Assembly: GCA_018902385.1 (NCBI GenBank)
Contig: JABSSW010000066.1
Span: 1-64,000, forward strand
Length of the DNA stretch: 64,000 bases
Reading direction: 5' to 3'
Origin: Physcia stellaris
Taxonomy: Eukaryota > Ascomycota > Lecanoromycetes > Caliciales > Physciaceae
A program made the position numbers and the translations under genes. A model generated the notes under the pieces. It had not been told where the DNA came from, did no database searches, and saw nothing but the letters and a program-made list of their open reading frames with translations. Positions within the stretch are counted from its first letter, which is position 1. The number at the start of each line of letters is the position of its first letter. This document shows positions 1 to 64,000 of this stretch, one piece after another.

Positions 1-1881
1 GTCTGTCTGTTTGTCGTCAACATTTTCTGTTCAATAGTTTGCAGTCAATCAGAACGCGCCGATTAATAAGAACTCGAAAGTTCAAATTCGAGAAATTTGA
101 AACAACGTATGTTTTAAATCGATATCGCTCTTGCTGTTTTTGCTTTTGCTTGATTCTGAAACATCGATCGTTTCATCATACTAATTTGCAAATATCTTCG
201 CGATCAAAATTCTCAACAAGATTCATTTCGATTGCTTTGACATATATATTCTGTTATCGCTCTCGTTTTCTGTTTTCGAATTTATCTCTTCACGTTTATC
301 GCATCTACGTGGAATTTTCAGCGTCAATCATGATCAGACAGATATCTAGATCACAATCAATGATTTTCGCAATGTCGATCGATAGAAAGAATGAATATTC
401 GCTTCGAGACGAAACTTGAAGAAGAAAGAAAATAGTGTTACGAGCATGTTTGAGAAAGAATCTCGATTGAGATTTTATCTTATCAGCCTTTGAAGTTCAT
501 ATGAAACTAATGTGATTTGACGCACGATCTACTTTTTGACATTCGATGCATCGTGTACATATTTGCTTTCTAAATCAAATATTCGTTTTTCTTGTTATTG
601 ACTCATACGATGTTCGATAACGATCAATTCGATCAATTGACACGATATTGAAAACGATTGTAATAATATCGAAATTTCAAAATATCGATGTTTCAAAATT
701 TTTTTCATTCGAAATTTTCGTTAATTATAACAAAATCAAAATTAGAACTGATTTGATTTTCGAATAGTCACGAAAATTTTTGCGTAAAATCAATAATGAA
801 ATATATTATAAATGTAAAAGCTTGATTTCAAACAAAATTCGAATCGATATGAATTGTTCATACGTTGCGCAATATTTTGCAAAAATTTGATGCTGTGTCG
901 AATTGTCAAACGATTTGATCGTTTTGATGTTTCGTCGATCGAAAAAAATTGAAATTTTTTTTAAACATATTTTATCATTTTTCGATGTTTGTTGATTTAA
1001 ATCATTATACGTTTTTAAATCATTTTTGCATAATTTCGTACGTAATTAAAAATATTTTGCATTGTGTTAATAATATTTTTTTGTTTTGACGATCGAAAAT
1101 CGTTTTTTCGTTATAACATACGAAATAAAATTTAATGAAAAACTCATACGAAAATGAAAATTTTTATTGACGAAAAATGAAAATAATTTTGTTGTTGCAA
1201 ATATCGCGTTGTTGTTTTTGCAAATTCGATCATGAACAATCAAATATTTCAATCGTTTTGTATGTAATTACGATATTGTCCAATTGTCTTTCGATATTTT
1301 GATTGATTTTTCTCGATTTGTTCATCGATTTTTGAATGAAAAACGATAAAAATTTATATTTGATGTCGAAAATTTCGACAAAATGTTTGTCAAACGAATG
1401 ATATAAATTGAAAATTTCGATTTGACGTTATGAAAAAAAATAAATTCATACGTATTTTGAAATACGTAATTGATAAATATTTTGATCGTGATTTCAATAT
1501 TGATATTTTCGTCGTTAACGATACAAACACGTAATGACGTTTTTTGTTAAATTTGTCAATTATCGTGCATATGACGTTATGATCGTGAACGTCGAATGAA
1601 TTCGATGATAAAATTCATTGATATATCGATTGACGTTGCAAAAATATAATCAAAAATGAACAAATCGTTTTGCGATTTTTGAAAATTTTCGTGCGTTGAC
1701 ATTTATAACAATTACGTACGTATTGACGAATCGTTTTGCGCATATTGAATCAATAATAATCGCGACGTATAAAATTTTTCATGCGATTAAAATTTGAATG
1801 TTTCGAAACAAAAAATTCATGAATTTTTTTGAAAAAATCAACGAATAAAAAAACATCGAGGAACATTCAAAATCGATTTTT

Positions 1882-2199
1882 TCAATACAAAACGTCATTT
1901 TTTTCAATACAATTTCGTAAATCAATTTCATTCATTGAAATGAAATTTTGTTCGATAATTTCACGATAAATCGTGCAATCATCGTCAATTTTGTTGACAA
2001 CAAAAATTCGTTCGTAAATAAATTCGTTAATTTTTATCGCGTAAATTTCGAATCGTTTCGAAATAAACAATATTTGTTTTCGATATTGATGTCGTTCGTC
2101 AATATCGTTTTTTGATCGTGAATCAAACATACGAATCAAAATATTTGTTTTAACGTTTTGAATTTCGAATTGAAATTGAATGACAATATTGAATTTCAA
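1882..2199 (-). pseudogene. Gypsy RNase H/integrase linker remnant
   Basis: A 105-residue frame looks like the segment between RNase H and the integrase zinc-binding domain of fungal Gypsy elements. It begins with a hydrophobic strand, then a short 'nILIRMF' piece in the position of the conserved KADALTR-like motif, then an acidic/basic linker. No Gly, Pro or Trp remain. It lies downstream, in the minus-strand sense, of the protease remnant, as expected. Confidence is moderate because every diagnostic residue has been altered. Confidence 0.45.
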
Positions 2200-4195
2200 A
2201 AAAGTTTTTGTTCAACGAATTTGACGAAAAATTAATTTTTTGACGTCATGAAAATTTTCAATTTTTTGTGATCGATGAAAATTTGATCGATTTTTCAATG
2301 TTTTCAAATTCAAACGTCAATGTTTTAAACAACGAATAATAATTAACAATTTTTTGTTATAAATTTCGTAATTGCATTCGATTGAAATCATATTGCGGAT
2401 TATAAAAAACGACGAAATGCAAAATTTTTCGTCGTCGTATTGAAATAATATTTTGCATTAGACGTAATCAAAAAAATCAATTTTCAAAATGATTTGTTTG
2501 ATTCGATCGTAATGTCGTAATATAAAAATTTCGATTATCGTTTTTTTGAAAAATTGAAAATTTTTTCGATTTCAACAATTCATTCGAAATTCACGAATTT
2601 TTGATCATTCGAATGAAAATTCGAATTTTTTTTCGAAAAATCACGAATGAATCGTTTGTAAAAATTGACGAAATTCACGAAAATTTGCATTTTTCAAATT
2701 TGTAAAACGTTTTCAATTGACAATGATTTTTATTTTTTCGAATTTATGCGAAAATCATTCATCGATAATATGACGTTCAAAAATGTTTTTTTTGAAAAAT
2801 TCGCATTTTTCAATATTCATTTGTAATTCGATTTTTTTGAATTTTTCAACATTTTACGAACGTGAACGATGTTTTTTTTGAATTTGTTGTAAATGAAAAT
2901 ATTATTTAAATAAATTTGACAAAATCGTTCAAAAAATTGAACAACAAATCGTTTATATAATGTTGTCAATTCGCGAATTCGTTAATCAATTCGAAAAATA
3001 ATATTCGATATTTGTACGATTTCTCATTTAAATAACAATGTGATAAATTTTTGTTTTTTCATTCATTCGAAATTTGTTAAAAATCGATACTTGATATTCA
3101 ATTTGATCAAATATTTGCAATTTTGCATTTTAATTAAAAAAATTTTTCGATTCGAAAAATGAAATATCGATTGCGTTTCGTGATGTGATTAAATCGTCGA
3201 TAATTCACATGGAAACGTAATTGATTATTTGATTTGATTGCAAATAAAACGAACGAAACGTATGTTGTTTAATTGAATACGATAAAACTTTTTTGAAAAT
3301 TATTTTCAAATATTTTTGAATTTTTGAAATTTGAATTCGAACAAAAAATATATTCGATTTCGAAACAATGTATTGTTATCGTTTAAAATTCGATTTTGTG
3401 ATCGTAAATTCGATACGACAACAATTTAATTATTTTTGAAAATCGAATATTTTTGATAAATGTTTGAAATATTTCGATATTTTTCATTATACGTTCAAAA
3501 ATCGATTTGATTTGTTCGTGTTTCAAAATTTTTTGATCATGACGACAATTTTTAACGATTCAAAATTTGTTCGCAATGTTTTGAATGCGAAATCGATTTG
3601 ATTGATCGTAATGAAAAAAACATTGCATTTTTGTTTTCGATTTTTGAAATCGACGAAAAAACAAAAAAAAAATCGCATCAATTATCGCGATATTAAATCG
3701 AATCGTTTGAATTGATTTCGAAAATGAAAAATTTCGAATTGTTGTTTTTTGATTTTTCAACGTTTGTTGCGTTGTTTTTCAAATTTTTTTTTTAACGAAT
3801 GTCGTTTTCGTAATCGTTGTGATATCAATTTTTGAATGATTTGATTGACGACGAACGATTCGTCATTTTGATCGATTTTCGAATGAATAAAACAATCGAA
3901 ACATTTTGAATCGAATACGTTTGATTCGTTCTGTATATAAAACGTTGAAAAATTAAATTGCGAACGAAATAAAATTGTATATCGAAATTTTATTGCAACA
4001 ATATGTTTCGCGTTATTTGTTTTCGATAAAAAAACATCGCGACGTCAATTAAATACGTTTTATCGACGATTTAAATCAAAATTTTCAAACGTCGAATTTG
4101 TATTGTTTTGATGAATATATTGTCATAATGATTACATTTGAACGATTTGAAAATCAATTTATCGTAAATCATTTTCAAAATAATTTCATGTTTGT

Positions 4196-4486
4196 TCATT
4201 CACGATTTTTTAAAATTATCGAATGATTGTTCAAATCGATGATGAACAAAAAAATTGTCAATTCGAAATGCAAATCAATTATCAATTTGAAATAAATGAC
4301 ATGAATTATTGAAAAAATTTGACGATCGTCGAATTCGATAATGAATTTCGATTTTAATAAAAATACGAAATTCATGTTCAACATGTTGTATACAAATTGC
4401 GCAATTTTTTTATCAATGAAAACATAATCAATTGCATCAATGTTTATTAAAATTTCTAATTTATGTTTATTATCGTTGAATGACAA
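4196..4486 (-). pseudogene. Gypsy retropepsin remnant
   Basis: A 96-residue frame resembles fungal Gypsy aspartic proteases. The region around ILINIDAIDYVFID takes the place of the active-site Asp-Ser/Thr-Gly stretch, followed by a segment on cognate positions ending in SIILKN, where these proteases normally have an ILG motif. The catalytic Asp and Gly are replaced by Asn, Ile and Asp, all explicable by G-to-A changes after A or G. It is non-functional. Family assignment is by eye from spacing and flanking hydrophobic pattern; a profile search against RVP/retropepsin families would settle it. Confidence 0.55.
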
Positions 4487-6539
4487 CGTACAATTGATGA
4501 TTAAAAATCGTTTGACAAAAAATCAAACAATTCGTCATGATGAATAAAAAATTTTTTAAACATTCATCAATCGCGTTTTTTTGATGTAAATTATTAATTT
4601 TTCGAATCAAATTCGTTCGATTCGTTGATTATGTTCATGTAAAACATTTGCATTTTGTGTTAATAACGTTTTTAATGTTTGTGAACGTTCAAACATTTTT
4701 TTCATACGTAATCAATTTTATCGCATGTAAAAACATTTGTTCGTGACGATCAATTTGTTTATTATCGAATCACAAATTTTGATTTCAACGTTGAAATGAA
4801 AATGAACGACAAATTTCACGAAAAAAATCGAAATAATAAATTTCGTAAAAAATATCGAAATCGAAATTACAAAAATTGATTTGAATTAAAATAATTCAAA
4901 ACGTTGTTGACGTGTCGCGATTTTTTTTTTTCGAAAATTTGATTATCGATTGTATATTTATTGCAAAATGATTCGAATTTCGTCGAACGTAATGAATTCG
5001 CGAAAATATACATTTATTGTTTTTTTCAAATTTAAAAAAAATTTTCATTAATTTTTCGATTTTGATGATTTCGTTATAATCGATTGAATTGTTAAAACGA
5101 AAAAAATTGAAATAAAAAAATTGAAAATTTTGAATATTCATGATTAATGTTCGAAATTGAATACGCATATTGCGTTTGAAATCAAAATTTTCGAAAATGA
5201 AATTCAAAATTTCAATATTATATGTCAATTTTTGAAATGATTTATGTCGATATCACGTATCGATTGTATGTGATCGTCGACATCATTTTCAATTCAATCA
5301 ATCACAATAATGATTGCGATTATGTTCGTGTCGTAATGATCGACGTTAATCGTCATTTTATCATGTATTTTTGTTTTTCAAACACGTCAAATAAATTTCA
5401 TTTCGTCGATGAATTTAAAAAAATGAAATGAATTTTTGAACGTCGTTTGTTTTTATTGAAAAAATTAATTACGTTGATTTCGTCGTCGTTGTTTTCATCG
5501 TCGTCGTCAAAATTTCGTGTACGATCGCGAATCGTGATTAACAAAACGTCATAATTTTTTAAAAAATGTAATCGTATTGTTTGATTAAAAATCGATCACG
5601 CGTTTGTTCGTAATTAATTTTCAATGTATTCATTTTTTTACGAATTTCATCGAATTCAACGTTTGTATTGATCAATTCGTCACGATCGACGTTGACGATA
5701 TTGTACAAATTTCGATATTAAATCAAAACGTTCAAATAATTGTCACGATCAATGCGTAATCGATCAAATTTTTTCAAAAAATCGATGATTTTTTGATTGA
5801 TTTATCATTTCAATTGATCGATAATGACGATGTTCAAAAAATGAATAATTTCGTTATTTTTCATTTTTATGAATTCGATCGTTGAAACAAATCGACGACG
5901 TTTGAATTGTTCGACGAAATTTTCGTCGAAAAAATTGTCATTGATTTCGTGTAACATACGATTCACATTGAAACGTAACGTTTTGAAACGTTGTTTCATC
6001 GAAATAAAAAATTCGAAAAAAATTGTTTCGTGATGATTTCGAATCATAATTAAAAATGAAAAATTGAAAAATGATAAAAAAAAAATTAATCGAATCAATT
6101 TTTTTTATCGTCGAAAATATCGTCGTTTGCGTGAAAATTCGATTTGTTATTTTACGATTTTCGTCAAATGTTTTATCAAAAAAAAAGTTCGTTATTTGTT
6201 TGATTAACAAAATTTTTCGTCGTTTGTTTCGTCAAAAAAATTTGATCGATTTGAAATTTTATTTTTGAACGTTCGCGTATTACGACGAACGATAAAATTG
6301 AAAATTTATTGTAATATCATGAATCGTGTTTGAATAAACGTATTATTGATTAATTAAACGAAAACAATAAATTTGCAAAAACAAATAAATACAAAATGTT
6401 GAAATTGCAAACAATATGCGACGTCAAGTTTCAAATCACGTTAATTTCAACGTAAAATTAAAACATAATTCGTTGTTCGATCACATATCATATCAATTAT
6501 TTACAAGTTTGCTCGTGAATTTTTTCAAAAAAATTTCAT

Positions 6540-8290
6540 GCAGCGCTTAAGATTTAAAATTAAATCTGATAAGATTGCGATGTTTTGCGAAAAGAGCTCG
6601 AGCTAGATCGCATTGAGCAAGAGTGTCGCAAAGTCGCAGATTCGAAAATTTCAATGTTTGATTTCTGAATTGCAAAATTGCAGTCATTTGATCATATTTT
6701 CGAAACATAGCATGATTTCGAATCGGATTTGATGCGATGAATTTGACAAACACGTGATATTTGAATTGCAAACACGCATATGATTTGAAACAATGTTTTT
6801 TATTTTCACTCATTGATAAGACTATATAGATAAACGTGAAAACTTCGTTGAATATCGTCGTACAAAGTTTTCTTTTCTAGATCAAATTTACAGTATTTGA
6901 CAATCTTCTCTCGTAGCATTATTCGCATCATGATTTCGTCGTTGACTCGAATCGCTGTGATCAAAGAAGAGTAAATCATCGATTTAATTACAGCAAAGAA
7001 ACTACTGCGATCTTTTCAGTCTCGATATCTTGTAGTTCAGACGGAAATAGCAACTTGATAAAACGAATTGATTCATTCAACATCGTTGCAATGTCTATCT
7101 GTAAAATCGATTTTGAATAATGTCAATCGAGAACGCTGCGAGCTGTTCATTTCTTTTTTGTATATGTTGAATATTCTAGAGACTTCGACTTGTTTCACGT
7201 TTCATCAATATACAAATATTTGACGTTTTCAAGTCTGTTGCTTCTTTTGATTTTGTTTTTGCTGAGACACGATTTGAATCTTGATATTCTCGTTGATTGT
7301 GTTCTCAAAGACGACATCGAATAAAGAGCGACAAAAGATAACAGAATCTTGAATTCGAAAATGTATGCGATCGGTTTCGAATCAAGTCATATCGTTCAAA
7401 TCGTTGACGATATAATGAAACTCTCGAAATTGAACGAGCGACTGTTATTGACTTGAAATGAGTGACAAAATCGAAAGAGAATGCAAATATCTTCGATATC
7501 AAGAATTGAGAATTCTGACTTGAATTGTTGTTGTTGTTGAGCAATGAGTTGATTCTGAGCGAGCAATTGCCGAGACTGTCGATGTTTCTTTTGTTTTTCT
7601 CGCTTTCTTTGTTCTCGTAGTGTCGTTTGACGTTCTTTTGCAGTGATAGACAGACCGAAATTCAAAATAGATTGCATGATGAATGTGAGATGCTTGAAAT
7701 AATGTTTCGAAAATGAACGTGTTTTGAATAGTGAATTCGAAATTGATTTCTCGGCAACAATTTCGCGTGTAAAACTACTTGTTCATCTCATAACTATTGC
7801 GATAATGAGTCGATTTTTGTTTTTATTGCAGCATTGAATTGCGCTCGTTTTGCTCTACAATTTAGGTTAAATAATTGAAAATCATATGTGATTGTTGATT
7901 GATGTGCAAGCTGCGAAATACTGCATGAACGCAATAGTCGAATTTTGATGTTCGTGATTTGAATTTTGAAAATTTTGTGTTTTTTAATCAAGTTAGCGTC
8001 AAAACTGAAGAGGAAACGCAGAATATTTTATTATAAGAAAATTTTATTTGTCAAATCTATTTGTCAGACATGCTCGTAACAAAAACAAAAACATCAAATT
8101 TCATCGCATTTTCATTCACAATCATTTCGCGCGCACACAGATTTATGAAATTATCAAATTGTAAAATTAATTGAGCGCATTTCAACGCATCAACAATCGC
8201 ATTAATTCGAACAATATTGAATTTGTTATGAGATTTGAAAATAAAATGAGTTTCGAATTCGTCGAGTTTGTTTCGCAAATCAAAATCTTT
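6540..8290 (-). repeat. Less-mutated remnant, unassigned
   Basis: Between 6540 and about 8050 ApG and CpT are again present, so this piece has been hit less than its surroundings. Minus-strand frames at 8278-8057, 7991-7794, 7677-7396 and 6813-6547 could be parts of one decayed coding region. The 7677-7396 frame is rich in Arg/Lys/Gln (short motif AQNQLIAQQQQQ), like the basic tails of some transposon proteins. I cannot assign a family. Confidence 0.35.
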
Positions 8291-8395
8291 TTCGTTAAAT
8301 TCGATGTTTTCATCAATTGAGAATTCAAATTTTCAAAGAGAAAATATATCATTGTTTATTGAATTTAACACGAACATCGAAATTTTTGTGATTAT

Positions 8396-8530
8396 ACAAT
8401 TGTTTCGCATTTTGTACATCAAACAACAATTACATTTGACATTGATTTGTTGAAATCAAATTATAAAACAAAATAAACGCATTTCAACGTATCAAAAATA
8501 ACAAAAATCGATTCATTATCGCAATAATTA
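8396..8530 (+). repeat. Direct repeat copy A (partner at 9783)
   Basis: This stretch shares interrupted identity with 9783-9919. Common blocks include ttgtttcgcattttg, caacaattacattt, gcatttcaacg and a long block ending in tcgcaataatt. The copies are about 1.39 kb apart in the same orientation and could be the LTRs or ends of a small decayed element. No target duplication could be recognised. Confidence 0.5.
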
Positions 8531-9782
8531 CGATTTATGTAAATTAATTGATTTGTTGAAAAGTTTGCGAAATGATCAATTTTTTGCAAAATTTCATTTG
8601 TTTATTTATTTATCTATTTATTTATTTATTTATTCACGCGAAATTGAAATTTTTCAAACAATTGCACGTTCGTCATGAAAAGTTTTTCGATTTCGATTTA
8701 TGCAACAATGTTCGTTTTCGAAAACAAATCAACAAACACGTCAAAAAACGAAAAATTCGCGAAAAACATCGAAAACGAATTATTTTTTTTTTTTTTTTTT
8801 TTTTTTTCGACGATTCAAATCATTTTCACGAAAATTTATTTTTATTGTCGACAAACAATTTGTTAAAAAACATAATTTCATTCAATATATTCACGATATG
8901 AACAATGTCGACAAAAATTACGATATATCATTTTTCATTCAACGTTTTACGAAAGACATTTTCTCATTGAAAAATTCATTGCGAAATCAACAGCTAACGT
9001 TCTGCAAGATTTTACAACATGAAATTATTGAACAAGATAAAAAATGATTAAAAGACACGATTGACAAACATTTTGAAATCTTCGATCGCATCAAAAGATC
9101 ACGATATCAAAACATTCGAAATCATTTGCTTTCGATTTTGCAAAAAAATTCGATTCGACGTTTTGATTTTTCATATTTTCAAACATTTCACGACGACAAC
9201 GACGAAAACGTTGAAACAAACATTCGCTTTTACATTGAAAATTTTCGATCGATATTTGAATTTGAAACAAAAGAAAAAAATAACACGATCAATTGAATGT
9301 TTTAAAACGTTTCAAAAAACGAAAAAAATTGAATCATGATCGACTTTTTCAAAAATCATTCGATCATGAAATGAAATTGTTGAAAAAATCGAAAACGTTT
9401 TCAATCATTTCACGTTTTTTGCAGAAATTATGTTCAGATTTGATCAACATTGTTGTTTTTCGCAAAAGACATTCAGATAATTTTTGTTTGCAAACGTTGT
9501 TGAAAATCATCGAAAAAAAAAATCATATTGCAGTTTTCAGAAGTCAACATATGTACATAGAATTCAAAATGATCGATATTAGAACAAATACATTTTGATA
9601 TTCTATTGCGCTATATTCAATCGAGAATCATGATATGTTTCGAAAATGTGATCAAATGATTGCAATTTCTGCAGTTCAAACTTCATGTTTGACATTGAAA
9701 TTTTCAAATTTTGCGATATTATTTTTTGATTTGATTAATTCAAAATCTTTTTGATGTTCAATCATCGAACTTATTGCGTCAT

Positions 9783-9919
9783 ACAGTTGTTTCGCATTTT
9801 GCATTTCAATCAACAATTACATTTATGATTTTCATTTATTTAGTCAAAATTGTAAAACAGAATGAAGCGCATTTCAACGTCGTAAAAATAACAAAAATCG
9901 ATTCATTATCGCAATAATT
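9783..9919 (+). repeat. Direct repeat copy B (partner at 8396)
   Basis: Second copy of the repeat at 8396-8530, same orientation. The downstream part (gcatttcaacg through tcgcaataatt) is nearly identical, while the middle is diverged and slightly different in length. The 1.25 kb between the copies contains only low-complexity, Gly/Pro/Trp-free frames. Confidence 0.5.
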
Positions 9920-10275
9920 TTGAAATTTCAAAAGTACGTCGTTGTCAAATTTGTGTTCGTTTCGAATTTTGCAATTTTATCAGATTTGATTTTAATTCTA
10001 AGAATTTTCGACAAAGTTTTTTTAAAAAAACTTTCGAATTTACTTGTTATTTTATAACAATATATTTTTCAAATTGTTATAATTTTTTTTTTTTTTTTTT
10101 TTCGTTAAATTTGATTTTTTCGTTTGTATTAAATTTTCGAATACAAATAAATCGAATATTATTTTGTTATAAAATAATCGTAACATAATTCGTAATAATT
10201 TATCGTTAATCAACGAAAATTATGCGAAAAAAATATGATTCGAAAAAATTATTTTTTTATCGAATTTTTTAAAAG

Positions 10276-10280
10276 ATTTT
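10276..10280. repeat. Target-site duplication ATTTT (left)
   Basis: ATTTT sits immediately before the first base of the 5' LTR. The same five bases follow the 3' LTR at 13174-13178. A 5-bp duplication is typical of LTR-element integration and fixes the element ends exactly. Confidence 0.85.
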
Positions 10281-10478
10281 TGTTGGAAATACAGCCTCCG
10301 CAGGTGTGCTGCAGTCAGGATCCAGTTGGTATAATCTGACGAAAGAAGGACTAGTGCGTCCTTGTTGGGACTAGTGCCTTGGCACTCGCACACTTCTTGT
10401 GCTTTCATCTGCATGTAACTTACTAGAATAACGAGATTCAGAGCAATAGAATGGTAGTCACCCATGATTCTTTCAATA
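10281..10478 (+). repeat. 5' LTR of C2H2 element
   Basis: 198-bp LTR starting TGTTGGAAAT and ending TTTCAATA. Relative to the 3' LTR it carries T instead of C at seven places. Six of these C positions are followed by C and one is followed by A. It also has three transversion differences. As expected for an LTR it should contain the promoter, but I see no clear TATA box. Confidence 0.9.
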
Positions 10479-10491
10479 GGTTATGAGAACC
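10479..10491 (+). promoter_or_regulatory. Putative primer-binding site (initiator tRNA-Met anticodon type)
   Basis: GGTTATGAGAACC follows the 5' LTR without a spacer. GGTTATGAG is complementary to the anticodon-loop region of initiator tRNA-Met (CUCAUAACC), the half-tRNA priming known from copia-type elements. This suggests a Ty1/copia affinity even though no pol gene remains. Confidence 0.6.
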
Positions 10492-10834
10492 GGGTTAGCA
10501 GCTTTCGCTACATCTAGTACCAGCTACAGCAGCATGTCGGAGCACACGAAGCAGTAGTACCTAGCCGCAGGCAGTACAGAAGTGTACACACGCAGTAACC
10601 AACTCAGTGGAGTATCCAGTCTTGTCAGACCCGAAATTGACTCAGTTGCATTGGCAGCATTCAGTATCCTGATACACAGTACATTCAGTACGTCCTCAGT
10701 TACATCGGTAACACCTACCTACCCACCTTACGAATCCTTCGCGAATTCGCCTATCTACCGACCTTACCTTACGAACTCGCGTATACCTACTCGGACCTCT
10801 ACGCGAAAATCTACCTACGTATCACGCAGTCAGA

Positions 10835-12121
10835 ATGGCTGCCTTTACTCCTACTTATGCGAGTCCCGCACTCGCATCTACTCCTACTCCCGCGGCCACG
10901 TCCAAATCGGCGCCCGTATCCTCCACCTCCGAACCTGACCTCTTACCTTTTTCGTCTGCCCTTTGCGACCACGTGCCTGAAGGCCACCCCATGACGCGAG
11001 ATCTAAAAACGCTCTATAGCATGCACCTGACTGGGGATGCTAAGGCTTTAAGATGCAGTTGGTTCACTCAAGCGAAGAGGGCACAAGAGAGTTATCATTT
11101 ACGAAAGCATGAGTTGGAGGTCAAGAACAAGCTCAAGGAGGAAATGAAGCAGTTGACAAAGCAAAAGGAGGAAGCCCGTCTGGCCAAGAAACGGGCTGAA
11201 GGATATACTTGTCGGCGTTGCAAGAACAGTACGAAATTTGACAGCAACATCAAGCTCCACGAGCATATTCGTACTCGTCATGCGAAGAAGCCGAAGGCAG
11301 TTGTTTCGCCCTCTGCGCAGGCCTCAGAACCGAAGGCTGCTTCGCAGCAGTCAATGCTCTCATCTTCTTCGTCATCTCAATCGGTCATCTCGTCAGCCCC
11401 TACGTCACCGAAATTAGTAGCCGAGTCACCAGCTACTCCTATCTCTTCGAAACCCTCACTAGAATCCTTGTCGGTTGCAACACCAAGAAAACCGATATTC
11501 TGGGCAGAAATTGCCTCACGATCAGTCGTTGCATTCAAGTTTTCACGTCTCCCGATTGCGACACCCAAATCGGTGTGCAAATCCTCGGAGAATGCAAGCA
11601 TTGCTTGCCCGCCTACTCCGCCTCGAGCACCTACACCATCGAGGCCCTATCTCACCGTGGACGACCTGTTCCGCATGTTCGCTGGGAAGCCGAGTCCATT
11701 TGGCCTGCAGCGGCACCAAATGCGCTCGTTTTCTCCTCGCGGCCCTGGCAAATGCAGTCCCGCAAGCAAATGTGGCCCCATACAAAGCCGCATTACGTCA
11801 TACTTCCATGCGGTGGCCTCACCTGCTTCCAAATCGGCCAAATCCGAAGCATTTGCACCAACGCATGACTCGGTTAAACAGTCGGCCCGCACATCACCTT
11901 CCTTGTTTCGCCCTACTTCTCGATTTGCTTCGGTGCGCCCCTCTTTCTCGGCATTCTCTCGCCCTTCTTCTGTTTGCAGGCATTGTCAAGGGCGTTTTGC
12001 CACCTATTGGCCTACTGGCTGGGCCACGCCAAATGCCTCAAGATTTGAGAACAATGAGATACCCATGGGGCAGCGCTATTGGAGTTTCGCTCCTCCCCGC
12101 CCTACTTTGGGGGAGTATTGA
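10835..12121 (+). CDS. C2H2 zinc-finger Gag-like protein of LTR element
   Basis: An intact 428-residue ORF fills the centre of the element. It has a Pro/Ser/Thr-rich N-terminus, a Lys/Glu-rich helical segment (about residues 80-122), then a C2H2-type finger with C126, C129, H142 or H144 and H149. A long Ser/Pro/Thr-rich region follows, containing FWAEIAS and a YLTVDDLFRMF motif near residue 275. I know similar zinc-finger proteins from fungal retroelement Gag positions, and a related finger occurs in the Gag region of the decayed Gypsy element at 43430-43510. I infer an RNA/DNA-binding Gag-like role. The stop codon overlaps the first of twelve GGGGGAG motifs. A cellular gene captured by the element is the alternative. 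Confidence 0.7.
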   Translation: MAAFTPTYASPALASTPTPAATSKSAPVSSTSEPDLLPFSSALCDHVPEGHPMTRDLKTLYSMHLTGDAKALRCSWFTQAKRAQESYHLRKHELEVKNKLKEEMKQLTKQKEEARLAKKRAEGYTCRRCKNSTKFDSNIKLHEHIRTRHAKKPKAVVSPSAQASEPKAASQQSMLSSSSSSQSVISSAPTSPKLVAESPATPISSKPSLESLSVATPRKPIFWAEIASRSVVAFKFSRLPIATPKSVCKSSENASIACPPTPPRAPTPSRPYLTVDDLFRMFAGKPSPFGLQRHQMRSFSPRGPGKCSPASKCGPIQSRITSYFHAVASPASKSAKSEAFAPTHDSVKQSARTSPSLFRPTSRFASVRPSFSAFSRPSSVCRHCQGRFATYWPTGWATPNASRFENNEIPMGQRYWSFAPPRPTLGEY

Positions 12122-12975
12122 CCCCTCCTCGGGGGAGTCACTACTTTGGGGGAGTTAGCATGTTGTTTGTTTGTTGTTTGCCCGCCCGCCCTCCCTATTA
12201 ACCGTTGATCGGCCTGGGGGGACTAAAAGTTGTTGTTGTTTTAATGGATTCGATGTCCCGCCCCTCCCGCCCTATTTCGGCCTGGGGGAGCTTTGAAAAG
12301 TTGTTGTATGCTTTGTTTTATTGTTTCACTAATGAGTAGGGACTTACCTTTGCTGTGGCTTCGTCTGTATCTAACACGACTAATCTACGATATCGCCTCT
12401 TTCCCTACTACCCTTGAGGCTTAGTCGCCCGATAAACAAGAGGGGGATAGAGTGAGATCGTTAGAACGGAGGAGGAACAGACTAGATAGTACCGCTTCGG
12501 GGGAGCGTACTATACAGTCATTGCTAGGAGTCACGTCGATACCGCTTCGGGGGAGCGTATTGAGTCTACTACAACAGGAGCTTGATGCCAAATAGTACCG
12601 CTTCGGGGGAGCGTACTATGCAGTCATTACATCCTCGGCCTTGCAGAGCAGGAACTCGGTCAAGAAGGACAAGAACTCGATCAAGAAGGACAGGAGATAT
12701 CTGACCTTTTCGCATACTAATCGACCTGATTCTCTGCCAGGTCTTAGTTAGGTCAGAAAAGCTCGTTTCTGCAGTCTTCGCATCGGTGCATGACCTCACC
12801 ACGTTGGGGAGCTTGCTCGGAAGCTCCAGGCAATACGTCGCTGGGGGAGCTCTAGGATACGCATCGCTGGGGGAGCTACATCGCTGGGGGAGTTACATCG
12901 CTGGGGGAGCTTGCACGGAAGCTCCAGGCTCGATAGGATACAGGGCAGGTGGCACAAGCGGTTGCTGTGGGGGAG
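12109..12975 (+). repeat. Twelve dispersed GGGGGAG motifs; last one is the polypurine tract
   Basis: Exact GGGGGAG starts at 12109, 12131, 12148, 12284, 12499, 12549, 12605, 12843, 12869, 12886, 12903 and 12969. The last ends on 12975, the base before the 3' LTR, which is where the plus-strand primer (polypurine tract) of an LTR element must lie. Several copies are in longer local repeats: taccgcttcgggggagcg (three copies) and catcgctgggggag (a short tandem run). Confidence 0.85.
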
Positions 12976-13173
12976 TGTTGGAAATACAGCCTCCGCAGGT
13001 GTGCTGCAGTCAGGATCCAGTTGGTATAACCTGACGAAAGCAGGACTAGTGCGTCCTTGTTGGGACTAGTGCCTTGGCACCCGCACACTCCTTGTGCTCC
13101 CACCTGCATGTATGTTACCAGAATAACGAGATTCAAAGCAATAGAATGATAGTCACCCATGATTCTTTCAATA
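12976..13173 (+). repeat. 3' LTR of C2H2 element
   Basis: 198-bp LTR, same length and ends as the 5' copy. Relative to it, this copy has A instead of G twice, once after A and once after G. It is followed by the ATTTT target duplication at 13174-13178. Confidence 0.9.
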
Positions 13174-14483
13174 ATTTTTAACAATCGAATAATCAAAAAA
13201 TCATTTATTTTTAATCGTTTTTTCAAAAATTCAATTATTAATTATGAAAAATTATTTATATTATTTCAATAATGAAAACATCAAATTTATATACATTCAA
13301 TTGTTTTATTATTTGTTTATTTCAAATTATACACTTTTCGTTAAATTGTTAAAAAACAATTAATTTTGCAATATTGTTTTCATTACGACGTCGAAAATGT
13401 GCAATAATCGTCGAATTTATAAATTATCAATTTATTTTTTGAATTTTATTACGATTAACAATTGTCAATAATTGTATTTAAATTGTCGACACGAAATCAA
13501 TCGATAAAATTAAATGTAAAATTTCAAAAATTCGATATCGATATTATGTTAAATAAAAATGTTATTCGAATATAATTTCGACGATTGTTGATTAACGATA
13601 AATAATTAATTATTTAAAGTTAATTTTTTAAAAAATTTTCGTTCATTAAAATAATCATTTTGCATAATTATCTTGTTAACATAACGTTCGTGACAATCAT
13701 GTCGAATAAAATTGTTGATTTTTATACTATTTATATTTGATTTTCTTTTATAACATTTAACGAGTTAATCAATCAATCATTTAATTAATTTAAGAAAATA
13801 TTCTTTGAATTGATATGATTTATTTGATCATGATGATTCTTTTTGATTCAGATTCGTGTGCTCAATCAACAATCTCGAACAACATCAAAGAAAGAAACAT
13901 ATTCGAGAAACTCTCATAAGAGTTGAATGTACGTATTTTGATCTTGTTCAATCCTGAAGACGTGAAAATCCGTTCTAGTGCGGTTTCGTGTGTAACAAAA
14001 AACGACCAAGGAAGAATTAATAATAATAATAATACTCATGCTACAGAAGAATCTTGATATGGGTCCGAGGACATCATACAGGAGTCCAACGATACTCCAT
14101 AATACTCCTTATTAGTCCCGTGGAATCATGCATGGGAAACCTGAACGACAAATCATCTAAGCAGTAATTATATCAATTCGATGTAGTATGACAATTCACG
14201 ATAACAACGCATAGTAGTGTATCATACGACATCGTGTCTTACAGTACCCTAAGGTACTGTACCCACAATAAAGCTGGATGACGATGAAAGCAGGACAGCT
14301 CATCTCCTAATTATTCGATGCAAGGTTGGTACCGTGAAACAATATCTTATTCCTAGGTCGGACCTCCGCGTTTTTACAGCATTTCTGTAATCACTTGGTC
14401 CAGGAAGAGTGGAAGAACATCACATTTGGTCTATTTCCTAAGTTGTACAGGTTGTGTAAAGCTTGCATGTACCCTGCCTAGGA
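13174..14483. other. Gene-free: end of AT-rich block and transition to genic DNA
   Basis: Up to about 13.9 kb the DNA is the same hypermutated AT-rich type as before the C2H2 element, which interrupts it. From about 13.95 kb base composition becomes normal. A short TAA microsatellite lies at 14018-14033. No coding region is recognised. Confidence 0.8.
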
Positions 14484-16385
14484 TCAAGCTTCAGTGCTGG
14501 CCTCGTGCTTCTGCTCCAACACTTGGCTGCAGAGCTTACTCCTCCTCCTAAGGAAGCCCCCGTATCTCAGTAGAACAAAAGGAGCGATAGCCATGAAAAG
14601 TGTGACCGCTCCGAGCAGACTTGAAGCTCCGCTGACACCCAATGATGCATACAAGGGCCGTGCGAGCAAAGGTAAGAGCGCGCCGCAAATGCTTCGGGAA
14701 ATAGCCGCTGAAGCCAACGCTGAGGCTGCGAGAGTACCATAACCGTCGCAAAGAACGCTTGTTAATGACATGAATGTCAGCTCTATGCCCATTCCATATG
14801 GGACTCCAGCAAGCATTGGGATCAGCCAATGACATGCCGGTTTGGCAGACCAACCCTACAAGTTAGCAAATTGTCAGTGGAACTGTCATCATTGTTTGTT
14901 TAGTCTTACTCGCCCAGTAGAAGCAGTAGCAAATGCACTGCACAGAGATCTGCCACGCTACTCACCAGCCAGAAAAGAGATAGCGCACAGAGCGGTCCAC
15001 CAAGGCAGGCCAGCGGTATCCGTCGATATTCTTCTCTCACGGCCCACTTGCTGCCATTCAGCTTGGCTCGCTCCATGTAGCGATCCCAGGCCACTACTAT
15101 TCCCATGTCTAAGCAGGCACCTATCGGCACTTGGTCGTGTTAGGCCTTCTCCAGTTAGACTCGGATGTGTATCTCACTTGGGATAAATGCCAACGCTGAG
15201 ATGCCAGGGCTCATATGATAGACTCCTTCACGTAACATTAGTGTGGACAATCAAATACACACCTGGAGAACACGAGACTCTACCTTCGAATATTATCGGG
15301 TAAGCCTCAAAGAAAAGGTAGAAGATAGCATATTCCAATGCCATCAAAGAAGACGTGGCCAGAACGATAGGCTCAGCAAAAAGACGCATTGGTCTAATAA
15401 GCGCCACTTTGAGTATTTCCATTGCCCCTTGTTTCTCGGGTGCCGGTAATGTTGCAAATTCCGAGCCACTGCTTCGTTCGCGAGTCGCACGAATACGCCA
15501 CGCTTCTAGTACAGGACCATATGTTTCTGCATCTGTAAGTCTTACCGCAAATACTGTATGTAAGACTCACTTACCTGGGAGGAACCATAGAGGAATCCAG
15601 GAGACGGCCGCAATTATCAAGGCAATCCAGTATTCCCACCTCCAGTCTATTGGCGCCACGAAGCCCGAAATTATGGGGCCCATTGCAGGCCCGATATTCA
15701 AACACTTCAAGCTTGTTAGCTGGCCATAAGCTATTGATATTTGCCGCTACTTACAATCATAAGCGCCATGATTGCTCTTCCTCTATAAGCAGCATTTGAA
15801 TAGACATCCGCACAGATCCCTCCAGCGAGGGTATACGGTGCTGATACCCATAAACCGGCGAAAAATCGGAAAACCAGAAGAGCTGGCCACGATGTTGCAA
15901 GTGCACAACAAAGTGTAAAGATGGTATATCCAGCGAAGGTTATCCGAAGTATGATTCTTCTCCCATACATCTCACTGAGGGGGGAAAAAACAATAGGTCC
16001 AAAGATATAACCTATAAGAAAAACAGAGATGGGGAGTGCTAGCTGTTGTTCACTTGTGACTTGGAAATAGTCGGCCGTGAAGCTGATGGCACCCCCAGGA
16101 AGCGACGAGCTGATAGCAGAATTGACAACTACAAGTAGGCTTGTGCCAATTACCAGGAGCTTCTTCGTCTGCCTCGCCATTTAGTAAGAACTCTACGCAC
16201 ATTCTGAGAAAGCTCACCCATGGCCAGCTCTCGGCGTCACGGCAGGCTTCCGAGTTGAAGTCAATCAGTGTCCTCTCATCGGTATAGACTGATGCTGAAA
16301 TATATGGACACGTAGATATAGAGGGGGTCCCTTCAAAGTCGAAATTGGGTAGTTGGACACTAATGGCTTTGACTGGTTGAGACAT
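14484..16385 (-). CDS. MFS multidrug-type transporter (DHA1 family)
   Basis: Seven exons, complement of 14484-14855, 14966-15120, 15178-15225, 15284-15532, 15575-15704, 15755-16168 and 16218-16385, join in frame to 511 residues, the usual size for a 12-helix DHA1 drug:proton antiporter. After a cytosolic N-tail ending ESWPW come the first membrane helix and the motif-A-like loop GPIVFSPLSEMYGRR, then the RGRA motif after helix 4 (AAYRGRAIMAL). LNIGPAMGPIISGF is the motif-C-like helix 5 segment. The last exon covers the final helices and ends EASTEA. All introns are 42-110 bp with GT-AG ends; the first uses an acceptor within GGCGAGGCAG to keep frame. The substrate is unknown. It stands alone next to a transposon block, with no cluster partner. 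Confidence 0.88.
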
Positions 16386-19300
16386 CTTACTGTGGCCGCC
16401 TAACCGGTCGACAAAGCTTGAGTATTGGAAACCGGGCACGTTCCAAGAATATATATCTTTGCGTTAACAAGCCCATGGGCCCAACGCCCTCCGGTTTCTG
16501 CATGGGGAACATAATCTCCTGCACTTAAAGCTATTTCGCATCTAATAGCTCGAAGGGACGTGCCATTGCAAGATGGTCGTGCTTTATGCAGTGAAAGGTA
16601 CGTCGTACTGGACGTGTACTGGTTAGCCTGCTCGACATAGGCGGCGTTGCTGACTCGCCATGGGCCCCTTCACAGAGCGTAGATTGAACTTTGCATACCT
16701 CTACTGCACGTTGTAAGAGCCGCACCCGATCGAGATGCGGTCAATGCCTCTTAGCGCACGCTATGACATTTAATATAGACCTCCTCAACGGTCATCTCGA
16801 TAACGCATGCTTGTCCCTAGTTTTGACGCATGGCGCCTACTAGGATGTTATGATACGTTTGCTGCCCACGACCCCTTGACATCTGATCGTATCGAGCTCA
16901 AGCTTATTTTGCCTTCTGAAACAGACAAGCAGGGTTCAATAAATTAAAGAACAGACGTGAACATGTGACCGAGGAACGTGAGCCATAACGGCCTTGCAGA
17001 AGCCCTAGCCAGGGACTACGTGCCACGGTGCTTTGCCGCCAGTCACTCCTCTGGCAGTACCCAATCGATAACCGACATGGCTCGACATCGAAAGTTCAGG
17101 TCACCATGATGCTTTGGAAATGTCGCCACCTACAGGAATGGGAGTATAGGAATCCATCAGCTCTACACCACAATCAACTTCGGTAAGCCTGTAGACACGC
17201 GAGCAATGAGCCAGGGTGAATGAGGAGACACTGAGAAGAGAGCATAGGAGGAAAGCAGTTCTATGAACAGGTGTCACTCAAGGGTGCAGGGATCGGCTAT
17301 TGCAACGACGCTTGGGATCCTGCAAGATCGATTGCGACCGACACTAATGCATATGTATATCATTCCGCAAGCACACGGACGGAGAAAAGGGAACAGTAGT
17401 AACGGGCACGGCCGTTCATTGTTCTCCAACGTCATTCGTTCCTGATCTACCGTTCCTTGCATGTGCTGCGCCAACGGAACGGGCCGCTAAAATGGTAACA
17501 TTGTCTCACTTCAGAAGTTCAGACTCCCTGGACCCTGACTCCCTACCTTAATAGACAAGCCTGAAGCTCCCAAGGCCATGGCGGAAGTAGTGGCTCCACC
17601 CCGCACCCCTATCGCACAAGTCGAACCAGAACATAGCCAGAGTCCCGCCGGACTGAATTCAAGCAAAGGTTTCTTCTGGAGCTGATGACCAACAAGCCTC
17701 TTTGAGTCTTTCCCCCAAAGCTAAGCTTACGCTCTGGCGAGCTTTGCTCGGTGACTGCTCGCGAACCCTCCCAGAAAGACGGTCTCCACGACTGCCCAAA
17801 AATCGATTCTCTACTCTGTCTTCCTTAACACATAGCGTTTCGCCGCTTGGAAGGGCGAAAGGGTGACCCTGCATCGCATGACTTTGCCCTTAGCCGCTTT
17901 TGCAATCTGTGCAAGAAGCGATAGCAGCCCGCTTCGATTGAGAAAAATCTCATGAATGGACCGGGCCATTCCCAGCTTCAAGCCTCCAAGGGCCGGTATT
18001 GCGGAAAACAGCCGCCGCAGCATAGGACTTGTCAGGGAAACACAGCTCTGGCTATTTATGTCATCTTGAACGGATCGGTTTCGGTAAGGATAAGTTCATA
18101 AGACTGTAAATGCCATTGGTAGTATTCTATTTCCTACTTTACTTCCATCATTATCCAAGAATTTACGTCTGTTGTTCCGGGCCTCGAAATTGGTACTGCC
18201 GAAGGAAAGTGTACTGGATAGTCGATATGAAGTTTTCTGGGAAAGCTGTTTCATCATTCTGGGATTCGATAAATCTTGTTCACTGTATGACTGGAAGATA
18301 CGTGTCCATCTGATACCAGACCAATCAGACAAAATTTTCGCACAACCGACAATTCGAGGTGCTCCATACAGCAAGTCAAGCCTGATGTAAGCTTCCTCAA
18401 ACGATGGGGGGTGACCATGGGTGAACAATGAAGAGCAGTCTCTCTCATAATTCTTGAAATCCTTGAGTACGTACAGCTTTTCTAGCAGCTACAAGATCTA
18501 GCACGAATGACTTTCCCCACCTAAGTACGTATTACCGAAACCTATAGAGCTAGGTATCTCATTGGCTGATAGTCGGTAACGAAAACATGTATACGGCGGC
18601 AATACAAAAAGCAGGCCACTGCGTTTGGACCGCATAGGCAAGCGGCTCGAGCGACCATGTAGACATGGGATCAGCCTTTTGGGTTAGTGTCTGTTTCGGG
18701 TCTGAAGGTCTACTGAAGAGCTTTTATTGAACGTGTAAGCCTGAGATCAGGGTCGTAGATTCCTGCCACTCAACCTAAACGTGAGTGGGCCTAAGAGAAA
18801 ACCTCTAATGGCCTTTGAAATATTGCTTTGTCAATGGGCTTTGCTTGCCCAGCGCAAGCCACGACTGGCGAGTCGAGAAGTGTCAGGCGTTGAGAATAAG
18901 GATCGAACATGCTTTGCGTTGATAGAAAAGTTGAAGGAATGGAAGCTTATTGGAGAGGAGAAAAGCATGACTTGGTAAGGTGGTTAGTTCATAAGTCCTC
19001 CCTCCAACCGCACCTTCCTACTACCATCCTCTTCGTTCACCATGGTAAGACCTAATACTCTCACCATGAAGCCTCTATCGTTGCCTTTCACAAATCATCC
19101 TTCATAAACACCATTACTCACGAACAACATCAACACTGATTTACATTGCATGAACATCATCCCACTAATTCACACGCATCACTTCAACCGTCCACGCCAT
19201 CGTTCACTCCACACCCGCATACGCAACATGATTGAAAAGTTTGACAACAATTCACTCAAATCGTTCACACTATTCTTGCACGACTTGCACGAAGACAACA

Positions 19301-20732
19301 CGCACTTAGAGAATGTCGTGTGATGGTCGTTTCAATGCGAGTGGCGCCTGACAGATTGCAATCTTATACGACTATTATGTTTCTGTTGCTCACGCGAAGT
19401 CCTGCTATCGGTTACCTCGACGAGAGAATGGTGACCGCACTATTTGCTACTTTGCCACTATTTGTCCACTGGGTCATAGCCTCGTTACGCCACAATTACA
19501 AGCCATGGGGCCCCTTCCATTGAAACGCAAAGATCTATACTGTGGGCTTTGCTCGAGTTAATGTGCATCACAGATGCCTTTCTGCTGTACTATGCCCCGT
19601 GGAAAAGCCCATATAGCGGTAAATTTTTGTATCCTTACTGTGAGATAAACTCTAACAAACAAAGAACAAGTTAAGAGAAGCCCCAGCATCGCCAAAGTCA
19701 TGTTTTGCAGGGCTTCCTCCGCTCGCTTGATTGCCTACGCATTCGAGCAACTCCGGGCCCCGACCCGAGGAAAAGCAGCGGGGTGTGTCTATCCTCTATT
19801 GATTTTACTACACCACTTCTGCCGTGTAAGGCTATGCTGTAGGCTCGACTACCTGACCATGTTATCTTGGCTCAGGGGCTCTACATCCAATCCTGGAGGA
19901 TCGGTATCTGGGGAAGCCGGAACCAGTGCGAACGCATCGCGAGAAGGGACATTGTTGATAGTATGTGCTAACCATTGTATGGCTTTGTTGGTGCTTTGGT
20001 AATTGGCACGAAGTAGAGTGGTCATGCCGACAGGTTCTGATCTCGCAACGGAAGGACCACTCCGGTTGGAAGTCTTAGTAACACAAGTCTAATAGATATA
20101 ATACACGAAGCTCTCTTACTATCCATCTTAGGCCGCCACGCTGAAGTTGGTGTTTGTGCCATTTGTACGCCAAAAGGGAGACCCCTACTCTTCGCGAGCA
20201 GCTGATACGGGATTTTGGATTGCCTGGTGCAAAACTGGAGCTAACGCTGCAATTAGATCGACATCTTGCAACCGCGTACAAAATTGACGTAAGTTTCCCA
20301 CTTCGCCGACTCAGCCGTGCATTCATCCTGCATGGCCATACTTCCCATAGTCAATTGCCAAGTGGCTACTGGAGTTACATAGATTATCAATGCACGAAGT
20401 CTATGGGCGACCTAGATTAGTCCCCTATCAGAGAGTGACGCTACATGCAGGACATCAAAGTTGAAGGTTCACACCCTTGCTTTGTCTTAGACAATTACGA
20501 GGTCGTGCGTCAGTACCTTACTGTACCTATAGGGTGATGGGTTCCTCCCAATTGAACCGACCACAGTCACAGCTACAACTCGAACATTAAACCTCACAGT
20601 ATATTCTATCAACTCAATTAGCCTCCAGGGAGGACCTTGCTTTCTTGTTATTTAAACGGTTGAGCAAGACAAGTGGTGGACTTGCTGGCCACGATAATTC
20701 ACCTGCGGTGATATTCCAAAGGCCTGTCGCAC
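16386..20732. other. Long gene-poor interval
   Basis: About 4.3 kb of GC-balanced DNA without a gene I can support. ORFs here are short and show no recognisable family. The only identifiable item is a fragment duplicated from the 3' end of the Nup170 gene (18869-18929). The stretch 19000-19300 is C/T/A-rich on the plus strand. The region could hold small non-coding RNAs or a fast-evolving small gene, but nothing in the sequence identifies one. Confidence 0.6.
18869..18929 (+). pseudogene. Duplicated fragment of the Nup170 3' end
   Basis: About 61 bp match 62501-62561, the last coding codons and stop of the Nup170 gene. They share the blocks agtgtcaggcgttgag and ctttgcgttgatagaaa, with six mismatches plus a 1-bp length difference. 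Upstream similarity fades within about 30 bp. It has no reading frame of its own and lies 43 kb from the gene, in the same orientation. Confidence 0.7.
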
Positions 20733-21459
20733 TCATGGTGATGTATATGCTCGAGTCTGCTTTGCTTCAGTCTGGTCGCGTTGCTCAAAAGCAAGCAACA
20801 TCATATCTCGCTGCTGTGGAGTCACGATGTTGTCCGTCCCCCATCCATCGACCTCTTCCTTCGTAGCCCACTTGAATGCTTGATGCTCTGTTGGATCTAG
20901 AGTGATCTTAGTGTTTTCTAGAAATTTGTCAGCCGATTGCGGTGGTGCGATGGCGTCATCAGTACAGAAAGCTCTAGGTAGCCTGGGTAAGCTATGGTGA
21001 ACGTACTGCTGGCTCCGCCCTGAATTTCGATTTCAAAACTAAGTTTGATCCAACGCTTTTCGGGTCCTGTGTTGAATTCAATCCCTTGTCCAACAGTACG
21101 AACAAATTTTGTCAATTTCAGTCCCGTCTCTTCGAATACTTCTCTGGCCAGGCCGTGTAGTATTGTAGGATCGCTGGTGTCTACGGAACCTCCAGGAACC
21201 TCCCAGCCTGGGATAAACTTAGTGATTGGAATCCCCTTCAAATGAGGTACTTGCGATTTGGGAAACCTCGCTCTGATGCAGCACGTTGGACGAGAAGCAA
21301 GCGCTTAGGCGCCCGGGTGGTGAATATACAGGCAGCAACGGCTAGATTGGTATATCTTTGGCTGCTACCGAGGTACGGGGAGAGTGGGATTCTGAACGGA
21401 AGAATGCAGGAGGGGATGGAGATCTGGATAAGATCATGATCGGGATCTGAAGTGGACAT
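20733..21459 (-). CDS. Nudix hydrolase
   Basis: Three exons, complement of 20733-20917, 21007-21207 and 21255-21459, give 196 residues. The Nudix box runs from GGSVDT through LAREVFEETGL, with the conserved Gly, REVxEExG core and metal-binding glutamates intact. It is preceded by LLLVQRA and FPNRWEVPGG, typical for fungal NTP/ADP-ribose-type Nudix enzymes. The last exon carries ITLDPTEHQAFKWATKEEV, normal for this group. The first intron (21208-21254) begins GCAAGT, not GT, and ends CAG; using it restores FPNRWEVPGG exactly, so it is read as a GC-AG intron. The start at 21459 was chosen because it leaves a normal short N-tail. The exact nucleotide substrate cannot be told. Confidence 0.88.
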
Positions 21460-21962
21460 TGTTCCCAACGGTCTGGCAAGCTGGAGCTGAAAGCCTGTAT
21501 ACGTCACTAGACCTAGGAGCAATCGTGCTGCGAAGTTGGTGATCTAGCGGTAGAAGAACTTCGAATTGATCTAATGAAGCCGCTTACGCGCAAAAAGCGT
21601 TCAGTCAGCAGAGCTGGGGAGGTACCTGGATATTATCGTTGGCAATGAATTGCTCTTTAGATGGAGTGAAAATAGAGGGAAGAAGGGGTTAGGATGTTCC
21701 AGGCATCACATCGTTTTTGCTTTCAATGTAAGAATGGATTGCATGCCTGCATCAGGCTCCAGCATAATCATTGGATCTCAACTGAGACACATTCTGCATA
21801 ATGCCAGCCGTAATTACTTATAGGGGACAACGCTCGTTCAACTATACTGCAAGTGTTTCGGAACGAAACACCAAAATATGTCGCAATAGCGAGCAGTGAC
21901 TGTAGAGGTGTCTCCCTCCAGCAATGAGTCTGATTATTGTGACCAGACTCCCAACCAAAACT

Positions 21963-23111
21963 TCACGATTGATCTTCTTCGTACCTGTTTCTGCCATGGT
22001 AAACGCAGATACCCTTTCCTCCAGACTTGTGTTTGGGATGCCTGGGGCATAAAGGACTGCTCGGAAGATGTTCCGGCACGTTTAGCTCGAAGTGCATAGC
22101 ATTGTCTCGGGCCTCGTCGGCTTTGAGCTTGACAGCGTACCAATCAATGTCCGAGCTTCTTTTTCCTCCGAACTTCGAACGATCAATCGTGCCGGAGCTT
22201 AGCGTCCTGTCCTCACTGTCCCGTACATCGTAGCTGAAAAAGAACCCACGTACTTTGCCATCCTGCTCAAGCAGTGGCGGTGTTCCTATCCTACGCGCCT
22301 CAGATGGAAGGTACGTAGGGGCTCCAGGTGCCGATATTTCGACTCGGAAATACTGCTTTCGGTCGGAGCCAATGTACATTGATTGCGGGTCTGGAGTCGT
22401 GGGCGTTCCAAGAGGCGCATTGCCCATGAGTATGTCTCTGAGGGAACTGGAATTAGAGTCCACCCCGCGTAAAGGCGAAAGGTGCGAGCAGGGCGCCGAG
22501 TTACCGGTCATCGATTGTTTACTACTATGAGAGCTCGCGCGCGTGAGCCTTTTCTCAGGTAGGTGTTTAAGAATAGTCGAAGCACGATCCAACACATGAC
22601 CAGTGAAGCTCCTGGGTGGCGATAATTTGAGACGTGCTCGCTTTGCGGTAGCTTGTTTGCTGTTGGCACCTAGACGAAGCAATGTCCGCCGATACGTACC
22701 CACCTTCTGGCCAGGAGTGGACGGTGCAGAAGAAGTGGTGGCCTTCAAACCTGCGGCTCGCAGTTGACTTCTTTCATCTTCCATCACGGGCTTTGGTGTT
22801 AGATCATGCAAGACGACCATTGGCTCTGGTAGCTCGGAGGTTGATTCTATGATCTTGGCGACAGAGTTCTCCTCCTCAGAAGCTGTTCGTGACCTCTCGG
22901 ACCGATCTTTGAGGCCAATTCGATCGAAAAAGTGTCCTGATGTTAATCTAACATGTTCCGGTCTCCTTGCCTTGTTGTTGGACTTCGGGATCGTTGGCGT
23001 AGCCTTGGGAGATATTTCGACTTCGGACGAGTGGGTTCGTGGTGCTCTTGGTCGTAGAGACCATGAGCGAAAGAATGGCAACTCGGGATCAGGGCTTGTC
23101 TGGACACTCAT
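21963..23111 (-). CDS. Conserved fungal protein, function unknown
   Basis: A single-exon ORF of 382 residues when started at the Met of MSVQTSPDPELPFF. An in-frame Met 60 residues upstream is possible, but its extension is hydrophobic and looks like non-coding DNA. The protein is Ser/Pro/Arg-rich and low-complexity for about 250 residues. It is followed by a more ordered C-terminal part that includes YFRVEISAPGAPTYLPSEAR, GFFFSYDVRD and, at the very end, CPRHPKHKSGGKGICVYHGR, whose Cys/His spacing could bind a metal. I have the impression that this C-terminal block is conserved in related fungi, but I cannot name the family. It is divergent from SMC2 with about 610 bp between the starts. Confidence 0.7.
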   Translation of the reverse strand: MSVQTSPDPELPFFRSWSLRPRAPRTHSSEVEISPKATPTIPKSNNKARRPEHVRLTSGHFFDRIGLKDRSERSRTASEEENSVAKIIESTSELPEPMVVLHDLTPKPVMEDERSQLRAAGLKATTSSAPSTPGQKVGTYRRTLLRLGANSKQATAKRARLKLSPPRSFTGHVLDRASTILKHLPEKRLTRASSHSSKQSMTGNSAPCSHLSPLRGVDSNSSSLRDILMGNAPLGTPTTPDPQSMYIGSDRKQYFRVEISAPGAPTYLPSEARRIGTPPLLEQDGKVRGFFFSYDVRDSEDRTLSSGTIDRSKFGGKRSSDIDWYAVKLKADEARDNAMHFELNVPEHLPSSPLCPRHPKHKSGGKGICVYHGRNRYEEDQS

Positions 23112-23725
23112 ACTGCAATGGGTAACAGAAAATAGTAGATTTAGGGAGAAGGGTTTAATTTTGACATATTTAACGTGTGACATTAGAGAAAAAACGAAGC
23201 CTAGATTAGGTGTCTTCAACATCCATAGGAGTTCTAGAACGATGAAGTGGGACGAAGAAAGAGCGAACATTGGATCAGGCCCAACGCTCATACCTCATCA
23301 AGAGGCTTTACGCCAGCAATAGCCCCCGATGGGCGCATTACTACCCCAGTAACCATAATCAACGAAGTCCTACAAGATCATCTAGTCAGCAAGCTCTATC
23401 CCTATTTGAAAGCTTGAGGTCACGGTATGTCATGGAGGTTGATGAGGGTATCAAAGCTGGTCGTCATGGGAAAAGAAGTATGGATTACTCAGTCGTAACA
23501 TTTAGACTCGAATCCCTAAGTCAGGTATGAACTGTTGTAATCGCTCTTCATGAGTATTGCGAGTAGTAGTACTCTTGCGATGAACACACAGCGGGCGATA
23601 ATCCGAAGGTAAAGAGATCATGCCAAGCCACCATTCTAGTTCTAGTAAGGAGTAAGGGCTTTTCCTCGGCGTAAACAAACATTCGATCCTACAAGCCCGT
23701 GTCGCACCCATAGCGACAATCAACA
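23112..23725. promoter_or_regulatory. Divergent intergenic region of the hypothetical gene and SMC2
   Basis: About 610 bp separate the two divergently oriented start codons. It must hold both promoters and 5' leaders. No specific factor site stands out to me. Confidence 0.45.
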
Positions 23726-26700
23726 ATGAAGGTCGTTGAGATTGTCATTGACGGCTTCAAGTCCTATGCTGTTCGTACCGTGATCAGTGGCTGGGATGAA
23801 AGTTTCAATTCAATTACTGGCCTCAATGGTAGTGGAAAGTCCAATATTCTAGACGCGATATGCTTCGTCTTAGGAATAACGAGCATGACAACAGTCCGCG
23901 CGCAGAATATCCAGGTAAAGTTGTTTAGGTTTGAGTGGTATAGTGTAGCAGCGAAGAACTGATTACGACCAGGACCTAATCTACAAACGTGGACAAGCAG
24001 GCGTCACCAAAGCTAGTGTGACCATTGTTTTTGATAATCGTGATAAGAAAAAGTCCCCCATAGGTTTCGAGGAATATGCCCAAATATCTGTCACAAGACA
24101 GATTGTACTCGGTGGCACCAGCAAATACCTTATCAATGGCCACCGCGCACAGCAACAGACGGTACAGAACCTCTTCCAGTCTGTTCAGCTCAATATCAAC
24201 AACCCCAATTTCCTCATCATGCAAGGGCGAATAACCAAGGTTTTGAATATGAAATCAGTCGAGATACTAGCCATGATCGAGGAGGCTGCTGGGACGAGGA
24301 TGTTCGAAGACAGAAGGGACAAAGCATTCAAGACCATGGCCAAGAAGGAGATGAAAGTGCAAGAGATTACGGAGCTACTGAAGGAAGAAATAGAACCCAA
24401 ATTGGAGAAGTTGAGGACCGAGAAAAGAGCATTCTTGGATTTTCAGCAAACGCAAAGTGACGTTGAGCGATTGACAAGGTTGGTAGTGGCGCATGACTAC
24501 GTGAAAAATAAGGAGAAGGTGAAGCAGTCCTCAAGCGACCTGGAAGCGAAAAAGCGTAAAGCCTCAGATTTAGAGCAGTCAGGAAACAGATTGAAGCTTG
24601 AAATCTCACGCCTGGAAGAAGATGTCCAAAAAGTCAAAGCAGCCAGGGAAAAGGAGTTGCGGAAAGGGGGCAAGTTCCAAGCGCTCGAAGAAGAAGTCAA
24701 AGCAGTCTCACACGAGAGTATTCGCCTAGCCACAGTCATGGACTTGAAGCGCTCCGGTCTAGTGGACGAACAAGTCGCATGCAAAAACATTCAAAAGGCT
24801 TTCGGGGAGCTTCAAGCTCTGCTTAAGGAGAAGACGAAGGCCTTTGAAAAAGTACAGTCTCAATATGATATTGCGAAAGCCGATCTAGACAAGCAAATCG
24901 CTGAAGTGGAGAAAAAGGAGGAGCTTTTGCAAACTCTCCAGACTGGTGTTGCTTCAAAGGAGGGCCAGGAGAGCGGTTATCAAGGACAGTTGCAAGACGC
25001 GCGAAACCGAGTCAGTACAGCAGCGACGGAGCAGGAGCAAGCAAAGCTTAAAATCAGCCACCTCGAGAAACGAATCAAGGAGGATGAACCTCGGGCGAAG
25101 AAGGCGAAAGAACAGAACTCCAGCCTGCTCAAAGACCTTGAAAGCTTGCGTGCTCAAGCAAACAATCTTCAAGGCCAGCTGAGCAAAGTTGGGTTTGAGC
25201 CTGGACGGGAAGAGAAGATGTACCAGCAGGAGTCCTCGGTGCAGAAGGAGCTCCGAATACTCCGAGAGCAAGCCGACTCCTTGAAGCGGAAGATTTCAAA
25301 TGTCGATTTCGCTTACACAGACCCGTCTCCCAACTTCGATCGAAGGAAGGTTAAGGGCCTAGTAGCACAACTTTTTAGCTTAGATAAAGAAAAGAAAGCG
25401 GCAGGTACAGCTCTGGAGATATGTGCTGGAGGTAGGTTATACAACGTCGTTGTCGACTCTGCGGAGACTGGGACTCGGTTGCTCCAAAACGGTAACCTGC
25501 GTAAGAGAGTAACGATTATTCCGCTCAACAAAATATCTCCCTTTCGTGCCGCTGCAGACAAGGTGAGCACAGCCAAAAATATTGCGCCTGGAAAGGTCGA
25601 TCTTGCCCTTTCATTCATCGGATATGAGGAGGAAGTCTCCAAAGCTATGGATTATGTATTCGGCTCAACGCTGATATGTGAGGACTCGACGACGGCGAAG
25701 CTCGTGACTTTCAACGACGCAGTAAGGCTGAAGAGCGTCACTCTCGAAGGCGACGTGTATGATCCGTCCGGGACTCTCTCAGGAGGAAGCTCACCAAACA
25801 CGAGTGGCGTGCTGGTAACTTTGCAACAACTCAACGAGCTCTCGAGGGAAATAGAAGCCCGCGAGAGTCTGTTGAGCGATCTACAGTCATCAATGGCCCG
25901 CGAAATGAAAAAACTTGACTCTGTGCGGAAAATCAAGCAAGACTTGGATCTCAAAAATCATGAAATCAAACTGACCGAGGAGCAAATCGGAAGCAACTCC
26001 TCTACCTCAGTCAGTCATCTGCCCATGCTCAAAAATTTTTGCTGACTACTTCTAGATCATACAAGCGGTCGAAGAGATGAAAGCTAATATTGAACGACTC
26101 AAGTCCGACACTGCGGATGCTAAAGCTAGGTATACCGAAGCTAGCAAAGACATCAAACGCATAGAGAACGATATGAAGGATTTCAATGACAACAAAGATG
26201 ACAAATTAGCGGAATTACAGTCAAACATGGAAGCGATCAAGAAACGCCAGATTAAGAATGGAGTAGATGTGAAATCTCTCCAGAAGGAGCTGCAAGCCGC
26301 GAGGTTGGAGGCTGAGCAAGCAGGCAGTGACCTGGCTGCTACCCAAGAGCAACTGGCAGAAGCCAGCTCAAACCTGAAAGCCCAAGAGATCGAGCTTGAA
26401 GAGCTGCAGGATGAGCAAGGAAGAGCGAAGTGTGCACACGAAGAAGCCCAAGCTCGGCTCGCTTCTGAACGTGCTAAATTAACAGGCTTTGACGAAGAGC
26501 TCCAGTCTCTTGAAGATGTCATTCGCTCGAAATCTTCCCGTATCACTGAAGAAGGTCTGGAACTGCAGAAGCTTTCTCACGCTATCGAAAAGTCCCAGAA
26601 AGAGCAATTTGGAGCAAAGCAAACACTCGTCCAAATGGAGAAGGAGCACGATTGGATTTCTGAGGAGAAAGAATCCTTTGGCCGTCCTAATACCGCTTAC

Positions 26701-27422
26701 AATTTTCATGGCCAAAACATCACCGAGTCGAAGTCTTCGCTCAAGAACCTAATCGAGCGCTTTCAGGGTATGAAAAAGAAGATCAACCCCAAAGTGATGA
26801 ACATGATTGATAGCGTTGAGAAGAAAGAGGCTTCCTTGAAGAATATGATGAAGACTGTGATTCGAGACAAACGGAAGATTGAAGAGACAATCACAAGCCT
26901 GGATGAGTACAAGAAGGAAGCTTTGCAAAAGACATGGGAGAAGGTCAATGGTGATTTTGGTGCCATCTTCGCCGAGTTGCTACCTGGAAGCTTTGCAAAG
27001 CTTGATCCGCCAGAGGGAAAGACTATTGGGGACGGGCTTGAAGTAAAGGTGTGCCTGGGAAAGGTGTGGAAGCAATCCCTCACTGAACTCTCTGGTGGTC
27101 AACGGTTTGTTATCCTTGCAAATTTTTGGACTTGCGACCTGTGACTGATAAACATAGATCGTTAATCGCTCTTTCCCTCATCCTGGCCTTGCTACAGTTT
27201 AAGCCCGCGCCTATGTACATCCTCGACGAGGTTGATGCCGCACTGGATCTGTCCCATACGCAGAACATCGGGCGATTAATCAAGACCAGATTCAAGGGCA
27301 GCCAATTCATCGTGGTCAGTCTGAAAGACGGCATGTTTCAGAATGCAAACCGCATATTCCGGACACGCTTTCAGGAGGGCACGAGTGTTGTGCAAAGTCT
27401 AACGCCTGCGGACTTGAGATAG
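23726..27422 (+). CDS. SMC2: Condensin subunit SMC2
   Basis: Four exons (23726-23914, 23973-26009, 26056-27104, 27158-27422) encode 1,179 residues, the normal SMC2 length. The N-terminal ATPase half has FKSY and the Walker A motif GLNGSGKSN (about residues 32-40). Long coiled coil follows, then the hinge from about residue 524 ([20 protein letters not shown]), a second coiled coil, the ABC signature LSGGQR (about 1087-1092, its Arg codon split by the last intron) and Walker [12 protein letters not shown] (about 1110-1120). With SMC4 it forms the ATPase core of condensin, which compacts mitotic chromosomes. The second intron uses a GTCAGT donor; it is the one that keeps frame. SMC2 rather than SMC1/3/4 is indicated by [15 protein letters not shown] at the N-terminus and the [14 protein letters not shown] segment. 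Confidence 0.96.
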
Positions 27423-27707
27423 ACCGCGATAAATGCTCGTACTTGAGGTGCTTATCAAGGAGCAAGATGTTTCAGCGGTTGCATGGTGTCTAGGCGTATC
27501 GGTCACGGGCATGACACTACGCTGTTATACAATCAGGGAACTCGTCAATGAACGAGCACGGTGAATGATGTCCAACTGTACAAATCTGTGGGTATTGGCG
27601 CTGCTCGGTACCAAGCTCAAAGACTTAAGGATGGGGTCTGTCCTATAATGTTCGTCGTGTAGGATCACCAATTGCATGGTATTCTTCGTGTCAGGGCGCT
27701 TTGGCCT
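27423..27707. other. Convergent 3' intergenic region (SMC2 / hydrolase)
   Basis: 285 bp between the stop codons of two convergent genes. It should contain both polyadenylation regions; no feature is distinct. Confidence 0.5.
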
Positions 27708-29757
27708 CTATTCCCCTCCTTGCACTTCAAAGTGGTACGCATCTTTGCGATCAAGATAAACAACCTTATCCTCCAGACCAGCCTCCTTGACAGCTTTTTT
27801 GAAATCATCTAGAGACGAAAGGAAGACGTCATAATCACTCTTCAGGTTAGCTAGCATATACGTAGGTGGCAATTGGTTGCGTACTCAAAGTGGATAGGGA
27901 TAGTGACGTCCGGGTTAATCAATTTGATCAGTTGTATTCCCATCTCCGCATCCATGGTCACCATCAACAGTGGCACGTTCGGAGAAGGTATCGTGGTACC
28001 ACCGAGATGAACAAGCATCAGATCAATATCTCGTCCTGAGTAGCGGCGAGGGATCTCAGCTAGTTCAGGCACCATGAGCGTGTCGCCGGAAATATAAATG
28101 CTAGCAAAGCCTTTCAGCAGCCCTTCAGGCACTGTCATGGATCTAGGAAAGCCAGCGTACCGATATCCACATTGAAAGCTATCGTCGCTATCAGAAACTT
28201 TGTATCCAAGTTCAATCATCCAACCGTTTGTTGGGGGGACCTGCAAACCGGTGTTAACAAGCGCTTCTTCTCGCACTTGCTCGTCACCAGGCACTCTCAT
28301 AAGGACCTACGGCGTTGATCAAGTCATTCAAGGTTCCAACCACTCCAGGCGCAACATGCTTCCCGGGCATACCTGTCACCTTGATTGCTGGCCTCTTCTG
28401 CCCTTCAGCTATAATATTGACGAGCATGTCTTGGAAGAAGCCCAGGTCATGGACCGCGGTGAATGCTTCACCATGAATTTTCGAGTCGGCTAGGTGGGAC
28501 TTTGCGTGCGGCGTCGTGATAATGGGTAGGTCGCGGCGGAGGGACGCTTCGACTTCCTATGTGTACAATTGAATCAGTGCCTCCTGGGGTTCATCTGAAG
28601 GATCTGATAAATCCCAGTGAATTGTCCAAAGATTAGACTTGTCTTTGCACACGTAATCCGTGTGTGGAAAAGGTTTTGTCGAGAGGGAAAAAGAGCCCTT
28701 GAGTGGTACATACCTGATCAAAATGATCCCTAGAACAGTCAGACACAGGCATAGGTAAATATATTCGAGGGGTGTTGAGGCTTATACTTAGAGGAAGAGA
28801 AGAATATTGAGAGGGAAAGTGCACAATCAATGAGGAGATCGAAGGGGTTATAGTGCTGAAGTATGTCTTCGAGCCTCGAATCCGCTGACTACTCCGGCTT
28901 CTATGGTAGAGTCGCCAAGATACGTGTTTCAAATGCAAGGACAGGACACTATTACTTGGTGACCACGGTCCGAGCCTGCGAAAATAGGCGAAATGGGGCA
29001 GGTAGCATTGAGGACAAGTAGGAATAATATAACAAACATATCTGGATGGAAAAGAACCAATAGTGAACCTACGCGTGGTAGTGGGAAAGGCATATCCTGT
29101 AGGGGTTTTGGAGTCAGCTTTACTTTACTTGGAAACACGGATTGAACTACAATACATATGTCAGGAGCCAAAAAGTTCGTTGTCGCTTATGAAACACGAC
29201 TTATGTGTAAGACAGAAGAGGAAGAAAAGACTCTGACATGTACATACAGATCTATCCTTGGCAATTCATCAAGGTCGACCGCTGGGTTCGTTTTTCTGGT
29301 GCCAGTAACCTAAGAGCCAATTAGTATTCCCCCCAAGGTGGATGTATACCTGAGAGGGCCTACACCTGGACCTAGATGTACATGCTGTCCTGCTGCTGTC
29401 TGTTAGCAACGATGAATGTCAGTTATAAGGTAGGACTGCACCGTGAAGGAAGTTCTGCTGTCTGTTAGCAACAACGACAGTCAGTATAAGACTGCACTTG
29501 CCGGGTCGGTCATTAGTCTGATTCCCTCCCATTCTCTTCACAAAGAACCAGTCAGATTGTCTGCGGGCACGTCTCGTGGCACTTGAGACGTACAGTATGG
29601 TCGTTGCGGTCCCAATGAACAACAAACTGGCATTCTCGCCGCCAGCATTGCGTGGATGGAGTTTTGTCTCCTTGGCATCTGGAAGCGAGCCTGCAGGTTG
29701 AGAGCGATGGCGGATGGGAGATAGAGCTGTGCCAGGATCGATAGTCAGCTGTTTCAT
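27708..29757 (-). CDS. Metallo-beta-lactamase-fold hydrolase with micro-exons
   Basis: Eleven exons, complement of 27708-27837, 27885-28100, 28161-28240, 28311-28556, 28714-28729, 29073-29096, 29248-29309, 29364-29392, 29442-29454, 29502-29535 and 29594-29757, join in frame to 337 residues. Conserved features in order: LLFIGTATTIL, EWEGIRLMTDP, NFLHAGQHVHLGPGV, the metal site LSHYHADHFD (HxHxDH), ITTPHAKSHL, NGWMIELGY, YISGDTLM, LVHLGG and IPIHFDDYDVF. The layout is of the UlaG/RomA-like branch of the superfamily. Exons of 13, 16, 24, 29 and 34 nt are unusually short; the HxHxDH motif is itself split between the 24- and 16-nt exons by a 343-bp intron. One intron (29455-29501) has a GCAAGT donor. 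Splice sites were chosen by frame and family conservation, so individual junctions could be off by a codon. The substrate is unknown. Confidence 0.82.
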
Positions 29758-30140
29758 TGTTTTTGGGAACCACCTTATAATACTATTGTATAGAGAAGAG
29801 GGAAATGAAAGGGAAGAATTCGAAGCTGCGAGTCAGCGTGGGTGCAAGTGTGGTGGGGGAGGGGGGAAGGACTGGCAGATCTCATAGTGACGCCAGTAGA
29901 GAGGAACAGCAACCAATGAAAGGCACAGCATCCCTCAAGCTTAACAGGACGGAAAGATGAATCCTGCCTACCTAGTACTAGTAGAGAGGTCGCCAGAGGC
30001 TGCCGATGACCAATTCCATGCTACTTCCATATAATTACTATAGTACAGATCCAGGCTTCTCCGCTGTACGAGTACCTGCATGCTCAGCCAGAGAAAGCCC
30101 CCTGAACGGATTACGTATCATCGGCAATGTATGAACCCAG
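29758..30140. other. Intergenic, hydrolase promoter side
   Basis: About 380 bp between the hydrolase start and the kinase-like gene stop, both on the minus strand. It contains a G-rich run near 29856-29870. No gene is seen. Confidence 0.5.
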
Positions 30141-32588
30141 TCAAACGCCCAGTGCCTTGTTCCTATCGTCCACAATGCCGTGACTTTCGTAATCTTCAAT
30201 TCCATCTGCAGCGCCGCGAGAAGTGCCGTTGACCTTCTCGTCAAAATCTTCAAGTAACGCCTCCTGTCCGCCAACGCCTGCTAAATCCATATCGGCAAGT
30301 CCAGAATCAACATGCGCAAACTCGCGACTCATTCTGCCAGCTGCGGTGCGGGGGCGCCCGTCAAGTTCGTCGAAGCGGAGGGAGTCTCGCTGCACCAAGT
30401 ATGGTGTTCCGTCAAAGTCGAAATGATCCCATTGATTGTTCCGGTGCGAAGGCGACACTGGCACAATGTTTGGTTCACTCTCCCCGGCTTGCTCTGAGGT
30501 TGCACTTCTAGCCCGATCGGACAGAGATAGGTGGGAGATGTTAAGAGGCGATGTTCTTCCTCTGCGGCTGACCATATAAGAGCCGGGCCCATCAAACGGC
30601 ATATCAATTGATCTTCGCCGATATGGCTGATCTCTATGTGACACAAATTCGTCTCCGATGCTATCAGCGTCGGACTCCAAGTCATGACCGTTGCGAGCCA
30701 TCGAATTTAGCTCCTGACCACCGGAAATTCCGACAAGTGCAACTTGACCCATAGAAAGCTGCTCGGAGGATTCGGCAAGTTCCGGAAAGTATCCTAGGAG
30801 GCTTCGCGCCGTGAGCCTCTCACGAGGCTGCACGCTTAGACAGCACGCTGTAAGTTCGCAGAAGTACTGCGGCACATTGTCCCTGGCGGACTGCAATTCC
30901 AGCGGCGCCAGCTTACGTTCCGGCTCATCGTCTTCTGTAGCCAGAGCCCACAAAACCATACCGAGCTGGAACAGATCTGACTTCACTCCAATGTACATTG
31001 ATATCCTCTGGCCGCTTTCAATCAATTTCGAGATTTCTGGTGGCTCCCAACCGACCGGACAACCTCGCCGGTTGATGTCGATGATTTTGGCTTCGTCCTT
31101 CTCGTCAATGACAATGTTAGAGAGAGTGAAGTCGCCTTGCACAAAACCAGCTTCGTGGATTTCTGCAAGACCTCGGACAATGTCTTTTGCCCAGCGCTCT
31201 CGTCTTGCCCATGGCAACTTACCCTTGTCGTCGTAGAGAATGTCAACAAGAGCACCTTGTTCAGCATATTCAATCAGTAAGCCTTTGACGAGGGTTTCGT
31301 CTTCATTGACTACTAGGCCTTGAAATCGAATCACACTTTTTGCGTCAGCAAGGTTAGTTAGAGCGTTGATCTCGTACAAGAACTCATCAACACTGTCCGG
31401 TCCAGGAATCTCCTTTTTGATCCATACCTGATCTCTCACTCTGACTTTGTATACAAATCCAGACATATGGGATTCGAAATTGAGCTCGCTTTCTTTGTAG
31501 CGTTGGCAGTCTAAATGTTTCACGGCATAAATTTGAGGGTAAGGTATGATCTCGTTGATATCCTCGGTGACGTGAACGTGCAGCCTATCGTCCCTGGTCT
31601 CGAGTTTGAGATTAGTGACGGTGTCATAGAATTGGATATCCGGTAGAGACATGCGAATAGACTCGTAGATTCGGGAACATTTATCTCGCTGGAAATGTAA
31701 CGCCTGCAAGTCTTTCTCGAGAGATTCTGCCGGGGCATTGCGATAATCGCAGGACACCGTCAATCGCCTCCAGTTATCAGGTGTCTCAGCGTATGTCAGA
31801 AAGAACTTTTCGCGCGGCGAGTGGTCTCGGAAATGCATGCTTAGATTTAGGATCCATCGCTTCTCCAGCTCTTCCTTGAGTTCCTCATCCATGTCATCAT
31901 CAACCGAAGCCTCGGAGGGCGAAGGCTCATCGATTGGGGAATCTAGGTCTGGTGGAGGAGGAGGCGGTGGAGGCGGCGGTGGAGGCGGTAATGGATGCTG
32001 ATGATCTTCTGCGTTGTGAAGTGAGATATCTGGACATGTATCCCGTCTTGTGGTCGCGGAATAGCCATCATCAAATTGTCTGACTTCCGGCGCGGAGAGT
32101 TTGGGTACGCAAGCAGGTGGTGGAGAAGCCGGCCTCGCACTCAGTGCTCTTCGCCGTTCTACTGAGACCGCCCTTCGCTCTGAAATCGATGGTTCTACCG
32201 GTGTCAGCCTTTCTCGTCGCTCGGAGTTCTGCCTTCGAAAGGTTCCTGGTCGTGGCAATCCCGGTACGACTTTGCGCGACAGCCGTCGGCCTAGGAGGCC
32301 AGGCCTGGCTGTTGGAGGGTCTTGCTTGGATTCGGGACTGGAGCACTGCACCTGGCCATCACGGCCAAGCCAATTTTTGAAGCTGAATTTAGGCCACATG
32401 CGAAGCCTTTGCTCGATCCTTTCCGATTCAATTGACAGTGGCGGACTGGGCCCAATTGCAGCAGCAACGGCCATGGTGACGGAGGTCGGGAAGGGTGATT
32501 GCCCATTTAGCACGAAGGCATCCGAGGTGGAAAGATCAATCGGATGGGAAACATGCGGGCAGGATGGAGGACAGATCAGACTTGGCAA
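30141..32588 (-). CDS. Kinase-like protein with altered DFG motif
   Basis: A single-exon ORF of 815 residues. The N-terminal region is low-complexity and Pro/Arg/Ser-rich, including a run of 13 prolines (about residue 200). A protein-kinase-like domain spans roughly residues 370-630: WIKKEI holds the candidate ATP-binding Lys (about 389), GDFTLSN (about 485) matches the catalytic-loop Asp and Asn but lacks the usual His-Arg, and IIDINRRG (about 501) has DIN where kinases have DFG. PPEISKLI and SDLFQLGMVLWAL match the activation-segment end and helix F. The C-terminal 190 residues are Ser/Arg-rich. Metal- and base-binding residues are kept, so weak activity is possible; pseudokinase is the alternative. 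A second start (position 32474, MAVAAAIG) is plausible. I have no specific name for it. Confidence 0.75.
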   Translation of the reverse strand: MPSLICPPSCPHVSHPIDLSTSDAFVLNGQSPFPTSVTMAVAAAIGPSPPLSIESERIEQRLRMWPKFSFKNWLGRDGQVQCSSPESKQDPPTARPGLLGRRLSRKVVPGLPRPGTFRRQNSERRERLTPVEPSISERRAVSVERRRALSARPASPPPACVPKLSAPEVRQFDDGYSATTRRDTCPDISLHNAEDHQHPLPPPPPPPPPPPPPDLDSPIDEPSPSEASVDDDMDEELKEELEKRWILNLSMHFRDHSPREKFFLTYAETPDNWRRLTVSCDYRNAPAESLEKDLQALHFQRDKCSRIYESIRMSLPDIQFYDTVTNLKLETRDDRLHVHVTEDINEIIPYPQIYAVKHLDCQRYKESELNFESHMSGFVYKVRVRDQVWIKKEIPGPDSVDEFLYEINALTNLADAKSVIRFQGLVVNEDETLVKGLLIEYAEQGALVDILYDDKGKLPWARRERWAKDIVRGLAEIHEAGFVQGDFTLSNIVIDEKDEAKIIDINRRGCPVGWEPPEISKLIESGQRISMYIGVKSDLFQLGMVLWALATEDDEPERKLAPLELQSARDNVPQYFCELTACCLSVQPRERLTARSLLGYFPELAESSEQLSMGQVALVGISGGQELNSMARNGHDLESDADSIGDEFVSHRDQPYRRRSIDMPFDGPGSYMVSRRGRTSPLNISHLSLSDRARSATSEQAGESEPNIVPVSPSHRNNQWDHFDFDGTPYLVQRDSLRFDELDGRPRTAAGRMSREFAHVDSGLADMDLAGVGGQEALLEDFDEKVNGTSRGAADGIEDYESHGIVDDRNKALGV

Positions 32589-33941
32589 AGGGCATTGAGC
32601 GGCTTAGTAGTGGATGGGGAAGACAATAAAGGCAAATCTAAATATATGCATTGAAGCAGAAATTCATGTAGTCAAGCGAAAGACTTGCAATTTGAAGCCC
32701 GAATGTTTTAGGGTCTCGATTATGGGGTGCGGGCAGTGCTACCAACGAGGCAAGGTGTTGGAGTTATTCAAGAAGTGAGATGAAAGGAATCGGAATGATT
32801 GGGGGATTGATTTTAGCTGAGTCCTGGCCCTCTTGTGCCTCTAAGGCAATGCAGAGCTACCTGAATCCAGCAGCAGTGGGCGAAGGTTTTAGGGGAGTGA
32901 TGCCGGAGGAGGCTTAAGCGACTTAATAAGCGACCTTTGCTCGATCTCCACCGAGAGGTCATCGAGGCCCGCTTCTACTCGCAAGCAGTACATGATTTAC
33001 GTGTGACGACATGGTGCGCGTCCGAGGATGGCTCCATGCAGCGTCAGTTTGGCCCACCTCAATTGGACAGAGATGATTGCGAGGTTGGGCCTACAGAATA
33101 AGAACGAGCTGTGAGGCTTCCAATCGCCGTTTTCAGCTACACCTGCATCACTAGTCTCTTCCAATACACTTGGTCCTCCATTCGCCATGATTGTTTTGAC
33201 GTGGTGCCACTGACAGCCGCCCACCATGTTTGTTTTGCCTCCAGGGAGGGAATCAACCTTGCACTCCATGTGCCAATTCAATTATCAAAGATACCTGTAC
33301 CCTCAATTGTCAATGGACGGCCCGTCTTTCAGAGCTGCATGAGCCCGTCCTCTAGCAGCTGGACAACCCAAGAGAGAAAGCAAGCCAGATAAGGCATGTT
33401 GGGACATCTTGAGGCTGCAATCACAGAACCGGTCGACATCACTTCAACCATAGCCCAAATCCTTATTTTACTTTTGCATCATCCGGCAGTAACAGCCCTT
33501 TCCTACCGTTACGGATGATGACCTGCCAACCTGCTGCCAACTCCGGATCGCGTGCTGTCACTGAGTAAGCTGACTGCTTGTCCCAGGTGTCGAGACACTT
33601 TCTCCGTCCACCTCGAGAAGAGATCAGTAGAGTAACGAAGTCGAGTACAACTCATAGCAGCAAGGGAAGCATGTAACGGGTATACTACTGGATTCCTCCA
33701 TCGATCATCAAGACCCAAGCCTTAGTCTCTATATACAGGAGAGGAGAGGTGAGATCTCTTTACCAATTACCTTCAATGAGATTTTCGGCTTAGTACCCGA
33801 TGCATATTGTTCGTTCACATCCCAACGCCATCTCATGTGTTGTCTGGGTATCTATCCTGTGCAAGTGCGGCAACGAACTCCCTTGACCATGCTATGTCGA
33901 TTGATAGGTGGACCGAGATGCACTATTCATCCCGAGATGCA
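32589..33941. other. Gene-free interval upstream of the kinase-like gene
   Basis: About 1.35 kb between the kinase-like start and the Lon stop. ORFs here are short and of no recognised family. The kinase-like gene's promoter and Lon's 3' end must lie here. Nothing else is supported. Confidence 0.6.
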
Positions 33942-33950
33942 CTATTCATC
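33913..33950. repeat. 19-bp exact tandem duplication over the Lon stop codon
   Basis: Two perfect copies of ccgagatgcactattcatc lie head to tail at 33913-33931 and 33932-33950. The second copy contains the last codons and stop of Lon (D-E-stop on the minus strand). The first repeats them just downstream. Confidence 0.9.
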
Positions 33951-36900
33951 GTCTTCTGACTTGTCGCCATCTTTCTTCCTTTTGGCTAATTGGCTTTTCC
34001 AAAGGTTGTTCGCTTGCTCGGCATTTACATTGGGAAACACCAAGTCAAAAACCTCGGAGAACCAGCTGGCTGCATGGCCGTCAATTCCTTCTTTGATGTT
34101 CTGTTACACCGTGTCAGCATTGGCTTCGTGAGGTGATGGTTCCTTGAGACTTACTTCAGGTAGCTCAAGCCAGTCCGACATGTTGTCCAAAGGAAAAATT
34201 ATTGTTTTCGCACCAGCCCGTCGTGCAGCCACAGTCTTCTCCCGCAAGCCGCCGATGCGGAGGACTTTACCGGTCACGGTAAGTTCACCGGTCATTGCAA
34301 TGCTAGGATCTAACGGCTTATCCAGCGCCAGCGATAGCAGCGAGGTAGCCATGGTGATTCCAGCAGAAGGGCCTATACCATTAGAACTAGCGCGGCCTAT
34401 ATTATGGCTATCTACTTACCGTCTTTCTGAACAGCACCCTCAGGACAGTGTAGATGCAACCTGGCCTTCTCAAAGAACTTGTTCTCTGGATACATACGAG
34501 CCATTACCGACTTTGCAAACGAGTAGGCTATGGTAGTAGATTCTTTCATCACGTTCTTCAGATTTCCGGTTCTCTCCAGTCCTGGTCGGGAAGTTGCGCT
34601 CAGTGCGGTCTCCAGGATTGACTCAACATACAACGCTGCGCCTCCCATGCTGGTCCAAGCAAGACCCATTGCCACGCCAGGCGGTGTGGTCTCGTAGAGG
34701 CGGTCTGAGGTGAATACAGGGGGGCCTACATAATCTTTGAGACTGTCTCTGTCGATGTTTATATGCACATCATTAGGAACATGAAGACTCTTCCGAGGAA
34801 TCTCCGTTGTTTCCTTTTCAATCGTCCCTGGGGTTTCTTTCACGTCGCTCTCGTCCTTCCTCGATTCTTCGAGAGCCGCCTTGCCGGCTTCTGTTAATGC
34901 CTTGTCCTCGGAGAGTACGTCTTCGCCTACGTCCCGGATTATGTTCAAAGCTGACTTGCGATAGACTTTTTCGATCTGCTTCTTCAGGTTTCGAACTCCA
35001 CTTTCACGACAGTACGACTTGATCAGCTCTTCCATGGCCCCCTTTTCAAGGATGACGTCTACTTCCTTGAGTCCACTTAGCTCTTTGGCGGCCGGCGCCA
35101 GGTAACGTTCCGCGATTGCCATCTTCTCATCAGCAACATATCCAGACAGTTCAATCATTTCCATACGGTCCAGTAGCGGACGAGGTATAGTATCGGTCAT
35201 GTTGGCGGTGCACACAAAGAGAACTTTGGAAAGATCTACAGGGACGTCCATGTAATGATCGAGAAAAGAGTTGTTTTGCTCAGGATCAAGTAATTCAAGT
35301 AATGCCGAGGACGGATCGCCCTGGTGCCCTCTTCCAATCTTGTCGACCTCATCAATGAGAATTAATGGATTCTCCGTTTGACACTTCTTGAGTGCTTGGA
35401 TGATGCGCCCCGGTAGAGCACCCACATATGTACGTCGATGACCTTTGATCTCAGCGACATCTGTCAGACCTCCTACACTGAATCTGTAATACTGCCGATT
35501 GAGAGCTCGAGCAATTGACTTTCCTATGCTTGTTTTGCCCACCCCGGGAGGACCGACGAAACACAGAATCTTGCCTTCTACCGTCCCGCGCAGTTTTCCG
35601 ACTGCGATGAACTCTAAGATTCGGTCTTTCACGTCCTTCAAGCCATGGTGATCCTCGTCCAAGACTGTCATGGCGTTCTTGATCCCAAAATTTTCTGCAC
35701 TTTGTTGACCCCAGGGAACTTGTGTAAGCCAATCAAGATAATTGCGCGTGACATTGAATTCCGAAGCCGCAGGCTCAAGGTGCGCCAGCTTGTTCAATTC
35801 CTCGTCGAAAACCTTCTTCACAACGTCCGGCATCGCGAGCTTGTTGGCCTTTTCTCGAAACTTCTCAACCATTTTATCCTTACCGTCAGACTCGATCCCC
35901 AGCTCTCGACGGATGCCCTTCATCTGCTCCAACAACCAATATTCGCGCTGCCGCTTCTGTATCTTGCTCTCTACGTCTTTCGAAATCTTGTTCTGTAATT
36001 GTGCATTCATCAGTTCCTTCTTCAATACCTCTAGAGCCTTTCTCAATCGCTCTTCAATATTCATGGTCTCAAGCACTTCCTGGAGCTCTCTGACTTCACC
36101 GGCGGAGACTGCAGCTGCAAAATCAGCGAGTTTGCCTGGTTCGTCTAATATGTTACCAGCTGATTGACTCATCGAAAATGTAGATATCTGATCGCGAAAT
36201 AGATGATTTAATTGCGCAACATCTTTGAAAACATTGACAAGTTCACTGGTGACTGCTTTGATCAGAGGACTCTTCTTGTCATGTTGCTCTTCGACCAGAT
36301 TCTCAACATCGACCAGACTGACATCGTAATTTCGCAGAAACGAGGTCGGCTCATACGCCTGGATCTCTTTCGACTTTGGTGGCGCATTTGCCTCTTCGAA
36401 GCTTGCAACGACATCACCGGATTTATCGGCAGACCCTTGATCTTTTAAGGAATTTGGCACTGGCCCTGCTTCGATGATGGGAGTATCAGAAGCAGGAGTT
36501 GAGTTCTCTAGCTTGTTTTGGTGTGGTGGTATTAATCTAGACATCTTGATTCTTCTATGTGGATACAGAACTGCCGTAAGACTGTTTTCTTCCCCATTGA
36601 CTGGGAAGGCGCTAGTGACTTGAGCAAAAACACCAACATCATGGACATCGTCAACATTCTCGATGACATCCTTGTCAGAGCCTTCGTCTTTGAATAGGAA
36701 TGCACCAACGTACGGCTGCCCTCTCCTCATCATTTCTTGGATGGCAGACGACACATTTGGATCTCGAATAGTTATAGCCTTATAGAAGCCTGGAAACAAC
36801 GGTCGTTTTGCGATCGGTATGGCCATCACTTGAGGATACACATCCGGAACAGATGGTTTCTGAATCGCCCGTTCTGTAGAAAGTCTACGTCCAGGTTTCT

Positions 36901-37354
36901 TTCCTCCATCTCCGCCACTGGACCCAGAATCGCCTGAACTACCAGCTCCGGTACTTCCAGTTGCATTACCGCCACTCCTTGACCCTGCAGAACCGGGTGA
37001 CGGTGTGTCGGAGTTCTTCTTCGCTTCAGCCGCATCATCCACATCCACTGCAGCTCGTGATGATTTATCCTGCTCTTCTATTGTGGCCTTGGTCTCCTCG
37101 GTGGTTGGTACGGGCTCGGGGATATCATCAGTTGGTGGCTCTTTCCTCCTTGGGAGCGAGGTACATATGTAGCGGCGGAGCCGTAAAGTTGGTTGTCGGC
37201 CGACTCTGTCTGGGGCAACGAGCAGACGGTGACCACAATACGTGCGGTATGCTCGAGCATTCTGGTGGGGATGTGGAAAGTTGTTACGGAGCGCGGACCT
37301 CCATGGAAACGCTCGGGCACAAAGCATGCTCTGGATTCGGAAGGTAGGAGACAC
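33942..37354 (-). CDS. PIM1: Mitochondrial Lon protease (PIM1)
   Basis: Three exons, complement of 33942-34100, 34155-34372 and 34420-37354, give 1,103 residues. An Arg-rich N-terminus (alternative starts at residues 1 and 10) fits a mitochondrial presequence. A Gly/Ser-rich low-complexity linker follows, then the LON substrate-binding domain (starting near [14 protein letters not shown]), the AAA+ module with Walker [10 protein letters not shown] (about 601-609) and Walker B ILIDEVDK (about 665), and the serine peptidase domain. The catalytic dyad is intact: Ser981 in DGPSAGI and Lys1024 in GGLREKT, 43 residues apart as in bacterial Lon. The enzyme degrades misfolded matrix proteins. Both introns are near the 3' end, and the first splits the codon for the Gly of DGPSAG. 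Confidence 0.96.
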
Positions 37355-37955
37355 TCGGTGAAGTAATCACTGGGAATGATTTATGGCGAAACATGGAAAG
37401 GCACGATTAGCAAGGGTGGTGGCGACTCCAATGTTCAGCTCAGGAAACTAAGAACTACCTTAATAGGCACAACATCTTAAACGTACAATCCTGCCGATGA
37501 CGGGTAGAGTTGTACGATTGTACCTTAGAGTAAGGTACGTGACGAGGTACGGAGACCTACACCATAAGTCCTGTCGAGAGGGTTAGGGTCATCGTTCCGA
37601 CTTCCGAGCATAGATATACTCAACCCTAACCCAGGAGACAGGATTAATCCTGTGGTTTGACTGACTGATTGATCACTAAGCACTCGGAACCGGCCTTAAG
37701 GACCCGTTATGCGACTATATGACTATGATCGTGACTGCTTTTCTGTAATACAATGATTTATGCTATTCATACTATTAGAAAATTTCTCTTTAAACATCAT
37801 GATTTTCAATATTTTTTTCAATCGAATTCGTTTCACGACATTCGATTTAATGTTTATAATTCTTTTTTTCTTTTCGTATGTCGTGAACGTTTCGTGTAAT
37901 TCGTACGAAAGTTTGTTTTATCGTGCATTCTTGTATTTGTAATATCGAAATCTTC
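37355..37955. other. Lon promoter region and hypermutated flank of the Gypsy element
   Basis: The first 400 bp are GC-normal and hold the Lon promoter, with several short GTAC-containing inverted repeats (37510-37560). From about 37760 the DNA turns AT-rich with CpC/CpT depletion, although the LTR only begins at 37956. About 195 bp of unique or older repeat flank is therefore mutated too. Confidence 0.6.
37951..37955. repeat. Target-site duplication, left copy (tcttc)
   Basis: tcttc precedes the 5' LTR and ttttc follows the 3' LTR at 48159-48163. The single difference is C versus T before T, the same context as the LTR mutations. Confidence 0.65.
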
Positions 37956-38139
37956 TGTTATGACACAAGATCAGATTGAATGATCTGAAATTAGATCGAA
38001 TATTCTTGAGCAAAGATTCTGTCGTCGTCTCATACTAAATGAATGATGATCAAACAACTGACTCGCAATTACTGTACATAAATTGACATTCTGTCGTTCA
38101 TAATTTCTAAATCAATCAATTCACACTTTACGCATAACA
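37956..38139 (+). repeat. 5' LTR of Gypsy element
   Basis: 184-bp LTR with terminal inverted TGTTATG/CATAACA. It differs from the 3' LTR at 13 sites, all transitions. The sequence after it (TTGATAACATC) could be a mutated initiator tRNA-Met primer-binding site (TGGTAGC-like), but that is a guess. Confidence 0.9.
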
Positions 38140-38990
38140 ATTGATAACATCATTCAAACGATGATTTGTACGTAAACAAAACGACATCATTTTTTGTTTT
38201 TTAACGTATCGATTTTCGAACAGTTTTGTATTTTGTACGCAAATCATCTGTTCATCAATATTTTTTCGTTGTCGTTGTCGAAAATTTTATTGCTCGCTCG
38301 ATTCGACGTGTCGATCGAAATCAATCATCAATAACAAACATTTAATTGAAAATGAAAATTTCAATCAAATTTTTTCAATTTTTTACAACTTTCAGCAAAA
38401 ACGATTGATTTTTCATTCAAATATTCAAAGCATTTCGATCTTTCGTAAAAATTCGCATTGTCATCGTTCAATGACGACGCATTTGAATGTCAATTCATCA
38501 TCGAATTTTTGTTTGATTCGAGCAACTCAATTCAACGATTTTATTTGTTTTTCATCAACAAATAACTTGCTCAACAAGTCTTGAAAATTTCAATTTGCTT
38601 TTTTTTTCTTGTTTTGTTTATCATCATTTTATTTCAAATTTCAATACGACACATCATTTTCATTTAAGTCATTTTGATTGTTTTCACATCACAAATCATT
38701 CGCATTGCGTTTGAATTATTCGATTATATCGATACAATTAATTCAATTTATTTTGTCAATACATTTGCAAAAATTATTGTGAACAATATCGTAATTAATT
38801 GTTTTAAATCAACATCGTTGTCAGTTATTAATCATTCAATTTCGACAAACATTGTTTATTCAACAAAATGAATCGTCGACAAAATTCGTTTTCGCAAAGA
38901 TTTTAAAGTTTTCGTGATCGTTATCGAAACGTATCGAAACAATCAATCATTTTTCGATCGAATTAATGATCGAATTACGTCATTCATTTT

Positions 38991-39072
38991 GGTAATCGAT
39001 ATTCACATTTATCACTTCGATAGACACATCTGCAGATTCGATATACACATCTTCAAAGCTTTAATTCTCGAA
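38991..39072 (+). repeat. Left terminal inverted repeat of MULE
   Basis: Matches the reverse complement of 41679-41760. Over about 82 bp there are nine transition differences and one transversion. All nine transitions are C/T before T, or G/A after A or G. Confidence 0.85.
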
Positions 39073-39794
39073 TAATGTTCGAATTCTTCATCCGAAAGTC
39101 TGCAAAGTTTCTACTCGTCATATCATGTTGCAAAGATCTCGGATTCGAACGATTCAACATTCATTGAAAGCTGTCTTATTTACAGAAAATGAGAGCCATT
39201 TAATATGATGAAACGATCATTTTTTCTGAATTTATTAATACATTCAATCATTTTTGTCTTTTTTGTCATTATGTTTGTCGTCGTGAAACTTCTCGTCATT
39301 GCTTTCGAGATTTTCGAAGTCGTCGTCGTTTTTTTCGTTTTTTTCGTTATCGCTAGATATCTCGATAGAATGATCGATGATTTTGCTCTTGATCGCAATC
39401 GTATTTTCATCTCGTTCTTCGCGATCGCGATTTTCACGATTTTCGCGATTTTTTTTTTTTTTTCGAGATTTTCGTTCGGTCGTAATTTTTCTTCACGTGT
39501 AATCATCTTGATTCGTTTGTAACGAGTTTTCATTGTCTGTTTCACGATTTCGAAGTTCGAAACGTCACGTTTCGTAAATTTGACGACTTTTTTCAATTTT
39601 TGTCATTGTATTTTTCTTGTTTTGCGATTCACGAAATTTTTTTTTGATTTCATTTTTTTCGACTCGTTGACGTTTAAAAAATCATCTATTTCAAATATCG
39701 AGTCTGAATCAAAAAAAAACGCGAACGACGAAATGCGATTGTTGCGATCATGAAAAATATCGTCGAATTCAGAAAATCGTCATCGAACATTTGT

Positions 39795-40943
39795 TCAATG
39801 TCGTCGATTGATAGAATGACATTGACGTTGTGCTTGAAACGACAAAAACATCAATAGAATCGAAAGTGAAATCGTCGAAAAAAAAAAATCAAAAACGAAG
39901 CGAATTTCTTGAATCTTCAATGAAAATGTACGTTTTTCAAAAATAGTCTTTTTGACGTCTGAATGATGATTTGAATGATGTGAACACACGAAAAATTCAT
40001 GATTTTGATAAATGCATGATTGCGATTGCAATGAATGTTTCTTTGATTGCTTTTCGATCTTTTTGACGAATCTATATTGTTTCTGTATTTTTTGCAATGC
40101 GTAAAATGAAATTCGATTTATTAAATTGCGCATTAAATCACGTGATAAATTCATTGCAATCTTGTTTTTGATTTGATTCAATCGATGTTCGTAATTTTTC
40201 ATTTGATTCGAAATAAGAATTTCTAAACGATTTACAACGATCATGAAATCATTCGTAAAGAACTTCAGCATGTGCTTCAATACGCGATGATCGTTTTTCA
40301 CTCGCGAGATGATGAAAATGTTGAAATGAAATATCTCGTTGATTTTGTATTTGCAGAATCGACTGCGTCATGATGTCATTCAAATATTTTTCACATATTG
40401 TACGTTTTTGATGTGCTCGTTTCGAAATTTACGAACGAATTTCTTGTATGTCGCATTGTATTCGATTCTGATGTGAGCGTAAACGACTCGATATCAATAA
40501 ATTAAAAATTTCTTTCAGTTTTTTTGCGTGCGAAAGAACGATTTGCAATTCTTGAAAGCACGTTTTTGTTGATATGTCAAATGCATAAAAAATTGAAAAC
40601 GTTAAAATATTGAGCTTTGAAAACGTTCATCAAAACGAAATTTCTGTTAATAACAACAACAACGAAATTTTTCAAATCGAATGATTTGTATAAGAATTTG
40701 ATTTGCTTCAATGATTCAAACGAAATTCTTTTTTTCTTTTTTCTCAATGAAAGCGAAACCGATATAAAAATTCGTACTCAATAAAATGTGATTCATGACA
40801 ACAAACATCGACATGTCGTATTTATTGATTTTGTACGTGCAATGAATGACGAGAATCTCGAAATTTTTGCACAAAATTTTCTTGATGTGCTTGTTGACGA
40901 AAAACAACTTTTTGATTCGTTTGATCTCGTTCTCGAACAACAT
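39795..40943 (-). pseudogene. Decayed MULE transposase
   Basis: The piece at 40943-40716 has LVIHCTYKINKYDMSM and a following FYIGFAF, the pattern around the first catalytic residue of Mutator-like transposases (normally an Asp where His now stands). The piece at 40301-39795 has a helical region rich in Arg/Lys/Glu and then CIYQNHEFFVCSHHS, like a SWIM zinc finger near the transposase C-terminus. A further N-terminal piece lies at 41652-41326. No Gly, Pro or Trp remains. It is not functional. Confidence 0.75.
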
Positions 40944-41678
40944 TTTCGTGAATCAGTTATTTCGATTCAAAATCATTAACAGTGTCTGCGTAATATTGTA
41001 TTTTTTTAATCGTAATTGTTTGATTTTCTTTTTCGCATTGTAAATATTCTGAAGTTGAAACAAAATGTTGAAATTCTGCTTGCGAAATTTGATTCAGATT
41101 TCGTAAAAAATAAAATTTTCGATCGATTAATTTCAACATACAGACATTTGCGAACACATATTTGAATCGATATCAATTGCGATGTTTCGAAACATTTTTT
41201 CGATCAATTCATTGTGACGATCGCATCGAATGCGTAAATATTTTGATGTTTGAATGATTATGTGTTGCGATTTTGACAATTATTTTTCATTTTTCATTGT
41301 CAAATAACGATTTCAAAATCATTTTTCAAAAACAGACAATTTTGATAATGTTGACGTTTTTGATTTTTTTGTTTTCGCGTTTTTTGTATGTGATGTTTCG
41401 ATCGCAAATCAATTCGATGTAATTGAATTGTTTCGTGATTTTGATTTTTTTGAAACGTCGTTTGAAAATGTCGAATTCGTGTTTTTTTACGTTGCGTTGA
41501 AACATATTCACAACGATTTTATAAAAATCAAATATGTAAAAATTATTATAATCGAAATCAAAATTAACGTCGTCGATCGATTCAAAAATCGAAAAACTGT
41601 TTTCGACTATGACGAAATAAATGAGTGAATAAAATTTTCGATGTTTTGACAAATTTCTCGAAAATAAACAATAGAGTT

Positions 41679-41760
41679 ATCTAAAATTAAGATTCTGAAA
41701 ATGTGTATATCGAATCTGCAGATGTGTCTATCGAAATGATAGATGTGAATATCGATTATC
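41679..41760 (-). repeat. Right terminal inverted repeat of MULE
   Basis: Inverted partner of 38991-39072. Identical blocks include cgatagacacatctgcag (in left orientation). It is directly followed by the TTCATTTT target copy at 41761-41768. Confidence 0.85.
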
Positions 41761-43279
41761 TTCATTTTTGATTTAAAATCGACGATTGCAAAATTTTTTT
41801 GATATTTTTTACGTTCATTTTTCGAAAAATTTACGTCGTAAATTTCAAGTCATTTCGTCGACGTCGTTTTTTCAACGACGAAACAGCATTATAATCTCGC
41901 TGAATATTATTTTTCGAAACACAAAAAATATCGAATTTATTTTCGCATTCAATTCAAATATAACGAACGAAAATAACAATTGACAAAACACGAAATTCAC
42001 GCAACAACAATGACAAATTTTTCAGACATTGATTACAAATGTTCGAAACGATGTTCAGACAAAATTTTAAAAATTCGTCGAATCATCAAATTCAATCGAA
42101 TTTTTTGACAATGATGATGACGTCAAATGAAATGTTCAAAAAACGAATTTCTTTGATTCGTGATACGAGAAAAAAAAACGTTATCACAAACAATTCGATC
42201 GAACATTCGAACAAAAATACATATTTTCGAAATGTTCATTTTTACATTGAAAAAATCAAAAATATGACGTTGTTCAAAAATGTCGACGTGATTCGAACAA
42301 ATTTTTATAATTGCATGCGTGATCACGCGTTACGTTGATACACAAAAATAATTAACGATGATCAAAAACGATTGATCAAATTCGAAAATGACGTAAAAAA
42401 ATGAAAACGTTTGTTGTTAAAACGATAAAAAAAATCGTCATCAACAACGTTGACAATCATCACGAAAAAAAAATACACGATGAAAAATGTTCGTCGACAT
42501 CGCGAATTATTCGATTTCGTTGAAATTATAATCAAAAAAATTAAATCGACAATGATGTCAATTTACTCGCAACTGTATTTAATTTACAATGAGTTGAAAT
42601 TGAAATTTCGACGAAACTTGATCAAATCGACAAAAAAATTACAATGAATGAATTTTTTCAACAATTTGATGATAAAAAAAAATATGATGAAACATCGAAA
42701 ATCGATATCGATTTTATCATTCGCTCGAAAACGAGCGTCGTTTTCAACTCATTTATCGTTTTCAGTTATCAGTTTTGTCAACATCATTCGATTCGTATAA
42801 TATTTTTTTTGTTATCAATGAACGTGTAAATTACGAAAATTTCAATGAATTTTTTCGCAATTTCGTCAAATTCAATATTCGACATCGTATCAATTTGAAA
42901 AACAAAATAACGTTTACATTTCTCAACAACGTTTATATCAATCAAATTATTCAAATCGACAGCAATCGACACAAAATATGCAAAAACGTTCATACGAAAA
43001 TCAACAATATCGATTTCAACAAACGCAACAAGACGAAACTCAAAAAAATCGAAACACGTTCGATTCGCGATTTCAGTATTCGCAATTTTTACGTTTGAGT
43101 AATTATTTTGTTGATTTTTCAACATCATTTTCGTTTTCGTCAAAACAAAATATTTATTTCAATCAAAATGAAACGTTTAATCAAGATGAAACATCATATC
43201 GACGAACGTATTTTGCGAAAAAAAAAAAACAAAAAACAATTATTCAATCGATGAAAAAAATTATCAAAATAATTACAAC

Positions 43280-43618
43280 ATGAATACTGAAAACGCGTCA
43301 AAAATATTTATGATAAATGATGAATATCATGACGAAAAACATTTCGAAATTCAAAAATTTAATGAAAATTATGTGATTCATGAATCATTCGAATATTTTG
43401 TGAATATTTCAATCAAACAAACAAAAATTTATTCATGCAAACGTTGTCAATCGAAATTTTATTTTAATAACAAGTTTCATCGACATTTGCGTTCGTGTCA
43501 AACAATTTCGATTAAATTTGACACATCGTCGACGAAAAATGCTCATAATTATCAGACATTTATCATACAATCAAATGTCAAAACAAATACACGATTCAAT
43601 TTCGAATTTCGTTCGTAA
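43280..43618 (+). pseudogene. Gypsy Gag-region C2H2 zinc finger remnant
   Basis: A 112-residue frame contains YSCKRCQSKFYFNNKFHRH, a C-x2-C-x12-H finger like that in the young LTR element at 10835-12121. It sits where Gag/nucleocapsid ends, just upstream of the protease. Gly, Pro and Trp are absent. Confidence 0.65.
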
Positions 43619-43630
43619 CGTTACGTCACG

Positions 43631-43939
43631 ATGAAAACAAACATAAAACAATTTTTCATTGATATGTGCGTCGATATCGAATGCGATGCATTTTTAATCG
43701 ATCGTAAATTTTTGATGCAAAAAATATTTGATTATAAAATACATGCGCGACAAATTATGAAATTTTTCAAAATTCGCGACATTGAAAACGTCATTGTAAT
43801 CACGACGAATCATATTTCACTAATTTTTCGAATTTTCGAAATTTCGATTATTGACGAAAATGCGATCGTCACGTTCATTCGGCAAATTTACATAATGAAA
43901 AAATTGAAAACAAAGATTTTTTTGACAATGATATATTGA
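43631..43939 (+). pseudogene. Gypsy aspartic protease remnant
   Basis: The frame begins near MCVDIECDAFLIDRKFL, the position of the catalytic Asp-Thr-Gly, now Asp-Ile-Glu. It ends with KTKIFLTMIY, where a Leu-Gly-Met-Asp motif is usual. The catalytic Gly has been lost by GG mutation. Confidence 0.65.
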
Positions 43940-44699
43940 ATTCAAAACGAATGAGTATAAATGTAAACAAGCAAATTGTTATCATCGAAAATTGCAAAAC
44001 ATTAAAATACAATTCAATGTCATCAATGCAAATTCACAAATCAAACGCGTGATTCGTGTCAGCGAAATTATTAAAATTTCAATTAAATCAATTTTTACGA
44101 TTTTTTTCAAATTACGTGAAAAAAATAATTTATTTATTGAACGCGATTTTATGTTCACGTTTTCGCGAATTGAACGTTTAAATCAAAATGAAAACGTATT
44201 TTTTCATATCATTGATGTTCATACAAAAATGATTCAAACGAACAACGTCAACTTTGAAAATATTTACATTTTCAAAAATACGCGTTTGAAACTCGTACAA
44301 AAATACGAAAAGAAAAATGTTATTTAGCTAATTCGAAATACGCTCATTTAATTGTTAATGCTCATAAATTTGTTTTTAAAAATTGATTCAAACAAACATT
44401 GAAATTTAATGTTTCGATCATGACAATTGACGCGATTATGACGATTAATTATGAAAATTTGCACGATGCGATCGCGACTAATTTCGTCGTTTCAAATTTG
44501 ATCAATTTTTCAATCAATTCTGCAAACAATTTTAACAATTTTATTCTGTCAAATGTTAATATTAATGCGAAAGAAATATTGTCTGTTGAAATTATCGTTT
44601 ACGATGACGTTAACGCTCGAATTAAGTTTGCAAACGTTGCGTTGAGTTATTCAAAACTGTGAAACGACAATCAATTTACGATGAAAATTTCGAAAAATG

Positions 44700-45480
44700 A
44701 ATGAATATCAATCGAATTGAAATTTGACGTCAAAATCGAAACAACAAAAATGTATTCGCTTGATTTCGCAGACAAAAAATTTGTAAACGAAACTTTTGAC
44801 AAGTTACATGCACAAAATCGCATGAAATACATCAATCAATTCATTTCGCATGATTATTCTGTTTTCGCGATATGAAAAACAATATTTGAATCAAATGATT
44901 CAAAACGCAAAAATCGAATCGTCGTCGACATACGCGAATTAAACAAAATTATCATCATCGATTTTTATTCAATGTTTTTTCAATTTGACATTATTGCAAT
45001 CGTCGTCGAATGCAAATTCATTTTCGTTTTCGACGCGACGAGTTTTTTTCATCAATAATTGATAAAATTTGCAAACAGACATAAATTTATCGTCGTTTCA
45101 CATAAAAAACAAAAACAATTTAACGTCGCAATGATGAAATTCAAAAATTTTTCATCATACGTACAACGACGAATCGACGTTATTTTTCGAGATTTTCGCG
45201 AATTTGCTCGTGTTTACGTAAATGATATTGTTGTTTTTTCAATATTTTTGAAGAACATATGACTCATTTACATTCGATATTCGAACGATTGAATATTTAT
45301 GAAATTAATTTGTCGTCGAAAAATCATTTTTCGACTATTTTACGATCGCATTTCTTGATCAAAAAATTGACGTTTTTGATTTCACTATCGCAATCGATAA
45401 GTTGAAAACAATAATCAAATTGAATTTTTTTATATTTTCAAAAATTTGAAAATCTATCTAGATTTTACAGAATGATTACG
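44700..45480 (+). pseudogene. Gypsy reverse transcriptase remnant
   Basis: In one mostly continuous frame, interrupted by TGA and other stops, are FDVKIETTKMYSLD, RIVVDIRELNKI, FVFDATSFFHQ, RHKFIVVSHKKQ and VYVNDIVVFS (45213-45242). The last is the polymerase YxDD box with the first Asp changed to Asn (GTA AAT GAT), matching a G-to-A change after A. Upstream 43992-44327 carries the linker from protease to reverse transcriptase. Confidence 0.8.
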
Positions 45481-45485
45481 AAATT

Positions 45486-46140
45486 TTGTCGCGTTTTATG
45501 TTCAAAAACGAACGCGTTATAACGTCGCAAAACTTTATTTTTACGACAATCATTTTTCAACAAAAACATCATTCGCAAAATTTATTCGCAAAAATCGTAA
45601 TGAACAATTTTTCAATTGAAAAATTAAAATCATATCGACTATTGCAAAAAACTTTTAACAAAATTTCATTTTTGATACATTTCAATTTCGATCGAAAATT
45701 GTACATCGACATCGACGCGTCTAAACGACGCGAATTCGACGCGATAATTTATCATTTCAAAACAAACAATAATTCAGACAAATTCAAACGTAACGATATC
45801 GAATTCATTCTATTTTTAAATCGAATGTTGAACGAAATCGAAATCAAATATTGATTTATCGAATTCGAAATGTGTGACTTAGTATGAATTGTCAGAAAAA
45901 TTCGACATATGATAAAAACAATCAAAAATATTATTGTTGTGTTCACGAATCATGTCGTCAATATTTTCATCGTTAAGCAAATCACGATGAATTCGAACAA
46001 CATCGATAAATTCAATTTTCGTTTTGTTCGTGTTTCAATTTATTTGTCACAATTTAAATTGAAAATGAAATATAAATCAAAAAAAAATCATGTTGTTTCG
46101 AATGCGTTATCAAAATTAACGTTTGAAAATGAACAAATCG
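45486..46140 (+). pseudogene. Gypsy RNase H remnant
   Basis: HFNFDRKLYIDIDASKRREF is the RNase H first-Asp region. VFTNHVVNIFI (about 45950) is the 'TDH' strand, and HVVSNALSKL (about 46095) is the KADALSR-like end. All Gly and Pro are missing. Confidence 0.75.
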
Positions 46141-46354
46141 ACAAAAATTCAAAAAATAAATTTGATTTGAACACATATCATGACGAAATAATCGATTTTT
46201 CGAATAATTTCGATTGTTACGTTTTTCAAAACACACTCATCGCAATGTCGAAAACTTTAAAAAAAAAATCAAAAATCAATATAAAAAAAAACATGACGAA
46301 ATATGATCGAAATGTTAAAATCGTTAACGATTCGAATGCAAAAAAAAACAAAAA

Positions 46355-47543
46355 TTGTCGATTCGAAATTTTCAAATTTCATTGTTGTTCGAAAATAACG
46401 TAACGAAACGAAACGTCAATGAACAAAAAAATGACAATACGATATTTATATTAAAAAAATTCAAAACAAAAATCAATTTCGCGTTAAATACGAATGACAT
46501 TATATATCATGTTGACATTGACACGCGTCGATCGTGTATATTTGTTGTTGTGAAACGCGAAATATTTCGTTTAATTCACGATACGAATCAGCATTCAGAA
46601 GTTCATCGATGCTATGACAGAATTTTCAGTACGTTATACATATCTCGACTCTCGCGAAAAATTAGAAAATACATCGAACATTGCTTTATTTGTCAATTGA
46701 CACAAATCAAACGTCATCGATCGTACGAGAAATTCATGTCTATTACATTCGTTTCGCGTTCGTTTCATATCATTGTCATTGATTTCATTTTAATTATGTT
46801 CGACGAAATGAACACTGTCATGTTCGCAACATGCAAACATTCTCGTCGAATTTCATTGATTTTCGACAAAAACATTTATGAAACGAAAAAAAATGAATCA
46901 ACGCATTATTGAACAAACTATTAATCGTCGATTGAAAAATGTTTGAAATTATAATTTTCGATCGCGATTCAAAATTTATGTCGAATTTTTGACAGATGTT
47001 TTTCATCAAATTAAACACGAAATTGCTAATTTCAATGACATATCATTCGCAAACGAACGATTCGTCAAAACGAATCAATCAAATTGTGAAATTGCTATCA
47101 AATATTTCGTTATCGAGTTTTCGAACATCGATTACATTTTAATTCTTTTTGCAATTCAAGTTCAACTAAACAACACGTTTAACATCGTTACAAATTTATC
47201 ATTCAATGAAATCATATACGAATTCAAAGTCAAAAACGCGATATCAAATTTAATCGAATTTAACACAACAAATGTACAGAACTTGTCAATTCAACGCATG
47301 AAATATCAACGAAAAACTGTCGATGTCACGAACTTTGCAATTGTCAAAATCAAAATATATTATGATTCACGTCATACTTTTATTCGACTAAAACAAAATG
47401 AAAAAATTTATTTACAATTCAACAAAAATTACAAACTGTTTGACAAATCAAATTCGAAATTATTTCAACAACGTTGCGAATCATTTCGAATTTTTGAACG
47501 CGTCGAACGTTTAACGTATCGATTGAAATTGTCATCAACATGA
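46355..47543 (+). pseudogene. Gypsy integrase remnant
   Basis: The zinc-binding HHCC motif is readable: HDTNQHSEVHRCYDR, then YIEHCFICQLTQ. The core begins at IIVIDFILIM (first catalytic Asp). A frame break follows near 46910 and a C-terminal part runs at 46989-47543. It is inactive. Confidence 0.75.
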
Positions 47544-47974
47544 CGAATTCATTTCGTTGTGTTTATTGCACAACTCGAATCAACATTTGTCGAAATTGAT
47601 TTTTACAATCGTTCGCGTTTTCATTATTTTGATTTCATTGAAATCGAAAACGATACGAATCAGTACAAATTTTATGAAATCGAGAAATTAATCGACAAAC
47701 GTATCAAAAGTACAACAAAACTTTCGTAATTCAATATTTAATCAGATTAATCGACTATGAATCGAAATATGACGAATGACGATCTATTTTCGAATTACAG
47801 AATTCTCAAAATTTCATTGAGCAATACGAATTCAATCATTCGCAAAACTTTGATGATCGCAACGACAAACGAAAAACGAAAAATAAATAAATTGATGCAT
47901 GATATGATTACGCATGATGATGAAACATGAAATTCAATGAGAACATTGATTTTTTTTTTTTTTGATTGACAAAT

Positions 47975-48158
47975 TGTTATGACACAAAGTCAGATTGAAT
48001 GATCTGAAATTAAATCGAATATTTTTGAGCAAAAATTCTGTCGTCGTTTCATATTAAATGAATGATGATCAGACAATTGATTCGCAATTATTGTACATAA
48101 ATTGACATTCTGTCGCTCATAATTTCTAAATCAATCAATTCACATTTTACGCATAACA
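47975..48158 (+). repeat. 3' LTR of Gypsy element
   Basis: 184 bp, same length and ends as the 5' LTR. Followed by ttttc, the presumed mutated target duplicate. Confidence 0.9.
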
Positions 48159-48163
48159 TTTTC

Positions 48164-49668
48164 ATTTTTTGCATTTGTCAGACCTAAGAGGCAAACGTCG
48201 CGAAAAAAACTCTGTATGTTGAATATGAGAGAAAAACCGTGACGAAGGATGACGAATCGAGATGAATGTTTGATAGATGTAGCAGTCGATGTCACTGAAG
48301 ATCGTCTGTGAAATGATGATCGTTAATCGTGCTTTTGTTGTTTATATCTGTTGTTTGACGCTGTTCATCGATCAATCGACGATGTGAGATTCGAACTTTC
48401 ACGGCCTGAAACGCGTATCGTTGTTGTGCTTGAACTGCTATCTGCTTCTCACGTCGATTTGAGACCTCTCGACTCTGCTACAACAAGGTAACAGGTTCGT
48501 AGCCAGCACAGGTGGATCTCACCGCCATAAAAGGCGGCCGCTGGCCTGATTAATCCTGTGGGTCTCCGCACTCGGTAGGTACATGTAGGGTAGAGCTACT
48601 ACGCGTAGTACTAGTACAATACGAGTAGATAGAGTGAGGTAGGTACGTGTATTGATCTACGAATACTCGTATGCATAGCATTGAGACTCCTTTAACGAGC
48701 CTGATGTAGGATGGCAAGACCTCGGAGTAAAGTGCTCTGACTGACAGTTATTGCTAAATTGACATTTGTGACTTTCATCGGATTCACAGCTAGACGTACC
48801 TGGATATGTTGGCTCTGTGGACTGATTCAACGAAGGTCAACCGTAGAGCATGGGTTGTTGCTTCGTCAATACTTGTATTTGAACTCGTTCCCGCGTCACC
48901 AAAGAAAAACAGGAGCAGCACCATTGATTCTTCTGTGCCTTGGGAGTCTGGGACTTCGGCCACTTGCTGTGGAGCTTCCCCCCACATGTTGGAGGATCAA
49001 AGGTGTCATAAGATGTACCTGTTTGCGGACACTTTGAAAAAGAACGGGGCTCCTGATGATGCCTGCTGAGTACGTATCTGTCAACGGGGTACGAGTAGCT
49101 GTGGCGTGACCTAGAACACTTGCTTCAATCTCTCCAGACACGACAGATTCCCACAAGACTAGGGGCGGCTCTCTCCGACGCAGGATAGTTGTGCGGGTTT
49201 GAAGGCAATGATTGGATCGTCCCACTGAGGCTTCCCTTAGAAAAGATAGCACAATACTAGTACTACTGGCAGTTGAATCGGATTCAGCTTGGTGACTTCG
49301 AGCTGCCAGGATCAGAACGTTGAAATATTTTAGCGGCATCCGAGGGCAGGTAGTCGTTGCTAGTAATTTGCTTGACATTGAATCATGATTGATCTTACAA
49401 GCACTCGACCTTGACGCTGTCCCTCATGCGAGGCAATCTGAGACTGAATCAGCAGGTCGAACACGCGGGACAAAGTAACCTTCACATTGTACGCCTGTAG
49501 TGACACCTTTCACTCTATTCATCCAACTGGAAGTCTACGTAGTCACACGCGAGCCGATAATGCATCGGTCCCGCTCCGATCGACTTCACGCCGAGAGAAC
49601 CCTCATTCAAGTGACGCATTGCTCCTAGTGGGCTCTTGTTGTCCTAATCAACCTGGCATGTGAACGAA
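48164..49668. other. Gene-free transition to genic DNA
   Basis: The first 250 bp are intermediate in composition and partly CpC/CpT-depleted. From about 48450 the DNA is GC-normal. ORFs at 48759-49378 on both strands overlap each other and resemble nothing I know. The GDI 3' end lies at the right edge. Confidence 0.6.
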
Positions 49669-51426
49669 TTACTCCTCGCCGACGAGGTTGGTACCTTCTC
49701 TCAGACCTTCAACGACCAGCTCCTCTTTCTCTGCCCGCTGATAGATGTCTCTGACATCGTCTGAGACTCAGTCAGTAATGGGCGCACGAAATCTAGGACG
49801 TTAATACCTGTGGTAGTCTCAAAATGGCTAGTCGCATCGTAGCTCTTCGATATGAATATGTTGTCATTCATACCACTTTCTAAAGGCTCATACAACGGAA
49901 TTGGTGGTCCCATGAATCTCTCTTCGATCTTGCCAAGTCTCTCAAAACCAGGTTGGAGTTCGAGATGGTGATTGCTTGAGCCTTCGGCTATAGTGGAAAG
50001 GATCGCGATATAGTAGCCTTTGGGACAGACACTGTGGGCCGAGGATACAATGGCAATGTAGATATCTTAAAAATCAGCCGGGTTAAGTATATTGCCGAAT
50101 CGAAGGCTTACCATTTTTGCGACCAACCTGGGATTGGGGAATTATGAGCTGGGCCGAGTCGCTGTTGTCAGTGTATTGAACGGGGTGGGTCAGGATGCAA
50201 ATAGCCTTCACCAAGTGTCCAACGACTTGGACTTTCCCTGGGAAGTACGATGGGTCGGCTATGATTTTCTTCGTCTTTGTTGAGAATTGCATGCCCTCGG
50301 TCTCATCTCCTCTTTCTCTCATAGTGGCCTTGATTCCAGTGGCTTTGCTCCCTTCGTACATTATCTCATCGATGGTGGTGTTGAGCATGTATGTACCACC
50401 ATAAATCGCAGATAGCCGAGCAAACCCCTGCGGCAGCTCACCTAGTCCGTACAAAGGGTATATGTACGGTGACTTTCCGTATCGGGCCATTGAGTTGACA
50501 TATAGCCTTATCCGCTGCACCGTCTCCTTTGCCGCACCCTTTTGATTGATATACTCGTCCGTTTGATATAGAGCCATAGAGTGACCAATGAAATCGCGTG
50601 TCGAGGCCTCGAGACCGTACTTGTCGTAGACCTCCTTCATACTGCATTGGTTCAAATTAAGCCCTGTTGTCGTTCAGTATGCATACGAGTTCACCATTTG
50701 ATATAATATACCGGCGTAGCTCGCGGGATCATCTTCTTTGAAAGCTCCTACCCACTCTAGGAATCTCTTTGCTCGCCTCTTCTCAAAGAGACCCATAAGA
50801 GGCGACCTCAAAGCTTCTCCTGCATCAGAGGGTACTTTTGCGACTGTGGCTTTCGCTCCGCTTCCGACCTGTACATAGCTGCCAGCTATTTGCCTAAATT
50901 CGAGATAGCGTGTGACGTCGGTGGACACGAGGATGTTCGTTAATTCGCCATTGGACATTAGAAGCTTCGGTACAAGGTCGATGTTCCAGTCGTTGACTCG
51001 TCCATACTTCTTCCATGGTTCCTCGCCCCTGTTGTAGTTACCGTAACGTTTGAAAAGCTGTACTTGATTAGGTGGAGCTTTGAGGTCAAGGTGTATAGCC
51101 ACGCACGGCTTCTATATTCAACGAAGCAGACTCGCTAAGGATATTTCAGCTCCTGAGACTCTGATGGGTATATCTGGTGGACGGACCCTCCATAGTGATC
51201 GTTCCTGTCAATGTGGAGGACTTTTTTCCCCTTGACGCTCATAACACTTCTCAAAGTCAGCTTTCTTAATCGAGTCATGCCGGATATGAACGACCAACCC
51301 AGACAGCACACATTCTGTCAGGCCTATAGTCCAAGGTGGTGAGCAACAATTCAAAGAAGGGTTTGAGAAGGGGAAGTCACCTGTGCCTAGAACAATAACA
51401 TCGTACTCCGGGGCTATCTCATCCAT
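49669..51426 (-). CDS. GDI1: Rab GDP-dissociation inhibitor
   Basis: Eight exons, complement of 49669-49760, 49808-50065, 50112-50663, 50712-51057, 51107-51134, 51187-51246, 51299-51323 and 51381-51426, give 468 residues, normal for fungal GDI. It starts MDEIAPEYDVIVLGTG (FAD-like Rossmann motif of the GDI/REP family), then LTECVLSG, HIDRNDHYGG and WNIDLVPKLLMSNG, the Rab-binding region, and SMALYQTDEY in the middle. Near the C-terminus is NDNIFISKSYDATSHFE. GDI extracts prenylated GDP-bound Rab GTPases from membranes and recycles them, and is essential in yeast. The four 5' exons are small (46, 25, 60 and 28 nt), a pattern of early intron clustering. All introns are 46-57 bp GT-AG. Confidence 0.95.
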
Positions 51427-51881
51427 GATTTCAAAGCTAGAAGAGTAATGTAAACGGCTTAACCGACAACTGCGGAGAATTTGGCAAGTTTGGGGGTATT
51501 GGTCGAAGGCTGCTCCAGTCAGATGCTGCATAAATGTTCGACCCCTCCAATTCCCAAGGGTGCCAAGCCATTCATGACGGATGATGAAAACCCTCTCCCA
51601 AGAGAGGGACTGTGTCATACTTACATTACATTTGATATGATACATGTACATAGTTTTGTGGAAAATATAGTAAAACTAGTCAGGCCCCCAACAGTCCAAT
51701 CTATTCACCAATAGAGTCACGAGACACATGAGAACATTGCACGACTGCTCGACAGAGACATTTCTACTCCACTTCCAGTTGTAACTAGATGGCCTCGGAG
51801 ATGACTTCTACATGCCTACACAGATGCAAAGGCAGGCCTCGCCGAAAATGTACTCTCTTCCTCGGTGTCTGCTATGTCGTT
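51427..51881. other. Intergenic region between GDI and MRPL4
   Basis: About 450 bp between the GDI start and the MRPL4 stop, both minus-strand genes. It holds the GDI promoter. No other feature is recognised. Confidence 0.5.
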
Positions 51882-52754
51882 CTAATCGTCTTTAGCAACC
51901 GTTGATCTTACGGGAATGTAGGGACGTACTTGAGAAGTTTTCTGGATGTATGGAGGATGTTCCTCTGACGGGTAAAGGTTGACCTCATCTCGGTGTTGAG
52001 GGCTCACGGCGACTTTGCGAGCATTTTCCCACGCATAGTATCTTTCTCTGAGTGCATGTCTGATAGCACGCTGCGTCACCTTAACCTGAAGATCGAACTA
52101 TCAGCACACAATACATGCGCGTCGCGAAACCAGTATTCGAAGCTTAAGAAGCATAGCGCAACACACCGCAGTCTCTCGTCCCTTCGCCTCATATTCGCCG
52201 TACCCTGCTTTGATCTTCTCGCGCGCTTTGTTTTGAGTTGCTATTCGATTCCGCTCTCTGCAACATATCCACCACAGTGCGTGCAGATCTTCCCAAGACT
52301 TGTGTCGTAGCTCCTCAACAGTCCAAGAACGACCTAGGAGGAACAAAGTCAGCTCAGTCTAATGGATTTATAATGATGCATGTATCTGACCGTGTGCACT
52401 ATCTTCATCAGGAGTTGACAAGACTGTCTTCTGTGTGTTGAAGAAGCCCCATAAGCCATGATCCTTGGCCACTTCGATCTTCCTCTTTTTGGGATCAAGT
52501 ACTGGTTGTGGTAGTGGCACCTTGGACATGCTGACCGGATGCCGCAGGCCAGTGCGTCTCAATGCAGACACACCACGGTCTGGATTGCTATCACGTTTGT
52601 AGCGTTGATTTGATTTCCTCTTGCACAAAGGCGAAGAAACGGAGAATTGAACTCTCTGCTGTATCAACCCGTATGCACTGGCCAGCAATGGTGCTAGGAA
52701 CACTGGCGGTGGATGACAGGACACCGAACGTGTAGTTACGGTGAAGTGCGCCAT
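51882..52754 (-). CDS. MRPL4: Mitochondrial large-subunit ribosomal protein L4 (uL29m)
   Basis: Three exons, complement of 51882-52085, 52167-52333 and 52391-52754, give 244 residues. The conserved core GRSWTVEELRHKSWEDLH followed by ALWWICCRERNR and AGYGEYEAKGRE is diagnostic for the fungal MRPL4 (uL29m) family. It continues to VTQRAIRHALRERYYAWENA. The N-terminal 60 residues are basic and Ser-rich, as in a mitochondrial presequence. A Met five codons upstream (52769) could also start it. It would be part of the exit-tunnel side of the mitochondrial 54S subunit. Divergently oriented to the ketoacyl-CoA reductase. Confidence 0.92.
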
Positions 52755-53014
52755 GATCGGAATATGCAAAAAGGTAACTCAGACTGTGTTAAATATACCT
52801 AAGATAATGGAATAAATGGATGCATCAGGGCAATTCAGACAGGGGTGGGGTAAAAGGCTATAGCGCTTGGAGGGTCTTGACACGATATAGTTCTACCTCC
52901 GGAGTGCGGGTCGAAATACTAAATGCGGTCTCTCATCAAGTAAAGGAGAATTTTCTACACTCGTAGGTTCCTAGATGCCAATTGCTGATGTCCAACTTGA
53001 AAGCTGCATTTTAA
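52755..53014. promoter_or_regulatory. Shared divergent promoter region (MRPL4 / ketoacyl-CoA reductase)
   Basis: Only 260 bp separate the two start codons, so both promoters must overlap here. A CCAAT pentamer lies near 52977. Confidence 0.5.
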
Positions 53015-54140
53015 GTGTTCATGGCCATGTCAGATCCGGGGCCTTCGACTGTATCACACTTGAACAATGATATATTTTATTCTTTCGGCATCGCCTTAGC
53101 AATAACAGGTTTCGTTTACCTTGTCAGCAAAGTCACGAGCTTCCTCCGCCTCTTGATCAGCCTCTTTATATTTCCTGCATTGCCTGTATGTACTCTCGTC
53201 TCTTCTTGCGGTCGGCTTGTGACTTCCGAATCCGCCTCTATGCTTCCTACTGATTGTTTCCTTCAAGCTCCGTGCCTTCGGTCCGCGCTCGTCTTGGGCG
53301 ATTGTTACAGGCGCCTCGGATGGCATTGGCAAGGATTTCGCTACTCAACTCGCGCAGCGAGGGTTCAACATCCTTCTCGTCTCGCGAACCGAATCAAAGC
53401 TCCAATCTCTGGCTTCAGAGATCCAATCCAAATGCTCGCGGCCAAATGCTACCAAAATCTTTACAATGGACTTTGCGTCGAACACTGAAGATGACTACGC
53501 AAAGCTGCAGGCTACGGTCGATACGCTCGATGTTGCTATACTGATCAACAACGTGGGCAAAAGCCACGACATTCCAGTGCCATTTACGCAGACGCCGAAG
53601 CACGAAATTTTGGACATTATTAACATCAATTGCGTGGCTACCCTGAGAGTAACCCAGATTGTGGCGCCAGGAATGGTACAACGAAAGCGTGGTCTAATTT
53701 TGACCATGGGTTCTTTCGGTGGTCTCATGCCTACACCTCTGCTTGCCACGTACAGCGGAAGCAAAGCGTTCCTGCAGCAATGGTCCACGGCACTCGGGGC
53801 AGAACTCGCTCCACACGGAGTGACTGTTGAGCTAGTGCAAAGCTATCTCGTAACGTCGGCAATGTCAAAGATTCGCAAACCGAGCTGGATGGTGCCAAGC
53901 TCTAGAGGTTTTGTCAAGGCCGTCTTGGGCCGGATTGGACGTACAGGGGGCGCACAGGGATGGGGTTGGACAAGCACGCCGTATTGGACTCATGCTATAA
54001 TGCAATGGTGTATAGCCACATTCGCCGGACTCTCGAATGCTACTGTCGTAAACGTCAATAAGGGTATGCATGAAAGTATACGGAATCGGGCATTAAGGAA
54101 GATGGAGCGGAAAAAGGAAAAGGCCAAGAAGATGCCGTGA
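53015..54140 (+). CDS. Very-long-chain 3-oxoacyl-CoA reductase
   Basis: Two exons (53015-53185 and 53268-54140) encode 347 residues, the expected length for the ER 3-ketoacyl-CoA reductase (yeast IFA38 type). An N-terminal membrane helix (about residues 20-55) precedes the short-chain dehydrogenase fold: TGASDGIGK (71-79) binds NADPH, NNVG is the next strand motif, and Ser206, Tyr219 and Lys223 (YSGSK) form the catalytic residues. The protein ends KKMP, a C-terminal dilysine ER-retrieval signal. It would carry out the second step of the fatty-acid elongation cycle that makes C20-C26 acyl chains. Several in-frame Met codons lie near the start; the first is given. Confidence 0.93.
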
Positions 54141-54273
54141 TCGATCTATGAAGGTACGAGCTCTTCAATACGGGTGTTCGGTGTCTTTCATCATATACCA
54201 ACGTACCTGAGAATCTAATCGCATGACTGGTGCCCTCGTATCTGTCCACGGGTGTCGGAAGCGCTGACACTTA
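54141..54273. other. Convergent 3' intergenic region
   Basis: 133 bp between the stop codons of the reductase and GalT. No distinct feature. Confidence 0.5.
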
Positions 54274-55941
<1,668 letters not shown>

Positions 55942-56938
55942 ATGGCTGGAGACTGGAACACAACTTTGCCTGGGCTGTTCCACTTACCCAACGAAGTCGG
56001 TATTCTATGCAATGTGGCTTTGAACTGGTGGCGCTGATCAGCTTCAGATACTGATCCATATTCTTTCTTTTTTTGACACTGATGCGTTACTCGGCTTAGT
56101 ACCGGTCTGCCAACGGTTCCAGACCCTAACACTCCACATCGTACATAGTCGCTTGCTTGTCGCAGCGTCCCTGGAGGAGTTGAAGCTCATACTTGAATGC
56201 TATCATCCGTCAGCTCAGTATACTGAACCGTATCTTTTCTGCGAGTATCTGGGCACGCCAGGGTTATGTGACGACAGTGAGGGAGAAGGTTCTGCATATT
56301 GGTCGGCTGCCGGGGAGGGTCGATTGGGGAAACTTCGAGGCATCTATTCGCGCTTTCGGCCAACTCGGCCAGATGCTGATCCACCGCTCCGGTCGCATCC
56401 AGCTGGCGGCGCTGCAGGAAGCAAGACGTATACAGCAAGTCCTGCGCATGAACGGCTCGGGATGACTGACTGGGTGACACAAACAATAAATTTGGATGTT
56501 AATGAGTTGTTCTCTCAGCTGTGCGTCAGTGCCAACCTTGTTAAGATAGGACCGAGACGAGGTGTATTCTTGAGCTGTATTGACGTTCTTCGAAAAACTA
56601 CACCGAGGATCTGGAGAAAATGGCTTGCTGAGAATGCCGACGAGAAAGCCGAAAGCTCGAGCACTTCGGATTTGAGACCGGCTGAGCTATCGAACGATCT
56701 TGACCGTGAACAGATCTTGTGGGTCGACACCAACAAGAATTTAGGTATCCGTGTACGGGTGCAAGAGCGGAGGTGGCGTCGACACACGCCTGTGCTTATG
56801 CACAAAGATGAGGATCAAGCCGTCACTTACTCTTTGGTTCTCGAAGGTAAGTCGATTAGGTTTTTTGGATTTCCATCGTCTTTTCTAGCCTTGAGCGGAC
56901 CACATACCATACAACAAGGTCCTAAGGAAGAAAAATAG
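55942..56938 (+). CDS. F-box protein
   Basis: Two exons (55942-55995 and 56048-56938) encode 314 residues. The F-box spans the junction: LFHLPNE from the first exon joins ILIHILSFFDTDALLGLV and CQRFQTL from the second, a standard F-box core near the N-terminus. The rest is a conserved-looking domain with LEELKLILECYHPS, YLFCEYLGTPG and RRGVFLSCIDVLRK, without known repeats (no WD40 or LRR). I infer a substrate adaptor of an SCF ubiquitin ligase; targets are unknown. The intron has a GTCGGT donor, which is weak but keeps frame. Divergent from GalT. Confidence 0.82.
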
Positions 56939-57431
56939 CTAAATTCAAACAGAACTGCTGGTTAGGACAATTCATATCCTTCTAACTGTTGAGAGATCAT
57001 TACTTGAGACGACCTCACATTCTGGTAAAGCCGTGGTGTTTGGGTCTTTTGTAACGCAAGCAGCGGTGTGAAGTACAATATTCGTATTTAGAGGGGAGCG
57101 GTTTTACATCTTGGAATGTCACCTAATAGTCGGGATAGAGCAATTCAATACTTTCCTGAAGATAATGAGATGACACGACTTTACCAATGGCGCAGTGAGT
57201 AAGTAGTACGGCAACTAACTTCTCAGAAGCTCGTCGCAATGGTATTTTGGTTGTTGTGCTTCTCAGGCCCGTCAATTCGGACTTCTACAGATTCAAGGAG
57301 GGAATTCTTTGTGGCTTGTGCTTTCCTCCAGGTTTCCAACTAAGGTGGTGCACGGAATAAATCAATATTGGCCTGAATTTTCATAGCCATCATCGATGGA
57401 TCAGGCTAGAATCAAGTCCTGTCTTTGTGCG
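56939..57431. other. Convergent intergenic region (F-box / AIM41)
   Basis: About 490 bp between stop codons. No gene or repeat is recognised. Confidence 0.5.
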
Positions 57432-58206
57432 TTACTGCATCCCTTCGAGCCTCTCCTTTACCATCCTTTGAACACTATCCATGTCAAGGGGTCTGTCGGC
57501 GTAGAGACCACTACGCCCGCTAAGATCTCGCATTACGTTGCCAAAGTGTAAATTGTTGCCGTTGGATTTGAGGTCAAACAGAATCTTCGTAATAGCTTGA
57601 GAAACTTCGTCCTCTGGCACTGTCGGTATGAGGCTCATATATTCTTCTAAAACAGCTAGCTGCGCTTCTTCCTTATTCTTCAGATCGTTACGCTTGGCAG
57701 CTCCAAACTCAGCGGCTGCCGTCCTACAGGATTTCGCATGTTTGTTCAGAAGAGCTAAAACTCTGCTCTCCGAACCCATGGTGCCCGGTTGGGATTTGGA
57801 AGCGGAGTCTGCTGCTGCAAGGAAACCTCGTAGTACGTTCAGCCTGTCGGATTCGGATTAGAATGATTTCTACCGTCACCGACTTCGACAAATATCAGTA
57901 TAGTCTGGCTCACCGGTTAGCATCTTTGGCTCTCAGAGCATCCTTGAGATCAGCTCGCATTCGTGAAAGAGTTGGTGATTGGGTATTTGACTCCGGGACA
58001 AACTCGGCAGTAGCGGCCACGAATCTCCGGGATGAAATGGAGCATTGTAAGCACTGTCTTATAAAACGCAAATTTGATCTGATACTGATCATTTCGAATG
58101 GTGACCGAGGAGTAACCAAGAAGACAACGCTAGTTGGACTATTGGAACGCGTCCTGGAATACCTCCGTAAATTCCGCGTCATTCGGGCCGTCAGTTCTAC
58201 CGACAC
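57432..58206 (-). CDS. AIM41: AIM41-like mitochondrial YqeY-domain protein
   Basis: Two exons, complement of 57432-57843 and 57914-58206, give 234 residues. A basic, Arg/Ser-rich N-terminus fits mitochondrial import. The YqeY/GatB-like domain begins LSRMRADLKDALRAKD and, across the 70-bp intron, continues RLNVLRGFL; it includes KEEAQLAVLEEYMSLIP and ends with NVMRDLSGRSGL and MVKERLEG. The intron position inside 'DANRLNVLRG' is confirmed by exact domain continuity. The family is linked to mitochondrial inheritance in yeast and to amidotransferase-like domains; its molecular role is not settled. It is divergent from Nup170 with only 149 bp between starts. Confidence 0.9.
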
Positions 58207-58355
58207 GAGCCGAGCTGAGCAAACGCGTTACGAGGCATATTTCAGAAATGTCAAGTAGTAGCTACTGAGGTATCGCGACATGGAAGTCTGATAGCGCTGG
58301 AGCTCAGTGACGCCCCGAAAGGCAAACGCGTGCATGGTCTTTACGACCTTCGGGC
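58207..58355. promoter_or_regulatory. Shared divergent promoter region (AIM41 / Nup170)
   Basis: 149 bp between divergent start codons, the shortest such interval in the window. Promoters must overlap. No clear factor site. Confidence 0.45.
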
Positions 58356-61300
58356 ATGATGTCGTTCCCTCCGCAGACTCCTCCAAAAGTCCTACCTGGC
58401 GCATATATTCAAACACCTGCATTGAGCAGACTTCAGACTGCTTCATCCAACACACGACCCTTTGGGAATTCGTCGCAGCAGCAGTATGGCTCGTACACTA
58501 GTGATGCGGCGGTCAGCCGGCCGCCTCAGCAGCCGCAAATTCAAACGAATCAAGACTCTCCATCGGAGACTCTGCTGCCCATTGAGCGAGCGGCGAAGAA
58601 CATCTCGGAGATGCTCAATCAAGAAGCGCAATACCCCGATCTAGATAGTTACATCGGCCGTAAGTGGCTGCTGAGAAACAGTCGTACTCGCGCTGATTTC
58701 TTCGCTAGAAGGTATCTCATCTGACTATGATGTCTCACAGCAACAGGCATGGGCGCCGTTTCAGAAGTCTAGGATATACACGTTCCCCGACAGGATTTTT
58801 GAGCAGTGCAATCATTCTCAAGTGCGCACACTCATGGGACTCTTCGCCGATGTGAACCATGCCTGGATCACAGTCGACACTTGTTTGTATTTATGGGACT
58901 ATACCCTACCAAACTCTGAGATTATCGGCTTTGAAGAGCAGCACAGTACCATCAAATTAGTCAAAATGGTGGTGCCACGAGCTGGCGTTTTTACACCACA
59001 GATCAACCGGCTTCTGGTTGTGGCAACAGTGACAGATATCATACTGATCGGTGTAGCATCCCAGCCTGCGCCAACCGGTGGACAGTCAGTCGGGCTATAT
59101 CAAACGGGTCTCTCCGTTTCTGTCAAAGGACTCGATATCACTGCTATTGCGGGTTCATCAGCAAGCGGCAGGGTTTTCTTCTCTGGGAAAGCGAGCGACG
59201 ATGTTTATGAGCTTATATACCAGCAAGAAGAATCCTGGTTTCGACAACGTTGCTCTAAAGTAAACCATACTAGCAGAGGTATTTCTGCCTTTGCACCAAC
59301 GCTTCCTTTTGGTCAAAGGATGGGACAAGAATCTGTAGTGGAAATGGTGGTGGATGATTCTAGGAAGCTCCTCTATACACTTTCTTCAAAATCTACCATC
59401 CGCACTTTTTACATGACACCGAACAATGGTCTGAGCCTGGTAATCACAAAGCCTTTCAGTCAGACACTTAATAATATAGCCCACATGACCTCTCCATCAG
59501 AGCTTATATCTCCGAGGACATCAATTGTCTCGGTCCATCCGATATCTTCACAAGAAGCCTCGAAGTTGCACATCATGGCAACTACATCAACAGGATGTCG
59601 GATTTTCATGAGCGCTACTTCGTCATATGGTTGGAGTTCGATCACCGATTCGTCTAATGCCCCGAACAACATGCAGGTCCAGCATGTCAAATTTCCTCCG
59701 GTGATGTTTTCACCGTCACAATCAAATCAGCAGCAAGCTTCAACGCAAATGACAGCTTATAATACCCAACAAGCGGTGAACACATCGTCGAGAGCGTTGA
59801 TCCAAACAGTAAGTGCCCACCGATATGTTCCTGGCTTCTTTCTTTGCTTCGTGAACCGGGACTCGCAGAGTGAATCCGAATCTCTGTTCATGTCAGCTCC
59901 AGACGCAGGCCGCATATCACGCCCACAAGACCCTTCGCGGCTCTCACGATACGCCGAGTTTGGCTTGTGGCTTAACATAGGTAGCCCTGTTGTGAACGTC
60001 GGCCTAGCCTCAGCCTCGTTTGCGGCTGCAAACTCCCCTCGAGGGTTTGGTAACGAGCTTGCCGTCCAATACGACAAACCAGCCTCGGAAATTGCTCTCA
60101 TGACAAGTACCGGTGTCCATATTTTGCGAAGGCGAAGGCTTGTAGACATATTCGCGAATACAATTAAGACCGGAGGAGGCGAAGAGGGACTTGAAGGAGA
60201 GATCAAGAAATTTGTCCGTATGTACGGTCGTGGTGAGACAGCATCAACAGCACTGGCTGTTGCATGTGGTCAAGGTGTTGATGTTTCATCCGATTTCCGG
60301 GTCGCCAAGGTCACCGATCCAGAGGTTCTCGAGTACGCGCGTAAAGCTTTCATCGATTATGGCGGCAGACCGCAATTTAACGAAAACTCCATTACTGATC
60401 AGTCTTCCCCAGCCATAGATATGGTACGACCGTCTCCCAGACATGAGGGTCTTTCCTTGTATATATCAAGGCTTGTGCGATCGATCTGGAAGGCGCCTGT
60501 CGTCCGGGAAGTCATGGCCTCTAATGGAGGTCTCGATGTGTCTCCCGCAATCAGCCTCAGCAAGCTCAAGGACATTCAGCAAGATTTGACAAAGCTGAAT
60601 GAGTTTCTGGATACCAACAAGAGCTTCATCGAAGGCCTTTCAGGACCGGAAGCGCTTGGACGAACCTCCAGTAAACAAGAGGAAGTAGCTCTGCAGGCTG
60701 AGCATCGAGCTCTACACTCCATGGTGGTTCTTATAGAGCACATGATAGAGGGCATCTCATTTGTTTTGGTGCTTTTTGATGAGCGCATAGCAGAAATTGT
60801 GATATCACTTGCCAATGAGACACGACAGCAAGTCCGATATCTGACTTATGAGGGTCTTTTTAGCACATCAAATGGAAGGGACCTAGCGAAAGAGCTCGTG
60901 AAAGCGATAGTAAATCGAAACATAGCGAATGGGTCAAATGTCGAAACTGTTGCGGAAGCACTGAGAAGAAGATGCGGCAGCTTTTGCAGCACAGAGGATG
61001 TGAAGGTATTCAAAGCACAGGAGCTACTGAAGCGTGCCTCTGAGGCAGGTAGCGAATCTGAATTTGGACGAAACCTCTTGAATGAAGGTTTGAGCTTGTT
61101 CAAGCAGGTCGCTGGCAGTCTTTCTATGGAGCAACTACACTGGGCTGTGCGGCAATTTGTTTCCATGCAATTCTATGCTGGAGCTATCCAGCTGTCGCTC
61201 GACGTAGCTCAACAAGCGGATCGAGGGAATCGGGCGCTGGCGTGGATACAGGAGGCCAGGCCTGAGAACGTACGTTGACATCCCGTGCTACGCTAGAGCA

Positions 61301-62554
61301 TGCTAATCGTCACAGGACCCGCGAGCGACAATCTTTGAATCCCGGAAACGATGCTACAATCTCATTCATGATGTGATCCAAGCCGTTGAGCAAGCCTCCC
61401 TGCAAGCACCTGATATCATTGAAGGTCAATTCACCGCTGCGGCTAGGAGGAGAGCAGAAGCGTATGATGTGATTGACACTTCTGACGATGAAGTGTTCCA
61501 GACCGACCTCTACGACTGGTATCTTGCCCAAGGACGAGCTGATCGACTTCTAGAGATACAATCACCATACATCGTCACGTACCTCCAACGTAAGTCCTCG
61601 GATGACATAGCCCATGCCGACCTTCTATGGAAGTATTACAAGCAGTCGGAACGATACCACGATGCTGCTGCCGTTCAACTAGCCCTAGGCAAGAGTGCGT
61701 TTGCTCTCAGTCTAGACCGTCGAATCGAGTATCTGAGCCGAGCCAAGGCGAATGCATCGACGCACGTCCTTGGCGGATCGCGGCAGACGAAACAGAATCT
61801 CCTACGCGAGGTGTCCGATCTACTGGACGTGGCTAACATTCAAGACGATATCTTGCAACGACTCAAAGCCGATCCCCGCATCACGAGCCAACGTAAGCCA
61901 GAAGTCGTCAAAGAGCTCAACGGTCGGATCCTTAGTCTGAGCGAGCTGTACAACAGCTACGCCGATCAAGCTAGCTACTTTGACATCTGCATCTTGATAT
62001 ACCAGGCAGCTGATTATCGAAACCCTGCCGATATCCGATCAACATGGCTGAATCTGCTCGACCGAACGCACGAAGAAACGGCCGAGCGCGGGGAACCTCT
62101 CCCTTACGAGGCAGTGAGTGAGAAGATCCGGAGCCTGGGCAATCGGCTCAGTCTTTCGGAAAGTATGTTCCCCGTTGGAGACCTCGTGCCAATGGTCCGA
62201 AAGTACGCGTACGAATTCCAACACGAGGTCGGCCCGGAAAGTTGGGTCATGGATGCGTTCATCGATCTACAAGTACCGTTCGAGTCTCTCGTATCGGCTT
62301 TGGAAGGAATGTTTTACAATGACGAGGCGCCGTTCCAAGGTCGCAATCGGCGCTTCATTGCCAATGATTTGGTTTACGTCATCGGTCAGTGGTACAGGGA
62401 AAGTAGTCGAGGTGCTGAGGCTGTATTTGGTGGAGAAGGCAACGCGGAAAACATGTCGCAACTGCTGCGAGTGCTGCAGCAGAGCGGCCTTGACGAGCAG
62501 CGAGTCGAACAGTGTCAGGCGTTGAGGATGAGGATCGAGCATACTTTGCGTTGA
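58356..62554 (+). CDS. NUP170: Nucleoporin Nup170/Nup155
   Basis: Three exons (58356-58659, 58709-61269, 61316-62554) encode 1,367 residues, the usual length of fungal Nup170. After a Gln/Ser/Pro-rich N-tail come PLIERAAKNIS-like 'LPIERAAKNISEML', YPDLDSYIGQ, APFQKSRIYTFPD, then the beta-propeller with LMGLFADVNHAWITVD and the CLYLWDY strand. The C-terminal half is an alpha-solenoid ending in RIEHTLR. Nup170 is an inner-ring scaffold of the nuclear pore. The start is one of two adjacent Met codons. Introns are 49 and 46 bp. Part of its 3' end is duplicated at 18869-18929. Confidence 0.95.
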
Positions 62555-62860
62555 TAGAAAGTTTGTGGTTTCATGATACCCCCACCCACGAATACCCTTG
62601 GAAAGAGGAAGATAATGGAAACATGTTAGAGAGGGAGAGGCATGCCTCGATAAAAGCAGTCGACTATAGTGACAACGACTTATCGTGTGATTATCAGAAA
62701 GGGTCGCAGATGTATTATTAAAGTTTGTGCAAGCAGTCAATCATAATAATGCCCGGCATCTGGCACTTCAGCACGTGACAAACGCCTTGTATGTATTATT
62801 ATTACAACCTAAACCCTCGATCTCTTTCGCCTGTTCTTCCGCCATCGTCGTGTCACGCAA
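62555..62860. other. Intergenic region between Nup170 and the EXPERA gene
   Basis: 306 bp with the Nup170 3' end and the promoter of the next gene. No other feature. Confidence 0.5.
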
Positions 62861-63868
62861 ATGGCTTCCAAAGCACATCGTGTCTCCTCTATCTGGTTAC
62901 GGAAGCGCGATCTCTTCTATTTCGCCTTCTTCACAGTTCACCTTCCCGTGATACTTCGTACGTACAAATCTCGTTCAACTTATTTCCTTTCCATCTTCTC
63001 GTTGTAGAACCTACCTTGCTCTGCAACACTTCTCAGCTCTTGAAAACCATGAATGAAGTCCGTTGCATTCTACACGCCTGCTTTTGGGCCTTTCCTCGCG
63101 ATCTCCATCACACCACTTCTGCATATTGCAGACCCACATTAACGTCTTCGATCAACAGTCGTTGACCTCGGACTCCTCTATCCACCTGCATTCACTCCGT
63201 CGTTGATCACAACCATTCGCGATTTCTACATCGAGAGCTATCATGACCAGAACTTTATAGACCCCCCCGGCTGGTTTAAAGGCTTCATCTGGATGGAGGC
63301 TTACTACCATATTCCTTTGAGTATATGGGCGATCAGAGGCTTACTGCAAGGTATGTAGGCCTCGGCATCGGGATTTCGCCTTTCCTTTTCCCGGTTCGAG
63401 TTCGGGATCCTTGTCCGTGGAAGGCCACAGGTGACATGCACGGCCTAGCCGTTTAAAGCCCTACTCAACCACAGGCCATGGGGTAAACCAACATGCGGCT
63501 TAGAGTATATGCTTCTATGCTTTGGCTCTTTATTTACGGGCGCTCGTGGTTACAAGTCTGTGTCTGACATGGACAGATGATGCTCTCATCCCACTCCATC
63601 TTCTCATTTATGCCACTCAAACAGCCGTTTCCACATGCGCCTGTATTGCGGACGCCCTGACTTGGGACATCAGCACTACCCAGAAGATCAGTCTCGGACA
63701 GCTTTACGTCCCTTATTTACTGCTTTGTAAGTCATCAACTGGATCGACCTGACTGCTTGACCAAGACGACTTGCGGGGATCAAGACTAATCCGGGCTCAG
63801 CTTTGTTTATGGGTATCGACATGTTTGGACGACTTCAGGGGCGCCTGGTGAAGGAAAAGGTATTATAG
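62861..63868 (+). CDS. EXPERA-domain membrane protein (TMEM97/sigma-2-receptor-like)
   Basis: Four exons (62861-62957, 63159-63350, 63577-63726, 63801-63868) encode 168 residues with four predicted membrane helices. DLFYFAFFTVHLPVILL VDLGLLYPP is followed by a Trp/aromatic-rich loop (PPGWFKGFIWMEAYYHIP) that contains the EXPERA-type WxE signature in helix 2, then LIPLHLLIYATQTAVST and the last helix YLLLSLFMGIDMF. The C-terminus ends KEKVL, compatible with ER localisation. EXPERA proteins bind sterols or act in sterol isomerisation and transport; TMEM97 homologues are the closest in layout. The first intron is 201 bp and was deduced from continuity of the first helix. Confidence 0.82.
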
Positions 63869-64000
63869 ATCATACACAGTATCCTTCGAGCACTTCAAAG
63901 CTACGACGGCGGCAAATGTGGGTTTGACTTTGCTGTTTGAAGCTCCAAAAGCGGAAACAATAGTAAAAGTGCGTCCTCTGCCAACCGTGGCAGCCAATGA
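63869..64000. other. Window edge
   Basis: 132 bp after the EXPERA gene stop. Nothing identifiable; any next gene is cut off. Confidence 0.4.

Follow-up and report, generated by a model that had tools for sequence, protein, structure and literature searches.

The AT-rich blocks of a 64,000-nucleotide stretch of the Physcia stellaris genome (contig JABSSW010000066.1, positions 1 to 64,000; 'the window' hereafter denotes that whole stretch) raise the question of what process could strip such DNA of cytosine wherever it precedes another pyrimidine, and leave it largely in place before A and G. The original prediction attributed this pattern to a RIP-like conversion of C to T aimed at CpY, and repeat alignments in three families support that attribution; the agent is probably a RIP-like, repeat-directed mutator with the preference CpC > CpT >> CpA > CpG. 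The features of the window, with strand where one was assigned, are as follows:

1..600: AT-rich, CpC lost and CpT partly retained (from dinucleotides and comparison with contig C119)
601..6480: AT-rich repeat (GC about 0.25) in which mutation is saturated; hardly any CpC or CpT remains, and CpG is roughly 4-fold over-represented
6481..8400, plus strand: intermediate-stage repeat, aligned to a GC-richer relative (L048, contig C50)
8401..10270: AT-rich mutated stretch, CpC lost and CpT partly lost, containing short repeats
10281..13187, plus strand: repeated element, 2.9 kb long and GC-rich (0.51), unmutated at this place, with mutated copies elsewhere
13230..13760: short mutated AT-rich stretch leading from the GC-rich element to the gene region
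14001..37700: gene-bearing region with normal dinucleotides, an internal control
37750..48250: second mutated block (odds ratios 0-0.07 for CpC, 0.13-0.55 for CpT) with Ty3-like retroelement relics
46328..46912, plus strand: open stretch of 194 amino acids that matches PF17921 (integrase zinc-binding domain, E 2e-10), its frame uninterrupted inside the mutated block
48500..64000: gene-bearing region with normal dinucleotides, a control

The loss of CpC and CpT that had been claimed for positions 600..6480 was confirmed, and the same pattern was found to reach past those coordinates. An earlier hand count for 1081-1260 was reproduced exactly (CpG 11; CpA+TpG 8+14; CpT+ApG 1+0; CpC+GpG 0; TpA/ApT 10/23), and on both strands of 601-6480 there were 4 CpC, where approximately 181 were expected from base composition, and 20 CpT, where approximately 548 were expected. 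Odds ratios in the five full core intervals (1001-6000) were 0-0.06 for CpC, 0-0.04 for CpT, 3.97-4.49 for CpG and 1.19-1.36 for CpA, with the depletion of CpC and CpT holding for both strands and for any 5' base. In positions 1-600, 6481-10270, 13230-13760 and approximately 37750-48250, CpC was again nearly absent, and the loss of CpT was partial only. Deamination of 5-methyl-CpG was excluded, as had been argued from composition: its signature (CpG lost, TpG and CpA gained) was absent, and CpG, with a core odds ratio of about 4, was the least changed context in the saturated repeats and in the decayed retroelement copies.

Wherever mutated DNA was tested by alignment it proved to be repeated, and the sampled genes were spared. 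A probe from 2000-3000 gave 367 candidates, and the 40 that were scored included 39 further copies, with identities of 91-97%. The 2.9-kb element is bounded by direct terminal repeats of 212 bp, at 10281-10492 and at 12976-13187, which are 92% alike; the repeat status of 37750-48250 was assigned from retroelement domains alone. The same depletion in unmutated genes had been named as grounds for abandoning the idea, and neither the window genes nor the sampled loci displayed it: dinucleotides were normal in the gene-bearing parts, and CpC/CpT depletion was absent from the methyltransferase loci and from all 30 one-kb intervals examined on other contigs, where ten stretches of 3 kb had been picked arbitrarily. 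The genome-wide claim is based on a sample of some tens of loci, spread over many contigs; within it, mutation was found in repeats only, with mutated copies on many contigs and unique genes spared. As a point against the mutator, not all repeats are hit, and many copies are unmutated: in the 2.9-kb family, 12 of the 19 non-window copies, which are partly diverged, lacked a clear excess, and the intact retroelement copies L057 and L058 (95% alike) displayed a mild CpY excess, with 40, 38, 30 and 23 C/T differences before C, T, A and G, respectively. Canonical CpA RIP as a second process was considered and rejected, given that a scan of 500-bp intervals of loci L002-L032 (GC below about 0.42, TpA/ApT above 0.89) yielded one qualifying interval, in the L024 flank.

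Alignments further established the direction and the context of the substitutions. In the five decayed retroelement copies that could be aligned to the GC-rich relative L056 (L062-L066), CpC had changed at 1942 of 1994 sites (97%) and CpT at 1787 of 2090 (86%), against 171 of 2005 for CpA (8.5%) and 84 of 1846 for CpG (4.6%), the five copies being not fully independent because they share residual CpT sites 1.6 to 3.5 times above chance. T-to-C changes numbered 136/7680 and transversions 84/15611 (0.5%), and the changes per site amounted to 3.6 at CpC, 0.05-0.09 at CpG and CpA, 0.018 for T-to-C and 0.005 for transversions. In the 2.9-kb family, the window copy served as the reference, and sites were polarised by requiring the same base in that copy and in every intact copy covering the site (at least four of ten). 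Six mutated copies, when pooled, had changed at 156/876 CpC (17.8%) and 151/1001 CpT sites (15.1%), as compared to 10/1078 for CpA (0.9%) and 9/703 for CpG (1.3%; Fisher p 3e-70), the ten 'intact' and eight 'mutated' copies having been picked from 19 non-window copies after their excess had been viewed; when each intact copy in turn was withheld, values of 0.7-2.3% were obtained. The two remaining mutated copies, given separately, contributed 24/157 CpC, 10/170 CpT, 0/183 CpA and 1/122 CpG (L020), and 4/150, 4/179, 1/187 and 2/123 (L021), respectively; L014, which is the C119 copy, was excluded. In the sampled copies, conversion fell mainly on CpC and CpT and not on CpA, which would have contradicted the original prediction. 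As in canonical RIP, the C-to-T transitions occur on both strands, but CpA (8.5%, versus 97% for CpC) is not their main target. At CpC and CpT, rates differ by no more than two-fold between 5' neighbours (0.11-0.22 in the 2.9-kb family, 0.83-0.99 in another comparison), and the 5'-neighbour dependence of AID/APOBEC-type activity is lacking.

A third family demonstrated that CpC is hit before CpT. Compared with L048 (this pair is one of the 40 longest alignments that span 300 columns or more and in which GC falls by 0.04 or more), the first 1.55 kb of 6481..8400 had changed at 102 of 118 CpC (86%) and 56 of 181 CpT (31%), and at 1 of 216 CpA (0.5%) and 2 of 160 CpG (1%). The first C was changed in 12/27 CCC versus 73/78 CCT, which fits an order in which the middle C is converted first and the first C is then left in a CpT, a slower target. 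Loss of CpA follows, slowly, in saturated repeats. The statement that CpC and CpT are lost stands, with the amendment that they are unequal targets and CpC is first; that CpA and CpG are kept also stands, except that CpA is weakly hit once CpY is nearly exhausted. In pairs from distant families (for example L061/L067 and L060/L063), CpA and CpG changes of 0.2-0.3 were observed as well, and were taken as old divergence.

Comparison with a second version of the locus, on contig C119, showed that mutation went on after the two versions had split. Across 6481-10270, residual CpT differed at 93/230 sites, CpA at 12/483 and CpG at 13/369; the latter two values correspond to the level of the gene part, and residual CpT loss lies approximately 17-fold above CpA, CpG and that gene level. 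Residual CpT in 1..600 differed at 22/58 sites, and in the saturated core 78/669 CpA and 15/753 CpG sites differed, CpA being not fully spared. The gene part of C119 comprises 6.6 kb that is 97.8% identical to the window genes; if C119 were a duplicate in the same nucleus, and not another haplotype, those 6.6 kb of genes would have escaped the mutator.

One copy, L020, was mutated mostly on one strand (6/217 versus 42/216, p 1e-8). Seven copies were tested: besides the strong imbalance of L020, a weak one was seen in L024 (p 0.003) and in L029 (p 0.02), and none in L022, L023, L028 and L032. Strands were clumped in L028 (22 runs versus 36.5 expected), but clumping as a general mark was rejected, as it was significant in that copy only. 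Three edges of mutated blocks face genes. That of 13230..13760 is gradual, over about 300 bp, as is the right edge of 37750..48250, over about 400 bp; the third, at 37.7-37.8 kb, is abrupt, with a transition within about 150 bp. An argument against spread based on abrupt edges was dropped, since only one of the three is of that kind. The edge at 10.25 kb is the edge of an inserted element.

The proposed mutator would be directed to repeats, and would convert C to T on either strand at targets chosen by the 3' base; CpC would be its earliest target and CpT the next, with CpA seldom converted and CpG least of all. We infer that it may be a form of RIP, in which homologous copies would be targeted in the sexual phase and conversion would be performed by an enzyme of the cytosine-C5-methyltransferase class. 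A check of the genome for RID/DIM-2-type and deaminase genes, as originally suggested, returned two RID/Masc1-class loci, one DIM-2-like gene, and three places matching PF14441 (OTT_1508-type deaminase) above the cut-off. The DIM-2-like gene encodes PCQ and ENV triads, and its best PDB match (9bap, 608 bits) is listed as a cytosine-5 methyltransferase and is presumably Neurospora DIM-2. AID/APOBEC deaminases read the 5' neighbour, and a methyltransferase-type enzyme fits better because it is the 3' neighbour that is read here. One Pre-SET domain match was found in the genome, as expected for a DIM-5-like gene; a genome search for the chromo-shadow (HP1) domain gave no match and is uninformative, since no positive control gave a match. 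The RID/Masc1-class loci, genes of a kind that canonical RIP also calls for, are L009 (motif VI EET) and L011 (motif VI EQT), and such triads fit that class in the available text of PMC6709928. Their two products are the leading candidates for the enzyme, with the DIM-2-like protein second. It is tentatively proposed, as a possibility falling somewhat short of probable, that a RID/Masc1-class paralogue has shifted its target from CpA to C before a pyrimidine and runs the mutator; transposons would then be destroyed chiefly through missense substitutions and a falling GC content, with long open AT-rich frames left behind, and copies would be driven to one end state and stay alike, with CpA/TpA indices blind to the process. 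When full conversion was simulated in four of the window's long open frames, CpA conversion created 37-58 stops in each and CpY conversion 0-10, all TGA; C-to-T change at CpY makes a stop only from TGG, the reason why, on this proposal, stop codons would play the smaller part in transposon loss.

A DIM-2-driven, heterochromatin-linked activity, in which the DIM-2-like enzyme would mark or deaminate CpT and CpC in repeats without RID, shares its process with the reading above and differs in the enzyme, and the likelihoods of the two overlap. The gene with its PCQ and ENV triads, the single Pre-SET match, the CpT preference of Neurospora DIM-2 (available text of PMC13297926) and the gradual course of two of three edges, as spread from repeats would give, all speak for it; it is nevertheless rather unlikely, given that the first target here is CpC and not CpT, and that one edge, at 37.7-37.8 kb, has an abrupt course. 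Passive deamination of 5-methylcytosine at CpC and CpT, acting over long times in silenced repeats with no dedicated mutator, would produce C-to-T changes in a methylation-like 3' context, and the roughly 17-fold loss of residual CpT between the two locus versions is in keeping with it. Such deamination is usually credited with an approximately ten-fold effect, whereas changes per CpC site exceed those for T-to-C and transversions by about 200-fold and more; together with the strand bias of L020, this renders the passive route improbable.

A stand-alone DNA cytidine deaminase with a 3'-pyrimidine preference, such as the product of one of the three OTT_1508-type genes, might account for the strand bias of L020 and the clumping of L028, and the PF14441 matches would supply it; the 5' preference is weak, however, where AID/APOBEC enzymes read the 5' side, and nothing was found that links the OTT_1508-type family to DNA, making this explanation very improbable. 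An artefact of sequencing, or an accident of composition, in the AT-rich DNA has a negligible chance, the low GC of the blocks being the one supporting point found: hits were seen, on many contigs, in alignments of three families to GC-rich relatives, and stops in 150 reverse-transcriptase matches are mostly of the predicted kind (TGA 250, TAA 33, TAG 3).

The concern that standard RIP indices overlook such regions proved justified, as TpA/ApT was 0.39-0.48 across the first seven kb, against the value of at least 0.89 that marks canonical RIP; standard tests miss CpY mutation because the preference is almost the reverse of that in classic RIP. Screens based on TpA/ApT or (CpA+TpG)/(ApC+GpT) can rate heavily mutated DNA as clean and, if the proposed shift of a RID/Masc1-class paralogue is real, similar systems may hide in genomes scored RIP-negative. 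The RID-class genes L009 and L011, whose motif-VI triads differ, form a natural pair in which to trace the reader of the 3' base; the near-reverse preference also bears on the effect of RID on DNA.

In the comparison that follows, sources cited by accession are represented by the parts of their text that were available. Like Neurospora-type, RID-dependent RIP, the process described here converts C:G to T:A on both strands of repeats in a manner set by the 3' neighbour, drives blocks AT-rich, and occurs in a genome with RID/Masc1-class and DIM-2-like genes; unlike it, CpC leads, CpT is next and CpA is nearly spared, with TpA/ApT low rather than raised. RIP prefers CpA, with the order CpA>CpT>CpG>CpC in N. 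crassa (one sign is missing in the source text) and, in Trichoderma, with CpA and CpG at the head of the order and CpC at its end (PMC5496416). Biases toward CpT are described for Botrytis, Sclerotinia, Magnaporthe, Colletotrichum truncatum and Anisogramma (PMC4352252, PMC6180176, PMC10998396), and strong CpT classes were reported by alignment tools in RIP-capable fungi, including for Neurospora Tad1 (PMC2621366, PMC7882544). A large share of the changes here is likewise CpT to TpT, but in those CpT-biased fungi it accompanies CpA (PMC4352252, PMC6180176, PMC10998396), TpA/ApT in the C. truncatum CpT families is still about 1.6, and a CpC lead is not reported in the literature examined, so far as its text was available. 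RIP-like mutation in basidiomycetes and Tuber targets CpG (TpCpG in Pucciniomycotina; PMC4014442, PMC4352252), and shares C-to-T change in repeats with the present case, in which CpG is the best protected context. A table for Rhizoctonia AG8 gives CpC as the closest-spaced SNP class (every 214 bp), its authors describing a CpG bias in genes and repeats. Methylation by DIM-2, and DIM-2-dependent RIP, likewise involve non-CG contexts with a CpT preference and act on repeats, all CpN contexts being methylated in Neurospora according to a 2026 review, whose examined text describes no CpC lead (PMC13297926). No report of CpC-led RIP was found in the literature searched, in which subscription journals are thinly covered and sources were partly available; the 'CPC' of PMC5602860 was rejected as such a report, being a strain code, and the terms sought in PMC11969663 gave no match. 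From 1,239 fungal genomes, one survey drew the conclusion that a CpA preference is common to RIP-like defences (PMC12543289). The near-reverse preference in P. stellaris is a clear exception to it, an indication that what the RIP machinery reads as its target can evolve.

The original prediction held that CpC and CpT had been lost from the AT-rich DNA of the window while CpA and CpG were kept; its hand count over 1081-1260 was reproduced exactly on recounting, and the loss proved to be real, strong and arranged in blocks. Odds ratios over 1001-6000 were 0-0.06 for CpC, 0-0.04 for CpT, approximately 4 for CpG and 1.19-1.36 for CpA, and TpA/ApT stood at 0.39-0.48 through the first seven kilobases, while the gene-bearing parts displayed ordinary dinucleotide values. 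The relevant features (forward-strand coordinates) are:

601-6480, saturated AT-rich core repeat: 4 CpC observed against about 181 expected from composition, and 20 CpT against about 548, both low on either strand and whatever the 5' base
6481-10270, AT-rich block with CpC near zero and CpT lost only in part; includes the repeat at 6481-8400
10281-13187, GC-rich repeated element (2.9 kb) with 212-bp direct terminal repeats, itself unmutated in each version of the locus, amid mutated AT-rich sequence; no Pfam family matched its 469-aa frame at E 0.001
37750-48250, AT-rich block with CpC near zero and CpT lost only in part

At the gene-side edges, the drop occurred inside about 150 bp at 37.7-37.8 kb, and was gradual at 13.75-14.0 kb and 48.0-48.45 kb.

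The accompanying interpretation, a process resembling repeat-induced point mutation (RIP) that converts C to T at CpC and CpT (together, CpY), was found to be correct by alignments in the 2.9-kb family, in retroelements and in the 6481-8400 repeat, and a mutational process of this kind is nearly certain. Of 19 other copies set against the 2.9-kb element, six displayed a clear C-to-T excess (CpC 22-38%, CpT 9-30%, CpA 3-6%, CpG 4-9%), one more (L020) had a partial excess, and 12 had no clear excess. Sites were then polarised by requiring that the window copy share its base with all intact copies present there, four or more of the ten; at such sites, pooling the six mutated copies gave changes at 156/876 CpC, 151/1001 CpT, 10/1078 CpA and 9/703 CpG (Fisher p 3e-70), against 36/1576, 30/1755, 12/1843 and 13/1237 in intact copies treated identically. 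Five decayed retroelement copies, compared with a GC-rich reference copy (L056), had changed at 1942/1994 CpC, 1787/2090 CpT, 171/2005 CpA and 84/1846 CpG, with T-to-C at 136/7680 and transversions at 84/15611. The mutator seems to have passed over two other retroelement copies, which are 95% alike, are not AT-rich and have long open frames of 1024 and 1151 aa.

The order of loss was established with relatives of the 6481-8400 repeat. Relative to a GC-richer copy (L048; 1.55 kb aligned), the window repeat had changed at 102/118 CpC, 56/181 CpT, 1/216 CpA and 2/160 CpG, and two further decayed relatives had lost 96-97% of CpC and 81-93% of CpT; since CpC loss runs ahead of CpT loss through these stages, CpC goes first in time. 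The first C had changed in 12/27 CCC, against 73/78 CCT and 70/78 CCA, as if the neighbouring C became T first and left a slower CpT. When eight copies of the saturated core were aligned, columns with C in at least one copy were C/T-variable at 190/446 CpA, 50/444 CpG and 42/42 CpT, in agreement with differences between the window core and a second contig, C119 (CpA 78/669, CpG 15/753), in placing CpA above CpG.

Contig C119, 22.4 kb long, matches window positions 1-20606 collinearly at 94.7% identity. Its gene part is 97.8% identical (2.2% difference), without context bias, and because CpY excess is absent there C119 is probably another haplotype, a duplicate being the less probable alternative; on the haplotype reading, the assembly may be partly unphased. 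Within 6481-10270 the two versions differ at 93/230 residual CpT and 17/20 CpC, with CpA (12/483) and CpG (13/369) at the gene level. Whether haplotype or duplicate, the mutator kept acting after the versions separated.

Strand tests on seven copies gave mixed results: in L020, 6/217 plus-strand sites were mutated against 42/216 on the minus strand (p 1e-8), and in L028 the strands fell into long runs (22 against 36.5 expected; 0/4000 simulations as low). Weaker imbalance was present in L024 (p 0.003) and L029 (p 0.02) and none in L022, L023 or L032; clumping was absent from these last five copies.

Contig 66, whose first 64 kb make up the window, has 218,717 bases and belongs to a 44-Mb genome in 147 contigs. 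A 1-kb core probe identified at least 39 other copies at 91-97% identity (best 40 of 367 candidates scored), and low-GC 500-bp windows at loci on other contigs had likewise lost CpC and CpT; ten arbitrary 3-kb stretches displayed normal CpC/CpT, with GC of 0.45-0.56 in 30/30 one-kb windows. Saturated copies (601-6480 and L002-L008) are still 92-97% alike, perhaps through complete CpY conversion pushing every copy to one end state.

On either strand, the only stop that CpY conversion can create is TGA, from TGG. In a hand-transcribed listing of 150 reverse-transcriptase matches (of 527 candidates), internal stops comprised 250 TGA, 33 TAA and 3 TAG, and ten matches were stop-free. Simulated full conversion of four open frames produced 37-58 stops each at CpA, and 0-10, all TGA, at CpY.

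A C5-methyltransferase profile search of the genome returned three genes (four matches). One is DIM-2-like, its top solved-structure match (608 bits) being 9bap, which we take to be Neurospora DIM-2. The others carry the motif-VI triads EQT (L011, C5:497807-501292) and EET (L009, C6:790057-794028); two internal stop codons in the L009 match lie inside stretches bounded, by eye, by GT and AG, for which reason we read these as putative introns. Both triads are described for the Masc1/RID class (PMC6709928), and on sequence grounds the two genes form a predicted RID/Masc1-class pair in one genome, whose different triads make it natural material for testing specificity. An OTT_1508-type deaminase profile gave three matches above the Pfam cut-off (L068, L069, L070).

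In published work, the Neurospora RIP order is quoted as CpA>CpT>CpG>CpC, with CpC likewise last in Trichoderma (PMC5496416), and a survey of 1,239 genomes describes CpA preference as common to RIP-like defences (PMC12543289). CpT accompanies CpA in Botrytis, Sclerotinia, Magnaporthe, Anisogramma and Colletotrichum truncatum (PMC4352252, PMC10998396, PMC6180176), alignment tools report strong CpT classes in RIP-capable fungi including Neurospora Tad1 (PMC2621366, PMC7882544), and a review gives CpT as the DIM-2 preference (PMC13297926). CpC and CpT indices were already defined in RIPCAL (PMC2621366), and CpC is the closest-spaced SNP class in one table for Rhizoctonia AG8, where the authors call the bias CpG (PMC4014442). 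No CpC-led RIP was found in the literature searched, and the claim of novelty is bounded accordingly, since subscription papers lay mostly beyond its reach. The Physcia process is RIP-like in its working, but departs from RIP in lacking the CpA preference, and for these reasons it is classed as a RIP-like variant rather than as RIP proper.
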